Positions 1 through 64,000 of a DNA stretch of 64,000 nt are shown one piece after another. Positions within the stretch are counted from its first letter, which is position 1, and each line of letters opens with the position of its first letter. Made by a program: the position numbers and the translations under genes. The stretch is from Rhodoplanes tepidamans. Its GTDB lineage: Bacteria > Pseudomonadota > Alphaproteobacteria > Rhizobiales > Xanthobacteraceae. The notes beneath the pieces were generated by a model that saw only the letters and a program-made list of their open reading frames with translations, made no database searches and was not told the origin of the DNA. The DNA is taken from NCBI RefSeq assembly GCF_030813915.1, contig NZ_JAUSUJ010000001.1, forward strand, positions 310,001 through 374,000. The letters run 5' to 3'.

Positions 1-228
1 GAGCCGTCGCTCGGCCTCGCGCCGGCGATCGTGCACGAGGTGCTGCGCACCATCCGCGACCTCAACGCCGCCGGCCTCACCTGCGTGCTGGTCGAGCAGA
101 ACGTCGCGATGTCGCTGAAGCTCGCCGACCGCGCCTACGTCCTGGAGAACGGCCGCATCACGCTCACCGGCACCGGCGAGGACCTGCTCGCCGACGACCG
201 GGTGCGCCAGGCCTATCTCGGGATGTGA
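1..228 (+). CDS. livF: Branched-chain amino acid ABC transporter ATP-binding protein LivF (C-terminal part)
   Basis: Only the last 75 codons are present; the gene enters from the left edge. The visible part opens with EPSLGLAP, the end of Walker B plus the D-loop typical of LivF. This is followed by the H-loop region (VLVEQNV, where LivF proteins carry Q instead of the usual H) and the C-terminal ADRAYVLENGRI segment. LivF is one of two cytoplasmic ATPases of the high-affinity branched-chain amino acid (or related amide/aromatic acid) importer. The partner genes must lie to the left. The true substrate cannot be told from this fragment. Confidence 0.9.
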   Translation, partial: EPSLGLAPAIVHEVLRTIRDLNAAGLTCVLVEQNVAMSLKLADRAYVLENGRITLTGTGEDLLADDRVRQAYLGM

Positions 229-260
229 GGGGGAGCGCCACGTTCCCGGACCTCTCCTCC

Positions 261-378
261 GCCCTCACCCCGAGGAGCCCGCGAAGCGGGCGTCTCGAAG
301 GGCGAGGGCGGCCTCCTCGAAACAGCCGGGCCGAATGGTTCGAGAGGCGCTCCTGCGGGGCGCTCCTCACCATGAGGC
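261..378. repeat. REP-type palindromic element, family A, copy 1
   Basis: Two hairpins sit between convergent genes. The first (261-309) has CCCTCACCCCGAGGAG facing CTCGAAGGGCGAGGG around a CCCGCGAAGCGGG stem. The second (335-378) runs from GGTTCGAGAGGCGCTCC to CTCACCATGAGG. The same two-hairpin arrangement recurs at 50841-51010, so this is a dispersed mosaic repeat rather than a simple terminator. Confidence 0.7.
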
Positions 379-414
379 GCGAGGCGGTCGGACGCCGCCC
401 CCGTGCCGCCGCCC

Positions 415-1116
415 TCACGCCAGCGGCGCGCCGATCTTCACCGTGAGGGTGCCGACGCCTTCGACCGCGCAGTCGAGCGTGTCGCCCGGGACCGTGGCGG
501 CGACGCCGGCCGGCGTGCCGGTCATGATGATGTCGCCCGGCGCCAGCGCGACCATCTCGGACAGCTTCGAGATCACCTCGGGCACGTTCCAGATCATCTG
601 CTCGAGGTCGCCGTCCTGGCGCAGCGTGCCGTTGCAGGACAGCGTGATGCGGCCCTTCGACGGGTGGCCGATCTCCGACGCGGGCTTCAGCGCGCCGCAC
701 GGCGCCGAGGCGTCGAACGCCTTGCCGATCTCCCACGGCCGCTGGATCTTGCGGGAGGCGATCTGCAGGTCGCGGCGGGTGAGGTCGATGCCGACCCCGT
801 AGCCCCAGACGAGATCGAGCGCGTCCTCGGTCCGGATGTTGCGGCCACCGCCCTTCAGCGCGACGACGAGCTCGACCTCGTGGTGCATGTCCTTGGTGAG
901 CGGCGGGTAGGGCACGGTGGCGCCGTCCGGCACCACGGCGTCGGCCGGCTTGGCGAAGAAGAAGGGCGGCTCGCGCTCGTCGTTCCCCATCTCGCGGATG
1001 TGCTCGACATAGTTGCGGCCGACGCACCAGATGCGGCGGACCGGGAAGAGCTGGTCCGACCCGGCGACGGACAGGGTCGCCTGCGGGGCAGGATCGATCA
1101 CGTAGCTCGCGCTCAT
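415..1116 (-). CDS. Fumarylacetoacetate hydrolase family protein
   Basis: The 233-residue protein fits the short FAH family (fumarylpyruvate, acylpyruvate or 2-hydroxyhepta-diene-dioate hydrolases), which cleave C-C bonds of diketo acids using a divalent metal. Visible hallmarks are RRIWCVGRNYVEH near the N-terminus, PPFFFAKPADAV, the metal-binding HHEVELVVAL (Glu-x-Glu), GYGVGIDLTRRDLQ, the KAFD segment and the C-terminal PGDIIMTGTPAGV. I chose the ATG at 1116, which begins MSASYV, because homology starts shortly after it; an in-frame upstream start at 1170 would add an Arg/Pro-rich tail. It is a monocistron between unrelated genes. The exact substrate is unknown. Confidence 0.88.
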   Translation of the reverse strand: MSASYVIDPAPQATLSVAGSDQLFPVRRIWCVGRNYVEHIREMGNDEREPPFFFAKPADAVVPDGATVPYPPLTKDMHHEVELVVALKGGGRNIRTEDALDLVWGYGVGIDLTRRDLQIASRKIQRPWEIGKAFDASAPCGALKPASEIGHPSKGRITLSCNGTLRQDGDLEQMIWNVPEVISKLSEMVALAPGDIIMTGTPAGVAATVPGDTLDCAVEGVGTLTVKIGAPLA

Positions 1117-1227
1117 TGAGACGTCTCGGTGAGGGTGGCGGGGGCGCCGGCCGGCGGCCGGACGGGGCACGGCCGCCCCATATCACATGCGCCCCGGCCG
1201 TCAACGCGGGCAGGGCCGGACGGCTGC

Positions 1228-1713
1228 CTAATCGGCGGGCTGCTGCAGTCGCCAGGCGAGGAACTCGCGAAACAGGGCCTCGCGCTCGGCGTCGGTCAGC
1301 GGATGCGACGGGTGCTCGGGGGCGCCCCGGCCGTCGACGCCGCGGCCGGTCGCGGCCGCGACGGGCGCCCCGGCGAGCGGCTCGGCCGGCGTCGCTGCGG
1401 CGCCGGGCGGCAGCGGGGTCGCCGGCACCGGGGTGGCCGAAACGGACGCCGGGCCGCTGTCGCTCGCCTCGCCGCCCGCGGGCGATGCCGCGCGGGCTTC
1501 GCCCGGCGCCCTGAGATACCAGCACTTGCGGTTGTTGGCGTGGTCGAGCCGGTAGTACCAGCGTCGCCCTTCGGTCGGCGTGTCGTCGGGGGCGGCGAGG
1601 CAGTCGGGCGCCGCGACGGCCGGCGCGGTGGTGGAGGCGAGCACGGCCGCGCAGGCGACCGCCGACAGGACGGCGGCACCGGTGTGGAGCGGGCGGAAAC
1701 GGGTACGGGACAT
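1228..1713 (-). CDS. Small secreted/periplasmic hypothetical protein
   Basis: The 161-residue protein starts with a clear signal peptide: basic MSRTRFRP, then a hydrophobic Ala/Val-rich stretch, with likely cleavage after APAVAA. The conserved-looking part is short: a Cys-bounded segment RRWYYRLDHANNRKCWYL around residues 50-70. This is a motif I associate with small exported proteins of Bradyrhizobium-like bacteria. The remainder is low-complexity Pro/Ala/Thr, ending in a helical tail (LTDAEREALFREFLAWRL). Two Cys flank the Trp-rich part and could form a disulphide. The function is unknown. The ATG at 1713 is preferred because it gives the complete signal peptide. Confidence 0.7.
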   Translation of the reverse strand: MSRTRFRPLHTGAAVLSAVACAAVLASTTAPAVAAPDCLAAPDDTPTEGRRWYYRLDHANNRKCWYLRAPGEARAASPAGGEASDSGPASVSATPVPATPLPPGAAATPAEPLAGAPVAAATGRGVDGRGAPEHPSHPLTDAEREALFREFLAWRLQQPAD

Positions 1714-1895
1714 GACGAACTCCGGTGCGCGCGCCGGTGCAGGGCGGCAGGCGGCGCGCGTCCGGGCCGAGGTCTCCCACGGATCGGGTACGGATGTAGG
1801 GCGCAATTGCGCAATCTTCCCGGCATTCACCGGTTCGTTCCGCCCCACCCGGGGCGCGGTTGCAGGAGCCGGCGCGGAGGCGACGCGGCAGGCCG

Positions 1896-2375
1896 TCACG
1901 CCTCCGCGCCGGGGGCGTCCGGCACCAGGGCGTCGAGCTGGCGCAGGAGCTTGCGCAGGCCGGGCTCCTGCACGGCCTTGGCGGCCTCCGCCAGCGTGAA
2001 CCAGCGCAGCTTGCGCTGGCCCTTCTCGCGCCAGCGCTTGCGCTGTCCCGTCACGGCCAGCGGAAACACGTCGACCTTGCAGCGGGTCGCGACGCCGCTC
2101 TTCAGGCGCTTGTCGTAACGGTAGGAGCCGATCGCCTCCGGCCCGGCGCGGCCGATCAGCCCGGCCTCCTCCAGCGCCTCGCGGGCCGCCGAGGCGTGCG
2201 GCTTGGCACCGCGGATCGGCCAGCCCTTCGGGATCACCCAGCGGCGGGTCTCGCGCGACGTCATCAGCATCACCTCGGTGACGCCGCCTTCGGTCCGCCG
2301 ATAGGGCACGGCGGCGTACTGGAGGGGCCGCTTGGCTTTCTCCTTGGAGGGATCCCGTGTCTGTCGTCGGGCCAC
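1896..2375 (-). CDS. NUDIX hydrolase with a degenerate Nudix box
   Basis: The 159-residue, GTG-initiated protein has the NUDIX fold signature. The Nudix box runs from G51 to L73 (GWPIRGAKPHASAAREALEE), with Arg65-Glu66 and Glu69-Glu70 in place. The first Glu of the consensus (G-x5-E) is replaced by Ala57. VIPKGWP before the box resembles diphosphoinositol-polyphosphate/ADP-ribose type members. It probably hydrolyses a nucleoside-diphosphate-linked substrate, but specificity cannot be read. It lies 9 bp downstream of pit and is therefore probably the third gene of the DUF47-pit operon. That position suggests, without proving, a link to phosphate or polyphosphate metabolism. Confidence 0.85.
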   Translation of the reverse strand: MARRQTRDPSKEKAKRPLQYAAVPYRRTEGGVTEVMLMTSRETRRWVIPKGWPIRGAKPHASAAREALEEAGLIGRAGPEAIGSYRYDKRLKSGVATRCKVDVFPLAVTGQRKRWREKGQRKLRWFTLAEAAKAVQEPGLRKLLRQLDALVPDAPGAEA

Positions 2376-2384
2376 CGCACGTCC

Positions 2385-3389
2385 TCAGCCGAAGAGACCA
2401 CAGAGAAGATAGAACGAGGCGCCGATCACGCCAGCCGCCGGCATGGTGACGATCCATGCAACGACGATGCTGCCCGCGATGTTCCAGCGCACCGCCGACA
2501 CCCGTCGCGCCGCCCCGACTCCGACGATCGCGCCCGTGATGGTGTGGGTCGTCGACACCGGAATGCCGAGCCCGGTCGCCATGAACAGCGTGATGGCGCC
2601 GCCGGTCTCGGCACAGAACCCCTGCAGCGGCGTCAGCCGGGTGATCTTCGACCCCATGGTTCGGACGATGCGCCAGCCGCCGAACAGGGTGCCGAGGCCC
2701 ATGGCGGCCTGGCACGTGATGACGACCCAGAACGGGACGTGGAAGCCGCCCTCGAGGTGCCCCTGTGAATACAGCAGGACGGCGATGATGCCCATCGTCT
2801 TCTGCGCGTCGTTGCCGCCGTGGCCGAGCGAGTAGAGCGAGGCCGAGACGAACTGCAGCGAGCGGAAGGCGGTGTCGACCGCGAACGGGGTCTGCCGCAC
2901 CAGCATCCAGGAGACGATCAGCACCAGGAGCAGGGCCAGCGAGAAGCCGACGAGTGGCGACAGGACGATCGCCGCGGCGGTCTTGCCGAGGCCGGAGAAC
3001 ACGACCGCGCCGGCGCCGGCCTTGGTGATGCCGGCCCCGACCAGTCCGCCGATCAGCGCATGCGACGAGCTCGACGGGATGCCGAACACCCAGGTGATCA
3101 CGTTCCAGGAGATCGCGCCCATCAGGGCCCCGAACACCACCCGGGCGTCCACCACGCTGGCGTCGACGATGCCGGTGCCGATCGTCTGGGCGACGTGCAG
3201 GCCGAAGAACAGGAAGGCGACGAAGTTGAAGAAGGCGGCCCAGGCAACCGCGTAATGCGGCCGCAGCACCCGGGTCGACACGATGGTGGCGATCGAGTTG
3301 GCGGCGTCGTGCAGGCCGTTGAGGAAGTCGAACAGCAGCGCCACGCCGATCAGGCCGATCAGCAGCGGCAGCGCGAGCGTCGCATCCAT
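2385..3389 (-). CDS. pit: Low-affinity inorganic phosphate transporter (PiT family)
   Basis: This 334-residue integral membrane protein of the PiT family carries about ten hydrophobic segments and both copies of the family signature. The first is GLHDAANSIATIVSTRVL near residue 25; the second is the GGNDAQKTMGIIA region near residue 190. The FGIPSSSSHAL and GIPVSTTHTITG repeats are also present. It imports phosphate (as metal-phosphate) using the proton gradient. It is translated 10 bp after the DUF47 gene, the same arrangement as the rhizobial orfA-pit operon, in which PhoB represses expression under phosphate starvation. A PHO-box-like site lies upstream at 4195-4212. Confidence 0.95.
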   Translation of the reverse strand: MDATLALPLLIGLIGVALLFDFLNGLHDAANSIATIVSTRVLRPHYAVAWAAFFNFVAFLFFGLHVAQTIGTGIVDASVVDARVVFGALMGAISWNVITWVFGIPSSSSHALIGGLVGAGITKAGAGAVVFSGLGKTAAAIVLSPLVGFSLALLLVLIVSWMLVRQTPFAVDTAFRSLQFVSASLYSLGHGGNDAQKTMGIIAVLLYSQGHLEGGFHVPFWVVITCQAAMGLGTLFGGWRIVRTMGSKITRLTPLQGFCAETGGAITLFMATGLGIPVSTTHTITGAIVGVGAARRVSAVRWNIAGSIVVAWIVTMPAAGVIGASFYLLCGLFG

Positions 3390-3399
3390 GCCGGCCGCC

Positions 3400-4044
3400 T
3401 CACACCTGCTCGACGACGATGTCGCTGATCTTGTTGGCGACGTCCTCGAACCGGTCGACCACCTTCTCGAGGTGGCCGTAGATCTCGATGCCGACCATGA
3501 ACGCCATGGCGTCGCCGTGGCGGTGCTGCAGGAAGAGCTGCTTGCGGCCCTTGTCGTGGAGCTGGTCGGCGCGCTCCTCGATGCGGGTGATCTCCTCGGT
3601 GAGGGCGTTGATCTGGGCGACGTTCCTGCCGATCGCGCGGAGCAGGGGGACCACCCGGCGGACCAGCTCGGCCGCCTGCAGGATGATCTCGCCCATCTCG
3701 GTCATGCAGGGATCGAAGCGGTCTGCCTCGTAGAGCGTGATCACCTTGGCGGTCTGGTGCATCTGATCGATGGAATCGTCCATCGACGAGATCAGGCCCT
3801 GGATGTCGCCGCGATCGAACGGCGTGATGAAGCTGCGCCGCACCGCCATCAGCACCGCCCGGGTGATCTCGTCCGCCTCGGTCTCGCGCTCGACGATCAC
3901 CCGGCAGTAGTGGGGAATCTCGGCACCGCCGCGTAGCACCCCGCGTAGCGCCTCGGCGCCGGCCACCACGGTCTCGGCGTGGCGGGCAAACAGATCGAAG
4001 AAGCGCTCCTCCTTGGGCATGAGCGCCTGGAACCAGCCGAGCAT
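3400..4044 (-). CDS. DUF47 (PhoU-like) family protein, Pit accessory protein
   Basis: The 214-residue, mostly helical protein matches the DUF47/TIGR00153 family (OrfA of Sinorhizobium), distantly related to PhoU. It begins MLGWFQALMPKEERFFDLF and has the two three-helix repeats with acidic metal-binding motifs (ERETEADEITR and RIEERADQLHDKG). Members partner with the Pit phosphate transporter and are thought to modulate it. It is the first gene of the operon with pit and the NUDIX gene. The start at 4044 is supported by a GGAAGGA ribosome-binding site. The 278-base upstream gap holds the candidate PHO box. Confidence 0.92.
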   Translation of the reverse strand: MLGWFQALMPKEERFFDLFARHAETVVAGAEALRGVLRGGAEIPHYCRVIVERETEADEITRAVLMAVRRSFITPFDRGDIQGLISSMDDSIDQMHQTAKVITLYEADRFDPCMTEMGEIILQAAELVRRVVPLLRAIGRNVAQINALTEEITRIEERADQLHDKGRKQLFLQHRHGDAMAFMVGIEIYGHLEKVVDRFEDVANKISDIVVEQV

Positions 4045-4194
4045 TCCGTCCTTCCAGCGATCGGTGCCGGGCGCCGCGACCGGAGCGTCGGGGGCGGCCC
4101 GCAGGGGAACGATCCGTCCGGAGGCCTCGCCGGGCGGCGAGTCGCGGACGGAGCCGCAGCTATGGACCGGACGGGCGTGCGAGTCAGCTCAGAT

Positions 4195-4212
4195 ATGACA
4201 CTAATATGACAT
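4195..4212 (-). promoter_or_regulatory. Candidate PHO box upstream of the DUF47-pit operon
   Basis: Read on the minus strand the site is ATGTCAT-ATTA-GTGTCAT: two NTGTCAT repeats with a 4-base spacer (11-bp period). The PhoB consensus is CTGTCAT-N4-CTGTCAT. It lies about 150-170 bp upstream of the DUF47 start, in a stretch that is unusually AT-rich for this genome. PhoB control of orfA-pit is established in rhizobia; its operation here is inference. Confidence 0.6.
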
Positions 4213-4322
4213 TCGTGACCATGGCAGGAGCGCCCCGGGCAGGCGCAGGGCAGGCCCGCGCCGGCGGCAGCGGTCGCGAGGCCGGCGCCCCGGGGGGCTC
4301 GCAGGGGCGCCGGCCGGGCCGG

Positions 4323-4835
4323 TCAGAAGTCGAGCCGGTCCCGCACCGCCTCGATGCCGGCCCTGGCGCAGGCGTCGTCGGCCTCGCCGCCCGGGGCCCC
4401 GGAGACGCCGACCGCCCCCAGCAGTGCGCCGCCGCCCTCGACCATCAGGCCCCCACCGAGCACGACGGCGCCGGGCAGGGCGCGGACGCCGGCCTGCGGC
4501 GTGCCCGGCTGCGTCGCCCCGACGAGCTCGGTCGTGTCGGTGCGGAAGCTGACCGCGGTCCACGCCTTCCCGATCGCCGTCTGCGGCGTGTGCGGCCCGG
4601 CGAAGCGGTCGCGCAGCACGACCTGGGTCAGGCCCGAGCGGTCGACCACCGCGACCGCGACCTGGAAGCCGCGCTGCCGGCAGGCCTCCAGGGCGGCGCG
4701 GGCGAGGTCGAGCGCCGTCTCCGGGCTCATGGTCTTGGTGGTCACGACGGCGCCCTGGGCATGAGCGGGTCCGAGCGCGAGCGGCCCGGCAGGCAGGCTG
4801 GAGACGAGCAGGGCAGCGAGCAGGGGACGGATCAT
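4323..4835 (-). CDS. Exported GlcG/HbpS-family protein
   Basis: The 170-residue protein has a signal peptide (MIRPLLAALLVSSL, cleavage near AHAQ) followed by a GlcG/HbpS (DUF336) domain. It shows the typical ALEACRQRGFQVAVAVVDRSG, KAWTAVSFRTDT and GGLMVEGGGALLGAVGVSGA segments. HbpS-like members bind haem or corrinoid-like ligands, while GlcG-like ones sit in glycolate or propanediol operons, so the role is open. The ATG at 4835 has a GGAGAG ribosome-binding site; the upstream in-frame start at 4904 would destroy the signal peptide. It is not obviously linked to its neighbours. Confidence 0.85.
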   Translation of the reverse strand: MIRPLLAALLVSSLPAGPLALGPAHAQGAVVTTKTMSPETALDLARAALEACRQRGFQVAVAVVDRSGLTQVVLRDRFAGPHTPQTAIGKAWTAVSFRTDTTELVGATQPGTPQAGVRALPGAVVLGGGLMVEGGGALLGAVGVSGAPGGEADDACARAGIEAVRDRLDF

Positions 4836-4939
4836 CGGGGCCTCTCCGGGCGTTTCGGGACGTTTCCGGACGCCATGGTAGTCGCCTGCCGCGGCACGCG
4901 CCAAGCGGGTGCCGCACCTCTCGCCGCCGTGCCCTCACA

Positions 4940-5926
4940 TCACAGGTTCATGGTGCCGAGCTTGCGCTGCCAGTCGAGGGCGTGGCGGACGATGGTGTCG
5001 AGGTCGTCCCAGCGGGGCTGCCAGCCGAGGATCTCGCGGGCGCGGTCGCAGGCGGCGACGATGGCGGCCGGATCGCCCGGGCGGCGCGGCGCCAGATCGA
5101 CCCGGAAGTCGACCCCGGAGACCCGCTTCACCGTCTCGATCACCTCCAGCACCGAGAAGCCGCGCCCGTAGCCGCAGTTCAGCGTCGCCGGCGCGCCGCC
5201 GGAGCGCAGATGGCGCAGCGCGTCGGCATGCGCCGCCACCAGGTCCGAGACGTGGATGTAGTCGCGCACGCAGGTTCCGTCCGGGGTCGGATAGTCGGTG
5301 CCGAACACGTCGATCTTCCCGCGCAGGCCGAGCGCCGCCTCCACGGCCACCTTGATCAGGTGGGTGGCGTTCCGGGTCGACTGGCCGGTGCGCATCAGCG
5401 GGTCCGCCCCCGCCACGTTGAAGTAGCGCAGGATCACGTGGCCGAGCCCGTGCGCCGCCGTGGCGTCGCGCAGCATGATCTCGGTCATCAGCTTGGACGA
5501 GCCGTAGGGCGACATCGGCGCCAGCGGATCGCCCTCGGCGACCGGCACCCGGGCCGGGTTGCCGTAGACGGCCGCCGTCGAGGAGAACACGAAGTGCTTC
5601 ACCCCGCCCGTCACGGCGCAGTCGATCATGCTGCGCGAGTTGGCCGTGTTGTTGCGGTAGTAGCGCAGCGGGTCGGCGACCGACTCCGGCACCACGATCG
5701 AGGCGGCGAAGTGGACGATCGCCTCGACCCCGTGCTCGGCGATCAGCCGCGACACCAGCGCCGCGTCGCCGGTGTCGCCCACCACCAGGGCGGCCTCCGG
5801 CGGCACCGCGAAGCGGAACCCGGTCGACAGGTCGTCGAGAACCACCACCCGCTCCCCGGCATCCACCAGGGCGTGCACCATGTGGCTGCCGATGTACCCG
5901 GCGCCGCCGGTCACGAGTATGCTCAT
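4940..5926 (-). CDS. galE: UDP-glucose 4-epimerase
   Basis: The 328-residue short-chain dehydrogenase interconverts UDP-glucose and UDP-galactose for cell-surface polysaccharide synthesis in the cytoplasm. It starts with the Rossmann motif VTGGAGYIGSHM and has the catalytic YGSSK tetrad (Tyr/Lys). It also shows FSSTAAVYG, the RYFNVAGADP motif typical of GalE, and the C-terminal RRPGDPAAIVA. The start at 5926 is fixed by a GGAGGA ribosome-binding site. It is divergent from the heptosyltransferase gene, so both probably serve LPS or exopolysaccharide assembly from a shared 172-bp intergenic region. Confidence 0.93.
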   Translation of the reverse strand: MSILVTGGAGYIGSHMVHALVDAGERVVVLDDLSTGFRFAVPPEAALVVGDTGDAALVSRLIAEHGVEAIVHFAASIVVPESVADPLRYYRNNTANSRSMIDCAVTGGVKHFVFSSTAAVYGNPARVPVAEGDPLAPMSPYGSSKLMTEIMLRDATAAHGLGHVILRYFNVAGADPLMRTGQSTRNATHLIKVAVEAALGLRGKIDVFGTDYPTPDGTCVRDYIHVSDLVAAHADALRHLRSGGAPATLNCGYGRGFSVLEVIETVKRVSGVDFRVDLAPRRPGDPAAIVAACDRAREILGWQPRWDDLDTIVRHALDWQRKLGTMNL

Positions 5927-6098
5927 GGTGTTCCTCCGTCCCCGCCGCGGTCGCCGTATCCATAGCGGCGCAGCCGGCGCTCGGCCAGCGCCGCCGGTCC
6001 CGCGCCGCGGGCCCGGGTGCCCGGCCGGGGCGGCCCCGGTGACAACCGGCCCGCCTCTGTATATGAGAACCGCGCTCGCGGTGACCCAGCGCGGTTTC

Positions 6099-7064
6099 AT
6101 GGTCGACGTCCTGTTCATCAAGACCTCGTCGCTCGGCGACGTTGTCCACAACATGCCCGCCGTCACCGACGCCCGCCGCGAGCGGCCGGCGGCGCGGCTC
6201 GTCTGGGTCGTCGAGGAGGCCTTCGCGCCGCTGGCGCGCCTGCATCCCGGGGTCGACGAGGTGGTGCCGGTCGCCTGGCGGCGCTGGCGGCGGGCGCTGC
6301 ACCGGCGGGGAACGTGGGCGGAGATCCGGCGCTTCGTCGCGAGCCTGCGCGACCATGCCTACGACGCCGTGATCGACACCCAGGGGCTGGTCCGCACCGC
6401 CGTCATCACCCGCATGGCGCGGGGCGTGCGGCATGGCTACGACCGCCGGAGCGTCCGCGAATCGCTCGCCACCACCTGCTACGACATCCGCCACGGCGTG
6501 GCGCGCCACCTCCATGCCGTCACCCGCAACCGGCTGCTCACCGGCCTCGCGCTCGGCTATGCACCCGCCGGCGCGGCCGACTACGGGCTCGACCGGGCCG
6601 CGCTGTCGCCGCCGTCGGAGCGGCCCTACGCCGTGATGCTGCACGCCACCGCCCGCACCGAGAAGGAGTGGCCGGAGGCCGACTGGGTGGCGCTCGGCCG
6701 GTCGCTCGCGGCCCGCGGTCTCGACGTCGTCCTGCCCTGGGGCACGCCGGCCGAGGAGGCGCGCGCCCGCCGGCTCGCGGCCGCGATGCCGCGCGCCCGC
6801 GTGCCCGACCGCAAGCCGCTCGATCAGGTCGCCCGGCTGGTCGCCGGAGCGACCGTGGTGGTCGGCGTCGACACCGGGCTCCTGCATCTCGCCGCGGCGC
6901 TCGGCGTGCCGCTGGTCTCGATCTTCGTCGGCAGCGAGCCGTCGCTCACCGGGCCGACCGGCACCGGGCCGATCGTCACGCTCGGCGGCGACGGCGCCCG
7001 CTGCGGCCTCGCCGAGGTCGAGGCCGCGGTCGGCCGCGTGCTGCCGGCCCCCGCCGCGACCTGA
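6099..7064 (+). CDS. waaC: Lipopolysaccharide heptosyltransferase I (glycosyltransferase family 9)
   Basis: The 321-residue protein closely follows WaaC. It opens MVDVLFIKTSSLGDVVHNMP, then WVVEEAFAPL, VAWRRWRRA and YDAVIDTQGLVRTA, with the ADP-heptose site region MLHATARTEKEWPE and the GVDTGLLHLAAALGVP motif near the C-terminus. It transfers heptose from ADP-heptose to Kdo of lipid A at the inner face of the cytoplasmic membrane. The ATG at 6099 matches the family N-terminus exactly. The gene is divergent from galE and followed by tRNA-Val on the other strand. Confidence 0.9.
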   Translation: MVDVLFIKTSSLGDVVHNMPAVTDARRERPAARLVWVVEEAFAPLARLHPGVDEVVPVAWRRWRRALHRRGTWAEIRRFVASLRDHAYDAVIDTQGLVRTAVITRMARGVRHGYDRRSVRESLATTCYDIRHGVARHLHAVTRNRLLTGLALGYAPAGAADYGLDRAALSPPSERPYAVMLHATARTEKEWPEADWVALGRSLAARGLDVVLPWGTPAEEARARRLAAAMPRARVPDRKPLDQVARLVAGATVVVGVDTGLLHLAAALGVPLVSIFVGSEPSLTGPTGTGPIVTLGGDGARCGLAEVEAAVGRVLPAPAAT

Positions 7065-7140
7065 GCAGCCTTTACAGCCGAAAAGGACTGCCGCGGCCGC
7101 AGCGTGCGTCCGTGAACGAGACGGATCGTGTCGTGGTCGC

Positions 7141-7170
7141 GAGAGGCGAGTTGGGGAGAGGCGAGTTGGG
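7141..7170. repeat. Perfect 15-bp tandem duplication beside tRNA-Val
   Basis: The unit GAGAGGCGAGTTGGG occurs twice head-to-tail, followed by a partial third (GAGA), ending 5 bases before the tRNA 3' end. No integrase or attachment-site half was seen nearby. Confidence 0.9.
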
Positions 7171-7175
7171 GAGAA

Positions 7176-7250
7176 TGGTGGGCGCTGTAGGGATTGAACC
7201 TACGACCTCTCCCGTGTGAAGGGAACGCTCTCCCGCTGAGCTAAGCGCCC
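7176..7250 (-). tRNA. tRNA-Val (CAC)
   Basis: The minus strand folds into a complete cloverleaf: acceptor GGGCGCT/AGCGCCC, D-arm GCTCAGCGGGAGAGC, anticodon loop TTCACAC with anticodon CAC, T-arm GTAGG-TTCAATC-CCTAC, discriminator A and an encoded CCA (7178-7176). It reads GUG valine codons. The surrounding gene-poor stretch 7065-7386 contains only this tRNA and the small tandem repeat at 7141-7170. Confidence 0.95.
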
Positions 7251-7386
7251 GTACCGAGGGTGGCGAAGTAAAGGGCGGGGCCCGCCCTGTCAAGCGCCGG
7301 GTCGGCGCGGCGGCCGCGCATGGCGGGCCGTCCATCGCGCGGCCGCGGCGCAGGCCTGCGCGACGCGGGTCCGGCCTGCGCCGGCG

Positions 7387-7920
7387 TCACTGCGGCGGCA
7401 GCGGGGTGGCCGGGGTGACGGCGGTGGGCGGCGGCGGGGCCTCCGGCTCGGGCTCCGGCGCGCTCGGCCGCGGCGGGCGGGCGGCCGAAGGCTGCGAGGT
7501 GCGCGGACGCTGGGCGCTCGGCCGACGCCGCGGCGGCGCGGGCGGCGCCACCGCCTGCAGCTCGACATAGACCGGGTTCGGATCGAGCGTCACGGTGGTG
7601 CCGGCGAACTCGCGCTCGCTGCCGCTCGCCTCCGAGCGGACCACCTGGACCGGCACCGTGGTCGACTGGTAGCCGGGCAGCGCGAAGGCGACCGTCATCT
7701 CGCCGGTGAGCGGCGCCGGCAGGGTGCACGGGGTGCGGCAGCTGCCGCCGGTCGAGAGCGTGGCCTCGGCGCCGGGCGGGTCGCTCTCCAGGTTCAGGAC
7801 CACGGTGGCCGGGCCGCCGAGCCCGAAGCTCGGCACCTGGAAGTTCGACAGAGATTCGCACCCGGCGAGCAGGAGGCCCGCGGCCGCGACCGCCAGAACT
7901 CGGTTCGAAACGGTGGTCAT
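7387..7920 (-). CDS. Lipoprotein with PEGA-like domain and proline-rich tail
   Basis: The 177-residue protein has a lipoprotein signal: hydrophobic VLAVAAAGLLLAGC with a perfect lipobox (LLAGC, Cys near residue 20). A short beta-rich region follows, containing VVLNLESDPPGAEATLSTG and LPAPLTGEMTVAFALPGYQ. This is typical of PEGA-like carbohydrate/peptidoglycan-associated modules: a small-molecule-like SDPPGA turn and a Cys pair in SCRTPC. The last 60 residues are Pro/Arg/Ala low complexity, a likely flexible reach across the periplasm. The start at 7920 is chosen to give the lipoprotein signal. Its function is unknown, presumably in envelope structure. Confidence 0.75.
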   Translation of the reverse strand: MTTVSNRVLAVAAAGLLLAGCESLSNFQVPSFGLGGPATVVLNLESDPPGAEATLSTGGSCRTPCTLPAPLTGEMTVAFALPGYQSTTVPVQVVRSEASGSEREFAGTTVTLDPNPVYVELQAVAPPAPPRRRPSAQRPRTSQPSAARPPRPSAPEPEPEAPPPPTAVTPATPLPPQ

Positions 7921-8020
7921 GGTTCGGCGTCCCCCAACGCCCAGCCGCGACATTAGGCACGCGGGCGGAGCGGCGCAACCGTCGGCGGCCGGGAGGTGCC
8001 GCGGGGGGCCCCCGGCCGGA

Positions 8021-8713
8021 TCAGCCCGCCCGCAGGCCCAGGAGCTCGGCCACGGCGGCGGGCAGGTCGGCATAGCGGCTGATCACCCGGTCCGGATCGA
8101 AGCGCGCCACCGGCACCTCGGTGTAGCCGAAGTCGACCGCCACCACGGGTACGCCCGCCGCCTTGGCGGTGGCGATGTCGGTGGCCGAATCCCCGACCAT
8201 CACGGTGGCGGCCGGCGAGCCGGCGGCCGCCGCGATGGTGCCGAGCAGCGCCTCGGGATGCGGCTTCATGACCGCGAAGGTGTCCTGGCCGCAGATCACC
8301 GGAAACCGCCCGGCGAGGCCGAGCGCCTCCAGGAGCTTCACCGACAGCCGCTCCAGCTTGTTGGTGCACACGGCGAAGCGGCAGCCGAGCCCGGCGAGCG
8401 AATCGAGGGCGTCCTCGAGCCCCGGGAAGGGCCGCGACAGCGCGGCGATGCGGGCGGCGTAGTCGTCGACATAGACGGCGTAGAGGCGGTCGATGTCGGC
8501 CGGGCCGCTGGCGCGGCCATGGGCGCTGAGGCCGCGCTCGATCAGCAGCCGGGCGCCGCCGCCGATGAAGCGCCGTGCCTCGTCGAACGGCACGCTCGCC
8601 ATGCCCTCGCGCACCAGCAGGCCGTTGAGCGTGTCGATCAGGTCGGGCGCGGTGTCGACCAGCGTGCCGTCGAGATCGAAGACCACGAGAGGGGACGGGG
8701 CGGGCTGGTGCAT
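8021..8713 (-). CDS. gph: Phosphoglycolate phosphatase (HAD family)
   Basis: The 230-residue HAD hydrolase has motif I FDLDGTLVDTAPDL (nucleophile Asp in DxD), a cap domain with FIGGGARLLIERGL, motif II VCTNK, the conserved Lys in MKPHPE and motif III MVGDSATDIATAKAAG. The Gph-type cap motif and overall length match phosphoglycolate phosphatases, which dephosphorylate 2-phosphoglycolate arising from DNA repair or photorespiration. The start at 8713 gives MHQPAP before VVFDLDG. It is divergent from rpiA. Related sugar-phosphate phosphatases cannot be excluded. Confidence 0.87.
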   Translation of the reverse strand: MHQPAPSPLVVFDLDGTLVDTAPDLIDTLNGLLVREGMASVPFDEARRFIGGGARLLIERGLSAHGRASGPADIDRLYAVYVDDYAARIAALSRPFPGLEDALDSLAGLGCRFAVCTNKLERLSVKLLEALGLAGRFPVICGQDTFAVMKPHPEALLGTIAAAAGSPAATVMVGDSATDIATAKAAGVPVVAVDFGYTEVPVARFDPDRVISRYADLPAAVAELLGLRAG

Positions 8714-8923
8714 GGACGGCCTCGGCTGGCCCGGCGCCCGGGCCTCCCGGTCTCTAAGCCGGCCCGGGCCGGCGGCGCAAGCGCGCCGGCCGTGCGGGGC
8801 GGGATCGGCCCTCCGATCCGGCCGGAGCCGGGGCGAATTCGCGCGCGGCCCTAGGCGGATCGCCGGATCGGGGCTACATAGCGGGCAACCGCCTCTCTCA
8901 CGGACCCAGTCCCGCGCACCGCC

Positions 8924-9619
8924 ATGAATCCCGATTCCCTCAAGCGCGAGGCCGCCGCCCGCGCCCTCGATTTCGTCGAGCCCGGCATGCGGCTCGGCCT
9001 CGGCACCGGCTCGACCGCCAAGCACTTCGTCGCGCTCCTCGGCGAGCGGGTGCGGGCCGGCCTCGACGTGGTCGGCGTGCCGACCTCGGAGGCCACCCGG
9101 GCCGACGCCGAGGCGGCCGGCGTCCGGCTGTCGACCCTCGACGAGACGCCGGCGCTCGACCTCACGGTCGACGGGGCCGACGAGATCGCCCCCGGCCTGT
9201 CCGCCATCAAGGGCGGCGGCGGGGCGCTGCTGCGCGAGAAGATCGTCGCGGCGGCCTCGGCCCGGATGATCGTCATCGCCGACGAGACCAAGTGGGTGGC
9301 GACGCTGGGCCGCTTCCCGCTGCCCGTCGAGGTGGTGCCGTTCGGGGTGGCGCCGACCCGCATCGCGGTCGAGGCGGCCGCCGCCGCGGCCGGCTGCCCC
9401 GGCAGGGCGGAGCTGCGCCGCACCCGCGAGGGCCACGCTTTCGTCACGGACGGCGGGCACTTCATCCTCGATCTCGCGCTCGGCCGCATCCCGGACCCGC
9501 TGGCGCTGGCCGAGCGGCTCGCCGCCGTTCCGGGGGTCGTCGAGCACGGCCTGTTCATCGGGCTGGTGCGCACCGCGATCATCGCGGGCGCCGCCGGCAT
9601 CCGCATCGAAAACGCTTGA
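8924..9619 (+). CDS. rpiA: Ribose-5-phosphate isomerase A
   Basis: The 231-residue enzyme interconverts ribose 5-phosphate and ribulose 5-phosphate in the pentose phosphate pathway. The full family signature is present: [18 protein letters not shown], the catalytic [14 protein letters not shown] region, the [12 protein letters not shown] loop and [10 protein letters not shown]. The C-terminal [14 protein letters not shown] segment completes it. The length is normal. It is followed after 38 bp by the DUF2059 gene and then gor, all in one direction and probably co-transcribed. Confidence 0.95.
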
Positions 9620-9657
9620 ACCGAGCACGCTCGGCACGTCGTCAACAGGGGGTTCCC

Positions 9658-10164
9658 ATGCAGCTCGTCCCGCTTCTCCGTGCCGCCGCCGTGGCGGTGC
9701 TCGCCTCCGGCGCCCTCGGGCTCGGGCCGGCGCAGGCCCAGCAGCCGGCGCCCTCCGCCGTCGCCGCCGCGCGCGAGCTGATCATCCTCAAGGGCGGCAA
9801 CGCGATGTTCGACCCGATCGTCGCCGGCGTGATCGAGTTCGTGAAGAACTCCTACGTGCCGACCAACCCGCAGCTCGCCGGGCCGCTCAACGAGGTCGCC
9901 GCCAAGCTGCGCAAGGACTACGACGGCAAGCGCGCCGAGCTGCTCGGCGAGGTCGCCAAGGTCTACGCCGAGAAGTTCACCGAGGCCGAGCTCAAGGAGC
10001 TCGTCGCCTTCTACAAGTCGCCGCTCGGCAAGAAGATGTCCACCGAGGAGCCGGTGGCGATCGACCAGAGCCTCAAGAACGCGCAGGTGTGGGCCGACTC
10101 CTTCTCGGGCGAGGTGATGAGCAAGTTCCGCGAGGAGATGAAGAAGAAGGGCCACGACCTGTGA
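9658..10164 (+). CDS. Exported DUF2059 family protein
   Basis: The 168-residue protein has a signal peptide (MQLVPLLRAAAVAVLASGAL, cleavage near AQAQ) and a helical DUF2059 domain. The family core AELLGEVAKVYAEKFTEAEL and the hallmark LVAFYKSPLGKKM are both present. Such proteins are periplasmic and of unknown function; the all-alpha domain is common in alpha- and gammaproteobacteria. Its stop codon overlaps the GTG start of gor (GTGA), so the two are translationally coupled. That coupling suggests a shared condition of expression, possibly oxidative stress, which is inference. Confidence 0.88.
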   Translation: MQLVPLLRAAAVAVLASGALGLGPAQAQQPAPSAVAAARELIILKGGNAMFDPIVAGVIEFVKNSYVPTNPQLAGPLNEVAAKLRKDYDGKRAELLGEVAKVYAEKFTEAELKELVAFYKSPLGKKMSTEEPVAIDQSLKNAQVWADSFSGEVMSKFREEMKKKGHDL

Positions 10165-11552
10165 CCGCACCGGAGCGGCAGGTCGACCTGTTCGTGATCG
10201 GCGCCGGCTCGGGTGGCGTGCGCGCCGCCCGGATCGCCGCCGGCTACGGCGCCCGCGTCGTGGTCGCCGAGGAATACCGGGTCGGCGGTACCTGCGTGAT
10301 CCGCGGCTGCGTGCCCAAGAAGCTCCTGGTCTACGCGGCGCGCTTCCGCGAGGCGTTCGAGGACGCGGTCGGGTTCGGCTGGAGCGCGACCGCGCCGACC
10401 TTCGAATGGGCGGACCTGATCGCCAACAAGGACCGCGAGATCGCCCGGCTCGAGGCGGCCTACATGACGACCCTCGGCAAGGCCGGGGTCGAGATCGTCA
10501 AGAGCCGCGCCGTGCTGGAGGACGCGAAGACCGTCCGGCTGGAGGCGACCGGCGAGCGGATCCGCGCCGAGCACATCCTGATCGCCACCGGGGCCACGCC
10601 GCATCTCGGCCCCGCCATTCCGGGCATCGAGCACGTGATCTCGTCCAACGAGGCGCTGCATCTCGACACCCTGCCGGCGCGCGTGCTGGTGCAGGGCGGC
10701 AGCTACATCGCGGTGGAGTTCGCCTCGATCTTCGCCGGGCTCGGCTCGCAGGTGACGCTCGTCTATCGCGGCGACAACATCCTGCGCGGCTTCGACGACG
10801 ACGTCCGTCAGCATCTGCGCGTCGAGCTCGAGAAGCGCGGCATCCACGTTATCACCGGCAACACGGTGGCCGCCGTCGAGCCTTGCGGCAGGCATTTCAC
10901 GGCGCATCTCTCCGGCAGCATGCAGGTCGCCGCCGACGCCGTGATGTTCGCGATCGGCCGCCCGCCCGCGGTGCGCGGCCTCGGGCTCGAGAGCGTCGGT
11001 GTCCGGCTGGCGCCGAACGGCGGCATCGCGGTCGACGAGTACTCGCAGACCTCGGTGCCCGGCATCTGGGCCGTCGGCGACGTCACCAACCGCATCAACC
11101 TCACGCCCGTGGCGATCCGCGAGGGCCACGCCTTCGCCGACACGGTGTTCGGCGGCAAGCCGACCCGGGTGGATCATCGCTGCGTTCCCACCGCGGTGTT
11201 CTCCGAGCCGGAGGTCGGCACGGTGGGGCTGAGCGAGGCGCAGGCGATCGCCGAGATCGGCGACGTCGACGTCTACAAGACGAGCTTCCGGCCCATGAAG
11301 GCGACGCTGTCGGGGCGCGACACCACGGTGCTGCTCAAGCTCCTGGTCGACGCCGCGACCGGCCGGGTGGTCGGCTGCCACATCGTCGGCGAGGGCGCGG
11401 GCGAGATGATCCAGCTCGTCGGCATCGCGGTCCGCATGGGCGCCACCAAGGCCGACTTCGACGCCACCATGGCCGTGCATCCGACCGCCTCCGAGGAGCT
11501 GGTGACGATGCGCCAGCCGACGCTGCGGCACCGAAGGAAGGCGGCCGAGTAG
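10161..11552 (+). CDS. gor: Glutathione-disulfide reductase
   Basis: The 463-residue FAD/NADPH flavoprotein disulphide reductase regenerates reduced glutathione. The FAD motif VIGAGSGGVRAARIAA is at residues 12-27. The redox-active disulphide GGTCVIRGCVPKK has Cys45 and Cys50. An NAD(P)-binding GGSYIAVEFASIF segment follows, then the second FAD motif IWAVGDVTNRINLTPVA. The dimerisation domain ends with the catalytic AVHPTASEE. Start: GTG at 10161 overlapping the upstream stop. It is very similar in layout to plant/alphaproteobacterial GR. Confidence 0.94.
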   Translation: MTAPERQVDLFVIGAGSGGVRAARIAAGYGARVVVAEEYRVGGTCVIRGCVPKKLLVYAARFREAFEDAVGFGWSATAPTFEWADLIANKDREIARLEAAYMTTLGKAGVEIVKSRAVLEDAKTVRLEATGERIRAEHILIATGATPHLGPAIPGIEHVISSNEALHLDTLPARVLVQGGSYIAVEFASIFAGLGSQVTLVYRGDNILRGFDDDVRQHLRVELEKRGIHVITGNTVAAVEPCGRHFTAHLSGSMQVAADAVMFAIGRPPAVRGLGLESVGVRLAPNGGIAVDEYSQTSVPGIWAVGDVTNRINLTPVAIREGHAFADTVFGGKPTRVDHRCVPTAVFSEPEVGTVGLSEAQAIAEIGDVDVYKTSFRPMKATLSGRDTTVLLKLLVDAATGRVVGCHIVGEGAGEMIQLVGIAVRMGATKADFDATMAVHPTASEELVTMRQPTLRHRRKAAE

Positions 11553-11677
11553 GGGGCGGGCCGACCGGGACACGGGGCGCGGACCCGCCGGGGCGTGCGG
11601 GTCCGGATGGGCTCAACCGTTGATGCCGGAAGCCTCGCGGCCTAAATTGGCGGGGGACCGAGCACCGGAGGGCCGCC

Positions 11678-11886
11678 ATGGGCCTGAACATCGAGACCGA
11701 GGAGGCGCTCCGTCTGGCGGAGGCGCTGTCCCGGGCGACCGGCGAGAGCATCCCGGCCGCCGTCACGACGGCGCTGCGCGAGCGGCTGGCGCGGGTGCGG
11801 CGGACAGCGCGCCGCGTTGGAAGGAGCCTTGGCGATCGATGGAGCATGGGGATCTTCTCTACGACGAGAATGGATTGCCCAAATGA
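11678..11886 (+). pseudogene. vapB: VapB-family antitoxin, frameshifted and internally deleted
   Basis: The N-terminal half reads in one frame as MGLNIETEEALRLAEALS through ESIPAAVTTALRERLARVRR, the usual ribbon-helix-helix start of PSK/VapB antitoxins. The expected C-terminus, RWKEPWRSMEHGDLLYDEN followed by GLPK and stop, is in the next frame and ends with ATGA overlapping vapC. Joining the frames gives about 69 residues against roughly 84 usual, so some 40-odd bases around 11805-11820 appear lost together with the frame. In the N-terminal frame no stop occurs until 12580, so the product would read through vapC. Reading-frame evidence is direct; loss of function is inferred. Confidence 0.75.
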
Positions 11887-12287
11887 TCATCGACACCTCG
11901 GCCTTGATCGCGGTTTTGAAGAAAGAGCCGGAAGAAGAGGAGTTCCTCTTCGCGATCGGAAATGCCGAGGTGCTTCGCGTGTCGGCGGCGACCTATTTCG
12001 AAGCGGGCCTCGTCGTGGACCGCAACAACGATCCGGGACTCAGCGGGAATCTGGACGAGCTGCTGGAAGAAGCCGCCGTGATCATCGAGCCGGTCACCGA
12101 GGCGCAGGCCGGCCTCGCCCGGCAGGCCTACCGGGACCTCGGCCGGGGCAGCGGCCATCCGGCGCGGCTCACCTTCGGCGACTGCTTCAGCTACGCGCTG
12201 GCGAAGGCGGCCGGCGAGCCGCCGCTGTTCAAGGGCGACGACTTCGGCCGCACCGACGTCGCGCCGGCCCTCCCGCCGGCGGGCTGA
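11883..12287 (+). CDS. vapC: VapC-family toxin (PIN-domain ribonuclease)
   Basis: The 134-residue PIN-domain protein starts MIIDTSALIAVL. All four acidic active-site positions look intact: Asp4, Glu40 (ATYFEAG), Asp100 (FGDCFSYALA) and Asp120 (KGDDFGRTD). VapC toxins are Mg-dependent endoribonucleases acting on tRNA or rRNA. The ATG overlaps the antitoxin stop (ATGA), as in a normal vapBC operon, but the antitoxin upstream is broken. Either the toxin is neutralised by another VapB, is poorly translated without coupling, or is inactive by changes not visible here. Confidence 0.9.
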   Translation: MIIDTSALIAVLKKEPEEEEFLFAIGNAEVLRVSAATYFEAGLVVDRNNDPGLSGNLDELLEEAAVIIEPVTEAQAGLARQAYRDLGRGSGHPARLTFGDCFSYALAKAAGEPPLFKGDDFGRTDVAPALPPAG

Positions 12288-12432
12288 GCGGGCCACGCCC
12301 CGTTCCGCGGGCGCGCCGCGGCTCTCGCCCGTCGGGCTGGCCTCGCGGCGCATCGGTCGTGTATAAGGCGCTCCGCGCGGCGGAACAGCCCCCCGGGAGG
12401 ACACCCGGCCCGCGCAGGACGAGGACGAGACC

Positions 12433-13821
12433 ATGCCCGAGCGGTGGACCCCCGACAGCTGGCGCCGGAAGCCGATCCAGCAGGTGCCGGACTTCCCGGA
12501 CATGGACGCCCTCGGCGCCGTGGAGAAGCAGCTGTCGACCTTTCCGCCGCTGGTTTTTGCAGGCGAGGCCCGCAGCCTGAAGCGGCAGCTGGCGCGGGTC
12601 GCGGCGGGCGAATGTTTCCTGCTGCAGGGCGGCGACTGTGCGGAGAGCTTCGCCGAGCACGGCGCCAACAACATCCGCGACTTCTTCCGCGTGTTCCTTC
12701 AGATGGCGGTCGTCCTCACCTACGCGGCGGCGTCTCCCGTCGTGAAGGTCGGGCGCATCGCCGGCCAGTTCGCCAAGCCGCGCTCCTCGCCGACCGAGAC
12801 GCGGGGCGGCGTCGCGCTGCCGAGCTACCGGGGCGACATCGTCAACGACAACGAGTTCACGGCCGAAGGGCGGATTCCCGATCCGCGCCGGCAGATCGAG
12901 GCGTACCGGCAATCGGCCGCGACCCTCAACCTGCTGCGCGCCTTCGCCCAGGGCGGTTACGCCAATCTGGGCAGCGTGCACCAGTGGATGCTCGGCTTCG
13001 TCAAGGACTCGCCGCAGTCGCGCCGCTACATGGAGCTGGCCGACCGCATCTCCGAGGCGCTCGGCTTCATGCAGGCCTGCGGCCTCGACCTCGAGCGGCA
13101 TCCGGAGCTGCGCGGCACCGAGCTCTACACCAGCCACGAGGCGCTCCTCCTCGGCTACGAGGAGGCGCTGACCCGCGTCGATTCCACGAGCGGCGACTGG
13201 TACTGCACGTCCGGCCACATGCTGTGGATCGGCGACCGCACCCGCCAGCTCGACCATGCGCATGTCGAGTACTGCCGCGGCATCAGGAACCCGATCGGGC
13301 TCAAGTGCGGGCCGTCGATGAAGGCCGACGACCTGATGCGGCTGATCGAGGTGCTCGATCCGGAGAACGAGCCGGGCCGGCTCACGCTGATCTGCCGCAT
13401 GGGCGCCGACCGGGTCGGCGAGCTGCTGACTCCCCTGGTCCGCGCCGTGGCGCGCGAGAAGCGCAACGTGATCTGGTCGTGCGATCCGATGCACGCCAAC
13501 ACGATCTCGTCGGCGTCCGGCTACAAGACCCGGCCGTTCGACCGCATCCTCCAGGAGGTGAAGGGCTTCTTCGCCGTGCACGCGGCCGAGGGCACGATCG
13601 CCGGCGGCGTCCACCTGGAGATGACCGGCCAGAACGTCACCGAGTGCACGGGCGGCGCCCGCGCCATCTCGGACGAGGACCTCAACAGCCGCTATCACAC
13701 CTTCTGCGATCCGCGGCTGAACGCCGAGCAGTCGATCGACCTCGCCTTCCTGCTCGCCGAGCTCCTCAAGAAGGAGCGGCTCGCCCGCCAGGTGCCGATG
13801 CCGGCCGCCGCGAGCCTGTGA
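12433..13821 (+). CDS. aroG: 3-deoxy-7-phosphoheptulonate (DAHP) synthase, class II
   Basis: The 462-residue enzyme of the class II (plant/AroG-II) family commits PEP and erythrose 4-phosphate to aromatic amino acid synthesis. It starts [18 protein letters not shown] and has [14 protein letters not shown] (metal-binding Cys). It continues through [19 protein letters not shown], the [23 protein letters not shown] stretch around residues 250-260, [11 protein letters not shown] (His) and [18 protein letters not shown] (Glu). The length is normal. It stands alone and is followed by a REP element. The gene symbol follows common usage; aroF or aroH would be equally defensible. Confidence 0.93.
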
Positions 13822-13850
13822 CGGTCTGATTTGCGAGCGGAGCCACACAC

Positions 13851-13932
13851 TCCGCTCGTTCCCGCGCAAGCGGGACTCCAGGGGATCTGCCGTGCCGCTC
13901 CTTGGTCCCCGCTTTCGCGGGGACGAGCGGGG
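13851..13932. repeat. REP-type palindromic element, family B, copy 1
   Basis: Inverted arms CGCTCGTTCCCGCGCAAGCG and GCTTTCGCGGGGACGAGCG face each other around an approximately 35-base spacer. The same sequence pair recurs at 52194-52319. The rest of the 13822-14096 gap shows no gene. Confidence 0.75.
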
Positions 13933-14096
13933 CGAGGCGGTCGGCGTGCGCGCGACATTGGCCCGCTCGCCTCGCCCCCTTCACGCCGCGTTAACCCCTC
14001 CGGCGAACTCGTGCGGCCGGGCGCCCGCGTTCGGCAATGAATCGATAACAAGTCGGTTCAAATTGTCTCCATTCACGGTGGCGCAGGGGGGGCCGG

Positions 14097-15653
14097 GTGA
14101 AGAGGGACAGGAGCCGACCGCTTCGTGCCGCGACCGCGGTCGCGGCCCTGACCCTCGTCGTTCTTCCCGCCGACGCCGCCGAATGGCCGCGGCTTCCGTC
14201 CGAGCCCTCGGGCGAAGCCACGGTCTGGGATCCCGGTCCGCGCTGGCCGAGCCTTTCGTCCGATCGGGCGGAGGCGATGCCGGCCGGGGCCGAGGCGGAA
14301 CCGCGACGGGCACAGCCGTCGCCGACCGCCACAGGCCCGACCGGGCCGGCACGGCCGCGCACCCGCGCCGTCTCGCTGCCGCAGGCGGCCGACGGTGATC
14401 CCGACCCGCAATGGCCGGGACTGGCGGGCGAGGGGGCTGCCGTTCCGGACGCTTCGGCCGCGCAGGAGAGGCGGGCACAGCCGTCGTCTCCTGCGGCCGA
14501 CCGCGACATCACCGCCTCGATCCGCGCCCCTGCGATTCGCCCGCCCGTGATCCGCGCACCCGCGACGATCCCGGCCCTGGAGGTCGCCTCGTCCCCGCCG
14601 TCCCCGCCGACCGATCACTGGGGCCCGGCTTGGCCGGACCTGTCCGGCGCGCCGCGCGCCGCCGTCGCGACACCGGATCCCGCGACGACCGGCGCGATCG
14701 CCCCGATGCCCGTCAAGGCGCCGGCCGCGGCGCTGCGGCCCGCCTATGTGGTGCCCGCCGTCACGGTGCGGCCGTTCGCGATCGAGGTCGGCGGCCGCTA
14801 CTGGTACTCGAGCGGCAAGGTCGACTTCGGCTTCCGCAACGGCTCACCCTATTACGGCGATCCGACCTCGACGCTCGACTGGCGCAACGTGAAGGGCCAT
14901 GCCGGCGAGGTGTTCGGCCGCATCGCCCACCAGCCCACCCGTCTCTTCGTGAAGGGCGTGATCGGCGGCGGAACGCTCGACGGCGGCACCATCGTCGACC
15001 GCGACTTCTTCGCCGGCCAGCTGAAGTTCTCCGACACGACCAGCGACGTCACCGGCGACAGCCTGCGCTACGGCATCGTCGATGTCGGCTGGTCGTTCGA
15101 CGTGCCGCGCGCCGGCTGGCGGGTCGGCGGCTTCGTCGGCTATCACTACTGGAACGAGAAGCTCGGCGCGTCGGGTCTCGTCACCAATCCGGACGATTTC
15201 GGCGGCGCCTACTGGGGCGTCCCGCCCGGCACCAGGCTGGTGTCCGATTCGACCGCGGTGTTCGTCTACGAGCCGACCTGGCACGCGCTGCGGCTCGGGG
15301 TCGACGGCCGCTGGGAGTTCCTGCCGGGCTGGTCGGTGGCGGGCGAGGTCGCATGGGTCCCGATCGCCCGGCTGGAGAACAAGGACAGCCACCTGCTGCG
15401 CCAGAGCATGAGCGATCTCGGGCCGGCCCCCAACGTGATCTCGCGCTCGTCGCGCGGCTGGGGCGTCGAGGCGGAGCTGTTCCTGAACTACGCCGTCACG
15501 CCGTTCCTCGAGCTCGGTGTCGGCGGTCGCTGGTGGGGCCTCAACGCCGATTCCGGCACCGTGACGTTCGGCCCGAACAACGCGACCTTCGATCTGACCA
15601 AGTTCGAACAGCAGCGCTACGGCGTGCTGGTGCAGGCGAAGGGCCGGTTCTGA
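14097..15653 (+). CDS. Outer-membrane beta-barrel protein with a long Pro/Ala-rich N-terminal region
   Basis: The 518-residue, GTG-initiated protein has a signal peptide (RPLRAATAVAALTLVVLP, cleavage near ADAA). About 200 low-complexity residues follow, rich in Pro and Ala, in which a W-P-x-L motif recurs four times (EWPRLPSE, RWPSLSSD, QWPGLAGE, AWPDLSGA). A C-terminal barrel of about 290 residues starts IEVGGRYWYSSGKVDFGF and ends in an aromatic terminal residue (AKGRF), the outer-membrane insertion signal. Alternating amphipathic strands such as WRVGGFVGYHYWNE and FLELGVGGRWWGLN support a 10-12-stranded barrel, vaguely omptin-like. Catalytic residues were not verified. Function unknown. 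Confidence 0.8.
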   Translation: MKRDRSRPLRAATAVAALTLVVLPADAAEWPRLPSEPSGEATVWDPGPRWPSLSSDRAEAMPAGAEAEPRRAQPSPTATGPTGPARPRTRAVSLPQAADGDPDPQWPGLAGEGAAVPDASAAQERRAQPSSPAADRDITASIRAPAIRPPVIRAPATIPALEVASSPPSPPTDHWGPAWPDLSGAPRAAVATPDPATTGAIAPMPVKAPAAALRPAYVVPAVTVRPFAIEVGGRYWYSSGKVDFGFRNGSPYYGDPTSTLDWRNVKGHAGEVFGRIAHQPTRLFVKGVIGGGTLDGGTIVDRDFFAGQLKFSDTTSDVTGDSLRYGIVDVGWSFDVPRAGWRVGGFVGYHYWNEKLGASGLVTNPDDFGGAYWGVPPGTRLVSDSTAVFVYEPTWHALRLGVDGRWEFLPGWSVAGEVAWVPIARLENKDSHLLRQSMSDLGPAPNVISRSSRGWGVEAELFLNYAVTPFLELGVGGRWWGLNADSGTVTFGPNNATFDLTKFEQQRYGVLVQAKGRF

Positions 15654-15707
15654 GAGCGCCTGCCGGGACGAGCCAGCGGCCCGCCCCGGCCCGGCAGCGG
15701 ACGCCGA

Positions 15708-16010
15708 TCAGATCGCGTCCTTGAGCTCCTTGGCGGCCCGGAACGCCACCTTCTTGCTCGCCTTGATCTTGATGGCCTCGCCGGTGGCCGGGTTGCGGCC
15801 CATGCGGGCGGCGCGCTTCTTGACCTGGAGAATGCCGAGGCCGCCGATGCGCAGGCGGTCGCCCTTCTTGAGGTGCTTCACCACCAGCCCGACGAAATCG
15901 CTGAGAATCGCCTCGGACTGCTTCTTGGCGATCTCGTGCTCGCCGGCGATCGTCGCGGCGATGTGCTTGAGCGTGACGGTCGGGGCCGTCGTCGTCGCTG
16001 CCTTGGCCAT
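15708..16010 (-). CDS. HU-family DNA-binding protein
   Basis: The 100-residue histone-like protein has the HU/IHF fold: helical N-terminus (LKHIAATIAGEHEIAKKQSE), the GDRLRIGGLGILQVKKRAAR strand and the DNA-clasping arm with RMGRNPATGEAIKIKASKK. The core is standard; the N-terminus carries a short Ala/Thr extension (AKAATTTAPTVT). It bends and compacts DNA. The ATG at 16010 has a strong GAGGAGG ribosome-binding site; an upstream in-frame ATG at 16124 would add an unrelated 38 residues. It is monocistronic and its 3' end faces the barrel gene. Confidence 0.92.
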   Translation of the reverse strand: MAKAATTTAPTVTLKHIAATIAGEHEIAKKQSEAILSDFVGLVVKHLKKGDRLRIGGLGILQVKKRAARMGRNPATGEAIKIKASKKVAFRAAKELKDAI

Positions 16011-16261
16011 CTTTAATCCCTCCTCTTTGGACCGATGGACGCCAGAACTGCCCGTCACATAGACGATTCTCGCGCCTTGGCCAGCGCCAAATGGGAGAAA
16101 CGCCCATGTTTTAGGGGTTTTCACGGGGTCTGATAGCGATTCGCCCCGCGCCGCAGGCGTTTTCGCGCCCCTTCGGTGGCGAATTCCAGCCCTGATCGCG
16201 CCCCTGCGATGCCCGCTTGACTTCGTTCGGGAGGGGCCCTAGGAGAACGGCTCCGAAGTTC

Positions 16262-16338
<77 letters not shown>

Positions 16339-16546
16339 GCCGGACATCGGAATTTTCCTACATCCAGGACGTGGCCGCAGCGGCCGGACCGCTATCGGCC
16401 GGTCGCGCCGAACGCGGATCCCGCAGCCGCCGCCGCACGCGACGTGATCGTCGCGTCTCGTCAGGTCCCGGCGTCACGGCCGTCTCGGCCGCCGGGACCG
16501 TCCTCCGTCGGACGCTGCGCATGCGGCCACCGACGAGCCGCCCATG

Positions 16547-16579
16547 AAAAAACGGCGGCGGGCGGTCGGCCCGTCGCCG
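16547..16579 (-). terminator. Rho-independent terminator after the Bug protein gene
   Basis: On the minus strand a GGCGACGGGC/GCCCGCCGCC stem (one mismatch) is followed directly by six T residues. It lies 25 bases past the stop of the gene ending at 16605. Confidence 0.7.
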
Positions 16580-16604
16580 TGAGGCGTGCCGCAGGCGGAG
16601 GCGC

Positions 16605-17615
16605 CTACTTCTTCTCGATGCCGGCCGCCGCGACCACCTTGGCCCACTTGGCGACCTCGCGGGCGATGCGGGCCCGGAAGTCGTCGACCGAGCAGCCCTG
16701 CGCCGCCATGCCGTACTTGGTGCTGGCGGCCTGGATGTCGGGCAGGGCGACCACCTCGTTGACGGCGCGGTTGAGCAGGGCGACGATTTCGGGCGGCGTC
16801 GCGGCCGGTGCGGCGAGGCCGTTCCAGCTCGTCACCTCGTAGCCCGGCAGGCCGCTCTCGGCGACCGTCGGCACGTCGGGCAGCGACGGCGCGCGCGTCG
16901 TCGCGGTCGTCGCCAGCGCGACGATCTGGCGCTCCTCCAGCGGTCCCTGCAGGGCGGCCTGGTACTCGAACAGCACGTCGACGTCGCCCTGGATCATCGC
17001 GGTGACGAGCTGCGGCGTCGTCTTGAACGGGATCGCCGTCACCGTGATGCCGGCCATCGACTTGAACAGCTCGCCGGCCAGGTGCTGGTTGCTGCCCGGA
17101 TTGATCGAGCCGAAGTTCAGCTTGCCGGGCGACGCCTTGGCCGTGGTGATGACGTCCTGTACGGTCTTCAGCGGCGATCCCGCCTTGGTGGCGATCACCA
17201 GGCCGTAGGCGGCCGTGGTGGAGATCGGCACCAGGTCGCGCTCGAGATCGTAGGGCAGCGACTTGAACAGCGACTTCGCCGCCGTCAGCCCGCCGCCGAT
17301 CATCGCCAGCGTGTAGCCGTCCGGAGTCGAGGCGACCACCGAGTTGATGCCGATCACGCCGGCGGCGCCGGGGCGGTTGTCGATGATGAACTGCTGGCCG
17401 AGCTTCTCGGACAGCTTCTGGGCCACCATCCGCATGGTGACGTCGGCGATGCCGCCGGCCCCGTACGGGACGATGATGCGCACCGGCCGGTTGGGGTAGC
17501 CGGCCTGGGCGCGTGCCGTCGTCGGCACGGCCCCGGCGAGCGCCGCGGCGAGGCCGCCGAGCATCAGGCGGCGCCGGTCCGGGCGGAGCGGGCTGGAGAC
17601 GGGGCCTGGGGTCAT
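16605..17615 (-). CDS. Bug/TTT-family tripartite tricarboxylate transporter substrate-binding protein
   Basis: The 336-residue periplasmic binding protein has a Tat-like signal peptide (RPDRRRLMLGGLAAALAGAV, cleavage near ARAQ). The TctC/Bug family core follows: YPNRPVRIIVPYGAGG, LGQQFIIDNRPGAAGVIG, TPDGYTLAMIG and PDVPTVAESGLPGYE. Bug proteins bind carboxylates and deliver them to TctAB membrane proteins, but no tctA/tctB is near. It is probably co-transcribed with the upstream amidohydrolase (56-bp gap). A GGAGGA ribosome-binding site supports the start. The ligand is unknown, perhaps the amidohydrolase substrate or product. Confidence 0.92.
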   Translation of the reverse strand: MTPGPVSSPLRPDRRRLMLGGLAAALAGAVPTTARAQAGYPNRPVRIIVPYGAGGIADVTMRMVAQKLSEKLGQQFIIDNRPGAAGVIGINSVVASTPDGYTLAMIGGGLTAAKSLFKSLPYDLERDLVPISTTAAYGLVIATKAGSPLKTVQDVITTAKASPGKLNFGSINPGSNQHLAGELFKSMAGITVTAIPFKTTPQLVTAMIQGDVDVLFEYQAALQGPLEERQIVALATTATTRAPSLPDVPTVAESGLPGYEVTSWNGLAAPAATPPEIVALLNRAVNEVVALPDIQAASTKYGMAAQGCSVDDFRARIAREVAKWAKVVAAAGIEKK

Positions 17616-17671
17616 GTCTTCCTCCGGAGATCGTTGTCGGCCGGGGCGCCGCCGGCGCCCGTGAGCGTCGG

Positions 17672-18538
17672 TCAGGCGGTGACGGGCTCCGCCGCGAGGG
17701 CGGGATAGAGGCGCCGGGCCGTGCCGGCGAAGATGCTGGCGCGGTCGGCCGCGGAGAGGCAGGAGAGGGCGGCGCGGGCGGCGTCCAGGATGCGGCTCAT
17801 CGGGCCGGCCTCGGCCGGAAAGTTGGAGCCCCAGGCGATGCGCTCCGCCCCGAAGGCGGCGACGAGCCGGGGGAAGAACGCCTCCGGCCGCGACGCGCCG
17901 GCGGCGGCTTCGCGCACCGTGCGGCTGGTCAGCTTGAGGACGACGTTCGGCCGGTCGGCGAGGCGCCACAGCCAGTCGGCCTTCTCGTAGGGGGCGCCGT
18001 CCGAGAGGTCGACCCGGGCGAGATGGTCGAGCACCACGGGCACCCGGCGGAAGCGGTCGAGCAGGAGGGCGAGCTGGTCGACGCCCTCCGGCCGCATCTG
18101 CACGCAGACCGGCAGGTTGGCCGCCTCGGCCCGTTCCCAGATCGGGAAGCTGCGCGGATCGGCGAGCCAGCCGGCCTGGCCGGGCTGGGTGGTGCCGGTG
18201 GTGAACAGGCGCAGTCCGGTGAGCCCCTTCGCCACCCAGCGGTCGAACACGGCCGGCGCGTCGGGCGCGAACAGATCCATCGAGAACACGCCGGTGAAGC
18301 GGTTCGGGTGCGCCGCGACCGAGTCGGCCAGATAGGAATTGTCGAAACCGTAGGCGGTCGAGGCCTGCACGACGGCGGCCTTGGCGACGCCGGCCTCGTC
18401 CATCGCGGCGATCAGGTCGGCGGCCGTGGTCGGCCGGGCATGCGACCAGTCCGACTGCTTGCCGCCGAGCGGCGCCAGCGGGTAGCGCGCCGTATCGGGC
18501 GAGATCACATGCGTATGGATATCGATAATGTCGGTCAT
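17672..18538 (-). CDS. Amidohydrolase-2 family metal-dependent hydrolase
   Basis: The 288-residue TIM-barrel protein of the amidohydrolase-related (PF04909) family begins with the metal-binding IIDIHTHVISPD (His-x-His). Later elements include VVQASTAYGFDN, GLRLFTTGTT, the VVLDHLARVDLSDG region (His) and AWGSNFPAE (where members have WGSDFP). The catalytic Asp expected in WGSDFP is Asn here, which may alter or weaken metal binding. The family includes lactonases (4-sulphomuconolactone, PDC hydrolase) and decarboxylases of the ACMSD type. It shares an operon with the Bug protein and is divergent from the double-HTH LysR gene, its likely regulator. Confidence 0.85.
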   Translation of the reverse strand: MTDIIDIHTHVISPDTARYPLAPLGGKQSDWSHARPTTAADLIAAMDEAGVAKAAVVQASTAYGFDNSYLADSVAAHPNRFTGVFSMDLFAPDAPAVFDRWVAKGLTGLRLFTTGTTQPGQAGWLADPRSFPIWERAEAANLPVCVQMRPEGVDQLALLLDRFRRVPVVLDHLARVDLSDGAPYEKADWLWRLADRPNVVLKLTSRTVREAAAGASRPEAFFPRLVAAFGAERIAWGSNFPAEAGPMSRILDAARAALSCLSAADRASIFAGTARRLYPALAAEPVTA

Positions 18539-18660
18539 GCGCGGCTCCTCGATGCCGCCATGTCAGCATTTTCTTGCGCCCGATGCGCATTCCAACGCTG
18601 ACCGCATCCATGAGTTTCTGCTAAGTTCGTTTCTCGCAGTGCAACAGCGGGGACGATCGC

Positions 18661-19860
18661 GTGGAGGACACGAGGCTCGGCCGCCTGCGCGCCTTCCACC
18701 AGGTGGCGACGGCGGGCGGCATGACGGCGGCGGCCGGGGCCCTGCACCTGACCCAGCCGGCGGTCAGCCGTGCCGTGCGGGCCCTGGAGGCGACCCTCGG
18801 CACCGCGCTGCTGGAGCGGCGGGGCGACGGGGCGGTGCCGACCGCCGAGGGACGGGTGCTGGCGGTGCGGACGGCGCGCTTCTTCGCCCAGATCGCGGCG
18901 GCGATCGGCCAGGCGACGGGGCGGGATCCGGCCGGCGACGCAGTGGTGCGGATCGTCCGGTCGCTCGGCGACGCGCATCTGCGCAGCCTCGCGGCGATCC
19001 GTACGGCGCAGACGTTTCGCCGCGCGGCAGCGTCGCTCGGCGTCGCCGAGCCGACCCTGCACCGGGCGGCGCGCGATCTCGAGCATCTGCTCGGCGTCGC
19101 GCTCTATCGCCGGACGCGGGACGGGATCGGCCTGTCGCCCGCCGGCTCGGAGCTCGCCCGCCGGCTCGCGCTCGCCGCCGCCGAGATCCGGGCGGCGCGC
19201 GAGGAGCTCGATCTGCGGCGCGGCAGCGCCGCCGCCACCGTCGCGATCGGGGTGCTGGCGCTGGCGCCGGCCCGCCTGGTGGCGCGCGCCGGCGAGGCGG
19301 TGCTGCACCGGCGTCCCGGCGTCCGGGTGACGATCCGCGAGGCGCCGTACGCGGCGCTCGCCGCCAGCCTGCGCGGCGGCGATCTCGATCTGGTGTTCGG
19401 GGCGCTGCGGGCGCCGCCGCCGTTCGACGATCTGGTCGAGGAGCCGCTGTTCGAGGATCCGTACCGGATCGCCTGCCGGCGCGGCCACCCGCTCGCCGGC
19501 CGGCCGGGGCTCACCCCCGCCGATCTGCGGCCCTACGGCTGGGTGGTGCCGACCGCCAGCCTGCCGCGGCGCGCCGTCATCGACCGCATGGCGGCCGAGT
19601 GGGAGCTGCCGCGGCGCGGCGCCATCGAGGCGGACTCGCTCGGCGGCATCGTCGCCGTGCTGGCGGAGAGCGACCGGCTCAGCCTGCTGCCGCGGGCCGG
19701 CGTCGCCAGCGAGGACGGGCCGGGCGGGCTCGCCTCGCTCGACCTGCCGATTCCGCATCCGCGCCGGGTGGTCGGCCTCACCACCCGGGCCGACTGGCTG
19801 CCCACCGCCGTGCAGGCGGAGTTCCTGGACCGGCTGCGCGCGGTGTCGCAGAACGCATGA
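18661..19860 (+). CDS. LysR-family regulator with two N-terminal winged-helix domains
   Basis: The 399-residue, GTG-initiated protein is about 100 residues longer than usual LysR regulators (around 300). The first HTH, residues 8-66, has ALHLTQPAVSRAVRALEATL. A second complete HTH_1-like domain, residues 107-165, reads FRRAAASLGVAEPTLHRAAR and continues HLLGVALYRRTRDGIGLSPA. The LysR effector domain follows from about 190 (TVAIGVLALAPARLV; GDLDLVFGAL). The extra domain is in frame and full-length, so it is not an annotation artefact of a fused reading frame. The gene is divergent from the amidohydrolase-Bug operon, its probable target. Confidence 0.9.
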   Translation: MEDTRLGRLRAFHQVATAGGMTAAAGALHLTQPAVSRAVRALEATLGTALLERRGDGAVPTAEGRVLAVRTARFFAQIAAAIGQATGRDPAGDAVVRIVRSLGDAHLRSLAAIRTAQTFRRAAASLGVAEPTLHRAARDLEHLLGVALYRRTRDGIGLSPAGSELARRLALAAAEIRAAREELDLRRGSAAATVAIGVLALAPARLVARAGEAVLHRRPGVRVTIREAPYAALAASLRGGDLDLVFGALRAPPPFDDLVEEPLFEDPYRIACRRGHPLAGRPGLTPADLRPYGWVVPTASLPRRAVIDRMAAEWELPRRGAIEADSLGGIVAVLAESDRLSLLPRAGVASEDGPGGLASLDLPIPHPRRVVGLTTRADWLPTAVQAEFLDRLRAVSQNA

Positions 19861-19884
19861 CGCCGCCGGATCGCTCCGGCGGCG
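19861..19884. terminator. Hairpin between convergent genes, possible bidirectional terminator
   Basis: A perfect 10-bp stem (CGCCGCCGGA/TCCGGCGGCG) with a TCGC loop begins immediately after the LysR stop and 28 bases before the facing stop at 19912. No T-tract follows, so termination is only probable. Confidence 0.4.
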
Positions 19885-19911
19885 CCGCTGTCGTCCGGTG
19901 ACGAGCCGCGC

Positions 19912-20448
19912 TCAGGCGACCAGCCGGCGGCCTTCGATCAGCCGCATGTCGAGGACGTCCTCGGGCTTCATCGGGATCAGGGCGACCCCGACGTCGCGCT
20001 TGTAGCCGTTCCAGCGGGCGGTCTCGGCCTCGGTGCCGAAGCCGGCCTCGACCTTCTTGCCGACGGTGGCGAAGTCGCCCGGCAGCAGTCCTTCGCGCAC
20101 CCACAGCGCGACCGCGCCGCACGGGCGGTGGACCTCGAAGGCGAAGCGGCCGAACGGCGAGGCCGGGCCGTGCGCCAGCGTCTGGTCGACGACGAGGCGC
20201 CGGCGCGACAGCGCCCGGGTCATGAACTCGAACGAGTCGATCAGGCCCGGCGGGTTGAGGCCGGCCACGATGGCGATCTCGTCGCGATGCGGGACGCCGG
20301 TGCCCGGAAAGGCGTCGAAGGCGCGCTGCAGCACCTTCATCGAGAGGACGACGCCACCGAAATGGTCCTTGTCGTGGAAGGACTCGAGGTCGTCGAGCGT
20401 GATGTCGAGCTCGCCGGCGTAGTCGCGCAGCTTGATGGACAGGGTCAT
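19912..20448 (-). CDS. FmdE-like protein A (last gene of the seven-gene operon)
   Basis: The 178-residue cytoplasmic protein has no signal or membrane segment. It is a paralogue of the next gene upstream. Both share F-H-x3-H-x-G-G-V-x5-K-V-L-x2-AF (here His25, His29), a DEIAIVAGLNPPGLIDSFEF strand-helix, an ALSRRRLVVDQ segment and FAFEVHRPCGAVALWVREG. This order resembles the FmdE fold of formylmethanofuran dehydrogenase-linked proteins (HGHxCPG, then a Cys-containing helix and GK motif). The ligand Cys residues of that family are absent. It starts 17 bp after its paralogue ends. The assignment to FmdE is by pattern only; function unknown. Confidence 0.72.
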   Translation of the reverse strand: MTLSIKLRDYAGELDITLDDLESFHDKDHFGGVVLSMKVLQRAFDAFPGTGVPHRDEIAIVAGLNPPGLIDSFEFMTRALSRRRLVVDQTLAHGPASPFGRFAFEVHRPCGAVALWVREGLLPGDFATVGKKVEAGFGTEAETARWNGYKRDVGVALIPMKPEDVLDMRLIEGRRLVA

Positions 20449-20465
20449 GACAGGTCCTTTCCGGC

Positions 20466-20996
20466 TCAGCCGTGCACCACGGGGCCGATCTCGAACAGAT
20501 CGCAGGCGGGCGAGGTCATCACGCGCTCCGCCATCTCGTGGCGCAGCGCGTCGAAGCGGGCCACCTCGGCCTCGCTGGCGAGCCCGCCCGACGTCTTGGA
20601 GGCGAGCGCCAGGAACTCACCGGTCAGCGTGCCGTCCTTGAGCCACAGGCTCACCGACGTCCCCTTGTAGTGGACCTCGAAATAGAAGTGCTCGCCGCAC
20701 ACCGGCTGGCCCTTCTTGGCGCCGCGGTCGATGATGGCGCGCTGCCGGCTGAAGGCGCGGGTGGCGCATTCGAGGCCGTCGACGACGCCCGGGCCGTCGA
20801 CGCCGACCACCACCTGGATGCGGCTGCGCTCCGGCGGCTCGCCGGGCGACACCAGCGGGAAGGCCGTCTCCAGCACCTTGTAGGCGACCGCGACGCCGCC
20901 CGGATGGGGGCCGCCGTGAAACCTCAGCATCTGCTCGTAACTGATGGCGACGCGGTTCTGCTTCAGACCGCGCATCTCGAGAACGTGCTGCGTCAT
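20466..20996 (-). CDS. FmdE-like protein B
   Basis: The 176-residue protein contains FHGGPHPGGVAVAYKVLETA (His27, His31). This resembles the FmdE start HGHxCPG but lacks the Cys. RIQVVVGVDGPGVVDGLECA (Cys77), AFSRQRAIIDRG and GEHFYFEVHYKGTSVSLWLK follow. It aligns along its whole length with the gene ending at 19912, so the pair arose by tandem duplication. It retains Cys77, Cys100 and His103, which the other copy lacks, so the two may bind different metals or partners. It lies 53 bp after the NnrS-family gene. No function is established. Confidence 0.72.
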   Translation of the reverse strand: MTQHVLEMRGLKQNRVAISYEQMLRFHGGPHPGGVAVAYKVLETAFPLVSPGEPPERSRIQVVVGVDGPGVVDGLECATRAFSRQRAIIDRGAKKGQPVCGEHFYFEVHYKGTSVSLWLKDGTLTGEFLALASKTSGGLASEAEVARFDALRHEMAERVMTSPACDLFEIGPVVHG

Positions 20997-21049
20997 CGTC
21001 TCTCCTTTCGAGAAAATCGAAGCTGTCGTGACAATCGGAGCGTCTCGTC

Positions 21050-22246
21050 TCATCCCGGCTTGCCGTCCACGCGGGGCGCCAGGAGCCAGGGGCCGAACAC
21101 CGCGAGCCAGGCGAGAAAGCCGCCGGCCCACAGGGCGCTCGGCAGCACCACGCCGAGCATCGGCATCGCCTCGGGGGCGATCTCGGGCACCGCGACGCGG
21201 GCGACCGTCGCGGCGACGATCAGGGCGGGGGCGATCCACACGGCGCGCGGCAGCGGGAAGCCGCGGCCGGTGTGGCGCAGCGACACGACCGACATCACCG
21301 TCACGACGGTGAGCGAGGCGGCGCCCATGCCGAGCAGGTGGCGCAGGCCGGTCGGATCGAAGGGCGCGCCCAGCCCCGCGGCGCCGAGCCCGGCGAGGCC
21401 GGCCGCCATGAAGCCCTGCGCCAGGTAGAACAGCAGCACCTGCGGCCGCCATAGCGCAGCGCCGCGGTGCAGCTCGACCATGCGGTCGAGCTGGGCGCAG
21501 GCGGCGGCGAGCGCGATCCAGCCGGTCACCGGGTCGCGCGGCGCCACCGTGTCGGCGATCGCGAACAGGACGAGGGTCGCGGCGGCGAAGTGGCGGCGTC
21601 CGGGCGACAGGCGCGGCGGCCCCTTCTGCCCGGTCTCGTGAAGCGCGGCGCCGAGCGTCACCGGCAGGATGCGGCCGAGCGCCAGCGCGATCGCCACCAG
21701 CATCAGGTCGAGGCCGAGCACCACGGCGGCGTCCGGCGTGCCCGGCATCGCGCCGAGCCGCGTCATGTGGAACCAGACGTTCGCGGCCAGCACCCCGATC
21801 ATCACCAGGCCGAGATCGACCGGCCGGCGGGTCGCCGTGGCGAGCGCCGGCAGCGCGCTGCCGAACACGGCCGGCAGGAAGGCGAGGTCGGCCAGCGCGA
21901 CGAGCGAGGCCGGCAGGATGCCGTCGAGCCAGAAGGCGATGCGGCCGGCGAGCCAGACGAGCACCAGGGCGGCGAGCCGCCGGCCCGTCACCGGCGGCGT
22001 GCCGGTCCAGCTCGGGAAGGCGGTCAGGGCGAAGCCCGCCATCGCGGCGGCGAGGCAGCCGAACACCTGCTCGTGGGCGTGCCATGCCGCACTGCCGACC
22101 GTGCCGGCACCGACCAGCCCGGTCCAGATCACGGGCAGCGGCAGCACGGCGGCGACCGCGGCGACCGGCACCAGCAGGAAGAACGGCCGGAACGCATAGG
22201 CGAGCACGACCCCGCCGGCCCGGCTCTGCTCCCCCGGCGGTCTCAT
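21050..22246 (-). CDS. NnrS-family polytopic membrane protein
   Basis: The 398-residue protein has about twelve hydrophobic segments. The NnrS hallmark is present: AYAFRPFFLL near the N-terminus, then WHAHEQVFGCLAAAMAGFAL (conserved His-x-His), FPSWTGTPPVTG and later LRHLLGMGAASLTVVTVMS. NnrS was defined in Rhodobacter nitric-oxide-responsive regulons as a haem- and copper-containing membrane protein that relieves nitrosative stress, but its biochemistry is unsettled. Here its start overlaps the ABC ATPase stop (ATGA). That coupling to an importer operon is unusual compared with the nor/nir setting in which NnrS was described. Confidence 0.85.
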   Translation of the reverse strand: MRPPGEQSRAGGVVLAYAFRPFFLLVPVAAVAAVLPLPVIWTGLVGAGTVGSAAWHAHEQVFGCLAAAMAGFALTAFPSWTGTPPVTGRRLAALVLVWLAGRIAFWLDGILPASLVALADLAFLPAVFGSALPALATATRRPVDLGLVMIGVLAANVWFHMTRLGAMPGTPDAAVVLGLDLMLVAIALALGRILPVTLGAALHETGQKGPPRLSPGRRHFAAATLVLFAIADTVAPRDPVTGWIALAAACAQLDRMVELHRGAALWRPQVLLFYLAQGFMAAGLAGLGAAGLGAPFDPTGLRHLLGMGAASLTVVTVMSVVSLRHTGRGFPLPRAVWIAPALIVAATVARVAVPEIAPEAMPMLGVVLPSALWAGGFLAWLAVFGPWLLAPRVDGKPG

Positions 22247-23025
22247 CGCGACGCCTCCGGCTCGACGGCGAGCGCCCTGGCGGTCGCCGGATCGGCGAGC
22301 AGGCGGCCGACCTCGGCATGGACGAAACCGTCGTCGCGCGCCGCGTGCGGCACCGCGATGTCGTGCAGGGCGGCGACCCGGGCCGGCCGCGGCGACAGCA
22401 CGACGATGCGGTCGGCCATCCGCACCGCCTCGGCGAGATCGTGGGTCACCAGCACCGTGGTGAGGCCGCGGGCGTCGATCAGCCGCTGCACCAGCGCCTG
22501 CATCTGGCGGCGCAGGCCGACGTCGAGCGCGCTGAACGGCTCGTCGAGCAGGACGAGGTCGGGGTCGATGGCGAGCGCGCGGGCCAGCGCCACGCGCTGA
22601 CGCATGCCGCCGGAGAGCTCGTGCGGAAACTTGTCGCCGTCGTCCTCCGACAGGCCGACGATGCCGAGCAGCCTCTCGGCGCGCGCGTCGCGCTCGGTCC
22701 GGCCCATCGGCAGCGCCTTGAGGCCGAAGGCGATGTTCTGGCGCGCGTCGCGCCAGGGCAGCAGGCAGGGGTCCTGGAACGCGAAGGCGGGCCGCACGAA
22801 GGCGTGGACGATGCGGCCCTGGTCGGGTCGCGACAGGCCGCCGATCATCGCGAGCAGCGTGCTCTTGCCGCAGCCGGACGGGCCGATCAGGCAGCCGACC
22901 TTGCCGGCCGGCAGGGCGAAGGAGACCTCGGTCAGCACCGGCTCGGGCCCGAAGGCGTGCGACACGGCCTCGACGACGAGGCCGGGGGACGATGTCGCGG
23001 CGGTGCTGTCGGGTGCCGGCGTCAT
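22243..23025 (-). CDS. ABC transporter ATP-binding protein (NitT/TauT type)
   Basis: The 260-residue ATPase has Walker A IGPSGCGKSTL (about 47-57), Q-loop AFQDPCLLPWRD, signature HELSGGMRQRVALARAL (about 135-150), Walker B LVLLDEPFSALD and H-loop VLVTHDLAEAV. The sequence is closest in style to SsuB/NrtD/TauB ATPases. It starts 5 bp after the permease stop and its stop overlaps the NnrS-family start. It energises import by the two binding proteins and permease of the same operon. The substrate is unknown. Confidence 0.93.
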   Translation of the reverse strand: MTPAPDSTAATSSPGLVVEAVSHAFGPEPVLTEVSFALPAGKVGCLIGPSGCGKSTLLAMIGGLSRPDQGRIVHAFVRPAFAFQDPCLLPWRDARQNIAFGLKALPMGRTERDARAERLLGIVGLSEDDGDKFPHELSGGMRQRVALARALAIDPDLVLLDEPFSALDVGLRRQMQALVQRLIDARGLTTVLVTHDLAEAVRMADRIVVLSPRPARVAALHDIAVPHAARDDGFVHAEVGRLLADPATARALAVEPEASR

Positions 23026-23030
23026 GCGCG

Positions 23031-23852
23031 TCAGATCCCCGGCATGTCGCGCGCCTCGGCGCCCGGCAGCTCGCGCCGCCAGGTGAGCAGGCGGCGGCGC
23101 AGCGGCTCGAGCAGCAGGTACTCGATCGCGAGCAGCAGCGCGACGACGACCAGGATCCAGGCCATCGCCTTGACGGTGTCGACCTGCACGCGCGCCGTGG
23201 CGAGCCCGTCGCCGATGCCGCCGGCGCCGCTCAGGAGCTCGGTCATCACGGCGATCTTCCACGACAGGGCGAGCGCGGTGGCGACCGCCGGGAACAGGTA
23301 GGACAGCATGTGCGGCAGGTAGACGTCCCACACCAGCACGCGGCGCGGCACCCGGAAGGCGCGCGCCATCCGGCGCAGCGCGCCGTCGAGGCTGCGCACG
23401 CCCTCGGCGGCGCTGGCGAACACGATCGGTGCGCTCGTCACCAGCACCGTGAACACGACCGCGAGCCCCGAGCCGCCGAACCACAGCAGCGACAGCACCA
23501 CCCAGGCGATCGCCGGGATGCCGAGCATCAGGGTGGCGATCGGCGCCAGGAGCCGCCGCATCATGTCGGAGAGGCCGGCGAGCGCACCCAGCGCGCCGCC
23601 CACCACCACGCCGCCCAGAAACCCGACCAGCGCGTTGCGGCTGGTCTCGACCACGGCCGGCCACACCCGGCCGTCGAGCGTCATCCGCCACAGCGCCGCG
23701 AAGGTCTCGCGCGGCGACGGCAGCACCAGCGTGCCGTAGGCGGCGTGGCCCGCCTCCCACAGCGCGACGAGCAGCAGCAGGCTGGCGGCGGCACCCCAGC
23801 CGCCCCACACGTAGTCGAGCGCCTGGGCGAGCCGCGCCCGCAGCGTGATCAT
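23031..23852 (-). CDS. ABC transporter permease (NitT/TauT type)
   Basis: The 273-residue inner-membrane protein has six predicted helices. The EAA loop of this class reads EGVRSLDGALRRMARAFRVP, followed by LVWDVYLPHMLSYLFPAVAT; WKIAVMTELLSGAGGIGDGL matches the SsuC/NrtB family. Its start codon overlaps the stop of the second binding-protein gene (ATGA), so the cistrons are translationally coupled. It forms the channel of the importer. Only one permease gene serves two binding proteins, so it probably works as a homodimer. Confidence 0.93.
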   Translation of the reverse strand: MITLRARLAQALDYVWGGWGAAASLLLLVALWEAGHAAYGTLVLPSPRETFAALWRMTLDGRVWPAVVETSRNALVGFLGGVVVGGALGALAGLSDMMRRLLAPIATLMLGIPAIAWVVLSLLWFGGSGLAVVFTVLVTSAPIVFASAAEGVRSLDGALRRMARAFRVPRRVLVWDVYLPHMLSYLFPAVATALALSWKIAVMTELLSGAGGIGDGLATARVQVDTVKAMAWILVVVALLLAIEYLLLEPLRRRLLTWRRELPGAEARDMPGI

Positions 23853-24895
23853 CCGGTGCCTCCCCAGTAGAACCGGGCGGGCGGCGGTGCGCCGCCGAGC
23901 ACGTTCGGGGCGACGCCGACGAGATCCGCATAATAGCGCTCGATGTCGTCGCGGGCCGCGGCGGCGGTGACGACGTCGAGCCGGAAGTGCGGCAGCGACG
24001 CCTCGACCACGGCGGCGGGCAGCGCCAGCGGCTCGCTGCCGAGCCGGCCGGCCGCTGCCGGGTCGGCCCGCACCCAGTCGACCGCCGCACCGCAGGCCGC
24101 GTGCACGGCCGCGACCAGCTCGGGCCGCGCCTGCAGCAGCGCCTCGCTCGCGGCGAGCCCGGCCTTGGGCAGGCCGCGCGTGCGGCCGGTCAGCGCGCCG
24201 TACACCGCGGTGAGATCGGCGATGCGCCGCATCGGACGGTCGGACTGCGCGGCCCGCATCAGCACCGCGGTGGCGACCGGCTCCGGCACCGCGGCGAGGT
24301 CGGTCTCGCCGGCGAGGAGCTTTCGCGCGGTCTCGGCGGGCGTGGCGACGTAGTCGAGCACCACGTCGCGGTCCGGATCGAGGCCGAGCCGGCGCAGCAC
24401 CAGGCGCAGGATCAGGTCCGGCGCCTCGCCCCGGAACGCCACGGTGACGCGCCGGCCGGCGAGCGCCTCGACCCCCGTGACGGCGGGATCGCGGCCGATC
24501 AGGAACAGCAGCCCCCAGGCCAGCACGCCGACCAGGCGGATCGGGGCGCCGGCGTTGAACAGCGATGCGGCGGCGTCGGTCGGCAGCGCGACGAGGTCGT
24601 AGGCGCCGGTGCGCACGCCGGCGCGCAGCTCGTCGAGGGTGCGCCAGACCTTCAGGGCGGGCGCAGCGACATGCGGCGCGAGCGTGCCCGCCGCGATCCC
24701 CCGGGCGAGCAGCACGGTCGGGGTCGCCGGCATGCCGGCGATCACCAGCCGGTCGAGCCGCGCCGCCGCCGGCGCGGCCGGGTCGGACGCGCCGCTGCGG
24801 CCGACCGCGAGCATCGATGCGACCGCGGCGAGGCCCGTCACCGCGGCGCGGCGGGAGACCGCGCCGGTGCCGTGCGCGCCCGCGCAGGAGCTCAT
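23849..24895 (-). CDS. ABC transporter substrate-binding protein 2 (NMT1/SsuA-like)
   Basis: The 348-residue exported protein has a twin-arginine-like signal (VSRRAAVTGLAAVASMLAVG). The body is a periplasmic binding fold with LVIAGMPATPTVLLARGIA, LKVWRTLDELRAGVRTGAYD, VTVAFRGEAPDLILRLVLRR and an unusual C-terminal RFYWGG. It is clearly paralogous to the gene just upstream (shared GMPATP, KVWRT, FRGDAPDL/FRGEAPDL, FYWG). It overlaps that gene by 4 bases and the permease by 4. The ligand is unknown. Glycine/alanine-rich divergence suggests it may have a different specificity from its twin. Confidence 0.9.
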   Translation of the reverse strand: MSSCAGAHGTGAVSRRAAVTGLAAVASMLAVGRSGASDPAAPAAARLDRLVIAGMPATPTVLLARGIAAGTLAPHVAAPALKVWRTLDELRAGVRTGAYDLVALPTDAAASLFNAGAPIRLVGVLAWGLLFLIGRDPAVTGVEALAGRRVTVAFRGEAPDLILRLVLRRLGLDPDRDVVLDYVATPAETARKLLAGETDLAAVPEPVATAVLMRAAQSDRPMRRIADLTAVYGALTGRTRGLPKAGLAASEALLQARPELVAAVHAACGAAVDWVRADPAAAGRLGSEPLALPAAVVEASLPHFRLDVVTAAAARDDIERYYADLVGVAPNVLGGAPPPARFYWGGTG

Positions 24896-25905
24896 GCGCC
24901 CGGGCCCCAGTAGAACCTGTCGTCGGGCAGCCGGCCGCCCAGGATGTCGGGCGACATCTCCATCAGGGCCGTGAAGTAGTGCTCGAGGTCGGGCCGCGCG
25001 TCGGCGGCCGCGACCACGTCGAGGCGGAAATGCGGGATCGACCGCTCGACCACCGGGGCGCCGAGGTCGAGCGTGGCGGCGCCGAGTCGGCCGGCCTCGG
25101 CCGGATTGTCGAGCACCCAGCGGGCCGCGGTCCGGCAGCCGTCGTGAATCGCGCGGACGATCTCGGGATGCGCCTGGACGAAGTCCTCGCGCACGCCGAG
25201 GCCGGCCTGGGAGATGCGCGGCGGCCGCCCGGTGAGGCGGCCCCAGACGGCGGTGAGGTCGGCCGCCCGCCGCACCTCGATGCCGGCCTGGGCGCCGCGG
25301 ATCTGCGACGCCGTCGCGGCCGGCTCGGAGATCACGGCGAGTGCGGCGCGGCCGGCGAGCAGGAGCTGCACGGCCTCGGTCGGCGTGCCGACATACTGCA
25401 GCTTCACGTCGGTGTCGGGATTCATGCCGAGCTTGCGCAGCGTCATCCGGAAGATCAGGTCGGGCGCGTCGCCGCGAAACGCCATCAGCACCGGCTTGCC
25501 GGCGATGTCCTCGATCTTCTGCACCGCGTCGTCGCGGCTCATCAGATAGAGAAGGCCCCAGGTGACGATGTTCATCAGCCGCACCGGGACGCCGCGGTTC
25601 AGCATGTTGGCGCACGAGTAGGACGGCGTGCCGAACACCGCCATGTCGCCCGACACGACGCCGGCCCGCATCTGGTCCGGGGTGCGCCACACCTTGAGCT
25701 GCACCTTGTCGGCGAACTGCGACAGGGTTCCGGTCTCGACCAGCCGGGCCATCACCACCGACGGGGTCGCCGGCATGCCGTTGATGGTGAGGCTCGCGAG
25801 CTTCGCGGCGGCCTCGGCGCGGCCGGCGAAGAGGCCGGGCAGGAGCGTCGCGGCGCCGGCCGCGGCGAGGCCCGTCAGTGCGTCGCGTCGGGTCGGAAAC
25901 GCCAT
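24892..25905 (-). CDS. ABC transporter substrate-binding protein 1 (NMT1/SsuA-like), first gene of the operon
   Basis: The 337-residue exported protein has the Tat-like signal FPTRRDALTGLAAAGAATLL (cleavage near AEA). Its body includes LTINGMPATPSVVMARLVE, KVWRTPDQMRAGVVSGDMAV, VLMAFRGDAPDLIFRMTLRK and DDRFYWGPGA at the C-terminus. It is of the NitT/TauT/NMT1 class but no known ligand signature was recognised. A GAGGAG ribosome-binding site precedes the ATG at 25905. The 231-bp region up to the divergent exporter gene must hold the operon promoter; I saw no obvious FixK or FNR box in it. Confidence 0.9.
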   Translation of the reverse strand: MAFPTRRDALTGLAAAGAATLLPGLFAGRAEAAAKLASLTINGMPATPSVVMARLVETGTLSQFADKVQLKVWRTPDQMRAGVVSGDMAVFGTPSYSCANMLNRGVPVRLMNIVTWGLLYLMSRDDAVQKIEDIAGKPVLMAFRGDAPDLIFRMTLRKLGMNPDTDVKLQYVGTPTEAVQLLLAGRAALAVISEPAATASQIRGAQAGIEVRRAADLTAVWGRLTGRPPRISQAGLGVREDFVQAHPEIVRAIHDGCRTAARWVLDNPAEAGRLGAATLDLGAPVVERSIPHFRLDVVAAADARPDLEHYFTALMEMSPDILGGRLPDDRFYWGPGA

Positions 25906-26136
25906 GCCGTGCTCTCCTCTGCGACGAAACGATCGCGCGCCGCCGGCTCCGTCACGGCCGGAGGCGCAGGGCTGGATAGTCGGTCGCCGGGACGGCCGGC
26001 ATACGAGAAAGTACCGAGCGATTTTGGAATTGTCCGAAAATGCAAATCCTTCCAGGCAGGCTTGACGCCGCCTTGCGGGCAGAGGAGTGCTGTGGTCTCC
26101 CGCCGGTCCCGCCCCGATCACCCCCGCACGGACTTC

Positions 26137-27000
26137 ATGGCCCAGCGTTCCGTCGTTCCCGGCATCCTGTTCATGATCGGCTGCACGATCATGTTCGCCA
26201 TCGGCAGCGCCGTCTCGAAATGGCAGCTCGCCGACTATCCGGTCGGCGAGATCCTGTTCGTGCGCGCCCTGGTGTCGCTCGTCACGGTGTCGATCATCAT
26301 CCTGCCGCACACCGGGCTGGCGGTGTTCCGCACCACCCGGCTGCGCGACCACACCAGCCGCTCGGTCACCCAGGCGGCGGCGCAGACCTGCATCATGGTG
26401 GCGCTCAGCCTGATGCCGCTCGCCAGCGTCATCGCGGTCAACTTCTCGGCACCGCTGTTCGCCACCCTGTTCTCGGCCCTGATCTTCAAGGAGACGGCCG
26501 GCCGGGCCCGCTGGGCCGCCCTGGTGGCCGGCTTCGCCGGCGTCCTCATCGTCACCAATCCGGGCGCCGACACGTTCCAGATCGGATTCCTGTTCGCGAT
26601 CGGCAACGCCGTGCTGTACGGCCTGGTCACGGCCGGCGTCCGCAGCATGACACGCACCGAGTCCGCCGGCACCCTCACCATGTGGCAGATGGTGATGCTG
26701 ACCGGCATCTTCACCGCGGCGCTGCCGTTCGGCTTCGTGGTGCCGAGCTTCTGGGACGGCGTGCTGATGCTGGTGAACGGCGTCTCCAACGCCATCGGCC
26801 AGTACTGGTGGACCAAGGCGCTGCATCTCGCGCCGGCCGGTGCGGTCGGGCCGTTCTACTACCTGTCGCTGGTGTGGGCGATGGTGATCGGCTTCCTGGT
26901 GTGGGGCGACATCCCGACCGTCCACCTGCTGCTCGGCTCCGCCGTGGTGGTGGCCTCCGGCCTCGCCCTGCTGTGGCACGAGGCCGGCCGGAAGGGCTGA
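26137..27000 (+). CDS. EamA/DMT-family drug/metabolite exporter
   Basis: The 287-residue inner-membrane protein has ten hydrophobic helices in two EamA repeats of five. The first repeat ends with NFSAPLFATLFSALIFKETA, the characteristic E/P-rich end, and GVLIVTNPG. The second includes GLVTAGVRSMTR and PFYYLSLVWAMVIGFLVWGD. DMT proteins export amino acids, nucleosides or other metabolites. It is divergent from the seven-gene importer operon and could be co-regulated with it through the shared 231-bp region, but this is unproven. The start at 26137 (MAQRSVVPG) fits the usual short N-terminus. Confidence 0.88.
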   Translation: MAQRSVVPGILFMIGCTIMFAIGSAVSKWQLADYPVGEILFVRALVSLVTVSIIILPHTGLAVFRTTRLRDHTSRSVTQAAAQTCIMVALSLMPLASVIAVNFSAPLFATLFSALIFKETAGRARWAALVAGFAGVLIVTNPGADTFQIGFLFAIGNAVLYGLVTAGVRSMTRTESAGTLTMWQMVMLTGIFTAALPFGFVVPSFWDGVLMLVNGVSNAIGQYWWTKALHLAPAGAVGPFYYLSLVWAMVIGFLVWGDIPTVHLLLGSAVVVASGLALLWHEAGRKG

Positions 27001-27120
27001 GCCGGGCGGGGGACGGCGGTTTCCGACGGCGTGTCCCGGACAAGGCGCGTCGGGCCGGAAGCCTGATGCGCCGCAGAGCCGGGGCCCAGGGCGGCACGGC
27101 AGGCGCCTCCACCAGTCGCC

Positions 27121-27160
27121 TGGGTCCCGGTTCGCGGCGCGTTGCGCCGCGCCCGGGACA
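27121..27160. repeat. Strong GC hairpin upstream of ribE (REP-like)
   Basis: Arms GTCCCGG...GCGGCGCG and CGCCGCGCCCGGGAC pair around a GTT loop, between the exporter stop (27000) and the ribE start (27210). The conserved segments of an FMN riboswitch are not present in this leader. Confidence 0.5.
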
Positions 27161-27209
27161 CGATGCGTCGCCGTTGCATTCCTCCGCCCGTGGCCCTAAT
27201 CCAGGGCGC

Positions 27210-27833
27210 ATGTTCACAGGCATCGTCACCGATATCGGCACCGTCCTCGCCGTCGCGCCGCGTGCCGACGACCTTCGCCGCCTCACCATCGCGTGCAGCT
27301 ACGACCGCGCGTCCATCGTGGACGGCGCCTCGATCGCCTGCAGCGGCACCTGCCTGACCGTGGTCGCCGCCGGGGTGGAGCAGGGGCGCACCTGGTTTTC
27401 GGTCGACGCCGCGGCCGAGACGCTGCGGCTCACCACGGTCGGCCGCTGGACGGCCGGCAGCCGGGTCAATCTCGAGCGCGCCCTGAAGATCGGCGACGAG
27501 CTCGGCGGCCACCTGGTCACCGGCCATGTCGACGGCCTCGCCGACCTGATCGCCCGCGAAGACCTCGGCGAGATGGCGAAGATGACGTTCCGGGCGCCGA
27601 CGCCGCTCGCCCGCTTCGTCGCCACCAAGGGCTCGGTGACGCTCGCCGGCGTGTCGCTGACCGTCAACGAGGTCGACGGCGACGCCTTCTCGGTGCTGCT
27701 CATCCCGCACACGCTGCAGGTGACGACGCTGGGCGACCTCGCGCCGGGCGATCCGGTGAATCTCGAGGTCGACCTGATGGCGCGGTACGCGGCCCGGCTG
27801 GCCGAGACCGCGAGCCCCGCAGAGGCGGTCTGA
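27210..27833 (+). CDS. ribE: Riboflavin synthase alpha subunit
   Basis: The 207-residue enzyme dismutates two 6,7-dimethyl-8-ribityllumazine molecules into riboflavin. Both tandem barrel repeats are visible, beginning MFTGIVTDIGTV and GHLVTGHVDGLADLI. Active-site elements are SIACSGTCLTVV (Cys) and the second-barrel GSVTLAGVSLTVNEV. The VNLEVDLMARY C-terminal helix for trimerisation is present. It is followed by ribH after 60 bp and nusB, the standard order in alphaproteobacteria (without ribD and ribBA here). Confidence 0.95.
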   Translation: MFTGIVTDIGTVLAVAPRADDLRRLTIACSYDRASIVDGASIACSGTCLTVVAAGVEQGRTWFSVDAAAETLRLTTVGRWTAGSRVNLERALKIGDELGGHLVTGHVDGLADLIAREDLGEMAKMTFRAPTPLARFVATKGSVTLAGVSLTVNEVDGDAFSVLLIPHTLQVTTLGDLAPGDPVNLEVDLMARYAARLAETASPAEAV

Positions 27834-27893
27834 CGTCGTCGGGGTTGCGAGCGGTCCCGCCGGCTTGCTACTGACGGCGCGACCGAGGAACCC

Positions 27894-28400
27894 ATGGCCG
27901 GACCGAGCACAGCGACACGCACCATCGAAGAGCCCCTGCCGGGCGCGCGCATCCTCATCGTCGAGGCGCGCTACTACGGCGCCATCGCGGATGCGCTGCT
28001 GGAGGGGGCCCGCCGGGTGCTCGACGCCGCGCAGGTGGAATGGGACATCGTCAGCGTCCCGGGATCGCTCGAGGTCCCGCAGGCGGTGGCGATCGCGCTG
28101 GAGGCGCCGGTGCACACCCGCCGGCTGCCGTTCGACGGCATCGTGGCGCTCGGCTGCGTCATCCGCGGCGAGACCAGCCACTACGACATCGTCGCCGGCG
28201 AATCCGCCCGTGCGCTCATGGATCTGGCGATTCGCCACCGGGTGCCGATCGGCAACGGCATCGTGACGACCGACACCCACGCCCAGGCGATGACCCGCGC
28301 CAACCCGGACGAAGGCGACAAGGGCGGCGTCGCCGCCGCCGCCGTGACGTCGCTGATCCGGGTGAAACGCCACCTCCAGAGCCCGCGGGGCGACCGGTGA
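27894..28400 (+). CDS. ribH: 6,7-dimethyl-8-ribityllumazine synthase
   Basis: The 168-residue enzyme condenses 5-amino-6-ribitylamino-uracil with 3,4-dihydroxy-2-butanone 4-phosphate, the step before ribE. Landmarks are ILIVEARYYGAIADALLEGA, VSVPGSLEVPQAVAIAL, the ALGCVIRGETSHYDIVAGES active-site loop (His) and GIVTTDTHAQA. It appears to be the RibH1-like type. Its stop overlaps the nusB start (GTGA), giving translational coupling. Confidence 0.95.
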   Translation: MAGPSTATRTIEEPLPGARILIVEARYYGAIADALLEGARRVLDAAQVEWDIVSVPGSLEVPQAVAIALEAPVHTRRLPFDGIVALGCVIRGETSHYDIVAGESARALMDLAIRHRVPIGNGIVTTDTHAQAMTRANPDEGDKGGVAAAAVTSLIRVKRHLQSPRGDR

Positions 28401-28888
28401 GCCGCGAGCCCAAGCCGGTGCGCAAGGCGAACCGCCGCGGCGCCGCGCGGCTCGCCGCCGTGCAGGCGCTCTACCAGATGGACATCGCGGCGACGCCGCT
28501 GCACGAGATCCTGGCCGAGTTCGAGAGCCACTGGATCGGCCGCGAGGTCGAAGGCGACCAGTACCTGCCGGCCGAGGCGGGCTTCTTCCGCGACATCGTC
28601 AACGGCGTCGTCGAGGGCCAGCGCAAGCTCGACCCGCTGGTCGACCAGGCGCTGGAAGCGAGCTGGCCGCTGAAGCGGGTCGAGGCGATCCTTCGCTCGG
28701 TGCTGCGGGCGGGCGCCTGGGAGCTCGACAAGCGCCGCGACATCCCGGCCCGGGTGGTCGTGTCGGAGTATGTCGACGTGGCCAACGCCTTCGTCGACCG
28801 CGACGAGACCGGAATGGTCAACGCCGTGCTGGACGAGATCGCCCGGCGGCTGCGCGCCGCCGAGTTCGATCCCGCGCCGCAGGGCTGA
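28397..28888 (+). CDS. nusB: Transcription antitermination factor NusB
   Basis: The 163-residue all-helical protein binds boxA RNA with NusE for rRNA antitermination. It has a basic N-terminus (KPVRKANRRGAARLAAVQAL), YQMDIAATPLHEILAEFE, WPLKRVEAILRSVLRAGAWE and the C-terminal VVSEYVDVANAFVDRDETGM. GTG start inside the ribH stop. The ribH-nusB order is conserved in many proteobacteria. Confidence 0.94.
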   Translation: MSREPKPVRKANRRGAARLAAVQALYQMDIAATPLHEILAEFESHWIGREVEGDQYLPAEAGFFRDIVNGVVEGQRKLDPLVDQALEASWPLKRVEAILRSVLRAGAWELDKRRDIPARVVVSEYVDVANAFVDRDETGMVNAVLDEIARRLRAAEFDPAPQG

Positions 28889-28903
28889 GACGCAGCCCCG
28901 CGC

Positions 28904-29371
28904 TCAGCGCCAGCCGCCGAGCGTCCAGGCGCAGCCCGACATGCCGACGCAGCCGGTGCCGTAGGTCGCCGCCGTCGCGGCTGGAACCACATAGGTCGGA
29001 TAGGCGTAGATGCGGCGCGCGTCGGTCGCGTAGATGGTGCCGTCCTGGGCCGGCGTCGCCCAGCCGACCGGGCCGTAGGCGCCGTACGGCACCGGACCCG
29101 CCACGGGCACGACGCCGTACCGGGCCGGCGGCAGCCGCGGCCGCCACGACACGTACCATCCCTGCCCGGGCTGCCACGAATAGCCGTAGGCATGCACGGG
29201 GGCCGGCCGCGCGTGCCGGTGCCAGGCCTTGCCGTGTCGAACCTTGGCGTATGGATGATGCGCCGGGTGATACGCGCCCGGAGGTGCGTGCGGCGCCTGC
29301 GCGGAGGCGTCGGCGGCGAACCCGACGGTGGCGGCGAGCCCCGCCGCGAGGATGATCCCGGTACGCGACAT
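28904..29371 (-). CDS. Small exported His/Tyr/Pro-rich hypothetical protein
   Basis: The 155-residue protein starts with a signal peptide (MSRTGIILAAGLAATVGF, cleavage near ASAQA). His/Pro-rich repeats follow (PPGAYHPAHHPYAKVRHG), then a Tyr/Gly/Pro region with PYGAYGPVGW and a two-Cys tail (GCVGMSGCAW). Histidine clusters may bind metals, but no family is recognised. It faces nusB (15-bp convergent gap). The ATG at 29371 is preferred over upstream in-frame starts because it gives the signal sequence. Confidence 0.68.
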   Translation of the reverse strand: MSRTGIILAAGLAATVGFAADASAQAPHAPPGAYHPAHHPYAKVRHGKAWHRHARPAPVHAYGYSWQPGQGWYVSWRPRLPPARYGVVPVAGPVPYGAYGPVGWATPAQDGTIYATDARRIYAYPTYVVPAATAATYGTGCVGMSGCAWTLGGWR

Positions 29372-29679
29372 CTTCTGGTCCTTTCGCTCGGAACTGGCCT
29401 TCGACCGCAACGGCGGCGCCCGGCGCCGACCGGCCGCACCCGCATGGGCCGTTCTCGCACGGAAGCCTGAAGGCCGAGATAACGCCGCGCGGCCGCGGCC
29501 GCGGACCCGGCGGAAACCCGTACGGCGCCGGACGTCGCCCCGCGTCAACTTGTCCCGGATCGGGAAAGGGCGGGTCGTTAAAGAGGGTTTCTTCTCCAAC
29601 AGAAGATATTAATGTACTAGCTCCATTCTAAAGTCGTCGAAGACGGCAACCATTCGACAGTACATTTCGGAATACAGCA
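29372..29679. other. Intergenic region with divergent promoters and an inverted repeat
   Basis: This 308-base gap between the exported protein gene (minus) and the TetR gene (plus) shows no gene. Its right third is AT-rich for this genome (around 29575-29640). It contains an AATGTACT/AGTACATT pair at 29611-29666, listed separately. Confidence 0.6.
29611..29666. promoter_or_regulatory. Inverted repeat upstream of the TetR gene
   Basis: AATGTACT (29611-29618) and its exact complement AGTACATT (29659-29666) are separated by 40 bases, the second ending 13 bases before the tetR start. Two half-sites of this kind are compatible with autoregulation by a TetR dimer; binding is inference. Confidence 0.4.
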
Positions 29680-30267
29680 ATGGCTCGCAAGTACGAGCTT
29701 AAAAGGCGCGCGATCCGCCAGGATGCGACGCGTCAAAAGATCGTCTCGGCCGCTGTCGATCTGCACTGCAGCATCGGTCCGACCCGCACCAGTATTCTGG
29801 CCATAGCGGAACGTGCCGGGGTCGAGCGTCCGACCGTCTACCGGCACTTTCCGACGCTCGAGACGCTGTACGATGCCTGCGCGGAACGGTTCTGGAGCGA
29901 CAACCCGCCGCCGGACCCGGAGGCGTGGACGGCGATCGCGGATCCCGAGGAGCGGCTGCGGCACGGTCTCGGCGAGCTCTATGTCTTCTTCGAGCGGCTC
30001 GCTCCGGCCTTATGGAACATCATGCGGGACGTCGAGGACGCGCCGGACCTGCGCCGCTTCTGCGCCGACCATGCCGGGCACTGGGTGCGCATGCGGGAGA
30101 TCCTGGCGGCTCCGTTCGAGGTGCCGCCGGAGCGGCAGGCGCAGCGCGACGCCGCCATCGCCCACGCGGTCGATTTCTTCGCGTGGCGCGCCTCGCGCCG
30201 GCAGGGCACTGCCAGTCCGGAGATCGTCGACCTGATGATCGGAATGGTGCGCGGCGGCTGCGGCTGA
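29680..30267 (+). CDS. TetR/AcrR-family transcriptional regulator
   Basis: The 195-residue regulator has the TetR HTH at about residues 12-60: TRQKIVSAAVDLHCSIGPTR, then SILAIAERAGVERPTVYRHF and PTLETLYDACAERFW. The C-terminal ligand-binding domain is unspecific. An inverted repeat lies in the promoter. It is followed by phaB on the opposite strand, so it may not control it. The cue is unknown. Confidence 0.9.
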   Translation: MARKYELKRRAIRQDATRQKIVSAAVDLHCSIGPTRTSILAIAERAGVERPTVYRHFPTLETLYDACAERFWSDNPPPDPEAWTAIADPEERLRHGLGELYVFFERLAPALWNIMRDVEDAPDLRRFCADHAGHWVRMREILAAPFEVPPERQAQRDAAIAHAVDFFAWRASRRQGTASPEIVDLMIGMVRGGCG

Positions 30268-30406
30268 GGCTCGCGGCCGGCCACGACAAACGGTCCGGGG
30301 CGTGACGCCGCGGCCGCCGGCCGGTCGTCCGCCCCCGCCGCCTCGGCCGCGGGGGCGCTGCTCGTCACGTGGCCCGGATCACATCGTCCGGATCACGGCC
30401 TCCGCA

Positions 30407-31141
30407 TCACATGTACTGTCCGCCGTTCGCCGCGATGTCGGTGCCGGTGATGTAGCCGGCGCTGTCGGACGAGAGGAAGACGACGATGTCGGCGATCTCG
30501 TCCGGTGCGCCGAGGCGGCCGACCGGGATCAGCGGCAGGATCTTCGTGTCCATCACCTCCTTCGGCACCGACAGCACCATCTTGGTGCCGAGATAGCCGG
30601 GCGAGATGGTGTTCACGGTGACGCCCTTGCGGCCCACCTCGAGCGCCAGCGACTTGGTGAAGCCGTACATGCCGGCCTTGGTCGCGGCGTAGTTGGACTG
30701 GCCGAACTGGCCCTTGGCGCCGTTCATCGACGAGATGTTGATGATCCGGCCCCACCCGCGCTCCAGCATGCCGTCGATCACCTGCTTCGACATGTTGAAC
30801 ACCGAGTAGAGGTTGGTGCGCAGCACGGCGTCCCACTGCTCGAACGTCATCTTGCGGAACATGGAGTCGCGCGTGATGCCGGCGTTGTTGACCAGCACGT
30901 CCACCGGACCGACCTCGCTCGCGACGCGGGCGACGCATTCCTTGCAAGACTCGTAGTCGGCGACGTCGACCTGATACGCCTTGAACTCGCGTCCTTCCTT
31001 CTTCTGGTTCTCCAGCCACTCGTCGACGTGCTTGTTGCCCGGCGAGCAGGTGACGGCGACGCGGTATCCGGCAGCGTGCATCTTCACGCTGATCGACTCG
31101 CCCAAGCCCCCCATACCGCCCGTGATGACTGCAACGCGCAT
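30407..31141 (-). CDS. phaB: Acetoacetyl-CoA reductase
   Basis: The 244-residue short-chain dehydrogenase reduces acetoacetyl-CoA to (R)-3-hydroxybutyryl-CoA with NADPH for polyhydroxybutyrate. It shows the TGGMGGLGESIS cofactor motif, NNAGITRDSMFRKMT, the catalytic Ser-Tyr-Lys (ISSMNGAKGQFGQ, NYAATKAGM) and the PhaB-type SPGYLGTKMV and PAEIA-like APDEIADIV segments. A strong AAGGAGG ribosome-binding site supports the start. No phaA or phaC is adjacent, so the pathway genes are scattered. Confidence 0.93.
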   Translation of the reverse strand: MRVAVITGGMGGLGESISVKMHAAGYRVAVTCSPGNKHVDEWLENQKKEGREFKAYQVDVADYESCKECVARVASEVGPVDVLVNNAGITRDSMFRKMTFEQWDAVLRTNLYSVFNMSKQVIDGMLERGWGRIINISSMNGAKGQFGQSNYAATKAGMYGFTKSLALEVGRKGVTVNTISPGYLGTKMVLSVPKEVMDTKILPLIPVGRLGAPDEIADIVVFLSSDSAGYITGTDIAANGGQYM

Positions 31142-31676
31142 GGTCCGAATTCCTCCTTGTTGAATGCGGCGACCCTCGTCCCCCGGATCGACGACCGGGA
31201 CGTCTCTGCCTCTGTTCGTCCGCCGGCCCGCCGAGGCGGGCCGAGGCGTGTCTTCGGCGTTTCGCTCCGTGCCTCGGCGCTTCTCGCGCCGGTGTCCGGA
31301 CGATTGGGCGCGCGCCGTCGGGGGTCGATACGGCGTGCACCGGCAATGCAATTGCGATTATGACAGTCAGGCGAGTTTGGGCGATTGCGGCGGGCGCCGC
31401 AAGGTGCAGGCACCGTCCGCCGCGACTCTTTGGTCGTATCGTTCCCTGCGACCAAAGCGCCGGGGCCGCCCGGGATGGCGCCGGATGTCGAAGACGACGG
31501 TCGACAGTCGCTGAGCGAAGCAGGGTCCGGCGAATTCGTGCGGACGGCACCTGCCCCTATGCGCTGCTCGCAGAGCTTCTTTACCGCTCTGCAAGGTTCT
31601 ACCCCCCTTACTAATGCGCGGAGACGAGCGCCACCGAGACCGAAAAACAGTCGGCGCCCGTGCTCGGAGGAATGAC
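31142..31676. other. 535-base intergenic region between phaB and the chemoreceptor
   Basis: No credible gene is seen. It contains a perfect GGCCCGCC/GGCGGGCC hairpin at 31225-31242, a 9-bp inverted repeat at 31428-31457 (listed separately), and a GCAATTGC palindrome near 31345. The divergent promoters of phaB and the chemoreceptor must lie here. Confidence 0.6.
31428..31457. promoter_or_regulatory. Perfect 9-bp inverted repeat upstream of the chemoreceptor gene
   Basis: CTTTGGTCG (31428-31436) and CGACCAAAG (31449-31457) flank a 12-base spacer, about 220 bases before the chemoreceptor start. It may act as an operator or an RNA hairpin; no T-tract follows on either strand. Confidence 0.4.
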
Positions 31677-33707
31677 ATGCGGGGTCTTCGTTTGCGCGTC
31701 GGCGCCAAGCTGACGCTGTCGGCCATGGTGGGCATCGCCCTCGTCTCGGTGCTCGTCGGAAACGTCTTCTTCAGCGGTCGCGACACGATCGCGGCGACCG
31801 AGACGGCACTGACGCGGCAGAAGCTCATCCAGGACGCCGGTCGGGCCCAGGTCGCGTTCGAGCAGATGCGGGTCTCCTACCGGGAGATCAAGATGGCGCG
31901 GTCCAAGGGGGAGGTGGACACCGCCCTCAAGAGCTTCCGCGAGACCGCGGCCGAGGCCGCCCGGTATCTCGGCGACATGCGCGGCGCCGTGCTCCTCAAG
32001 GAGAATCTCGACCGGATCGACCGCGCCGCCAGCCTGATCTCGGCCTACGACAAGGCGGTCGAGGAGATCGGCCGGCTGCAGGAGAAGATCTTCGAGCTCT
32101 GGGTCGCCCGGGACCAGGTGCTCGGCGTCTGGAACAAGTCGTTCGATGCGTTCGTCGGGTCGAAGGTGCTCGAAGCCCAGCCGAACGGGGCCGATGTCGA
32201 GGCGCTGGTCCGGCAGGCGGATTCTGTGTCGAAGACGGCCCGCATCGTGTCCTGGCGCTACGATGCGACCGAGCTTCCGGCCCAGGCCGCCCGCATCCCG
32301 CCGCTGCAGAAGAAGGCGCAGGAGATTCTGCGTCAGGGGCGGGCCAAGCTGACCGACCCGACCCTGGTCGCCGAGCTCGACGGCCTGGACAAGAACCTCG
32401 CCCGCTTCTCCGAGGTGATCGACAATACCGTCGCGGCACGCGCCGCCCAGGGCGAGGTCCTCGACAAGCGCCTGCGTCCGATCGTCGGCGAGATCGACAA
32501 GCTGATCGACGACACGGTCGCCTCCACCACCCAGACCGTGAAGGCCGAGGCCTCCGACCTGATCTCCGGCGTGAGCCGGGCGACCACCATTTCGGTCGTG
32601 CTGGGCCTCCTCGTCGTCGCCGTGCAGATCGGCTCGGCGGTGTTCGGCGGCCTGTCGATCGGCAAGCCGGTCCGCCGCATCGGCGAGGTGCTGCGCAGCC
32701 TCGGCGACGGCAATCGCGCCGTCGAGATCCCCTACACGGCCCGCCACGACGAGATCGGCGAGGCGGCCCGTGCGGCGCTCGCCTTCCGCGACAATCTCGC
32801 CCGGGTGGAGCAGCTCGAGGCCGACCGCAAGGCGATCGAGGCGCAGACCGCCGAGGAGCGGCGCGCCGCCATGCACCGGCTCGCCGGCGAGTTCGAGGCG
32901 GCGATCGGTCAGATCGTCCAGCGCGTCTCGCAGGCCTCCGGCGCCCTCGAGGCGGCGGCCGGCGCCATGACGGCCACGGCCGAGAAGACCGAGACGCTCG
33001 CCGGCAACGTCGCGGCGGCCTCCGAGGAGGCCTCGGCCAACGTCGCCGCGGTGGCGTCCGCCACCCAGGAGATGACGTCGTCGGTCGGCGAGATCGGCCG
33101 GCAGGTGCAGGACTCGAGCCGCATCGCCGCGCACGCCGTCGCCCAGGCCCGCACCACCGACCAGCGGATCACGGCGCTGTCGCAGTCGGCCGGACGCATC
33201 GGCGACGTCGTCAAGCTGATCACGGCGATCGCCGAGCAGACCAACCTGCTCGCCCTCAACGCGACGATCGAGGCGGCCCGGGCCGGCGAGGCCGGCAAGG
33301 GCTTCGCCGTGGTCGCCCAGGAGGTCAAGGCGCTCGCCGCCCAGACCGGCAAGGCGACCGGCGACATCTCGGCCCAGATCGCCGAGATGCAGGGGGCGAC
33401 CCAGGATTCGGTCGTCGCCATCAAGGAGATCGGCGGCACCATCGGCCAGATCGCCGAGATCGCCGCGGCCATCGCGGCCGCCGTGGAGGAGCAGGGCGCG
33501 GCGACCGCCGAGATCGCCCGCAACGTCCAGCAGGCGGCCAAAGGCACCGACGAGGTCGCCCGCCACATCACCGACGTCAACCGGGGCGCCACCGAGACCG
33601 GCGCGGCCTCCGGCCAGGTCCTCCTCTCCGCCCGCGAGCTGTCCAAGGACGGCGCCGCCCTGCGCCAGCAGGTCGACAAGTTCCTCGGCGCCGTGCGGGC
33701 CGCCTGA
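31677..33707 (+). CDS. Methyl-accepting chemotaxis protein
   Basis: The 676-residue chemoreceptor has TM1 at about 11-33 ([20 protein letters not shown]), a roughly 270-residue periplasmic helical sensor, and TM2 near 302-325 ([20 protein letters not shown]). A HAMP domain follows ([18 protein letters not shown]), then the signalling domain with hairpin tip [20 protein letters not shown] near residue 515. The periplasmic region is helical-bundle-like without a recognised cache domain, so the ligand is unknown. A CGGAGGA ribosome-binding site precedes the ATG. It is monocistronic and ended by the terminator at 33740. No other che genes are in the window. Confidence 0.93.
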
Positions 33708-33739
33708 GCGGGCGGGGTCTTTCCACGGATCGAACCGGA

Positions 33740-33770
33740 ACGGGCGCCCCTGCGGCGCCCGTTTCCGTTT
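33740..33770 (+). terminator. Rho-independent terminator of the chemoreceptor gene
   Basis: A perfect 9-bp stem ACGGGCGCC/GGCGCCCGT with a CCTGC loop is followed by TTCCGTTT, 33 bases after the stop. Confidence 0.75.
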
Positions 33771-33810
33771 CACATCCGCTCTGTTTCAGATCCGGTCGGG
33801 TGGAACGCGC

Positions 33811-33939
33811 CCGTCGTCCTACGGTCCGGACCGGCAGGGGCCGCGGGCCCGGAATCCACAGCGACGGGGTCGGTGGTTCACGACGGGCGGAGGTGAGGAC
33901 GCGGTCCGGGGTCGCCGCGGCGTGGCGCCCCGGAACGAC
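33811..33939. repeat. REP-type palindromic element, family C, copy 1
   Basis: Arms CGTCGTCC...GGGCCCGG and CGCCCCGGAACGACG flank a core that includes GGCCCGGAATCCAC and GGTCGGTGGTTCACGA. The same order of blocks is present at 63023-63146. It sits between the chemoreceptor terminator and the CBS-protein stop. Confidence 0.65.
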
Positions 33940-33962
33940 GGCCAGTTCGCCTGGCGCCCGTG

Positions 33963-34988
33963 CTACTTCCCCCAGTGCAGGAACAGCCCGACGTCGCCCG
34001 GGACGCCGCCGGGGAAGTCGACGATGCGGGCGGTGAGGCCGAAGCCCTTGGGGCGCAGCTCGTCCTTCCAGCGCAGGAAGACGCGGGCCGGCAGGCCGCG
34101 CAGCGTCGCGGGCCATTCGGGGTCGGGCACGTTCACGGCGCGGCCGTGGTCGGTGCACAGCTCGCAGGGGAAGCGCAGCAGCATATGCTCGGCCTCGCCC
34201 TTCTCGGCGGCGATCCTGGCCTCGTGCAGCATGCGGCTCCACATCGCCTCGGTGAGCTCGGCGGCGAGCATCTCGTTCGCCTCGTGATGGCGCTTCTCCT
34301 GCGCCTGCCGATGCGCGTCGGCGCGCAGCGCGTCCTCGTCCTTCTCGTGGCTCTCGACGAGGCCGCGGAAGCCGGCGGCGGAGAGCTCCTCGTCCGGCTT
34401 CGGGGTGGTCGGGGTGGTGGCGGGCGCGGCGGCCCCGGGCGTCTTCTGGTGCATGCGGGCCTGCAAGGCGGTGAGGTGTTCTTCGGCGGCGGTGAGAGGG
34501 TCGGGGCTGCGCTCGGACGGCGGCGGCTCGGCCGCATGGCCGTTGCCGGCGATCGCCCGCACAAGGTCGGCCCGGCTGACGATGCCGACCATGCGGCCGG
34601 CCGCGACCACCGGGGCGCGCTTGATCCGGTTCTGCGCCAGCACGGCCGCCACTTCGACGATGTCGGCGTCCTCCGGCACGGTGACGACCGGGGCGGTCAT
34701 GACCTCGCCGGCGGTGCGCTGGTCCTTCTCCAGGTGGGCGACGAATTCGGGGCTGAGCTCCTCGCCCTCGGCCAGGACGCGCAGCCACCAGTCGCGGCGG
34801 GCCTCGCGGTCGCGCTGGTCGCGCGGGATGAGGTCGCCCTCGCTCACCATGCCGAGCAGCGCGCCCGCCTCGTCGACCACGGGCACGGCGCTGATTCCGT
34901 TCTTGTGCAGGATCTTGGCGACGGCGCGGGCGGGCGCGTGGGGGGCGACCGTGATCACGGTCCGGGTCATCACATCGGCGGCTTTCAC
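33963..34988 (-). CDS. Two-CBS-domain protein with an extra C-terminal domain
   Basis: The 341-residue, GTG-initiated protein carries a Bateman pair: CBS1 at residues 3-55 (VMTRTVITVAPHAPARAVA; GMVSEGDLI) and CBS2 at about 92-147 (GEVMTAPVVTVPEDADIVEV; GIVSRADLV). CBS pairs sense adenine nucleotides. A charged helical linker follows, then a compact C-terminal domain (LLRFPCELCTDHGRAVN, LRPKGFGLTARIVDFPGG) with a Cys-x2-Cys. I recognise this domain only as recurrent in alphaproteobacterial stress-type CBS proteins. It is divergent from the MaoC-Pta gene, with two FixK-type boxes between, so low-oxygen control is plausible. No enzymatic domain is present. Confidence 0.85.
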   Translation of the reverse strand: MKAADVMTRTVITVAPHAPARAVAKILHKNGISAVPVVDEAGALLGMVSEGDLIPRDQRDREARRDWWLRVLAEGEELSPEFVAHLEKDQRTAGEVMTAPVVTVPEDADIVEVAAVLAQNRIKRAPVVAAGRMVGIVSRADLVRAIAGNGHAAEPPPSERSPDPLTAAEEHLTALQARMHQKTPGAAAPATTPTTPKPDEELSAAGFRGLVESHEKDEDALRADAHRQAQEKRHHEANEMLAAELTEAMWSRMLHEARIAAEKGEAEHMLLRFPCELCTDHGRAVNVPDPEWPATLRGLPARVFLRWKDELRPKGFGLTARIVDFPGGVPGDVGLFLHWGK

Positions 34989-35073
34989 GGGTTCGGGTCC
35001 TGTCGATCTGGGCGGGCGCGGGGCCGGCGGGCGGCTCGGTTCCCAATTGGGACCCAAGCCCGGTGCGATGACT

Positions 35074-35087
35074 TTGACCTGGAGCAA
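35074..35087. promoter_or_regulatory. FixK2/FNR-type box, distal copy
   Basis: TTGACCTGGAGCAA fits the rhizobial FixK2 consensus TTG(A/C)-N6-(T/G)CAA exactly. It lies 86 bp from the CBS-protein start (minus) and about 120 bp upstream of the MaoC-Pta start, in tandem with a second copy. Confidence 0.6.
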
Positions 35088-35089
35088 GA

Positions 35090-35103
35090 TTGACTTGGAG
35101 CAA
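35090..35103. promoter_or_regulatory. FixK2/FNR-type box, proximal copy
   Basis: TTGACTTGGAGCAA matches the same consensus and differs from the first copy by one base. The two 17-base repeats (TTGACNTGGAGCAAGAT) are stacked with a one-base overlap, giving a 16-bp phase. Confidence 0.6.
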
Positions 35104-35207
35104 GATTTTTGCGGGCCGGCCCGGTAGCATGTCCGCAGGCGGCGAGCGTCGTGCCTTTCCGGGCCGCGCTTCAAGACCGCCGGTCAACCATTCTAGGGAG
35201 AGCGGCC

Positions 35208-36635
35208 ATGAAAGGAACGAGCGTGCGCAATACGACGTGGGACGAGCTGGAGGTGGGCGCCGTGGCGGCGCTCGACCGGACCTGCACGGCGAAGGACCTG
35301 ACGCTGTTCGCGCACGTTTCGGGAAACCTCAATCCGCTCCCGGTCCCGGCCGCCATGGAGGTCACCACGGGCGGCGAGCCGGTCGCCCCCTCGCTGTGGG
35401 TGGGGTCGTTGGTGTCGGCCGTGCTCGGCACCCTGCTGCCCGGCGCCGGCACGCTGTACCGGGCCCAGAGCTTCAACTTCGTCGAGCGGGTTCGGGTCGG
35501 CTCGCGCCTCCGGATCGAGGTCAAGTGTATCGAGAAGCGCGAGAAGCCGCTCGCCCTGTTCGAGACCACGATCCGCGAGGCGGACGGCCGCCTGGTGGTG
35601 CAGGGCGTCGCCGAGGTCGAGGTGCCGACCGAGACGATGGTCACCGAGGCGGGCGAGCTGCCGCAGCTCATCCTCGACGACCACGAGCATTTCGCCCCGC
35701 TGATCGCGGTGGCCAAGCGGCTGCCGCCGCTGCCGACCGTCGTGGTCGGGCCGGACGACCGCCACGCGCTCGGCGGCGCCGTGCTGTCGGCCGACGAGGG
35801 GCTGATCGTGCCGATCCTGGTCGGCGACGGCGGCCGCATCCGCGCCGCCGCCAAGGATCTCGGCGTCGACATCGGCCGTTTCGAGCTGATCGACGTGGCG
35901 GACGACCGCGAGGCGTCGAAGCGCGCCGTCGGCCTGATCAACACCGGCAAGGCCGCGGCCATCATGAAGGGCAACGTCAAGGCCGAGGCGCTGCTCAACG
36001 CGGTGATCAAGCGCGACGGCGGCCTGCGCGGCGTCCGCAAGCTCAGCCACGCCTTCGTGCTCGACGTCCCGACTCTCGACCACCTGCTGTTCATCACCGA
36101 CTGCGCCGTCAACATCTCGCCCGACCTGGCGACCAAGGTCGACATCGTGCAGAACGGCATCGACCTCGCCCGCGCCTGCGGCATCGAGACGCCGCGGGTC
36201 GGCGTCCTGTCGGCGGTCGAGACCGTCAACCCCAACATCCCCTCGACCCTCGACGCCGCAGCGCTCTCCAAGATGGCGGAGCGCGGCCAGATCAAGGGCG
36301 GCATCGTCGACGGCCCGCTCGCCATGGACAACGCCATGGACGTCGGGGCGGCCAAGACCAAGGGCATCACCTCGCTGGTGGCCGGCCGGGCCGAGGTGCT
36401 GATCGTCCCCAATCTCGAGGCCGGCAACATGCTGGCCAAGGAGCTCACCTTCGTGGCGCGCGCCGAGTCGGCCGGCCTGGTGATCGGGGCGCGGGTGCCG
36501 ATCATCCTCACCAGCCGGGCCGACAACGACCGCGCCAGGCTGGTCTCCTGTGCGCTCGCCCAGCTCTATATCCACTGGTGCCGGACCGGCCGGTCCGCCT
36601 GCTCGATGCCCGGCTTCGTGAAGGCCGCCGAGTGA
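35208..36635 (+). CDS. Bifunctional MaoC-like hydratase / phosphate acetyl(butyryl)transferase
   Basis: The 475-residue fusion has an N-terminal MaoC hot-dog domain (about residues 8-140; TAKDLTLFAHVSGNLNPLPV, the hydratase motif, and PSLWVGSLVSAVLGTLLPG). A C-terminal PTA_PTB domain follows (about 165-470; AALLNAVIKRDG-like, SHAFVLDVPTLDHLLFITDC, VAGRAEVLIVPNLEAGNML, MAKELTF-type). The latter interconverts acetyl-CoA and acetyl phosphate (or the butyryl forms). Such fusions are known in rhizobia. A GGGAG ribosome-binding site supports the ATG at 35208. It lies behind two FixK-type boxes. No acetate kinase gene follows, unlike the usual pta-ackA pair. Confidence 0.9.
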   Translation: MKGTSVRNTTWDELEVGAVAALDRTCTAKDLTLFAHVSGNLNPLPVPAAMEVTTGGEPVAPSLWVGSLVSAVLGTLLPGAGTLYRAQSFNFVERVRVGSRLRIEVKCIEKREKPLALFETTIREADGRLVVQGVAEVEVPTETMVTEAGELPQLILDDHEHFAPLIAVAKRLPPLPTVVVGPDDRHALGGAVLSADEGLIVPILVGDGGRIRAAAKDLGVDIGRFELIDVADDREASKRAVGLINTGKAAAIMKGNVKAEALLNAVIKRDGGLRGVRKLSHAFVLDVPTLDHLLFITDCAVNISPDLATKVDIVQNGIDLARACGIETPRVGVLSAVETVNPNIPSTLDAAALSKMAERGQIKGGIVDGPLAMDNAMDVGAAKTKGITSLVAGRAEVLIVPNLEAGNMLAKELTFVARAESAGLVIGARVPIILTSRADNDRARLVSCALAQLYIHWCRTGRSACSMPGFVKAAE

Positions 36636-37312
36636 ACGCATCCGGGGCGCCGGCTGCCGCCGGCGCTGTCGGGTCGCGGTCGGCGGAGCCGGTCGCGAGG
36701 GTGGAAACGACGAGCCGTCAGGGGGCGTCCATGGAGAGCGTCGCGCGAGGGACCGTGGCTGCGCCGGCCGCACCGTCCCTGAGTACCGACCGGCTGTTCT
36801 CGCGCACCATGGTCGATGCCGGCGAGCTCGCCCGCCAGGGCGAGCGCATGATGCAGCGGGTGGCCCAGGCGGCCGAGCGCTTCGGCTGGGACCACGGCCT
36901 GCGGCTGCAGGGCCAGCTCCGCACACTCGGCCATGTCGGCGACCGCATCTGTGCCTACACGTTCGGGCCCGGCGTGATGTCGCTCGAGGCGCGCGACTAC
37001 GCGCTGGTCGCCGTGCAGCGGGCGGTGCGCAACACCAACCCGCTGGTCGCGCCCCTGGTGCCGCTGATCGGCCTCGCCGGCGCGCCGGCCTCGCCGCCCG
37101 CCGACAACGGCTTCCTGCTCGCGGAGCGCGCCTGGTCGGAGCTGGTGAACCAGGCGCTCGACCTGCAGCACGACATGATGGGAGTCTGGCTCGATCTCGG
37201 ACGCGAGGCGCTCGGCGCGCTGCCCGGCTTCGGCCCGGCCGCCCGCGGTCCGGCTGTCCGCGCCGCGGCCGCCAGCACCCCGGCCGCCGGCGGAGCGGCA
37301 GCCGCGCGATAG
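36632..37312 (+). CDS. Phasin-like or uncharacterised protein downstream of MaoC-Pta
   Basis: The 226-residue protein could start at GTG 36632, inside the stop of the MaoC-Pta gene (GTGA overlap), or at ATG 36731 (MESVARG), which has a closer GGGGG ribosome-binding site. The core, roughly residues 55-190, is helical and amphipathic: LARQGERMMQRVAQAAERFG, RTLGHVGDRICAYTFGPG, and LVNQALDLQHDMMGVWLDLG. The rest is Ala/Pro-rich. Helical amphipathic character and the PHB context suggest a granule-associated role, but no phasin signature is firm. Probably co-expressed with the gene upstream and the secreted protein after it. Confidence 0.65.
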   Translation: MNASGAPAAAGAVGSRSAEPVARVETTSRQGASMESVARGTVAAPAAPSLSTDRLFSRTMVDAGELARQGERMMQRVAQAAERFGWDHGLRLQGQLRTLGHVGDRICAYTFGPGVMSLEARDYALVAVQRAVRNTNPLVAPLVPLIGLAGAPASPPADNGFLLAERAWSELVNQALDLQHDMMGVWLDLGREALGALPGFGPAARGPAVRAAAASTPAAGGAAAAR

Positions 37313-37338
37313 GACGGCGAGGACAGGAGAGACTGAGT

Positions 37339-38922
37339 GTGAGGCGTCACGGTCGGTCGATGCTTCGATCGCTCGTGGGCGGGGTCGCGGTGGCGGCCGC
37401 GGTCGGGCTGCTCCCGATCGCCGCCGGGTCCGCGTCCGGTCAGCCGTCCGAATCATCCGTGCGCCCTGCGCCCGGGCCGTCGGCCGACGCCACGATCGCG
37501 ACCGACTTCGCCAGCCTCACGGCGGCGGCCGCGACGACCCGCGGCACCCTGCAGCCACTGGAGCACGCCCTCGACGCGCTCGCGGCCCGCCGCCGCGCCG
37601 AAGCCGGCGATCTCGGGTTCTCACGCGCCCGCGACAGCCTCGGGTCCCACCGGGAGGCGCTGGCGCGCTTCGCCGTCTTCGCGGCCCTCGTCCCGTCCTG
37701 GCACGATCTCGGTCACGAGGCGGGTCTGCTGCTCGCCACGGTGAAGCCCGACGATGTCGATGCGCTCGCCGCGGCCGTCGGCGGCACCGCGGGGCACGAT
37801 GTCGGGACGGCGCTCGCCGCCTATCGGCAGGCGGTCGGAGTTCTCGCCGCGGCGGCGGCGCCGCTGCGCGAGCGGCTGGCGGCCGCGCGCGACCGCGACC
37901 GCCTCGCCGGCGAGGCGCGCGGCGGCCAGGACGATCCACGCTATCGCCAGCTCGTCGCGCAGTACGGCGAGACGCTCGCCGACGCGTCGGTCTATGTCCC
38001 GTCCGCGCCGCCGGAGCTGCACCGGCCCAGGACCGCGCCGGCCGAGAAGGTGTTCGACGTCGCGCTGCTGTGGGACGAGGCGGAGGACGAGTGGTTCCGG
38101 CTGCCGGGCGACGTTCCGGTCGAGGAGATCTTCCGCGACGTGTTCATCGCCGCCGGCAAGCGGCCGACGCCGGGCCAGCTGAAGTATCTGGCCGGCATCC
38201 ATCCGCAGATCACCGCCCGCCGGGCGACCGTCGACGCGCTCGCGGCATGGCTGCGCGCCGCCGCGACCGGTGAGGGGCCGGCGGCGCAGGCGTTCGCCGC
38301 TGCTCCCGACGCCGCGTCGATGCGGGCCGCGCTCGACGAGCCCTGGCGGCTGCGCGCCCGCTACGTCTACGACGCCGCCTATCGCCAGTCGACGCTCGCC
38401 GCGGTCGACCAGGTCCGCAAGGCGCTGGTCGGGCAGGGGGCCGCCGGCACGGCAGCGCTGCGGTCGCTCGACGCGCTCCTCGATCGCCACGCGCTCACCC
38501 TCGAGTCGCAATGGGCCGTCGCGGTGCCGCCGGCCGTCGGCACCGTCAGGGTGACGGCCTGGTTCCGCGACGATCCCAAGACCCGCTTCGTCAGCACCTG
38601 GCGGTTCGACAAGGAGCAGGTGCGCATCGAGATCGACCAGGGCCGCGCCAACGGGGTCCGCCGCGGCAACATGGTCGAGACCGAGGGCTCGATCCCGGGC
38701 CGCAACTGCGTCGCCACCGACCGCCGCAGCTTCGCGCCGAACGGCACCCTGACCTTCTCGGCGAGCTACCGTTGCATCCGCGACGACGGCCGGATCGAGG
38801 TCAACGACCGGATCGGCGCCGGCACCTGGGAGGTCGTCCCGGCCGCCGCGTCACCGGACGGCAAGCCGCCGGTGGAGTCGAAATCCGAGCCGCGGCGAGA
38901 GCCGGCGCGGCGTCCGCGTTGA
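37339..38922 (+). CDS. Large exported protein of unknown function
   Basis: The 527-residue, GTG-initiated protein has a signal peptide (RSLVGGVAVAAAVGLLPIAA). The middle is a long helical, Ala/Arg-rich region. A beta-rich C-terminal part around residues 390-490 reads VRVTAWFRDDPKTRFVSTWR and GRNCVATDRRSFAPNGTLTF, with two Cys (GRNCVA and SYRCIRD) that may form a disulphide. I recognise no domain. It starts 26 bp after the phasin-like gene, so the three genes 35208-38922 may form one transcript under the FixK-type boxes. Its function cannot be guessed. Confidence 0.7.
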   Translation: MRRHGRSMLRSLVGGVAVAAAVGLLPIAAGSASGQPSESSVRPAPGPSADATIATDFASLTAAAATTRGTLQPLEHALDALAARRRAEAGDLGFSRARDSLGSHREALARFAVFAALVPSWHDLGHEAGLLLATVKPDDVDALAAAVGGTAGHDVGTALAAYRQAVGVLAAAAAPLRERLAAARDRDRLAGEARGGQDDPRYRQLVAQYGETLADASVYVPSAPPELHRPRTAPAEKVFDVALLWDEAEDEWFRLPGDVPVEEIFRDVFIAAGKRPTPGQLKYLAGIHPQITARRATVDALAAWLRAAATGEGPAAQAFAAAPDAASMRAALDEPWRLRARYVYDAAYRQSTLAAVDQVRKALVGQGAAGTAALRSLDALLDRHALTLESQWAVAVPPAVGTVRVTAWFRDDPKTRFVSTWRFDKEQVRIEIDQGRANGVRRGNMVETEGSIPGRNCVATDRRSFAPNGTLTFSASYRCIRDDGRIEVNDRIGAGTWEVVPAAASPDGKPPVESKSEPRREPARRPR

Positions 38923-39001
38923 CGGTGGCTCGCCTCGTCTTCCCTCTCCCGCGAGGGGAGAGGGGTGAATCCGAGGCGATCGGCGGGACGCGGACCGAGG
39001 G

Positions 39002-40048
39002 TCACGCGGCCGCGTCGACGACGCTCCAGCCGAGGCCCTCGTCGGAGCCGAAGGCGCGCAGGCTGCCCTCTCCGGGCACCGGGATCTCGGCGGCGGGCGT
39101 CGGCGGCGTGTCGACGAGGGTCACGCGCTCCTCGTTGGGCGGCAGGCCGTAGAAGGCCGGACCGTTGAGCGAGGCGAAGGCCTCGAGCCTGTCCAGCGCG
39201 TTCTCCTGGGCGAACACGGTGGCGTAGCATTCGAGCGCCGCCGGCGCGTTGAACAGGCCGGCGCAGCCGCACTCGGCCTCCTTCAGGTGCCTGAGATGCG
39301 GCGCCGTGTCGGTGCCGAGGAAGAACGAGGGATCGCCGCTCGTCGCCGCCGCCCGCACCGCGAGGCGGTGCACCTCGCGCTTGGCGACCGGCAGGCAGTA
39401 GTAGTGCGGCCGGATGCCGCCGCGGAAGATGGCGTTGCGGTTGATCATCAGGTGCTGCGGCGTCACCGTGGCGCCGATCAGCGGGCCGCCGGCGCGCACG
39501 TAATCCACCGCCTCCCTGGTGGTGACGTGCTCCATCACGACCTTCAGGCCGGGGAAGCGCCTGCGGGTCGGGTCCAGCACGCGCTCGATGAACACGGCCT
39601 CGCGGTCGAAGATGTCGACCGTCTGGTCGTTGACCTCGCCGTGCACCAGCAGCGGCATGCCGGCCGCCTCCATCGCCGCCAGCACCGACGCGATGTTGGC
39701 GACGTCGGTGACGCCGTGGCTCGAATTGGTGGTCGCGTGCGCCGGATAGAGCTTCGCCGCGGTGAAGACTCCGTCGCGGAAGCCGGCGATCAGGTCGGCC
39801 GGGTCGGTGCCGTCGGTCAGGTAGCAGGTCATCAGCGGCGTGAACCTTACGCCCGCCGGGATCGCCGCGACCACGCGCTCGCGATAGGCGGACGCCATCG
39901 CGGCCGTGGTGACGGGCGGGGTCAGGTTCGGCATCACGATGGCGCGGCCGAAGCGGCGCGCCGTGAAGGGAACGACGGTGCGCAGCACCGCGCCGTCGCG
40001 GAAATGAACGTGCCAGTCGTCCGGACGCCGGAGCGTGATCGACGCCAT
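39002..40048 (-). CDS. pyrC: Dihydroorotase (class II)
   Basis: The 348-residue zinc amidohydrolase of the E. coli PyrC type closes N-carbamoyl-aspartate to dihydroorotate in pyrimidine synthesis. Landmarks are [16 protein letters not shown] (His-x-His), [11 protein letters not shown], the carboxylated-Lys region [35 protein letters not shown] and the Asp-bearing [10 protein letters not shown]. The length and motifs are complete. The start at 40048 gives MASITLRR. Monocistronic; divergent from the cyclic-nucleotide-binding gene. Confidence 0.95.
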
Positions 40049-40238
40049 GATGTCTCTCGTGATCGTTGCAGGGTGCGCCCGGCGTGCGGGGCGCATGCGG
40101 TCGCCGTCGGGCGACGGCCCGCGGACCCTACGACCGCGCAAGGCAGGGATCAATGAGGGCCGGGCGGGAAGGGCGGAAGGCCGCACGATCGCGGCCGCCG
40201 GGCGTGTGCATCGGAGGCCGGCGCCGTATAGTGGGCGG

Positions 40239-40715
40239 ATGGCCGCCAGTTCCCCCGAGCTGAAGGCGTTCCTGGTCGCGACGCCGTTCTTCGGTGGGCT
40301 CCAGGCGGCGAGCCTCGATCTCCTGATCTCGATGCTGGCCGAATGCCGCTTCGAGGCCGGCGCCACGGTGGTGTCGGAAGGAGAGCCGGGCCATTCGATG
40401 TATGTCGTGCAGTCCGGCGAGCTGGCGGTGTGCAAGCGCGGCCACGCGGGGCGCCCGCTTTCCATCGCGCGGCTCGGGCCCGGAGATTTCTTCGGCGAGA
40501 TGACGCTGATCGAAGTCCAGAACAGATCGGCGACCGTCGTCGCGGAGAGTGCGACCGTGCTGTACGAGCTCACGGCCCGGAACCTCTACACGTACTACAG
40601 GGCCGACCTCCGCGCCTACGCGATGGTGATGCAGAACATCAATCGCGAGCTCTGCCGGCGGCTCCGCCGCGCCGACGCGCGCATCGCCGAGCTGGCCATG
40701 GGAAGCCGATCGTAG
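40239..40715 (+). CDS. Stand-alone cyclic-nucleotide-binding (CNB) domain protein
   Basis: The 158-residue protein is one CNB domain: [17 protein letters not shown] helix, [20 protein letters not shown] strand, and the phosphate-binding cassette [20 protein letters not shown] with the FGEM...RSA residues that contact cNMP. No DNA-binding helix-turn-helix is fused, so it is not a CRP/FNR regulator by itself. It may act as a cNMP sensor partner. The ATG at 40239 is used; an earlier in-frame start would add a non-homologous tail. Confidence 0.85.
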
Positions 40716-40815
40716 CTGCGGCCGGTCGCGGCGGAGCTTCGGGGCTCGGCGGGAGTCTCCGGGCGAGACACACGGGTTTCGCTTGCGTTCCGTCCTGGCC
40801 GGGGGCTGTCCGCTT

Positions 40816-42213
40816 TCACATCCGCAGGCAGGCCGTCACGCCGACGGCGCCCTGGCCGGTCCTGCTGCAGGTCCAGGCCGGGTCGGAGAGCGGGGCCGGG
40901 CGGAAATGGGCGGCGGCGGGGCCGTGCAACTCGGGCTCGTGGACCCATAAGAGCCCGGTGCGGGCGGGCGCGGCGGACCATGTCGCCGCGAGCCGCCGGA
41001 CGTCCTTGCTCTGGACGGCCTGGACTGCGACCGGCATGTCCGCCCGGCGGAAGAAGAAGCCACCCAGCTCCTGCACGAAACGCGGGTCCATCGCGTCGAC
41101 CAGCGGATTGTCCCAGACGAAGACGACGCGCTCGGTGCCCGCCGCCATCATCGCCTCGGAGGCCGTCTGGATCTCGAGCTCGCGCTTGTAGGGCGGCACG
41201 GCGCCGTCGGCGGCCCAGGTCGCGGCGACGATCCCGAACAGGAGGACGTAAGCGAGCCCGCTCGCCGCGATCCGCCGGCTCATCTGCTCCGCCACCAGGA
41301 CGGCGCCCAGAAGAATGCCGGGCGCGCACGGGACCAGATAGCGGATCGTGAAGGCCGGCCGGACCGCCCCGATCGCCAGCATGACGGCGAGGGCGCCGGC
41401 CGAGGTGGCGACGACGACGAGGGGCGGCGGCAGAGGCGCGCGATCCGCTGGTCCGCTCGCGAGGCGCCGCGCCAGCAGCACGATGCCGGCCAGAACGGTG
41501 CAGGCCGCCAGGGCCGGAATCCCGAACAGGAATCCGGCGACCACCGGAATGTGGCGACGATCGACGATCGGGTACCAGGCGAATCGCGGATCGGCGAAGC
41601 GGATCAAGGTCTCGGCGTGCAGCGCCATCCAGGCGGCGACCGGCACGAAGGCGAGCAGGGCCGGCCAGGTCCGGATCGCGCCCCGGCGGTGGACGATCAG
41701 ATAGGTCAGCCCCTGGACGCCGATCAGCGCCCCGGCCTGATAGTGCGTCAGGATCGTCAGCGCCCCGAGGCCCGTCCAGGCCAGAGCACGGCGGATGGTC
41801 GGCGCCGTCAGCAGTCGCGCATAGGCGACCGTGGTGCCGGTCGCGAGCGCGAGCAGCAACGTGTAGCAGCGCGCCTCCTGGGCGAACATCAGGCCGGGCC
41901 ACCACAGGGCCAGCAGGGCGCACCACAGCAGACGGACGTCGCGGCTGATCGAAGACGTCGGGACGAGCACGATCAGCGGCGTGAGGAGGCCGCAGACGAG
42001 GCTGGGGAACCGCAACGCGGCATTGCCCAGGCCGGCGATGCCGGTCCAGGCGTGGATCAGGACGTAGAAGAGAGGCGCGTTCGGGTCACCGAGGGCCGCC
42101 AGGGCCATGTCGCGGACGCTCGATTGCGACGCGACGACGCCGGTCACGGCCTCGTCCATCCACAACGGCGCGTCGCTGCCGGCCACCACGCGGATGACGG
42201 CGCCGGCGACCAA
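40816..42213 (-). CDS. Polytopic GT-C type glycosyltransferase (ArnT/mannosyltransferase-like), start uncertain
   Basis: The 465-residue reading frame begins at TTG 42213. It is a multi-spanning membrane protein with the GT-C luminal acidic motif (PLWMDEAVTGVVA), repeated hydrophobic helices, and WWPGLMFAQEARCYTLLLAL near residue 110, typical of dolichyl/undecaprenyl-phosphate-sugar transferases. The C-terminal 100 residues form a soluble domain with LWVHEPELHGP. Upstream, an ATG at 42318 opens 15 in-frame codons and stops at TAG 42271-42273, after which 19 codons lead to the TTG. The first TM helix (LLLGALALALALVAGAV) spans that join. Either TTG (or CTG) is the start, or the gene is a nonsense mutant. 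Confidence 0.7.
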   Translation of the reverse strand: MVAGAVIRVVAGSDAPLWMDEAVTGVVASQSSVRDMALAALGDPNAPLFYVLIHAWTGIAGLGNAALRFPSLVCGLLTPLIVLVPTSSISRDVRLLWCALLALWWPGLMFAQEARCYTLLLALATGTTVAYARLLTAPTIRRALAWTGLGALTILTHYQAGALIGVQGLTYLIVHRRGAIRTWPALLAFVPVAAWMALHAETLIRFADPRFAWYPIVDRRHIPVVAGFLFGIPALAACTVLAGIVLLARRLASGPADRAPLPPPLVVVATSAGALAVMLAIGAVRPAFTIRYLVPCAPGILLGAVLVAEQMSRRIAASGLAYVLLFGIVAATWAADGAVPPYKRELEIQTASEAMMAAGTERVVFVWDNPLVDAMDPRFVQELGGFFFRRADMPVAVQAVQSKDVRRLAATWSAAPARTGLLWVHEPELHGPAAAHFRPAPLSDPAWTCSRTGQGAVGVTACLRM

Positions 42214-42238
42214 GGCCAGGGCCAGGGCCAGGGCCCCG
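42214..42238. repeat. GGCCAG hexanucleotide repeat
   Basis: About four tandem hexamer copies (GGCCAGGGCCAGGGCCAGGG-like) lie in the apparent N-terminal helix coding region of the glycosyltransferase, encoding alternating Ala-Leu on the minus strand. The unit is a multiple of 3, so length changes keep frame. Confidence 0.7.
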
Positions 42239-42440
42239 AGCAGGAGCGTCCGCTCCCGGCGTCGCGAACGCTACCGGGTCGGGGACCGGCCGCTGTCGTC
42301 GAGCTCAGCGTCGCCCATGATCGCCTGCTGTTCAGGCGCGATCGTGCACCGCGAGGTTTAACGCCCGGTGATCGGGACATCCGCGATTGCGCGGGCGACG
42401 CAGCGCACGGGGCCCGACCCCGTGATCCGGAAAGGGAAGG

Positions 42441-42764
42441 TCAGCGCCACTTTTCCACGGATACGGCCGGCGCTTCGGCGGCGGCCATGGTGCGCCGGAC
42501 CCAGGTCTGGAACGCCGCCGTGCAGGCGCGCTGCATCGACGGGGTGGCCGGGCAGCGGTCGGCGACGACGCAGTTCGGGTTCGCCGTGCAGCGCCCGGCG
42601 ACGGTTCGGCGCAGCACCGGGGCGAGGCCGGCCGCGATGCTGTACGGGCGTTCGCCGGTCCCCATGACGATGGGCTGCCGCACGTCGCCGGTCGCGTCGT
42701 CGTCGTGCGCGGCGATCGACCGGCCGCCCGCGCATCGGTGGAGCGAATCGAAAAGGGGAAGCAT
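42441..42764 (-). CDS. Hypothetical protein, small
   Basis: The predicted 107-residue protein starts at ATG 42764 (MLPLFDSLHRCAGG); an alternative GTG at 42788 adds 8 residues. It has four Cys in the middle (CTANPNCVVADRCPATPS and CTAAFQTWVRR). No signal peptide, membrane segment or known domain is visible. The reading frame is GC-typical and not overlapped by a better gene, but without homology evidence its reality is moderate. The 42765-42955 stretch upstream has nothing recognisable. Confidence 0.4.
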   Translation of the reverse strand: MLPLFDSLHRCAGGRSIAAHDDDATGDVRQPIVMGTGERPYSIAAGLAPVLRRTVAGRCTANPNCVVADRCPATPSMQRACTAAFQTWVRRTMAAAEAPAVSVEKWR

Positions 42765-42955
42765 GGAGCGGGGGTTCTCCGTAGCCACGTTGACGCTTGT
42801 TATACGTCGGGCCGCCGGGACCGGATCGCGGCCCGCCGATCACGACATGGGGAGCGACGATCTGTGCCGATCGAGGCGCGCAGATGACGCGACCGACCGA
42901 TTCGTACCGACGCACCCGTGCAGAAGCCGATAGGCGAAGACCATCTATGCGAAAA

Positions 42956-43990
42956 TCATGCCTCGGCGCGCAGCGTCGGGCGGGCCGCCGGTTGCCGTCC
43001 GGCGGTGGCGCGCGTCCTGGTCGGCGGCGGGTCGTTGGCGAAGGACAGGGCGGCGGCCGAGAGCGTCATGCCGTCGTCCTGATTGAGCACCTTGCCGTCC
43101 GAGATCACGCCGGTGATCGCCTTGACGATGGTCCGGGCCGCCGGCGACAGGCCGATGCCGTGCCGCCACACGACCCGGATGGTCCGCTCCAGCACCGGGT
43201 CCTTCAACGGCCGGTAGGCGAGCAGGGGATGCTCGCCGGGCGGCAGCGCCAGCCCGGGCAGCGCCGTGATGCCGACGCCCTGCTCGAGCAGGCCGTAGAT
43301 CGTCACGAGGTTCGACACTTCGGACGCGATCGACAGCCGCACATTGTGGGGCGCGATCGCATTGTCGATCAGGTTGCGGATGCCGTGCTCGAGCGTCATC
43401 GCGATGAACGGATGGCCCTGCAGCTCGGCCCAGGTCACCTCGGCCTTCTGGGCCAGCGGATGCGACTTCGGGAACGCGCCGTAGAACCGGTCGCGGCCGA
43501 TCACCACGCCGTCGAGCGACGGTGCCGCGGTCTCGAAGCTGCCGATGCCGAGATCCGCCTGGCCGTCCAGGACGGCCGTGGTGATCGCCGTCAGATTGAC
43601 GTCGCGCACCACGACGCGCAGGCCGAGCCGCGAGGCCTCGCCGGCGATCACGGCCGGCATCAGCCGGAAGGCGATCGAGGGCAGGCAGGCGACGACGACA
43701 CGGCCGCGCTTGCGGGCGGCGGCCTCCTGGATGTCGGCGATCGAGGTGTCGATCTGGCGGAGCAGGTGGCGGGCGGTCGGCAGGAAGCCCATGCCGAGGC
43801 CGGTGAGCTTCACGCTGCGTGTCGTCCTGTGGAACAACGCGCTGCCGATCTGCTCCTCGAGCTGCTGAATCGAATGGCTGAGAGCGGGCTGCGAAAGAGC
43901 GAGGGTGTCGGCAGCCGCAACGAAGCTGCCCTTGTCGGCCACCAGGACGAAGGCGCGCAGTTGCCGGATGGTGACATTATTTCGGTTCAT
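42956..43990 (-). CDS. LysR-family regulator of the 44-48 kb catabolic operon
   Basis: The 344-residue regulator has the N-terminal winged helix at residues 7-66 (IRQLRAFVLVADKGSFVAAA; LALSQPALSHSIQQLEEQ) and a LysR effector domain (VVVACLPSIAFRLMPAVIAG; GLLEQGVGITALPG). A Pro/Thr/Arg-rich tail of about 20 residues closes the protein. It is divergent from the deacetylase-like gene, with an inverted repeat (43989-44015) at its own start codon; this is the classical LysR arrangement for both auto-repression and activation. The inducer is unknown. Confidence 0.93.
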   Translation of the reverse strand: MNRNNVTIRQLRAFVLVADKGSFVAAADTLALSQPALSHSIQQLEEQIGSALFHRTTRSVKLTGLGMGFLPTARHLLRQIDTSIADIQEAAARKRGRVVVACLPSIAFRLMPAVIAGEASRLGLRVVVRDVNLTAITTAVLDGQADLGIGSFETAAPSLDGVVIGRDRFYGAFPKSHPLAQKAEVTWAELQGHPFIAMTLEHGIRNLIDNAIAPHNVRLSIASEVSNLVTIYGLLEQGVGITALPGLALPPGEHPLLAYRPLKDPVLERTIRVVWRHGIGLSPAARTIVKAITGVISDGKVLNQDDGMTLSAAALSFANDPPPTRTRATAGRQPAARPTLRAEA

Positions 43991-44015
43991 CGAATAATCG
44001 TTTAGATCATTCGAT
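43989..44015. promoter_or_regulatory. LysR-type operator candidate (inverted repeat)
   Basis: ATCGAAT (43989-43995) and ATTCGAT (44009-44015) are perfect complements separated by 13 bases. They overlap the lysR start codon and lie in the 122-bp gap before the divergent operon. The AT-rich setting suits a promoter. Confidence 0.55.
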
Positions 44016-44112
44016 TGGAAGACGCAATCGGAACCGTCGCATATATTTCGCGCGGACGACGGACGTCCCGGCGGCCGCACCTGGTGTCAATGCGGTCTCG
44101 GGAAAGTTCGAC

Positions 44113-45012
44113 ATGGCGGAAAGTGCGCGACCCGACGTTCTCCTCGTCCCCCTCATCGACGTGAACTGGCTGGTCTACGCGCCGTTCGATCCCGGTCGCG
44201 ATTTCCGGGTCGATCCGCCCAAGGTCGAGCAGAGCGTCGGCGAGACCCGCGGCCTGTGCCGCATGCTGAAGGACATGACGGGCGGCAAGTTCATCCTGTC
44301 GCCGCACTCCGGCACCTATTGCCGCACCGGCTATTACGACGGCGAGATGCTCGACGTGTACCGCGAGGCGGTGGAGGGCGGCGCCGAGCTGTCGATCCAT
44401 CTGCACGAGGAGATCAAGGGCCAGGGCACGCGCTACATGGAGCGCGACCACATGACCACGGTCTATCTCGACTGCAAGCGCCGGCTCGAGAACGCCGGCA
44501 TCAGGCCGGTGGCGTACCGGGGCGGACACTACGCCTACACGCCGTTCATGAACGAGCTCCTGCCGCAGACCGGCGTGTTCATCGACTGCTCGTGCTCGCC
44601 CGGCGGCAACCACCCGGACCGCGAGGCGATCTGGGTGCATGCCGAGACGACCGGCTGGTATCTCCCGATGAATCCGCGTCTGCCGGCCGCCGGCCAGGCG
44701 CGCTCGCAGGTGTTCGAGATCCCGATCGGGGCCGACGGCGACGGCGCCGCCTACAAGAACCTCCTGCATGTCGAGCAGTCGGAATTGTCCAACCTGCAGC
44801 GCGTCTTCAACGTGATCCGCGAGCGGGCGCAGCGCACCGGCGAGCAGCAGATCGTGCACTCGCTGTTCCACACCGGCTCGGTCGGCGAGCCGGCGTGGAT
44901 CGAGCGATTCAAGCAGTTCCTCGCCTGGGTGCCGAACAACGGGGCGAGGTTCGTCACGACCGTGGAGGCCAAGGCGGCGTTCGACGCGCGCGCGAAGGAG
45001 AGGGCGGCGTGA
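44113..45012 (+). CDS. Polysaccharide deacetylase-like (NodB-fold) protein
   Basis: The 299-residue cytoplasmic protein has no signal peptide. It resembles the NodB-homology fold of metal-dependent deacetylases and related hydrolases: DVNWLVYAPFD near the N-terminus, LSPHSGTYCRTGYYDG, the ELSIHLHEEIKGQG metal-site candidate (His-x-His), IRPVAYRGGHYAY and a closing QIVHSLFHTGS. Exact metal ligands were not mapped. It heads an operon with a D-2-hydroxyacid dehydrogenase (GTGA overlap), an aldolase and an amidohydrolase, so it may remove an acyl or amide group from an unknown substrate at the entry of that pathway. Confidence 0.72.
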   Translation: MAESARPDVLLVPLIDVNWLVYAPFDPGRDFRVDPPKVEQSVGETRGLCRMLKDMTGGKFILSPHSGTYCRTGYYDGEMLDVYREAVEGGAELSIHLHEEIKGQGTRYMERDHMTTVYLDCKRRLENAGIRPVAYRGGHYAYTPFMNELLPQTGVFIDCSCSPGGNHPDREAIWVHAETTGWYLPMNPRLPAAGQARSQVFEIPIGADGDGAAYKNLLHVEQSELSNLQRVFNVIRERAQRTGEQQIVHSLFHTGSVGEPAWIERFKQFLAWVPNNGARFVTTVEAKAAFDARAKERAA

Positions 45013-45998
45013 GCGGTCTGTGCCTGCTGGTCCAGCCGATTCATCCGGGCGGGATCAGGATCCTGGAGGAGGCCGGGCTCGAGGTCCGGCAGGCGAGCGC
45101 CGCGACCATGGACGTGGTGGCGCGCGAGGCGAAGGACGCGGTCGCCGCGATCACCCGCAACGCCGGGTTCAACCGGGCCGCCATGGAGGCGGCGCCGCGG
45201 CTCGCCGTGCTCGGCAATCACGGCACCGGCTACGATCCGGTCGACGTCGGCTACGCCCGCGAGATCGGCCTGCCGATCGTCTATACGCCGACCGCCAACG
45301 TGCAGTCGGTCGCCGAGCACGCGATCGCGCAGATGATCGCGATCATCAAGCGCGTGCGCGAGTGCGACCGTGCGGTTCGGGCCGGCGACTTCGACTACCG
45401 CTATGCCCGCGATTTCCACGAACTCGCCGGCAAGCGGCTGCTGATCTTCGGCTTCGGCAAGATCGGCCGGCGCACGGCGGAGATCGCCCGTCTCGCCTTC
45501 GGCATGCGGGTGGAGGTCTACAGCCCGAGCGCCGACGACGGCGATATCCGCGCGGCCGGCTGCGTCCCGGTCGGCGATCTCGGGCGGGCCCTCGCCGAGG
45601 CCGACATCGTCTCGCTGCACCAGCGGCTCACGCCGCAGACCCGCGGCATGTTCGACCGCGAGCGGCTGCGCGCGATGAAGAAGGGCGCCGTGCTGGTCAA
45701 CACCGCGCGCGGCGCCCTGGTGGTGCCGGAGGCGCTGATCGAGGCGGTCGACGGCGGCCACCTGCGCGGTGCCGCCATGGACGTCTTCGAGACGGAGCCG
45801 CTGCCCGCCGGCCATCCCTACACGGCCTGTGACGGCATCCTCCTGTCGCCGCACACCGGCGGCGCGACCGAGGAGGCGCTGGAGCGCACCGCCGTCGAGA
45901 CGGCCCGGCAGGTCGTCGACGTCCTGGCCGGCCGCCGGCCCGAATACCTGGTCGATCCCGACGTGTGGGCGCGCCGCCGCGTCGCCGCACCGGCCTGA
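45009..45998 (+). CDS. D-2-hydroxyacid dehydrogenase (NAD-dependent)
   Basis: The 329-residue enzyme belongs to the D-isomer-specific 2-hydroxyacid dehydrogenase family: LGNHGTGYDPVDVGYAREIG, YTPTANVQSVAEHAIAQM, the Rossmann GFGKIGRRTAEIARLAFG, the catalytic Arg in VNTARGALVVPEALI, Glu in MDVFETEPLP and His in LSPHTGGATEEA. It likely oxidises or reduces a hydroxy acid or 3-phosphoglycerate-like substrate. The GTG start is inside the stop of the gene before. Confidence 0.9.
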   Translation: MSGLCLLVQPIHPGGIRILEEAGLEVRQASAATMDVVAREAKDAVAAITRNAGFNRAAMEAAPRLAVLGNHGTGYDPVDVGYAREIGLPIVYTPTANVQSVAEHAIAQMIAIIKRVRECDRAVRAGDFDYRYARDFHELAGKRLLIFGFGKIGRRTAEIARLAFGMRVEVYSPSADDGDIRAAGCVPVGDLGRALAEADIVSLHQRLTPQTRGMFDRERLRAMKKGAVLVNTARGALVVPEALIEAVDGGHLRGAAMDVFETEPLPAGHPYTACDGILLSPHTGGATEEALERTAVETARQVVDVLAGRRPEYLVDPDVWARRRVAAPA

Positions 45999-46037
45999 CC
46001 GACCCCATCGTTCCCGGACTCCTTGGAAAGTCACGTC

Positions 46038-46826
46038 ATGATCAAGAGCAACAAGGTCAAGGCCCTGCAGCGCGAGGGCAAGCCCGCCTTCGGCACCTGG
46101 ATCACGCTGTGCCCGCATCCGCGCGTCGTGAAGATCCTCGCGACCTCGGGCTTCGATTTCGTCATCATCGAGATGGAGCACACCGACTTCAACATGGAGA
46201 CGGTGGGCATGCTGTCGATGTACGCCCGCGAGTGCGGCCTCACCCCGATCGTGCGGCCGCCCGGCACGCTGAAGCCGCACGACCTCACCCGGCCGCTCGA
46301 CGCCGGTGCGCAGGGGCTGCTGCTGCCGTCGGTCGAGACGGCCGAGCAGTTCATGGAGATCGTCAGGGGCACGCGCTACTATCCGATCGGCAGCCGGCCG
46401 ATGAACCTGCGCGGACCGCACACCGATTACTTCGCCGGCGACCCGAAGCAGATGCTCGCCCATCTCAACAGCGAGACCATGCTGATCGTGATGGTCGAGA
46501 CGCAGAAGGCGATCGCCAATCTCGACGCGATCCTGAAGACCGGCGCGGTCGACTGCGTGATGATCGGCCCCGACGACCTGTCGCAGGATCTCGGCATCCC
46601 GGCCGAGATGCAGAACCCGATCCTGCACGAGGCGTACGAGAAGGTCTTCGCGATCTGCAAGGCGAACGGCGTGCCCTACGGCCTGTCGGCGCAGTCGCCC
46701 GAGATGGCGGAGAGCTGGGTCGCCAAGGGCTGCACCTGGATCCCGTACCAGAACGACGCCGCCATGGTGCTCAACGCCGCCCGCGCCGTGGTGCCGAAGC
46801 TGATGAAGGCCGGCGGCCGCGCGTGA
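46038..46826 (+). CDS. HpaI/HpcH-family aldolase
   Basis: The 262-residue class II pyruvate aldolase is of the HpaI type (4-hydroxy-2-oxoheptanedioate, 2-keto-3-deoxy-rhamnonate and similar). It shows FVIIEMEHTDFNMETVGMLS (His), DAGAQGLLLPSVETAEQF, the metal ligands in LIVMVETQKA (Glu) and CVMIGPDDLSQDLG (Asp), and RGTRYYPIGSRP. The enzyme cleaves a 2-keto-4-hydroxy acid to pyruvate or an aldehyde. The gene is 39 bp after the dehydrogenase. The true substrate would be informative for the whole operon. Confidence 0.92.
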   Translation: MIKSNKVKALQREGKPAFGTWITLCPHPRVVKILATSGFDFVIIEMEHTDFNMETVGMLSMYARECGLTPIVRPPGTLKPHDLTRPLDAGAQGLLLPSVETAEQFMEIVRGTRYYPIGSRPMNLRGPHTDYFAGDPKQMLAHLNSETMLIVMVETQKAIANLDAILKTGAVDCVMIGPDDLSQDLGIPAEMQNPILHEAYEKVFAICKANGVPYGLSAQSPEMAESWVAKGCTWIPYQNDAAMVLNAARAVVPKLMKAGGRA

Positions 46827-46846
46827 GCGCGGCCGGGAGGACGGCG

Positions 46847-48145
46847 ATGCACGGAGCCGCCGACGATCGCCGCGCCGAGGCGCTCGCCGACGGCTCGCGC
46901 CTAGCGGCCCGCCTGTTCGATGCGCTCGCCGGCGGCACCGCGGATCCCCCGGGCGTCACCCGCGCGGCGTATGGCGCGGGCGAATGCGCCGCCTTCGCCC
47001 TGATGGCGGAGGCGGCCGGGGATCTCGGCGGCGATCCGGTCTTCGACCCCGCCGGCAATCAGTTCCTGACCTTCCGGGGCGCCGACCGCGGCCGCACCGT
47101 CTATGTCGGATCGCACCTCGACTCGGTTCCGCACGGCGGCAATTTCGACGGCGCCGCCGGCGTGATCCTCGGGCTCGCCGCGGCCGCGGCGCTGACCCGG
47201 CTCGGCACCGTCCCGGCGTTCGATCTCTGCGTGCTCTGCCTGCGGGCCGAGGAGAGCTGCTGGTTTCCGCACAGCTACATCGGCAGCAAGACGGCGCTGG
47301 GCTGCCTGCCGCCGGACGTGCTCGACGCGGTGGTGCGCAGCGACACTGGCCGTTCGCTCGCCGGGCACATGCGCGACCTCGGCTTCGATCCCGAGGCGGT
47401 GCGCCGAGGCGCGAGCCGGATCGATCGCGCCCGGACGGTCGCCTATCTCGAGCCGCATATCGAGCAGGGACCCGTGCTGGTCGCCGAGGGCCGGCCGCTC
47501 GGGCTCGTCACCGGCATCCGCGGCAGCTTCCGGTTCCGCGAAGCGGCCTTCCACGGCGCCTACGCGCATTCCGGCGCGACGCCGCGGACGCTGCGGCGCG
47601 ACGCCGTGGTCGCGGCGTCCGAGTTCGTCATGGCCATGCAGGCTCTGTGGGAGCGCATGGAGCGCGACGGGCACGACCTCGCCGTGACGTTCGGCATGAT
47701 CGGCACCGACCCGGCCCAGCACTCCTTCTCGAAGGTCGCCGGCGAGGCCCGGCTGTGCATCGACGTGCGCAGCCAGAGCGAGGCGACCCTGGAGGAGGTG
47801 CGCCGGCGGCTGGTCGAGACCGGCCTCGACGTCGCCGCCCGCCGGGACGTCCGGCTGGAGCTGGGCCCGCTCGGCGGCAGCACGCCCGCCGTGATGGCGC
47901 CGCGGCTGCTGGCGCAGATGCGGGCGGCCGCGGCGACCGCCGGGATCGCGCCGATTGAGATGGCGAGCGGCGCGGGCCACGACGCCGCGACCTTCGCCAA
48001 CGCCGGCGTGCCGACCGGCATGCTGTTCATCCGGAACCGGAACGGCAGCCACAATCCGGACGAGGCGATGGACATGGGGGATTTCGACGCGGCCCTGGCC
48101 CTCGTGGTGGCGCTCCTGGAGCAGCCGGCCGAGCACTGGGGCTGA
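46847..48145 (+). CDS. M20-family amidohydrolase (N-carbamoyl-amino acid hydrolase/allantoate amidohydrolase type)
   Basis: The 432-residue bimetallic hydrolase has the M20/hydantoinase-carbamoylase core: VGSHLDSVPHGGNFDGAAGV (His, bridging Asp), LRAEESCWFPHSYIGS (Glu-Glu), HSGATPRTLRRDA in the dimerisation lid, and GAGHDAATFANAGVP (terminal His). It removes a carbamoyl or similar N-group from an amino or imino acid. The ATG at 46847 with GGGAGGA ribosome-binding site is preferred to GTG 46823. It is the last gene of the operon. Substrates of related enzymes include N-carbamoyl-beta-alanine and allantoate. Confidence 0.88.
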   Translation: MHGAADDRRAEALADGSRLAARLFDALAGGTADPPGVTRAAYGAGECAAFALMAEAAGDLGGDPVFDPAGNQFLTFRGADRGRTVYVGSHLDSVPHGGNFDGAAGVILGLAAAAALTRLGTVPAFDLCVLCLRAEESCWFPHSYIGSKTALGCLPPDVLDAVVRSDTGRSLAGHMRDLGFDPEAVRRGASRIDRARTVAYLEPHIEQGPVLVAEGRPLGLVTGIRGSFRFREAAFHGAYAHSGATPRTLRRDAVVAASEFVMAMQALWERMERDGHDLAVTFGMIGTDPAQHSFSKVAGEARLCIDVRSQSEATLEEVRRRLVETGLDVAARRDVRLELGPLGGSTPAVMAPRLLAQMRAAAATAGIAPIEMASGAGHDAATFANAGVPTGMLFIRNRNGSHNPDEAMDMGDFDAALALVVALLEQPAEHWG

Positions 48146-48186
48146 ACCGGCCCGCCGTCGTGCGGCGGCATCGTCATACGGCCGTT

Positions 48187-48200
48187 TTGACGCACTGCAA
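48187..48200. promoter_or_regulatory. FixK2/FNR-type box upstream of the phasin gene
   Basis: TTGACGCACTGCAA agrees with TTG(A/C)-N6-(T/G)CAA. It is centred about 120 bp from the phasin start. Confidence 0.5.
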
Positions 48201-48313
48201 TATCTTTTGACCGGGCGCGTCCGCCGTGCCTATCATGCGGGCGTTCGCTCACAATTGTTCATCGGCATCGCGCCCGCCGGCTCCGCCGGCCGGTGTGTTC
48301 CCAGGAGATCGTC

Positions 48314-48694
48314 ATGAAGACCGGGACGCCCTTTGAAATGCCCGCTGACCTCCGCAAGATGACCGAGCAGAGCATGGAGCAGGTTCGCTCTGCGATTAAC
48401 AGCTATCTCCAGTTCTTCCAGCGCGGCGTGCCGGGCATGCCGATGCTGGGCGGAACCGAGCTGAGCAACAAGGTTCTGAGCTATGCCGAACGCAACGTCG
48501 CGAGCGCGTTCGACTTCGCCCAGAGCCTGATGGCCGCCAAGGACGTCCAGGAAGTCCTGAAGATGCAGACGGAGTTCCTGCAGACCCAGATGCAGGTCAT
48601 GACCGAGCAGGTGAAGGACCTCAGCGAGACCGCCATCAAGGCGGTCGCCGACACGACGACGAAGATGGGCAAGCCGGGCGGTTCGCCGTCCTGA
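48314..48694 (+). CDS. Phasin family protein
   Basis: The 126-residue helical protein has the phasin layout: a short N-terminus, amphipathic helices (MTEQSMEQVRSAINSYLQFF; NVASAFDFAQSLMAAKDVQE) and a C-terminal Ala/Gln helix (LQTQMQVMTEQVKDLSETAI). Phasins coat polyhydroxybutyrate granules. The ATG at 48314 has a CAGGAG ribosome-binding site. It is transcribed alone, with a FixK-type box upstream, and complements phaB at 30407. Confidence 0.9.
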   Translation: MKTGTPFEMPADLRKMTEQSMEQVRSAINSYLQFFQRGVPGMPMLGGTELSNKVLSYAERNVASAFDFAQSLMAAKDVQEVLKMQTEFLQTQMQVMTEQVKDLSETAIKAVADTTTKMGKPGGSPS

Positions 48695-48750
48695 CGCCCG
48701 GTCCGGCCGCCGGGCTGCCGGCGGCCGCGACGCCACCCGTTCGACACCGA

Positions 48751-48780
48751 CGCCGGACCGCCGGACCGCCGGACCGCCGG
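48751..48780. repeat. 8-bp tandem repeat
   Basis: CGCCGGAC occurs 3.75 times in perfect tandem, in the intergenic region between the phasin and the collagen-like gene (48695-48955). That gap has no other feature recognised. Confidence 0.9.
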
Positions 48781-48955
48781 TGCGGCGTGAGCCGGCGTCT
48801 CCGGCGCCCGGCGGGTCTGCCGCCGGGCTTGACGCTGCGACGGAAAGCCTGCCCGCCGGGTCGGGCACGCGCCTGTCGCGACCCCCGGCGACATGTGCTT
48901 GTATGCGCGGGGGCCGGTTCCGGCCCGTCCGTCAGCAGAAGGTCACGACAAGCAC

Positions 48956-49588
48956 ATGCGAACGATCACCATGGGGGTGATGGCGAGCCTGCTCGCCGTC
49001 GGGACGGCCGAGGCGGCGATCGAGATCTCGGCCGCCCGCATCGAGGCCGGCGAGATCGTCGTCATCGGGCGGGTGACGCGCCCGAACGAAAAGGTCACCT
49101 TCGACGACCGCTTCGAGGTCGTTTCCGGCAAGGACCGCCGCTTCACCTGGCGGGCCGCCTATCATCCGGGCGACTGCACCGTGACGGTGAAGTCCGAGCC
49201 CGACACCCGCGACATCGTCGTCGCCAATTGCGGTCAGGCCGGCCCGAAGGGCGACAAGGGCGACCGTGGCGAGGCGGGAGCGCCGGGAGCTGCCGGTGCG
49301 CCGGGCGTGGCCGGCGCCGCCGGGCCGCAGGGACCGGCCGGTCCCACCGGCCAGCAGGGCCCGGTCGGGCCCAAGGGAGACCGCGGCGAGGCCGCGCCTG
49401 CCGCGGCGCCGATCCGCGTCGTCACCAAGTCCTGCCAGGGCCAGGCGCCGTGCCAGGCGAGCTGCGAGGCCGACGAGGTGCTGCTGACCGCGGTGCCGAA
49501 TCCCGGCGAGCGCACCCTCGTCGCCGCGACCTGGGCGGGCGAGACGGTGCCGGCCGAGGCACGACTCGTCTGCGCCAGGACCAAGTAG
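48956..49588 (+). CDS. Exported collagen-like protein
   Basis: The 210-residue protein has a signal peptide ([18 protein letters not shown]), a beta-rich N-terminal domain of about 90 residues ([20 protein letters not shown]) and a run of about 15 Gly-x-y triplets from near residue 100 to 145 ([16 protein letters not shown]). A C-terminal domain with three Cys ([17 protein letters not shown]) follows. Collagen-like triple helices usually trimerise and serve adhesion, exosporium or phage-fibre roles. Here the domain layout suggests a small secreted surface or periplasmic trimer. Function unknown. Confidence 0.82.
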
Positions 49589-49786
49589 TTCCGACGGCCG
49601 CCGGCGCGCCGCTCCGGCGGCGGGCCGGCGTATCGCATGCCGGAACGCGGCTTCGCGCGGCGAAGCGCGCGGTTGCGCGCCACGGCATCGCTCCGTAACC
49701 TGACCCGCGTCGACACGGCGAACGCCGTGCGGCGAACAAGCGTCGTTCGAAGAACGGCGAGACAAAAAAGTCGTCAGGGAGGAGTC

Positions 49787-50818
49787 ATGACCAGCTCGAA
49801 CGGCGCGGGCGCCGCATCGCGGCCCCGTGCGATCGTTTCACGTCGCTTCGTGCTCGGCGGGGCCGCGCTCGGCCTCGCCGCCCCCGCCATCCTGCGCAGC
49901 GGTCCCGCCTTCGCGGCCTATCCGGACCGGCCGCTCCGCATCGTCGTCGCCAACTCGCCCGGCGGGCCGTCCGACATCATCGCCCGCATCGTCGCGGCGG
50001 CGCTGCAGGACCAGATGGGCGGCACCGTCTATGTCGAGAACAAGGGCGGCGGCGGCAGCAATATCGGCATGGGCCACGTCGCCCGCGCCGAGCCGGACGG
50101 CACCACGATCCTGCTCGCGACCAGCGCCTTCGTGGTCAATCCGAGCCTCTACGACACGCTGCCCTACGATCCCTTCAAGGACTTCTCGGCGATCTGCGAG
50201 CTCGCGACCTCGCCGAACGTGTTCGCCGTGATGCCCAGCCTCGGCGTCTCCACCATGAAGGAGTTCGTCGCGCTGGCGAAGAAGAGCCCGGAGAAGTTCA
50301 ACGTCTCGGTCCCGCCGGTCGGCACCACGCCGCAGCTCGAGGCCGAGGTGCTGAAGTCGATCGAGGGGCTGCAGGGCATGGCGACGGTGCCGTTCTCGGG
50401 CGGCGGCGAGGCCCTCAAGGCGCTGCTCGGCGGCACCGTGCAGCTCTCCTCCGGCGTGCTCGCGCCGGCGCATCCCTACATCAAGAGCGGCACCATCCGG
50501 GCGCTCGCCGTCACCGGCGAGCGGCGCTGGCACGACCTGCCGGAGGTGCCGACCATGGTGGAGGCCGGCTGGCCGGGATTCGTGTTCGAGACCTACACGG
50601 CCCTGCTGGCGCCGGCCGGCACCGCGCCGGACTTCGTGCGGCGGATGGAGCAGGAGACGCTCGCGCTGCTGGCCAAGCCGGAGATGCGGGAGAAGCTCAC
50701 CCGCTCGGGCTTCGAGGTGCAGGCCAAGACCGGCAGGCAGCACATGGAGCGCGTCGCACGCGAAGTCGCGATGTTCCGCGACGTCATCACCAAGGCCGGC
50801 ATCAAGGCGAAGAGCTGA
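49787..50818 (+). CDS. Bug/TTT-family substrate-binding protein
   Basis: The 343-residue protein has a Tat-type signal (SRRFVLGGAALGLAAPAILR) and the TctC/Bug core: YPDRPLRIVVANSPGGPSD, MGGTVYVENKGGGGSNIG, PDGTTILLATSAFVVNPSLY and PEVPTMVEAGWPGFVFETYT. It binds a carboxylate in the periplasm. A strong GGAGG ribosome-binding site precedes the ATG. It is followed by an enolase-superfamily gene, so its ligand may be an acid sugar or muconate-type acid. No TctA/TctB is adjacent. Confidence 0.92.
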   Translation: MTSSNGAGAASRPRAIVSRRFVLGGAALGLAAPAILRSGPAFAAYPDRPLRIVVANSPGGPSDIIARIVAAALQDQMGGTVYVENKGGGGSNIGMGHVARAEPDGTTILLATSAFVVNPSLYDTLPYDPFKDFSAICELATSPNVFAVMPSLGVSTMKEFVALAKKSPEKFNVSVPPVGTTPQLEAEVLKSIEGLQGMATVPFSGGGEALKALLGGTVQLSSGVLAPAHPYIKSGTIRALAVTGERRWHDLPEVPTMVEAGWPGFVFETYTALLAPAGTAPDFVRRMEQETLALLAKPEMREKLTRSGFEVQAKTGRQHMERVAREVAMFRDVITKAGIKAKS

Positions 50819-50840
50819 GGGCGCGGCGACTCGAGCCTCG

Positions 50841-51010
50841 CCGCCTCGTCCTGAGGTCCGGCGCAGCCGGGCCTCGAAGGATGCGGCCCCGGCGCATCCG
50901 GACCGGCTACGGCCGATCTGGACATCGATGGTGGGCAGGCCGGTCGAATTCGGCTTGCCCGTTGGCCGCGTGGTTCGAGACGCGCTCTGCGGAGTGCCCG
51001 CACCACGAGG
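50841..51010. repeat. REP-type palindromic element, family A, copy 2
   Basis: Hairpin 1 (50841-50888, CCTCGTCCTGAGG to CCTCGAAGGATG) and hairpin 2 (50969-51010, GTGGTTCGAGACGCGC to GCACCACGAGG) match the arrangement at 261-378, but with a longer spacer of about 80 bases. The right hairpin ends 44 bases before the enolase-superfamily start. Confidence 0.7.
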
Positions 51011-51054
51011 GGAAACGAAGGCGTTCGTCGCCTGTGTGTCTCGGAGCATCCAAC

Positions 51055-52176
51055 GTGAACATCGCGAGCGTCGAGCCGATCGCCGTCGGCCTGCCGATGA
51101 AGAAACCGGTGATCATGGCGGGCGAGGAGGTGCGGCGCGCCGACAACGTGCTGGTGCGCGTCGTCGCCGCCGACGGCACGGTCGGCTGGGGCGAGGCGGC
51201 CTCCGCCCCGACCATGACGGGCGAGACCATCGAGAGCATGACGGCGGCGATCCGCCATCTCGCGCCGGTGCTGGACGGGCGCGATCCCGCCGACATCGAC
51301 GGCGCGCTGGCCGCCATGGACGCGCGCATGTACGGCAATCACGGCGCCAAGGCGGCGCTCGAGATCGCCCTGCACGACCTCGTCGGGCGCGCCACCGGGC
51401 GGCCGGTTCACGCGCTGCTGGGCGAGCGGAGGCGCGACCGCGCGGCGCTACTCGGCGTCGTCGGCGGCGGCGACCGCGCCGGCGACCTCGCCGACGCGGC
51501 CCGCAAGGCGACCGACGGCTACACGGCGTTCAAGATCAAGGTCGGCGTGGACACGCCGGAGCGCGACGCCGAGCGCACCCGCGCCATCTGCGCGCTGCTC
51601 GACGGGGAGGCGCTGGTCTCGGCCGACGCCAACCAGGGATTCTCGGTCGAGCAGGCGCTGACCTTCGTGCGTGCCGTCGCGGACGCCGGGCTGGACTTCG
51701 TCGAGCAGCCGGTCGTGGCGCACGATCTCGCCGGCATGGCCGAGATCGCCGCGGCGACGCCGATCGCGCTCGGCGCCGACGAGGGCATCCACGGCATCGA
51801 CGACATCCGCCGCCACCACGAGCGCCGGGCGGCACACGGCGTCAGCCTGAAGGCGATCAAGCTCGGCGGCCTGCGTGCCGTCGTCGAGGCCGGCCGGCTC
51901 GCCGACCGGCTCGGCATGGGCGTCAATCTCTCGTGCAAGACGGGCGAGTCGAGCATCGCCTGCGCCGCGGCCCTGCATGCCGCGGCCGTGCTGCCCGGCC
52001 TCGCCTGGGGCCTGACGCTCACCTGCCAGGCGCTCGGCAGCGACGTGACGGCGCATCCCGTCGCGATCGCGCGCGGCCATGCCGAGGTGATGGATCGCCC
52101 CGGCCTCGGGATCGAGGTCGACGAGGCGATGATCCAGCGCCACCGCATCGCCGTGCCGCTGCGCAGCGTGGCGTAG
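51055..52176 (+). CDS. Enolase-superfamily (mandelate racemase/muconate lactonizing) enzyme
   Basis: The 373-residue enzyme is in the MR/MLE group: N-terminal capping domain (NVLVRVVAADGTVGWGEAAS), the catalytic KIKVG (Lys-x-Lys), metal ligands in VSADANQGF (Asp), FVEQPVVAHD (Glu) and GADEGIHGIDD (Asp), with the terminal SLKAIKLGG (Lys). The two-Lys KxK and the ALKxxKLGG arrangement is of the muconate cycloisomerase/dipeptide epimerase type. GTG start with a GGAG ribosome-binding site. The neighbouring Bug protein and tartrate-type dehydrogenase suggest acid or sugar-acid metabolism. Confidence 0.88.
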   Translation: MNIASVEPIAVGLPMKKPVIMAGEEVRRADNVLVRVVAADGTVGWGEAASAPTMTGETIESMTAAIRHLAPVLDGRDPADIDGALAAMDARMYGNHGAKAALEIALHDLVGRATGRPVHALLGERRRDRAALLGVVGGGDRAGDLADAARKATDGYTAFKIKVGVDTPERDAERTRAICALLDGEALVSADANQGFSVEQALTFVRAVADAGLDFVEQPVVAHDLAGMAEIAAATPIALGADEGIHGIDDIRRHHERRAAHGVSLKAIKLGGLRAVVEAGRLADRLGMGVNLSCKTGESSIACAAALHAAAVLPGLAWGLTLTCQALGSDVTAHPVAIARGHAEVMDRPGLGIEVDEAMIQRHRIAVPLRSVA

Positions 52177-52193
52177 CGGGGGCATCCCCGACG

Positions 52194-52319
52194 TCCGCTC
52201 GTCCCGTGAAAGCGGGCCCGACCCTCCGCTCGTCCCCGCGAAGGCGGGGACCCAGGGCGACACGGCGAGAGGCTTCGGACCCAGGGCCCTGGATCCCCGC
52301 TTGCGCGGGGATGAGCGGA
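52194..52319. repeat. REP-type palindromic element, family B, copy 2
   Basis: Inverted arms CGCTCGTCCCCGCGAAGGCG and GCTTGCGCGGGGATGAGCG, plus a third degenerate copy (CGCTCGTCCCGTGAAAGCG) at 52197, resemble the element at 13851-13932. It lies between convergent genes. Confidence 0.75.
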
Positions 52320-52349
52320 GGTCGGGGCAAGTCCTGCGGAGCCTCGACC

Positions 52350-53369
52350 TCAGTTGCCCTTCACGCCGGCGGCCCGGATCACCTTGCCCCACTTCTCGAC
52401 CTCGGCGACGAGCTGGGCCTTCAGCGCCGCGGGTGTCGCCTGGTCGAGCGGCACCGGCTCGGTGCCGAGGCTGGCGAAGCGCTCGATCACCTTGGGGTCC
52501 CGCAGCGCCGTCTGCAGGGCCGGCACCAGCTTGTCGATCGCCTCCTTGGGCAGGCCGCGGGGCGCCCACATGGCGTGCCAGGCCGACACCTCGAAGCCCC
52601 TCAGGGCCGTCTCGTCGAGGGTCGGCAGGTCGGGCAGCGAGGAGACGCGGGCCTTCGTCGTCACCGCGTAGCCCTTGATGCGGCCTTCCCTGATGTGGTT
52701 CGTCGTGTTGGTCGTCTGGTCGCACAGCAGGTCGATCTGGCCGCCGAGCAGGTCGTTCATGGCGGGGCCGGTGCCGCGATAGGCGACGGGCGCGAGCTGG
52801 ACGCCCACTTCGCTCATGAACAGCAGCGAGCAGAGATGCGCGGCCGAGCCGACGCCGGCATGGCCGAAGCTCGCGGTCGCCTTGTTCGCCTTCATCCACT
52901 CGATCAGCGCGCCGATCGACGTCGGGGGCAGGGCGGCCTTGGAGACGATCGTCATCGGCACGTCGGTGATGCGGCCGACATGGTCGAAGTCGGCGACCGG
53001 ATCGTATTTCAGCGTGTCGTAGAGGGCCGGCGCGGTCGCGTGGGCGATGTGCCAGATGGCGAGCGTGTAGCCGTCGGCCGGCGTGCGGGCGATGCGGCCC
53101 ATGCCGAGGGTGCCTCCGGCCCCGCCCTGGTTCTCGACGAGGACGGTCTGGCCGAGCGTCCTGGTCATCGATTCGGCGATCAGCCGGGCGACCGTGTCGG
53201 TCGGCCCGCCGGCGGCGGCCGGGACCAGGATGGTGATCGGCTTCGTCGGCCAGCCGCTCTCCGCCTGCGCCCCTGCACCGAGCCCCAACAGGGCGAGGCC
53301 GGCCAAGGCGGCGTGAAGGATCGTTCGCACGGCCCGTCGCGGGCCGTGACGCATCGACGAACAAAGCAT
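52350..53369 (-). CDS. Bug/TTT-family substrate-binding protein
   Basis: The 339-residue exported protein has a Sec-like signal (RTILHAALAGLALLGLGAGA) followed by WPTKPITILVPAAAGGPTDT, LGQTVLVENQGGAGGTLGMG, PADGYTLAIW and LPDLPTLDETALRGFE. It ends 39 bp past the start-side of the dehydrogenase operon and probably shares a transcript with it (the dehydrogenase ends at 53409). It likely binds a tartrate/malate-type acid, but no transporter membrane component is present. Confidence 0.92.
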   Translation of the reverse strand: MLCSSMRHGPRRAVRTILHAALAGLALLGLGAGAQAESGWPTKPITILVPAAAGGPTDTVARLIAESMTRTLGQTVLVENQGGAGGTLGMGRIARTPADGYTLAIWHIAHATAPALYDTLKYDPVADFDHVGRITDVPMTIVSKAALPPTSIGALIEWMKANKATASFGHAGVGSAAHLCSLLFMSEVGVQLAPVAYRGTGPAMNDLLGGQIDLLCDQTTNTTNHIREGRIKGYAVTTKARVSSLPDLPTLDETALRGFEVSAWHAMWAPRGLPKEAIDKLVPALQTALRDPKVIERFASLGTEPVPLDQATPAALKAQLVAEVEKWGKVIRAAGVKGN

Positions 53370-53408
53370 GGGCTCCCTCGTGCGCGAGGGCGGTGGCCTT
53401 GCCGGCCG

Positions 53409-54485
53409 TTACGAATTGTCGCCGACGAGCGCCTCGCAAACCGCGTCGGTGACCATTGCCGTGGTCGCGCTGCCACCGAGATCCGGCGTGTGCAGCCGCG
53501 GATCGGCGGTGACGCGCTCGACGGCGCGCATCAGGCGCGCGGCGGCGGCGGTCTCGCCGAGGTGCTCCAGCATCATCGAGCCCGACCAGAAGGTGGCGAT
53601 CGGGTTGGCGATGCCCTTGCCGGTGATGTCGAAGGCCGAGCCGTGGATCGGCTCGAACATCGACGGAAACGCGCGCTCCGGATTGATGTTGCCGGTCGGC
53701 GCGATGCCGAGCGAGCCGGCGAGCGCCGCCGCCAGATCCGAGAGGATGTCGGCGTGCAGGTTGGTCGCCACGATGGTGTCGATGCTCTCCGGCTTCGTGA
53801 CCATGCGCATGGTCATGGCGTCGACCAGCATCTTGTCCCAGGTCACGTCGGGGAACTCGGCCGCCACCTCGGCGGCGATCTCGTCCCACATCACCATGGC
53901 GTGGCGCTGCGCGTTCGACTTGGTGACGACGGTGAGCAGCTTTCGCGGACGCGACTGCGCCAGCCGGAAGGCGTAGCGCATGATGCGGGTGACGCCGACC
54001 CGCGTGAACATGGCGACGTCGGTCGCCGTCTCGTAGGGGAAGCCCTGGTGGACGCGCCCGCCCACCCCGGCATACTCGCCCTCGGAGTTCTCGCGCACGA
54101 TCACCCAGTCGAGCTCGGGCCCCGAGACGGCGCGCAGCGGGCTCGTGATGCCGGGCAGAATCCGGGTCGGCCGCACATTGGCGTACTGGTCGAACGGCTG
54201 GCAGATGGCGAGCCGCAGCCCCCACAGGGTGACGTGGTCCGGCACGTCGGGCGCGCCGACCGCGCCGAAGAAGATCGCGTCGTGCCCGCGGATGCGGTCG
54301 CGGCCGTCCGCCGGCATCATCACGCCATGCTTCTTGTAGTAGGCGGAGCCCCAGTCGAAATGGTCGACGGCGAGCCGGAAGCCGCCGTCGCGCTCGGCGC
54401 AGACGGCGAGCGCCTGCAGGCCGGCCGCGATCACTTCCGTCCCGATTCCGTCGCCCGGGATCGCCGCGATCCGATAGTCCCGCAT
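53409..54485 (-). CDS. Tartrate/isopropylmalate-type beta-decarboxylating dehydrogenase
   Basis: The 358-residue enzyme is of the isocitrate/isopropylmalate dehydrogenase family: IAAIPGDGIGTEVIAAGL, the substrate-binding Arg cluster, VIVRENSEGEYAGVGGRVHQ, the TKSNAQRHAMVMWDE-like loop, VDAMTMRMVTKPES (Asp) and EPIHGSAFDITGKGIANPIA. The ENSEGEYAGVGG loop favours the tartrate dehydrogenase (TtuC) branch over LeuB. It may oxidise D-malate or tartrate. The ATG at 54485 (MRDYRIAAIPG) is used. Controlled probably by the divergent GntR gene. Confidence 0.88.
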   Translation of the reverse strand: MRDYRIAAIPGDGIGTEVIAAGLQALAVCAERDGGFRLAVDHFDWGSAYYKKHGVMMPADGRDRIRGHDAIFFGAVGAPDVPDHVTLWGLRLAICQPFDQYANVRPTRILPGITSPLRAVSGPELDWVIVRENSEGEYAGVGGRVHQGFPYETATDVAMFTRVGVTRIMRYAFRLAQSRPRKLLTVVTKSNAQRHAMVMWDEIAAEVAAEFPDVTWDKMLVDAMTMRMVTKPESIDTIVATNLHADILSDLAAALAGSLGIAPTGNINPERAFPSMFEPIHGSAFDITGKGIANPIATFWSGSMMLEHLGETAAAARLMRAVERVTADPRLHTPDLGGSATTAMVTDAVCEALVGDNS

Positions 54486-54549
54486 CGTCCGTCCGCCCTC
54501 TCGTCCGTCGCCGGCCGGGCGCCGCGCCGTGCGTCGCCATGGGGCCGGA

Positions 54550-54635
54550 TGCATGCCGACTTCCATGCAAGTTGGCGAATCCGCTATACTGCCGCGGCGT
54601 CGGGCTGTCAATCTTCCATAGGAGCTTCCATGCAA
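54550..54635. promoter_or_regulatory. Candidate operator region between the dehydrogenase and GntR genes
   Basis: A TGCATG-N8-CATGCA inverted repeat spans 54550-54569. CTTCCATGCAA occurs twice (54560-54570 and 54625-54635), 65 bp apart, flanking a TATACT -10-like hexamer (54585-54590). Both copies lie in the 185-bp divergent promoter region and could be sites for the GntR regulator. Binding is inference. Confidence 0.45.
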
Positions 54636-54670
54636 CAGGAGAGCGGGATCGCGAGCCGGAGGGGACGGCC

Positions 54671-55393
54671 GTGACGACTCCGGGCAGGAGCGGGGCAGGC
54701 GGCGTCGCACCGGCCGCGCCGGCCGAGAGCGGCGCGTCCCTGGTCGAGAACGCCTACCGGGCCCTGAAGACGGCGGTGCGCGACAACGTGTTCCCGCCCG
54801 GCTACCAGGGCTCCGAGCAGGAGATCGCGCTGCGCCTCGGGATGAGCCGCACCCCCGTGCACGAGGCGCTGATCCGCCTGCAGGAGGAGGGCCTGGTGCG
54901 GGTGCTGCCGAAGCGCGGCATCCAGGTCTGTGCGCTCTCGCCCGACGACATGCGCGAGATCTACGATCTCGTCGCCACCCTGGAGGGGCGCGCCGCCGAG
55001 GCGATCGCGGCCGGCGACGCGGCGCTGCGGACGCGGGCGCTCGATGCGCTCGACGCGATCAATGCCGACATGCGCGCCGCCCTCGACCGTGACGACCTCG
55101 ACGCCTGGGCGCAGGCCGACGACCGCTTCCACCGCGCCCTCGTCGAGCGCTGCGGCAACCGCCGTCTCGCCCGCGCGGTCGGCACCGTGATGGACCAGTC
55201 GCACCGCGCCCGCATGGTGACGCTGCGGCTGCGCGTCAAGCCGATCCGCTCGCTCAAGGAACATCTCGCCGTCACGGCGGCGATCCGCAAGGGCGACGCG
55301 CCGCGCGCCGGCGCGCTCGCCCGGGCCCATCGCGAGCACGCCCGCGACGAGCTGCTGCCGCTGCTCGAGACGCTCGGCATGCGGCATCTGTAG
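54671..55393 (+). CDS. GntR-family regulator (FCD/FadR subfamily)
   Basis: The 240-residue regulator has the winged helix at about 22-85 (NAYRALKTAVRDNVFPPGYQ; LGMSRTPVHEALIRLQEEGL) and an FCD C-terminal all-helical domain with metal-ligand-like spacing (Asp in ADDRFHRALVERCGN, His in HRARMVTLRLRVKP and HLAVTAAIRKGDAPRA). FCD regulators respond to carboxylates. The GTG at 54671 with a GGAGGGGA ribosome-binding site is preferred. It is divergent from the tartrate-type dehydrogenase gene, its likely target. The pfl locus follows after 431 bp. Confidence 0.9.
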   Translation: MTTPGRSGAGGVAPAAPAESGASLVENAYRALKTAVRDNVFPPGYQGSEQEIALRLGMSRTPVHEALIRLQEEGLVRVLPKRGIQVCALSPDDMREIYDLVATLEGRAAEAIAAGDAALRTRALDALDAINADMRAALDRDDLDAWAQADDRFHRALVERCGNRRLARAVGTVMDQSHRARMVTLRLRVKPIRSLKEHLAVTAAIRKGDAPRAGALARAHREHARDELLPLLETLGMRHL

Positions 55394-55545
55394 TCCGGCA
55401 CGGGCGGTCCTCCGGGAGCCGGCCGCCGCGTCGTCCCCGACCGGAGTGGCCACGCGCCGCCGGCGGGCTACGCGTTTTCCCGGACCGCGGGATCCCGTAA
55501 ACAAAAACGCGGCCCGATCCGGAACGAAACTGCGCGTCCGGGCCG

Positions 55546-55557
55546 GTGAAATATCAC
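55546..55557. promoter_or_regulatory. Imperfect palindrome, pflB upstream site 1
   Basis: GTGAAATATCAC differs from the perfect palindrome of site 2 by one base. Located 268 bp before the pflB start. Confidence 0.45.
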
Positions 55558-55638
55558 AAGATGTCGTATTCGCCCCGAGCCGTCGTTTCGGCGGATGGCG
55601 GGCATTCGTCCGCGCCCCCTACGGCACCGAAATACGTA

Positions 55639-55650
55639 GTGATATATCAC
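55639..55650. promoter_or_regulatory. Perfect palindrome, pflB upstream site 2
   Basis: GTGATATATCAC is a perfect 12-bp palindrome, 93 bp from site 1 (centre to centre) and 175 bp before pflB. Arms TGA/TCA have a 4-base spacer, so it is not a CRP/FNR/FixK site (6-base spacer). Confidence 0.5.
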
Positions 55651-55824
55651 TGGCCATCGAGGTTCGAACCGCTGCGCGACCTGACCGGGCCGGGCGGTCT
55701 CGCCGGAACCGCAAGATTCCGACGTCTCCGTGACGACCCATCTCGCCTGACACGCCCCCGGTATCAGACGACCGAAGCGCTCCCGTGCTCGTGCCTCTGT
55801 CGGACATGTTCCTACGAGGTCGTC

Positions 55825-58083
55825 ATGAACGCAATCACCGAGAACGCCACCGCACAGGAGCCGTGGGCCGGCTTCGCCGCCGGGCCGTGGCAGAGCCAGA
55901 TCGACGTACGCGGTTTCATCCAGGCGAACTACCGCCCGTATCTCGGCGACTCGCGTTTCCTCTCCGGTCCGACCTCGCGCACCCTCGGCGTCTGGGCGAA
56001 GCTCACCGAGCTCCTCGCCGAGGAGCGCAAGAAGGGCGTGCTCGACGTCTCGGTCGATCGTCCCGCCGCCATCACGGCGCACGCGCCCGGCTTCATCGAT
56101 CGTGACGCCGAGCTGATCGTCGGCCTGCAGACCGACGCGCCGCTCAAGCGCGCCATCATGCCGAACGGCGGCCTGCGCATGGTCGAGATGGGGCTCGAGG
56201 CCTACGGCTACGAGATCGATCCGGCCGTGAAGGAGACCTGGACCAGGCACCGCAAGAGCCACAATCAGGGCGTCTTCGACGCCTACTCGCCGGAGATTCT
56301 GGCGGCCCGCAAGTCGGGTATCGTCACCGGCCTGCCGGACGCCTACGGCCGCGGCCGCATCATCGGCGACTACCGGCGCGTCGCGCTCTACGGCACCGAC
56401 CGGCTGAAGGCCGACAAGCGCCGCGAGCTGCACGAGATCGACGACGCCGTGTTCGACGAGGCGACGATGCGGCAGCGCGAGGAGCTCAACGAGCAGATCC
56501 GCGCCCTCGACGAGCTCGCCGAGATGGCGGCGAGCTACGGCTGCGACGTGACGCAGCCGGCGCGCACCGGCCGCGAGGCGGTGCAGTGGACCTATTTCGG
56601 CTACCTGGCCGCCGTGAAGGAGCAGAACGGCGCGGCGATGTCGCTCGGCCGCGTCTCGACCTTCCTGGACATCTATCTCGACCGCGACATCGAGCGCGGA
56701 CTCCTGACGGAAGAGAGCGCCCAGGAGCTGATCGACGACCTCGTCATCAAGCTGCGCATCGTCCGCTTCCTGCGCACGCCCGAATACGACACGCTGTTCT
56801 CCGGCGATCCGACCTGGGTCACCGAGTCGATCGGCGGCATCGGCGAGGACGGCCGTCCGCTCGTCACCAGGACGAGCTTCCGCTTCCTGCAGACGCTGTT
56901 CAACCTCGGCCCGGCGCCGGAGCCGAACCTGACGGTGCTGTGGTCGACGCAGTTGCCCGAGGGCTTCAAGGACTACTGCGCCAAGGTGTCGATCGAGACC
57001 TCGTCGATCCAGTACGAGAACGACGACGTGATGCGGCCGCACTGGGGCGACGACTACGGCATCGCCTGCTGCGTCTCGCCGATGCGGATCGGCAAGCAGA
57101 TGCAGTTCTTCGGCGCCCGCGCCAACCTCGCCAAGGCGCTGCTCTACGCGATCAACGGCGGCGTCGACGAGAAGTCCGGCATGGTGGTGGCCGAGGGCTT
57201 CACGCCGATCGAGGGCGACGTGCTCGACTACGACACCGTGGTCGCCAAGCTCGACCCGATGATGTCGTGGCTCGCCAAGACCTACATCAAGGCGCTGAAC
57301 GTCATCCACTACATGCACGACAAGTACGCCTACGAGCGCATCGAGATGGCGCTGCACGATCGCGACGTGCTGCGCACCATGGCGTGCGGCATCGCCGGCC
57401 TGTCGGTCGCCGCCGACAGCCTGTCGGCCATCAAGCACGCCAAGGTGAAGGTGGTGCGCAACAAGGCCGGCCTCGCGGTCGACTACGTGATCGAAGGCGA
57501 CTACCCGGCCTACGGCAACAACGACGACCGCGCCGACTCGATCGCCGTGTGGCTGGCCGAGACCTTCATCGAGAAGATCAAGGCGCAGCCGCACTTCTAC
57601 CGGAACGCGATGCCGACCCAGTCGGTGCTGACCATCACGTCCAACGTGGTGTACGGCAAGAAGACCGGCAATACGCCGGACGGCCGCCGCGCCGGCGAGC
57701 CGTTCGCGCCCGGGGCGAACCCGATGAACGGCCGCGACAAGAAGGGCTTCATCGCGGCCGGTGCGTCGGTGTCGAAGATCCCGTACGCCTGCGCGCTCGA
57801 CGGCATCTCCTGGACCGCTTCGGCCACGCCGACGGCGCTCGGCCGGGTGCCGGAGGAGCGGCAGAAGAACCTCGCGGCCTGCCTCGACGCCTTCGCGGGC
57901 GCCATGGGCCACCACGTCAACGTCAACGTGCTGAACCGCGAGACGCTGCTCGACGCGATGGAGCACCCGGAGATCTACCCGCAGCTCACCATCCGGGTCT
58001 CCGGCTACGCCGTGAACTTCGTCAAGCTGAGCCGCGAGCAGCAGCTCGACGTGATCAGCCGGACGTTCCACGGCTGCATGTGA
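55825..58083 (+). CDS. pflB: Pyruvate formate-lyase (formate C-acetyltransferase)
   Basis: The 752-residue glycyl-radical enzyme converts pyruvate and CoA to acetyl-CoA and formate. The catalytic Cys pair is in [10 protein letters not shown] (Cys415-Cys416) and the radical Gly727 in [14 protein letters not shown] near the C-terminus. Other landmarks are PFL-type [40 protein letters not shown] and [20 protein letters not shown]. The length (752 against 760 in E. coli) and Cys-Cys make it a true PFL and not a glycerol dehydratase. Start at 55825 (MNAITENAT). Oxygen-sensitive, so functional only under anoxia. Followed by the activase after 135 bp. Confidence 0.96.
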
Positions 58084-58090
58084 CACGGCC

Positions 58091-58116
58091 GGCGCCGCCG
58101 CTCCGGCGGCGGCGCC
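58091..58116 (+). terminator. Strong hairpin between pflB and pflA
   Basis: GGCGCCGCCG pairs with CGGCGGCGCC around a CTCCGG loop, 7 bases after the pflB stop. There is no T-tract. It may act as a partial terminator or mRNA stabiliser, setting pflB above pflA. Confidence 0.5.
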
Positions 58117-58218
58117 GCGGCGGCGGCAGCGCCGCGAAGAGTTCGTCGCGAGGGCGCCCGGTCCGACACTCCTGATCACGGGCCGGGCGCCGACGACGAA
58201 CCGGAGGAGAGACCCCCG

Positions 58219-59037
58219 ATGACCTTCACATCCTCCCTGGCCCGCGGACACGGCGACGCACCCGCGTGCATCGTCGTGCCGCCGGCCGCAGGGGTCGCCG
58301 GCGAGGCGCCGGTCGGCTTCCTGCATTCGGTCGAATCGGGCGCGGCCGGCGACGGCCCGGGCATGCGGTTCGTGTTCTTCATGGCCGGCTGTCCGCTGCG
58401 TTGCCTGTACTGCCACAACCCGGACACCTGGAAGCTGAAGGCCGGGCGCCGCATCGACCTGGACGAGGCGCTGGCCGAGATCGCGCCGTATCGCGGCTTC
58501 CTGCGGCTGGCCGGCGGCGTCACCGTGTCGGGCGGCGAGCCGATGACGCAGGCCCGCTTCGTCGGCGCGCTGCTGACCCGCCTCCACGACGACCTGCGCC
58601 TGCACACCGCGCTCGACACCACCGGGTTCCTCGGCCGCAGCGTCGACGACGACTGGTTCGACCCGGTCGACCTCGTGCTGCTCGACGTCAAGCATTCCGA
58701 TCCGGCCGTCTACAAGCGGATCACCGGCCGCGATCTCGCGCCGACCCTCGACTTCGCCCGCCGCATGGTGCGGCTCGGCAAGCCGATGTGGATCCGTTAC
58801 GTGCTGGTGCCCGGCCTGACCGACGGGGAGGCCGAGATCGCGCGGCTCGCCGATCTCCTCGCCGGTCTCGGCCCGCTGGTCCAGCAGGTCGACGTGCTGC
58901 CCTATCACCGGCTCGGCGTGCACAAGTGGGCCGAGCTCGGCCGCGCCTATCCGCTCGACGGCACCGAGCCGCCCTCGCGCGAGGCGCTCGACGCGGCGAT
59001 CGCGATCTTCCGCACGCGCGGCCTGAAGGTGCGGTGA
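58219..59037 (+). CDS. pflA: Pyruvate formate-lyase activating enzyme (radical SAM)
   Basis: The 272-residue radical SAM protein has the [4Fe-4S] motif CPLRCLYCHNPDTW (Cys58, Cys62, Cys65), with MAGCP before it, GGVTVSGGEP for SAM binding and DLVLLDVKHSDPAVYKRITG later. It generates the glycyl radical on PflB. It has about 25 extra residues before the core, containing MTFTSSLARGHGD. It is preceded by a 135-bp gap with a hairpin, so it is probably co-transcribed with pflB. Confidence 0.95.
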   Translation: MTFTSSLARGHGDAPACIVVPPAAGVAGEAPVGFLHSVESGAAGDGPGMRFVFFMAGCPLRCLYCHNPDTWKLKAGRRIDLDEALAEIAPYRGFLRLAGGVTVSGGEPMTQARFVGALLTRLHDDLRLHTALDTTGFLGRSVDDDWFDPVDLVLLDVKHSDPAVYKRITGRDLAPTLDFARRMVRLGKPMWIRYVLVPGLTDGEAEIARLADLLAGLGPLVQQVDVLPYHRLGVHKWAELGRAYPLDGTEPPSREALDAAIAIFRTRGLKVR

Positions 59038-59229
59038 GGCGGTCGGTTTTCGGTCGTCCCGGGGCGCGGCCGCAGGCCGCGCGCCTGCGGTTCGCGGTCC
59101 GGCACGACGGTTCAGGCGAATCCTGCGCGACGAGGCGCTGCCTGGTGGTCGCGTCACCGCACTCCTCCTGATGGTGACGATCGCCGGCGGGACGTAGAGT
59201 CACGTGTTCACCCGCGGAGCGCTGCGCCG

Positions 59230-60957
<1,728 letters not shown>

Positions 60958-61099
60958 CCGCGGTGCCCGCGGCGGCGCGCCGCCGCTCGGGGCCGCGCCG
61001 CCGCCTCTCACCCGCCGGATTCCGCCGTTCGCCGGAAGGCGCCCCCGCGGGCGGGCGCGCGGCCCTAGGGTCGAGCATCCAGATGCAAGGATCTCGACC

Positions 61100-62929
61100 G
61101 TGGACAACGCACTCTCCTTCGTCTTCGCCACACTCTGCGTGCTGGTGATCTGCTATCGATTCTACGGGGTCTTCTTCGTCCGCAAGGTGCTCGGCGCCGA
61201 CGACAGCGAGGTGACCCCGTCCCATGCGCTCGAGGACGGGCGCAACTACGTGCCCACCAAGACGTGGGTCAATGCCGGCCAGCACTTCGCGGCCATCGCG
61301 GCGGCCGGCCCGCTGGTCGGCCCGGTGCTCGCCGCGCAGTTCGGCTACATGCCGGGCTTCGTCTGGCTGCTCGCCGGCTGCGTGCTCGGCGGCGCCGTGC
61401 ACGACACCGTCGTGCTCTTCGCCTCGATGAAGCACAAGGGCACGTCGCTGTCCGAGGTCGCCAAGGCCGAGCTCGGCACCGTCGCCGGGTGGTGCACGGC
61501 GCTCGCCATGCTGTTCATCATCACCATCACGATGGCGGGCCTCTCGATGGTGGTCGTGCACGCGCTCGAGCGGAACCCGTGGGGCACCTTCGCGGTGTTC
61601 ATGACCATACCAATCGCGATCGCCGTCGGCCTGTTCGAGCGGCTGGGCGGCAACCACAAGATCGCCACCTGGTTCGGACTCGCCGCCATCCTGGCCTCGG
61701 TGCTGGCCGGACCCTACGTGCAGGAGAGCGCGCTCGGCGCCTGGTTCAGCTACAACCACGACACCGTCGCGATCGCGCTGCCGGCCTACGCCTTCCTCGC
61801 CTCGGCCCTGCCGGTGTGGCTGCTGCTCACGCCGCGCGGCTACCTGTCGAGCTTCATGAAGATCGGCGTGTTCGGCGCGCTGGTCGTCGGCGTCGTCTTC
61901 ATCAACCCGGAGATCCGCTTCCCGGCCTTCACGGACTTCATCCACGGCGGCGGCCCGGTGCTGTCCGGCCCGGTGTGGCCCTTCATCTCGATCACCATCG
62001 CGTGCGGCGCCATCTCGGGGTTCCACGCCTTCATCGGCTCCGGCACCACGCCGAAGCTGGTCGACAAGTGGAGCGACATCCTGCCGGTCGCCTTCGGCAT
62101 GATGCTGGTCGAGTGCATGGTCGCGGTGCTGGCCCTGATCGCCGCCACGGCGCTGCCGATGGCCGACTACTTCGCCATCAACGCCGCGCCCGAGGTGTTC
62201 GCCAAGCTCGGCATGCAGGTCGTCGAGCTCCCGCGGCTGCAACAGGAGATCGGCATGGATCTGGCCGGCCGCACCGGCGGCGCCGTGACGCTCGCGGTCG
62301 GCATGACCGAGATCTTCACCAAGGTGCCGTGGTTCTCGACGCTGGCGTCCTACTTCTTCCAGTTCGTCATCATGTTCGAGGCGGTGTTCATCCTCACGGC
62401 CATCGACAGCGGCACCCGCGTGTCGCGCTACCTGATCCAGGACATCGTCGGCGACCTGTGGGCCCCGATGAAGCGGCTCGACTGGGTGCCGGGCTCGATC
62501 GGCGCCTCGGTGCTGGCCTGCGTCCTGTGGGGTTACCTGCTCAACTCCGGCGACATCAACTCGGTGTGGGCGCTGTTCGGCGTGTCGAACCAGATGATGG
62601 CCTCGCTCGGCCTGATGATCGGCGCGACCATCATCCTGCGGCTCTCGGCGAAGCGGATCTACGCGCTCACCTGCCTGCTGCCGCTCGCCTACCTGTTCGT
62701 CACCGTCAACTACGCCGGCTGGTGGATGATCGCCAACGTCTACCTGAACCCGGCCGCGAAGGGCTACAACCCGGTCAATGCCGGCATCTCGGCCATCATG
62801 ATGGCGCTCGGCGTCGTCATCCTGGTCGCCTCGGTGAAGCGCTGGATCGCCATGTATCGGACCCAGCACCGGACCGACGGCTACGACCTCGGCGACGTGC
62901 CCGCCGAATACAAGGTGCCGGCCGAATGA
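61100..62929 (+). CDS. btsT: CstA/BtsT-family pyruvate/peptide transporter
   Basis: The 609-residue membrane protein has about 16 hydrophobic helices and the CstA signature KTWVNAGQHFAAIAAAGPLV, GPVLAAQFGYMPGFVWLLAG, VLGGAVHDTVVLFASM and GFHAFIGSGTTPKLVDKWSD. E. coli BtsT is a pyruvate/proton symporter; CstA is a pyruvate or peptide importer. At 609 residues it is shorter than E. coli BtsT/CstA (about 700). GTG start at 61100 with AAGGAT upstream. It is flanked by the LytS-type kinase and by the LytTR regulator on the opposite strand, the genes that typically control btsT. Confidence 0.92.
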   Translation: MDNALSFVFATLCVLVICYRFYGVFFVRKVLGADDSEVTPSHALEDGRNYVPTKTWVNAGQHFAAIAAAGPLVGPVLAAQFGYMPGFVWLLAGCVLGGAVHDTVVLFASMKHKGTSLSEVAKAELGTVAGWCTALAMLFIITITMAGLSMVVVHALERNPWGTFAVFMTIPIAIAVGLFERLGGNHKIATWFGLAAILASVLAGPYVQESALGAWFSYNHDTVAIALPAYAFLASALPVWLLLTPRGYLSSFMKIGVFGALVVGVVFINPEIRFPAFTDFIHGGGPVLSGPVWPFISITIACGAISGFHAFIGSGTTPKLVDKWSDILPVAFGMMLVECMVAVLALIAATALPMADYFAINAAPEVFAKLGMQVVELPRLQQEIGMDLAGRTGGAVTLAVGMTEIFTKVPWFSTLASYFFQFVIMFEAVFILTAIDSGTRVSRYLIQDIVGDLWAPMKRLDWVPGSIGASVLACVLWGYLLNSGDINSVWALFGVSNQMMASLGLMIGATIILRLSAKRIYALTCLLPLAYLFVTVNYAGWWMIANVYLNPAAKGYNPVNAGISAIMMALGVVILVASVKRWIAMYRTQHRTDGYDLGDVPAEYKVPAE

Positions 62930-62951
62930 GCCGGGCGACGTCGTGAGTCTC

Positions 62952-62985
62952 CGGCCGGTCCGCTCCGCGGGCCGGCCGTTTTCTT
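62952..62985 (+). terminator. Rho-independent terminator of the CstA/BtsT gene
   Basis: A 12-bp stem (CGGCCGGTCCGC/GCGGGCCGGCCG, one G-U) with a TCC loop is followed by TTTTCTTG, 23 bases after the stop. Confidence 0.8.
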
Positions 62986-63022
62986 GTGGGGGACAGGGCG
63001 GGAGAGCCGGCTTTGTTCCTGC

Positions 63023-63146
63023 CGTCATTCCGGGGCGCGGACCGCAGGTTCGCGAGCCCGGAATCCATACGCCCGGTCGCGGTGGCTCACGAAAGACAGG
63101 GGTTACGGGTCCCGGGCTCGTCGCTGACGCGACGCCCCGGGACGAG
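63023..63146. repeat. REP-type palindromic element, family C, copy 2
   Basis: CGTCATTCCGGGGCGCGGA at the left and CGACGCCCCGGGACGAG at the right form an outer inverted pair. The interior has GAGCCCGGAATCCATACG and GGTCGCGGTGGCTCACGA, matching blocks at 33811-33939. Confidence 0.7.
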
Positions 63147-63190
63147 GGAGTCGGAGAACGGGGGCGACGGTGCAGATGGAGAAGCTCGTC

Positions 63191-63907
63191 CTACCCGATT
63201 CCCAGCCGCTCCTTCAGGACGCCGAGGAAGCGGCGGCTCACCGGGATGGTGCGGCCGCCCACCGTGACGATGCTGGCGAGCCCGCCTTCGCCGAACGCGA
63301 TGTCGCGGATGCGGTCGGCATTGACCATGTACTGGCGATGGCAGCGCATCAACGGGGTGCGTTCCTCCAGGGTCCGCAGCGTCAGCTCGGTGAAGTGCTC
63401 CTCGCCGTCGGTGCCGAGGACGTAGACGCCGCTGGTCCGCGACACGATCGCCTCCACCTCGTCGATCTTCATCAGGCGGATGCGGTTGAGCCCGGTGCAG
63501 GGGATGTGACGCAGCGCCTGCGCGGCCTCGGCCGGCAGCGGCGGTGCGCCGGCGGCCGGCCGGCGCAGCCGGTCTAGCGTCTTGGCGATGCGGCCCTCCT
63601 GCACCGGCTTGAGCAGGTAGTCGAAGGCGTTCGCGTCGAAGGCGCGCAGCGCGTATTCCTCGTAGGCGGTGAGGAAGACGATGCGGGGCATGCGCTCGGG
63701 GTCGATCATGCCGAGCATCTCGAGCCCGGAGATGCGCGGCATCTGGATGTCGAGGAACACGGCGTCCGGCTGCAGCCGGTGGATGGCGGCGATGCCCTCG
63801 ACGGCGTTGGAGCACTCGCCGACGATCTCCACGTCGGCCTCGCGCGCGAGCAGCATGCCGAGCTCGGCGCGCGCCAGCTCCTCGTCGTCGATGATCAGGA
63901 TGCGCAT
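63191..63907 (-). CDS. btsR: LytTR-type response regulator (BtsR-like)
   Basis: The 238-residue regulator has a receiver domain (ILIIDDEELARAELGMLLAR; phosphorylation Asp in DAVFLDIQMPRISGLEM; YEEYALRAFDANAFDYLLKP) and a C-terminal LytTR DNA-binding domain (IRLMKIDEVEAIVSRTSGVY; RCHRQYMVNADRIRD; VSRRFLGVLKERLG). It pairs with the kinase at 59230 and presumably drives the transporter gene. It faces the transporter (convergent, 261-bp gap), so it is not in an operon with its kinase. Symbol by analogy to E. coli BtsR. Confidence 0.92.
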   Translation of the reverse strand: MRILIIDDEELARAELGMLLAREADVEIVGECSNAVEGIAAIHRLQPDAVFLDIQMPRISGLEMLGMIDPERMPRIVFLTAYEEYALRAFDANAFDYLLKPVQEGRIAKTLDRLRRPAAGAPPLPAEAAQALRHIPCTGLNRIRLMKIDEVEAIVSRTSGVYVLGTDGEEHFTELTLRTLEERTPLMRCHRQYMVNADRIRDIAFGEGGLASIVTVGGRTIPVSRRFLGVLKERLGIG

Positions 63908-64000
63908 GGCGGGGTCGGGATCCGGGCGATGGTCTCGCGCCGCCGGGCCGAGACGGCCGCGCGCGACGCGGTCGCGACCCTAGCACAGCGGCGCCGCGCG

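Follow-up and report, generated by a model that had tools for sequence, protein, structure and literature searches.

A putative Rhodoplanes operon as a candidate local form of a proposed TonB–ABC–NnrS metal-chelate uptake system

Introduction

NnrS proteins are membrane haem/copper proteins, and the NitT/TauT class of ABC importers is, to our knowledge, not known for metals. NnrS is classed as a cuproprotein (PMC6769254) and is reported to shield the iron pool against dinitrosyl-iron formation (PMC11526790, citing Stern 2013). The nnrS gene is listed in NO regulons by Rodionov 2005, and the main text of that study does not contain the term 'ABC transport'. For the FmdE family, PMC2954224 says that PF02663 genes adjoin mostly metal-ion transporters. 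In the accessible text of the open-access literature on NnrS or FmdE together with transporters or metals, we found no description of an operon such as the one analyzed here.

This operon lies in a stretch of 64,000 nucleotides from Rhodoplanes tepidamans, hereafter the window.

Results

Seven genes, all on the minus strand, occupy positions 19912-25905 of the window, as the original prediction had placed them. Substrate-binding protein A (24892-25905; 337 aa; NMT1/NitT-TauT fold; PF13379) is followed by its paralogue, substrate-binding protein B (23849-24895; 348 aa; PF13379), an ABC permease (23031-23852; 273 aa; PF00528 (BPD_transp_1), 60.1 bits), an ABC ATPase (22243-23025; 260 aa; PF00005 (ABC_tran), 98.4 bits in a scan whose sequence included three codons 5' of the likely start), an NnrS-family membrane protein (21050-22246; 398 aa; PF05940) and two FmdE-like proteins, FmdE-like 1 (20466-20996; 176 aa) and FmdE-like 2 (19912-20448; 178 aa). 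The predicted tight junctions were each confirmed by reading the sequence, with ATGA start/stop overlaps between binding proteins A and B (24892-24895), binding protein B and the permease (23849-23852), and the ATPase and NnrS (22243-22246), and a 5-base gap between the permease and the ATPase (23026-23030). FmdE-like 1 and FmdE-like 2 are preceded by gaps of 53 and 17 bases, respectively. Judged from the sequence, the seven genes are real and form a putative operon with two layers, a wide core and local additions.

To define how far this gene set is kept, we sampled the best 80 of 331 related loci from Alpha-, Beta- and Gammaproteobacteria and Campylobacterota, 17 of which are truncated by a contig boundary less than 4 kb away. 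Our gene caller was crude and tallies were hence made by tblastn with bit thresholds that we set. In 72/80 loci, an NnrS gene is found no more than 6.5 kb from that of the binding protein (59/63 once the 17 truncated loci are set aside), and in 69/80 it is on the same strand, downstream and within 7.5 kb. In an even draw across the phylum, the binding protein (E<=1e-15) was found in 10/398 genomes, the window's own included, and among the 11 loci of this draw outside the window NnrS was present in seven and absent in four. R. elegans preserves six of the seven genes, colinear and 84-95% identical. Rhodoplanes sp. Cfx2-03 and Rhodovulum sp. PH10, both closely related, carry the ABC genes without NnrS. 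The core thus defined consists of binding protein, permease, ATPase and NnrS, and is kept far beyond the genus. Because the core is conserved at this distance and R. elegans is syntenic, the gene set is more than a chance arrangement. For the question of whether gene order persists beyond close relatives the answer is split: the core persists, and the full set of seven, with FmdE-like genes at 1/80 loci, does not. Within 9 kb, 10/80 loci also carry norB/norC/norE-like genes or ubiU/ubiD, which speaks for a link to NO or anoxia. The names norB, norC and norE at locus L039 are our own reading: two of these genes have only distant haem-copper-oxidase matches in NCBIfam, and the third has no match. 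UbiU and UbiV exceed their NCBIfam cut-offs, and UbiD- and UbiX-family models are likewise passed.

Within the core, NnrS matches PF05940 at 246.7 bits (cut-off 28) over profile positions 2-371 of 371, and its H56, H303 and H325 are invariant in an alignment of eight homologues. Binding proteins A and B, 50% identical to each other, score 39.2 and 33.8 bits with PF13379 (NMT1_2; cut-off 24.7). The N terminus of A is of twin-arginine type, with TAT_signal at 19.5 bits, under the 22.7 cut-off. Binding protein B is missing from R. elegans and present in Rhodoplanes sp. Cfx2-03, and is a duplicate of local origin.

The fold family of these binding proteins is common to NrtA, CmpA, SsuA and TauA, and on the strength of the NitT/TauT label the cargo could be nitrate, nitrite or a small sulfonate. 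We consider this highly improbable, since among the NCBIfam matches listed (the 25 top-scoring of 192 in the case of the ATPase) none reaches an Ssu, Tau or Nrt equivalog or subfamily cut-off, the scores being far lower (for example 35 versus 163.5 for the SsuA family and 70 versus 209 for NtrB), and since small anions need no TonB receptor of the kind described below. Likewise, nothing beyond the NitT/TauT label, itself a fold-family name, pointed to the nitrogenous compound that had been suggested as a substrate. A different cargo, PQQ, a quinone-like compound or another organic cofactor whose metal binding would be incidental, is raised by the AlphaFold model of binding protein A (pLDDT 91.8), whose top fold matches are 3hn0 and PqqT, the latter with bound PQQ at a TM of 0.73. 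At the sequence level, however, the match to PqqT is weak (E 2.8e-4, 23 bits) against 84 bits for 3hn0.

The outer membrane partners of the related loci bear on the same question. A TonB-type receptor gene is found near 50/80 loci, with none nearby in 30/80. The genome of the window encodes one such receptor on contig 25, which is 46-53% identical to 25 receptors of related loci; its gene is divergent from another nnrS and does not lie beside the window operon. The PqqU model (NF041535) ranks first or second in NCBIfam for some receptors, as a cofactor importer would suggest, yet it scores 95-118 bits for receptors of related loci and 110 for the contig 25 receptor, against a cut-off of 1200.

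One group of receptors, at 15/80 loci, resembles copper receptors, with TIGR01778 (TonB-copper) the best NCBIfam match in all seven tested, five of them from the 80. Together with the counting of NnrS among cuproproteins in PMC6769254 and with a nirK gene in the window's own genome (540.6 bits), this would fit an importer of a copper chelate that supplies NirK, NosZ or NnrS in denitrification; the NosZ model PF18764 had no match in the window's genome or in any control genome and is hence uninformative. We nevertheless judge a copper importer to be unlikely: scores for TIGR01778 range from 128 to 222 bits and fall short of its cut-off of 472, the barrels lack a plug domain in 5/5 tested, a Fur-like site lies upstream at three loci with this receptor group (L061, L064 and L099) and, doubtfully, at two more (L068 and L069), and the remaining tested receptors best match haemin-, siderophore- or PqqU-type models.

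Regulatory sites were searched upstream of predicted start codons, using consensus patterns, that for NnrR following PMC1274295; thresholds were fixed once a preliminary comparison with shuffled sequences had been made, so that all p values are indicative. FNR/NnrR/NsrR-like sites are found at 24/80 loci compared to 24/389 control upstream regions (p 1.9e-8). The FNR box is present in 20/389 controls too, and NsrR-like sites alone are not significant (p 0.065). Fur/Irr-like sites are found at 12/80 loci compared to 7/389 controls (p 5.2e-6), or at 10/80 (p 8.7e-5) without L068 and L069, where the Fur-like match may lie inside signal-peptide coding sequence if an earlier start is correct. NO/anoxia-type and iron-type sites occur together at six loci. 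Upstream of the related loci the RirA-type consensus showed no enrichment, and the region upstream of the putative operon in the window has none of these sites at the thresholds used, its best NnrR-like and Irr-like matches carrying three mismatches. Iron-type promoter sites would not be expected for the import of an organic cofactor, which we regard as quite improbable.

The local layer of the gene set comprises, besides binding protein B, the FmdE-like pair. PF02663 scores 22.3 bits on FmdE-like 1, just under its 22.9 cut-off, and a Pfam scan of FmdE-like 2 gave no match at E<=1. The two proteins are distant paralogues, 33% identical (E 2.9e-25), and profile A3, built with FmdE-like 2 included, scores this protein at 201.7 bits. 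As the FmdE profile had no match among PDB sequences, a fold model of FmdE-like 1 was used (pLDDT 80.5); at E<=0.001 it matches only two chains of 2glz (E 9.3e-5), with 2gvi following at E 2.6e-3. According to this model, FmdE-like 1 has the circularly permuted thioredoxin-like alpha+beta fold of the FmdE family, to which FmdE-like 2 is provisionally assigned by homology alone; placement of the pair thus combines their mutual homology with the fold of the first. FmdE-like 1, with no signal peptide visible by eye, is taken as cytoplasmic. Using the motif given in PMC2954224, aligned by eye, the 2glz ligands His15, His17, Cys19 and Cys55 correspond in the window proteins to His, Gly/Lys, His and Gly, so that of these four metal ligands both proteins have lost two. 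A recent tandem duplication was considered for the pair and rejected, the genes being 30-33% identical and on separate long branches of a tree in which placement is weak and row L051own, an out-of-frame translation, is to be disregarded.

FmdE-like genes are joined to the core in two Rhodoplanes genomes only, the window and R. elegans (1/80 loci). The pair may accordingly be a passenger next to a core whose cargo is unrelated to what FmdE handles, and the 53- and 17-base gaps in place of overlaps agree with this. We find this rather unlikely, since the family is rare (8/289 genomes of the class at E<=0.001 and 4/398 of the phylum at E<=1e-15, the window's own genome counted in both) and adjoins ABC importers, often of ferric-chelate type, in 19/24 loci inspected, and since R. 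elegans retains both genes at 84-86% identity. Moreover, the paired proteins of ~205 residues that usually accompany FmdE genes adjoin the same core at three Magnetospirillum-group loci. A GAT label for these paired proteins, suggested by resemblance to the eye, was dropped, Pfam giving only a sub-threshold DUF4350 match for two and nothing for a fused one. Some FmdE relatives adjoin nickel-enzyme genes. The tie of FmdE to molybdenum or tungsten in the original prediction found little support in our unsystematic survey of gene neighbours, which met two of molybdenum type: at FmdE-like locus L153 a neighbour annotated as a molybdate-transport ATPase, with no NCBIfam match at 1e-10, and near L037, a core locus without FmdE, an arsenite-oxidase-type molybdenum enzyme gene.

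Discussion

We tentatively propose, with a confidence somewhat short of even, that the locus represents, in Rhodoplanes, a conserved TonB-ABC-NnrS metal-chelate uptake system linked to iron, NO and anoxia, which is widespread and, as far as we have found, undescribed. The imported substrate would be a metal chelate, most likely of iron, for which the case is better than for copper. Several observations weigh against the proposal: regulatory sites are missing upstream of the window's gene set, some relatives have no NnrS or no TonB receptor nearby, one receptor group is copper-like, iron-type sites are confined to 10-12 of the 80 loci, FNR boxes are found in controls as well, and both FmdE-like proteins have lost metal ligands. 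The original prediction of a combined transport and handling system for a metal-binding compound had missed the two-layer structure, and gains from the TonB receptors and Fur/Irr-like sites of relatives and from FmdE genes near ferric-chelate importers and nickel-enzyme genes.

Under this proposal, the chelate would be imported under iron limitation in cells that live without oxygen or encounter NO. A TonB-type receptor, here probably that of contig 25, would bring the chelate into the periplasm, where the binding protein, probably exported by Tat in a folded state, would pass it to the ABC transporter. In the same membrane, NnrS may prevent the trapping of metal by NO or process the chelate, and in the Rhodoplanes cytoplasm the two FmdE-like proteins may bind the metal or chelate once it has been imported. 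A more specific and quite speculative version, to which we give little credence, is that importer and NnrS jointly recover NO-bound iron, NnrS serving metal salvage and not NO sensing: receptor and binding protein would capture a possibly nitrosylated chelate, NnrS would strip or block NO on it and the ABC transporter would import it.

If NnrS is part of a conserved import operon under NO and iron control, its role becomes directly testable. The uptake system proposed above would also give denitrifiers a route for metal uptake through a NitT/TauT-type importer, and provide a setting for assaying the poorly understood FmdE-like proteins.

Compared to known systems, the window importer shares its binding-protein fold and its permease and ATPase families with SsuABC, TauABC, NrtABCD and PqqT, and differs in that it reaches no NCBIfam cut-off among the matches listed and that its relatives frequently occur with a TonB receptor and with NnrS. 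Its NnrS is a full-length member of the family found in NsrR, NnrR and DNR regulons, and NO/anoxia-type sites occur in relatives, but here nnrS sits within an ABC import gene set. FmdE-like 1 shares the 2glz fold of the FmdE family (PF02663), whereas relative to the FHGHxC motif the window pair keeps the first His, has His in place of Cys, and retains neither the second His nor the later Cys. Finally, the system would parallel TonB-dependent metallophore uptake with FecBCD in having a receptor, a binding protein, an importer and cytoplasmic handling, and Fur/Irr-type sites are shared by some window relatives; the importer, in contrast, is of the NitT/TauT class and not of the FecCD/BtuCD class.

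Conservation of the operon among relatives

Reading of the sequence bore out the seven minus-strand genes within 19912-25905 and the junctions described for them in the original prediction. Pfam supports two NMT1-type binding proteins (hereafter A and B), a permease, an ATPase and an NnrS protein in this operon, which belongs to a genome of 6.86 Mb in 63 contigs.

A search of named genomes, using five aligned binding-protein sequences as the query, yielded 331 relatives, and neighbors within 6.5 kb were tallied by tblastn for the best 80. Among these best 80 of 331, a permease is found at 79 loci, an ATPase at 76, NnrS at 72 and a TonB-type receptor at 50; a contig end lies less than 4 kb away in 17 of them, and the other 63 have NnrS in 59 cases and the receptor in 39. 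The core is taken here as binding protein, permease, ATPase and NnrS, often with the receptor. According to record titles, the organisms behind the 80 loci include Azospirillum, Bradyrhizobium, Paracoccus and numerous further Alphaproteobacteria, together with Azoarcus, Halomonas, Marinobacter, Colwellia and three Campylobacterota assemblies. An even draw of 398 phylum genomes contains the binding protein in 10, the window's own included (E<=1e-15). NnrS stands at 7 of the 11 binding-protein loci outside the window, and gene lists, as read, show none at the other four (contig 26 of the window's genome, one of two loci in genome G472, and those in G577 and G416).

Genes resembling norB, norC or norE, or ubiU/ubiD, lie within 9 kb of the core at 10 of the 80 loci. 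At the reference locus L039 (L-numbers denote individual loci from related genomes or plasmids), UbiU and UbiV score above their NCBIfam cut-offs, and the nor gene names are our own reading. Locus L037, from a relative of the same order, carries an arsenite-oxidase-type molybdoenzyme large subunit (16117-17961, 945 bits) several kilobases from its ABC-NnrS core. Convergent to the window operon is a LysR-type regulator gene (18661-19860) with two HTH_1 stretches, and same-cluster relatives of this regulator stand near the core in L057, L058, L085, L123 and L131.

The binding-protein model (pLDDT 91.8, 43 sequences) has a fold nearest to 3hn0, followed by PqqT and SsuA; 3hn0 is also the only clear full-length relative by sequence (84 bits). 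W73, R80, P94, G105, P148, E194, P195, A234 and G235 are invariant in the 43 sequences, and 68 of the 80 show a loose twin-arginine pattern close to the N terminus.

The nearest named relative in the binding-protein search, Rhodoplanes elegans DSM 11907, has A, the permease, the ATPase, NnrS and both FmdE-like genes in the order of the window at 84-95% identity, and lacks B. In Rhodoplanes sp. Cfx2-03, A and B stand with the permease and ATPase, but NnrS and FmdE are missing; Rhodovulum sp. PH10 carries no more than one binding protein, permease and ATPase; and within the 40 relatives searched FmdE-like 1, one of the window's two FmdE-like proteins, occurs in two of six Rhodoplanes genomes, the window's own included. 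Because gene content is this uneven, the seven genes seem to have been brought together locally. The expectation that the genes stay together across distant genera holds for the widely conserved ABC-NnrS core and fails for the full seven.

The FmdE-like family

FmdE-like 1 scores 22.3 bits against a Pfam cut-off of 22.9 and FmdE-like 2 has no Pfam match; the two proteins are homologues (33%, E 2.9e-25). A model of FmdE-like 1 (pLDDT 80.5) matches 2glz (E 9.3e-5) and 2gvi (E 2.6e-3), both of them FmdE structures, and nothing else comes closer than E 0.77. The family is rare, with relatives in 8 of 289 class genomes (E<=0.001) and 4 of 398 phylum genomes (E<=1e-15), the window's own included in both, and in 35 plasmid records, six of them from E. 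coli plasmids.

We inspected 24 loci, taking in 13 of the 35 plasmid records and the matches of the class search apart from three weak or contig-end ones; where a locus had no annotation, its importer type was judged by eye. Four loci have NitT/TauT-type importers (the window, R. elegans, Azospirillum thermophilum and an E. coli plasmid), 11 have ferric-chelate-type importers with one or two partner proteins of about 205 residues or a fusion of them, three combine importer genes with phn C-P lyase genes and one has a nickel/oligopeptide-type importer, so that ABC importers stand at 19 of the 24. One further locus is at a phosphonate operon, in another the FmdE-like gene separates hypA from hypE within a hydrogenase-maturation operon, and three are without neighbors of these kinds. 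A passage in Axelrod et al., 2010 (PMC2954224) states that most PF02663 genes adjoin metal-ion transporters.

Two proteins of about 205 residues, sometimes fused, form a portable set with the FmdE-like protein (L013, L049, L050, L051, L152, L153, L155, L157), joined to ferric-chelate-type importers and once to a nickel/oligopeptide-type importer. In three loci among L014, L015, L016 and L048 the FmdE-like gene is directly 5' of phnG, and in the fourth it is near phnM; the phnG-linked loci also carry genes for ABC importers, which in L014 and L016 are of ferric-chelate type, and to our knowledge the importer class at the phn-linked loci is not usual for phosphonates. The E. coli plasmid locus L018 encodes in one run (5920-9397) an FmdE-like protein, a permease, an ATPase, a NitT-type binding protein and a second FmdE-like protein. 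A nickel/cobalt-type transporter, read by eye, ends the hydrogenase-maturation operon with an FmdE-like gene in L159 (1411-9728). On contig 4 of the window's genome, a canonical FmdE domain protein (39 bits, above cut-off) lies between ureA and ureB (L053, 5463-9594); urease is a nickel enzyme.

Partners of about 205 residues also adjoin the TonB-SBP-permease-ATPase-NnrS core in three Magnetospirillum-group loci, which constitute a second meeting of the FmdE-partner module with the core.

Outer-membrane receptors

Tested receptors of the Rhizobiales/Azospirillum type have weak siderophore- and PqqU-like matches, and those of L040, L045 and L112 have haemin-like matches. A third, copper-receptor-like group is found by tblastn at 15 of the 80 loci: TonB-copper is the nearest profile in all seven members tested (128-222 bits; cut-off 472), with alignments beginning only at about profile position 139 or later. 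The plug domain PF07715 was not found (E<=0.01) in five of five third-group receptors tested, whereas all five receptors tested from outside this group have it. Such TonB-copper-like barrels without a detected plug stand at many core operons, among them L042 (7017-8903), L044 (9462-11381), L059 (6925-8916), L066 (7012-8937) and L099 (7077-8987).

No receptor was found adjoining the window operon. Contig 25 of the same genome encodes one, divergent from an adjoining second nnrS, with 46-53% identity over 622-782 residues to 25 receptors of the 80 loci.

Upstream control sites and the proposed metal

Sites were counted, by consensus patterns for FNR, NnrR, NsrR, Fur and Irr, in the 400 bases 5' of the predicted start of each operon's first gene; regions 5' of other genes in these loci, 389 in all, served as controls. 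FNR/NNR-, NnrR- or NsrR-like sites occur at 24/80 loci versus 24/389 controls (p 1.9e-8; FNR alone 13/80 versus 20/389, p 0.0013; NnrR 8/80 versus 2/389, p 1.8e-5; NsrR 3/80 versus 3/389, p 0.065), the NnrR consensus following Rodionov et al., 2005 (PMC1274295). Fur- or Irr-like sites occur at 12/80 versus 7/389 (p 5.2e-6; Fur alone 9/80 versus 7/389, p 3.3e-4; Irr 4/80 versus 0/389, p 7.9e-4); the Fur-like match of L068 and L069 may fall in signal-peptide coding, and without both the iron sites number 10/80 (p 8.7e-5). Symmetric scrambles of each consensus gave at most 3, 1, 1, 2 and 1 matches versus 13, 7, 3, 8 and 3 real ones (FNR, NnrR, NsrR, Fur and Irr) in a count that placed the gene start at the start of the tblastn match.

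Both kinds of site are present at six loci (L071, L079, L107, L110, L119, L135). An Irr-like site abuts an NsrR-like site in L110 (two mismatches) and L119 (one mismatch); the NsrR-like match beside the Irr-like site of L107 has six mismatches. Upstream of the window operon itself no site passes the count thresholds, and the sole match in the contig 25 receptor-nnrS intergenic region is Irr-like with three mismatches.

Our strongest inference is that the system imports a cargo which depends on a receptor in the outer membrane, that it works under NO or anoxia, and that some members of the family are under iron control. Copper as the metal would agree with nirK in the window's genome and with a passage of PMC6769254 that lists NnrS as a cuproprotein. 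We favor iron over copper because Fur/Irr-like sites occur, three loci of the copper-receptor-like group included (L061, L064 and L099, with two more doubtful), and because NnrS is reported, in a passage of PMC11526790 citing Stern 2013, to keep dinitrosyl-iron from forming in the iron pool.

The gene set of the original prediction is as described, and its reading as transport plus handling of a metal-binding compound is partly supported. What matters most here is the TonB-ABC-NnrS system, which is conserved widely, rather than the seven genes. The window operon is the Rhodoplanes variant of that system, to which an extra binding protein and the FmdE-like pair have been added.
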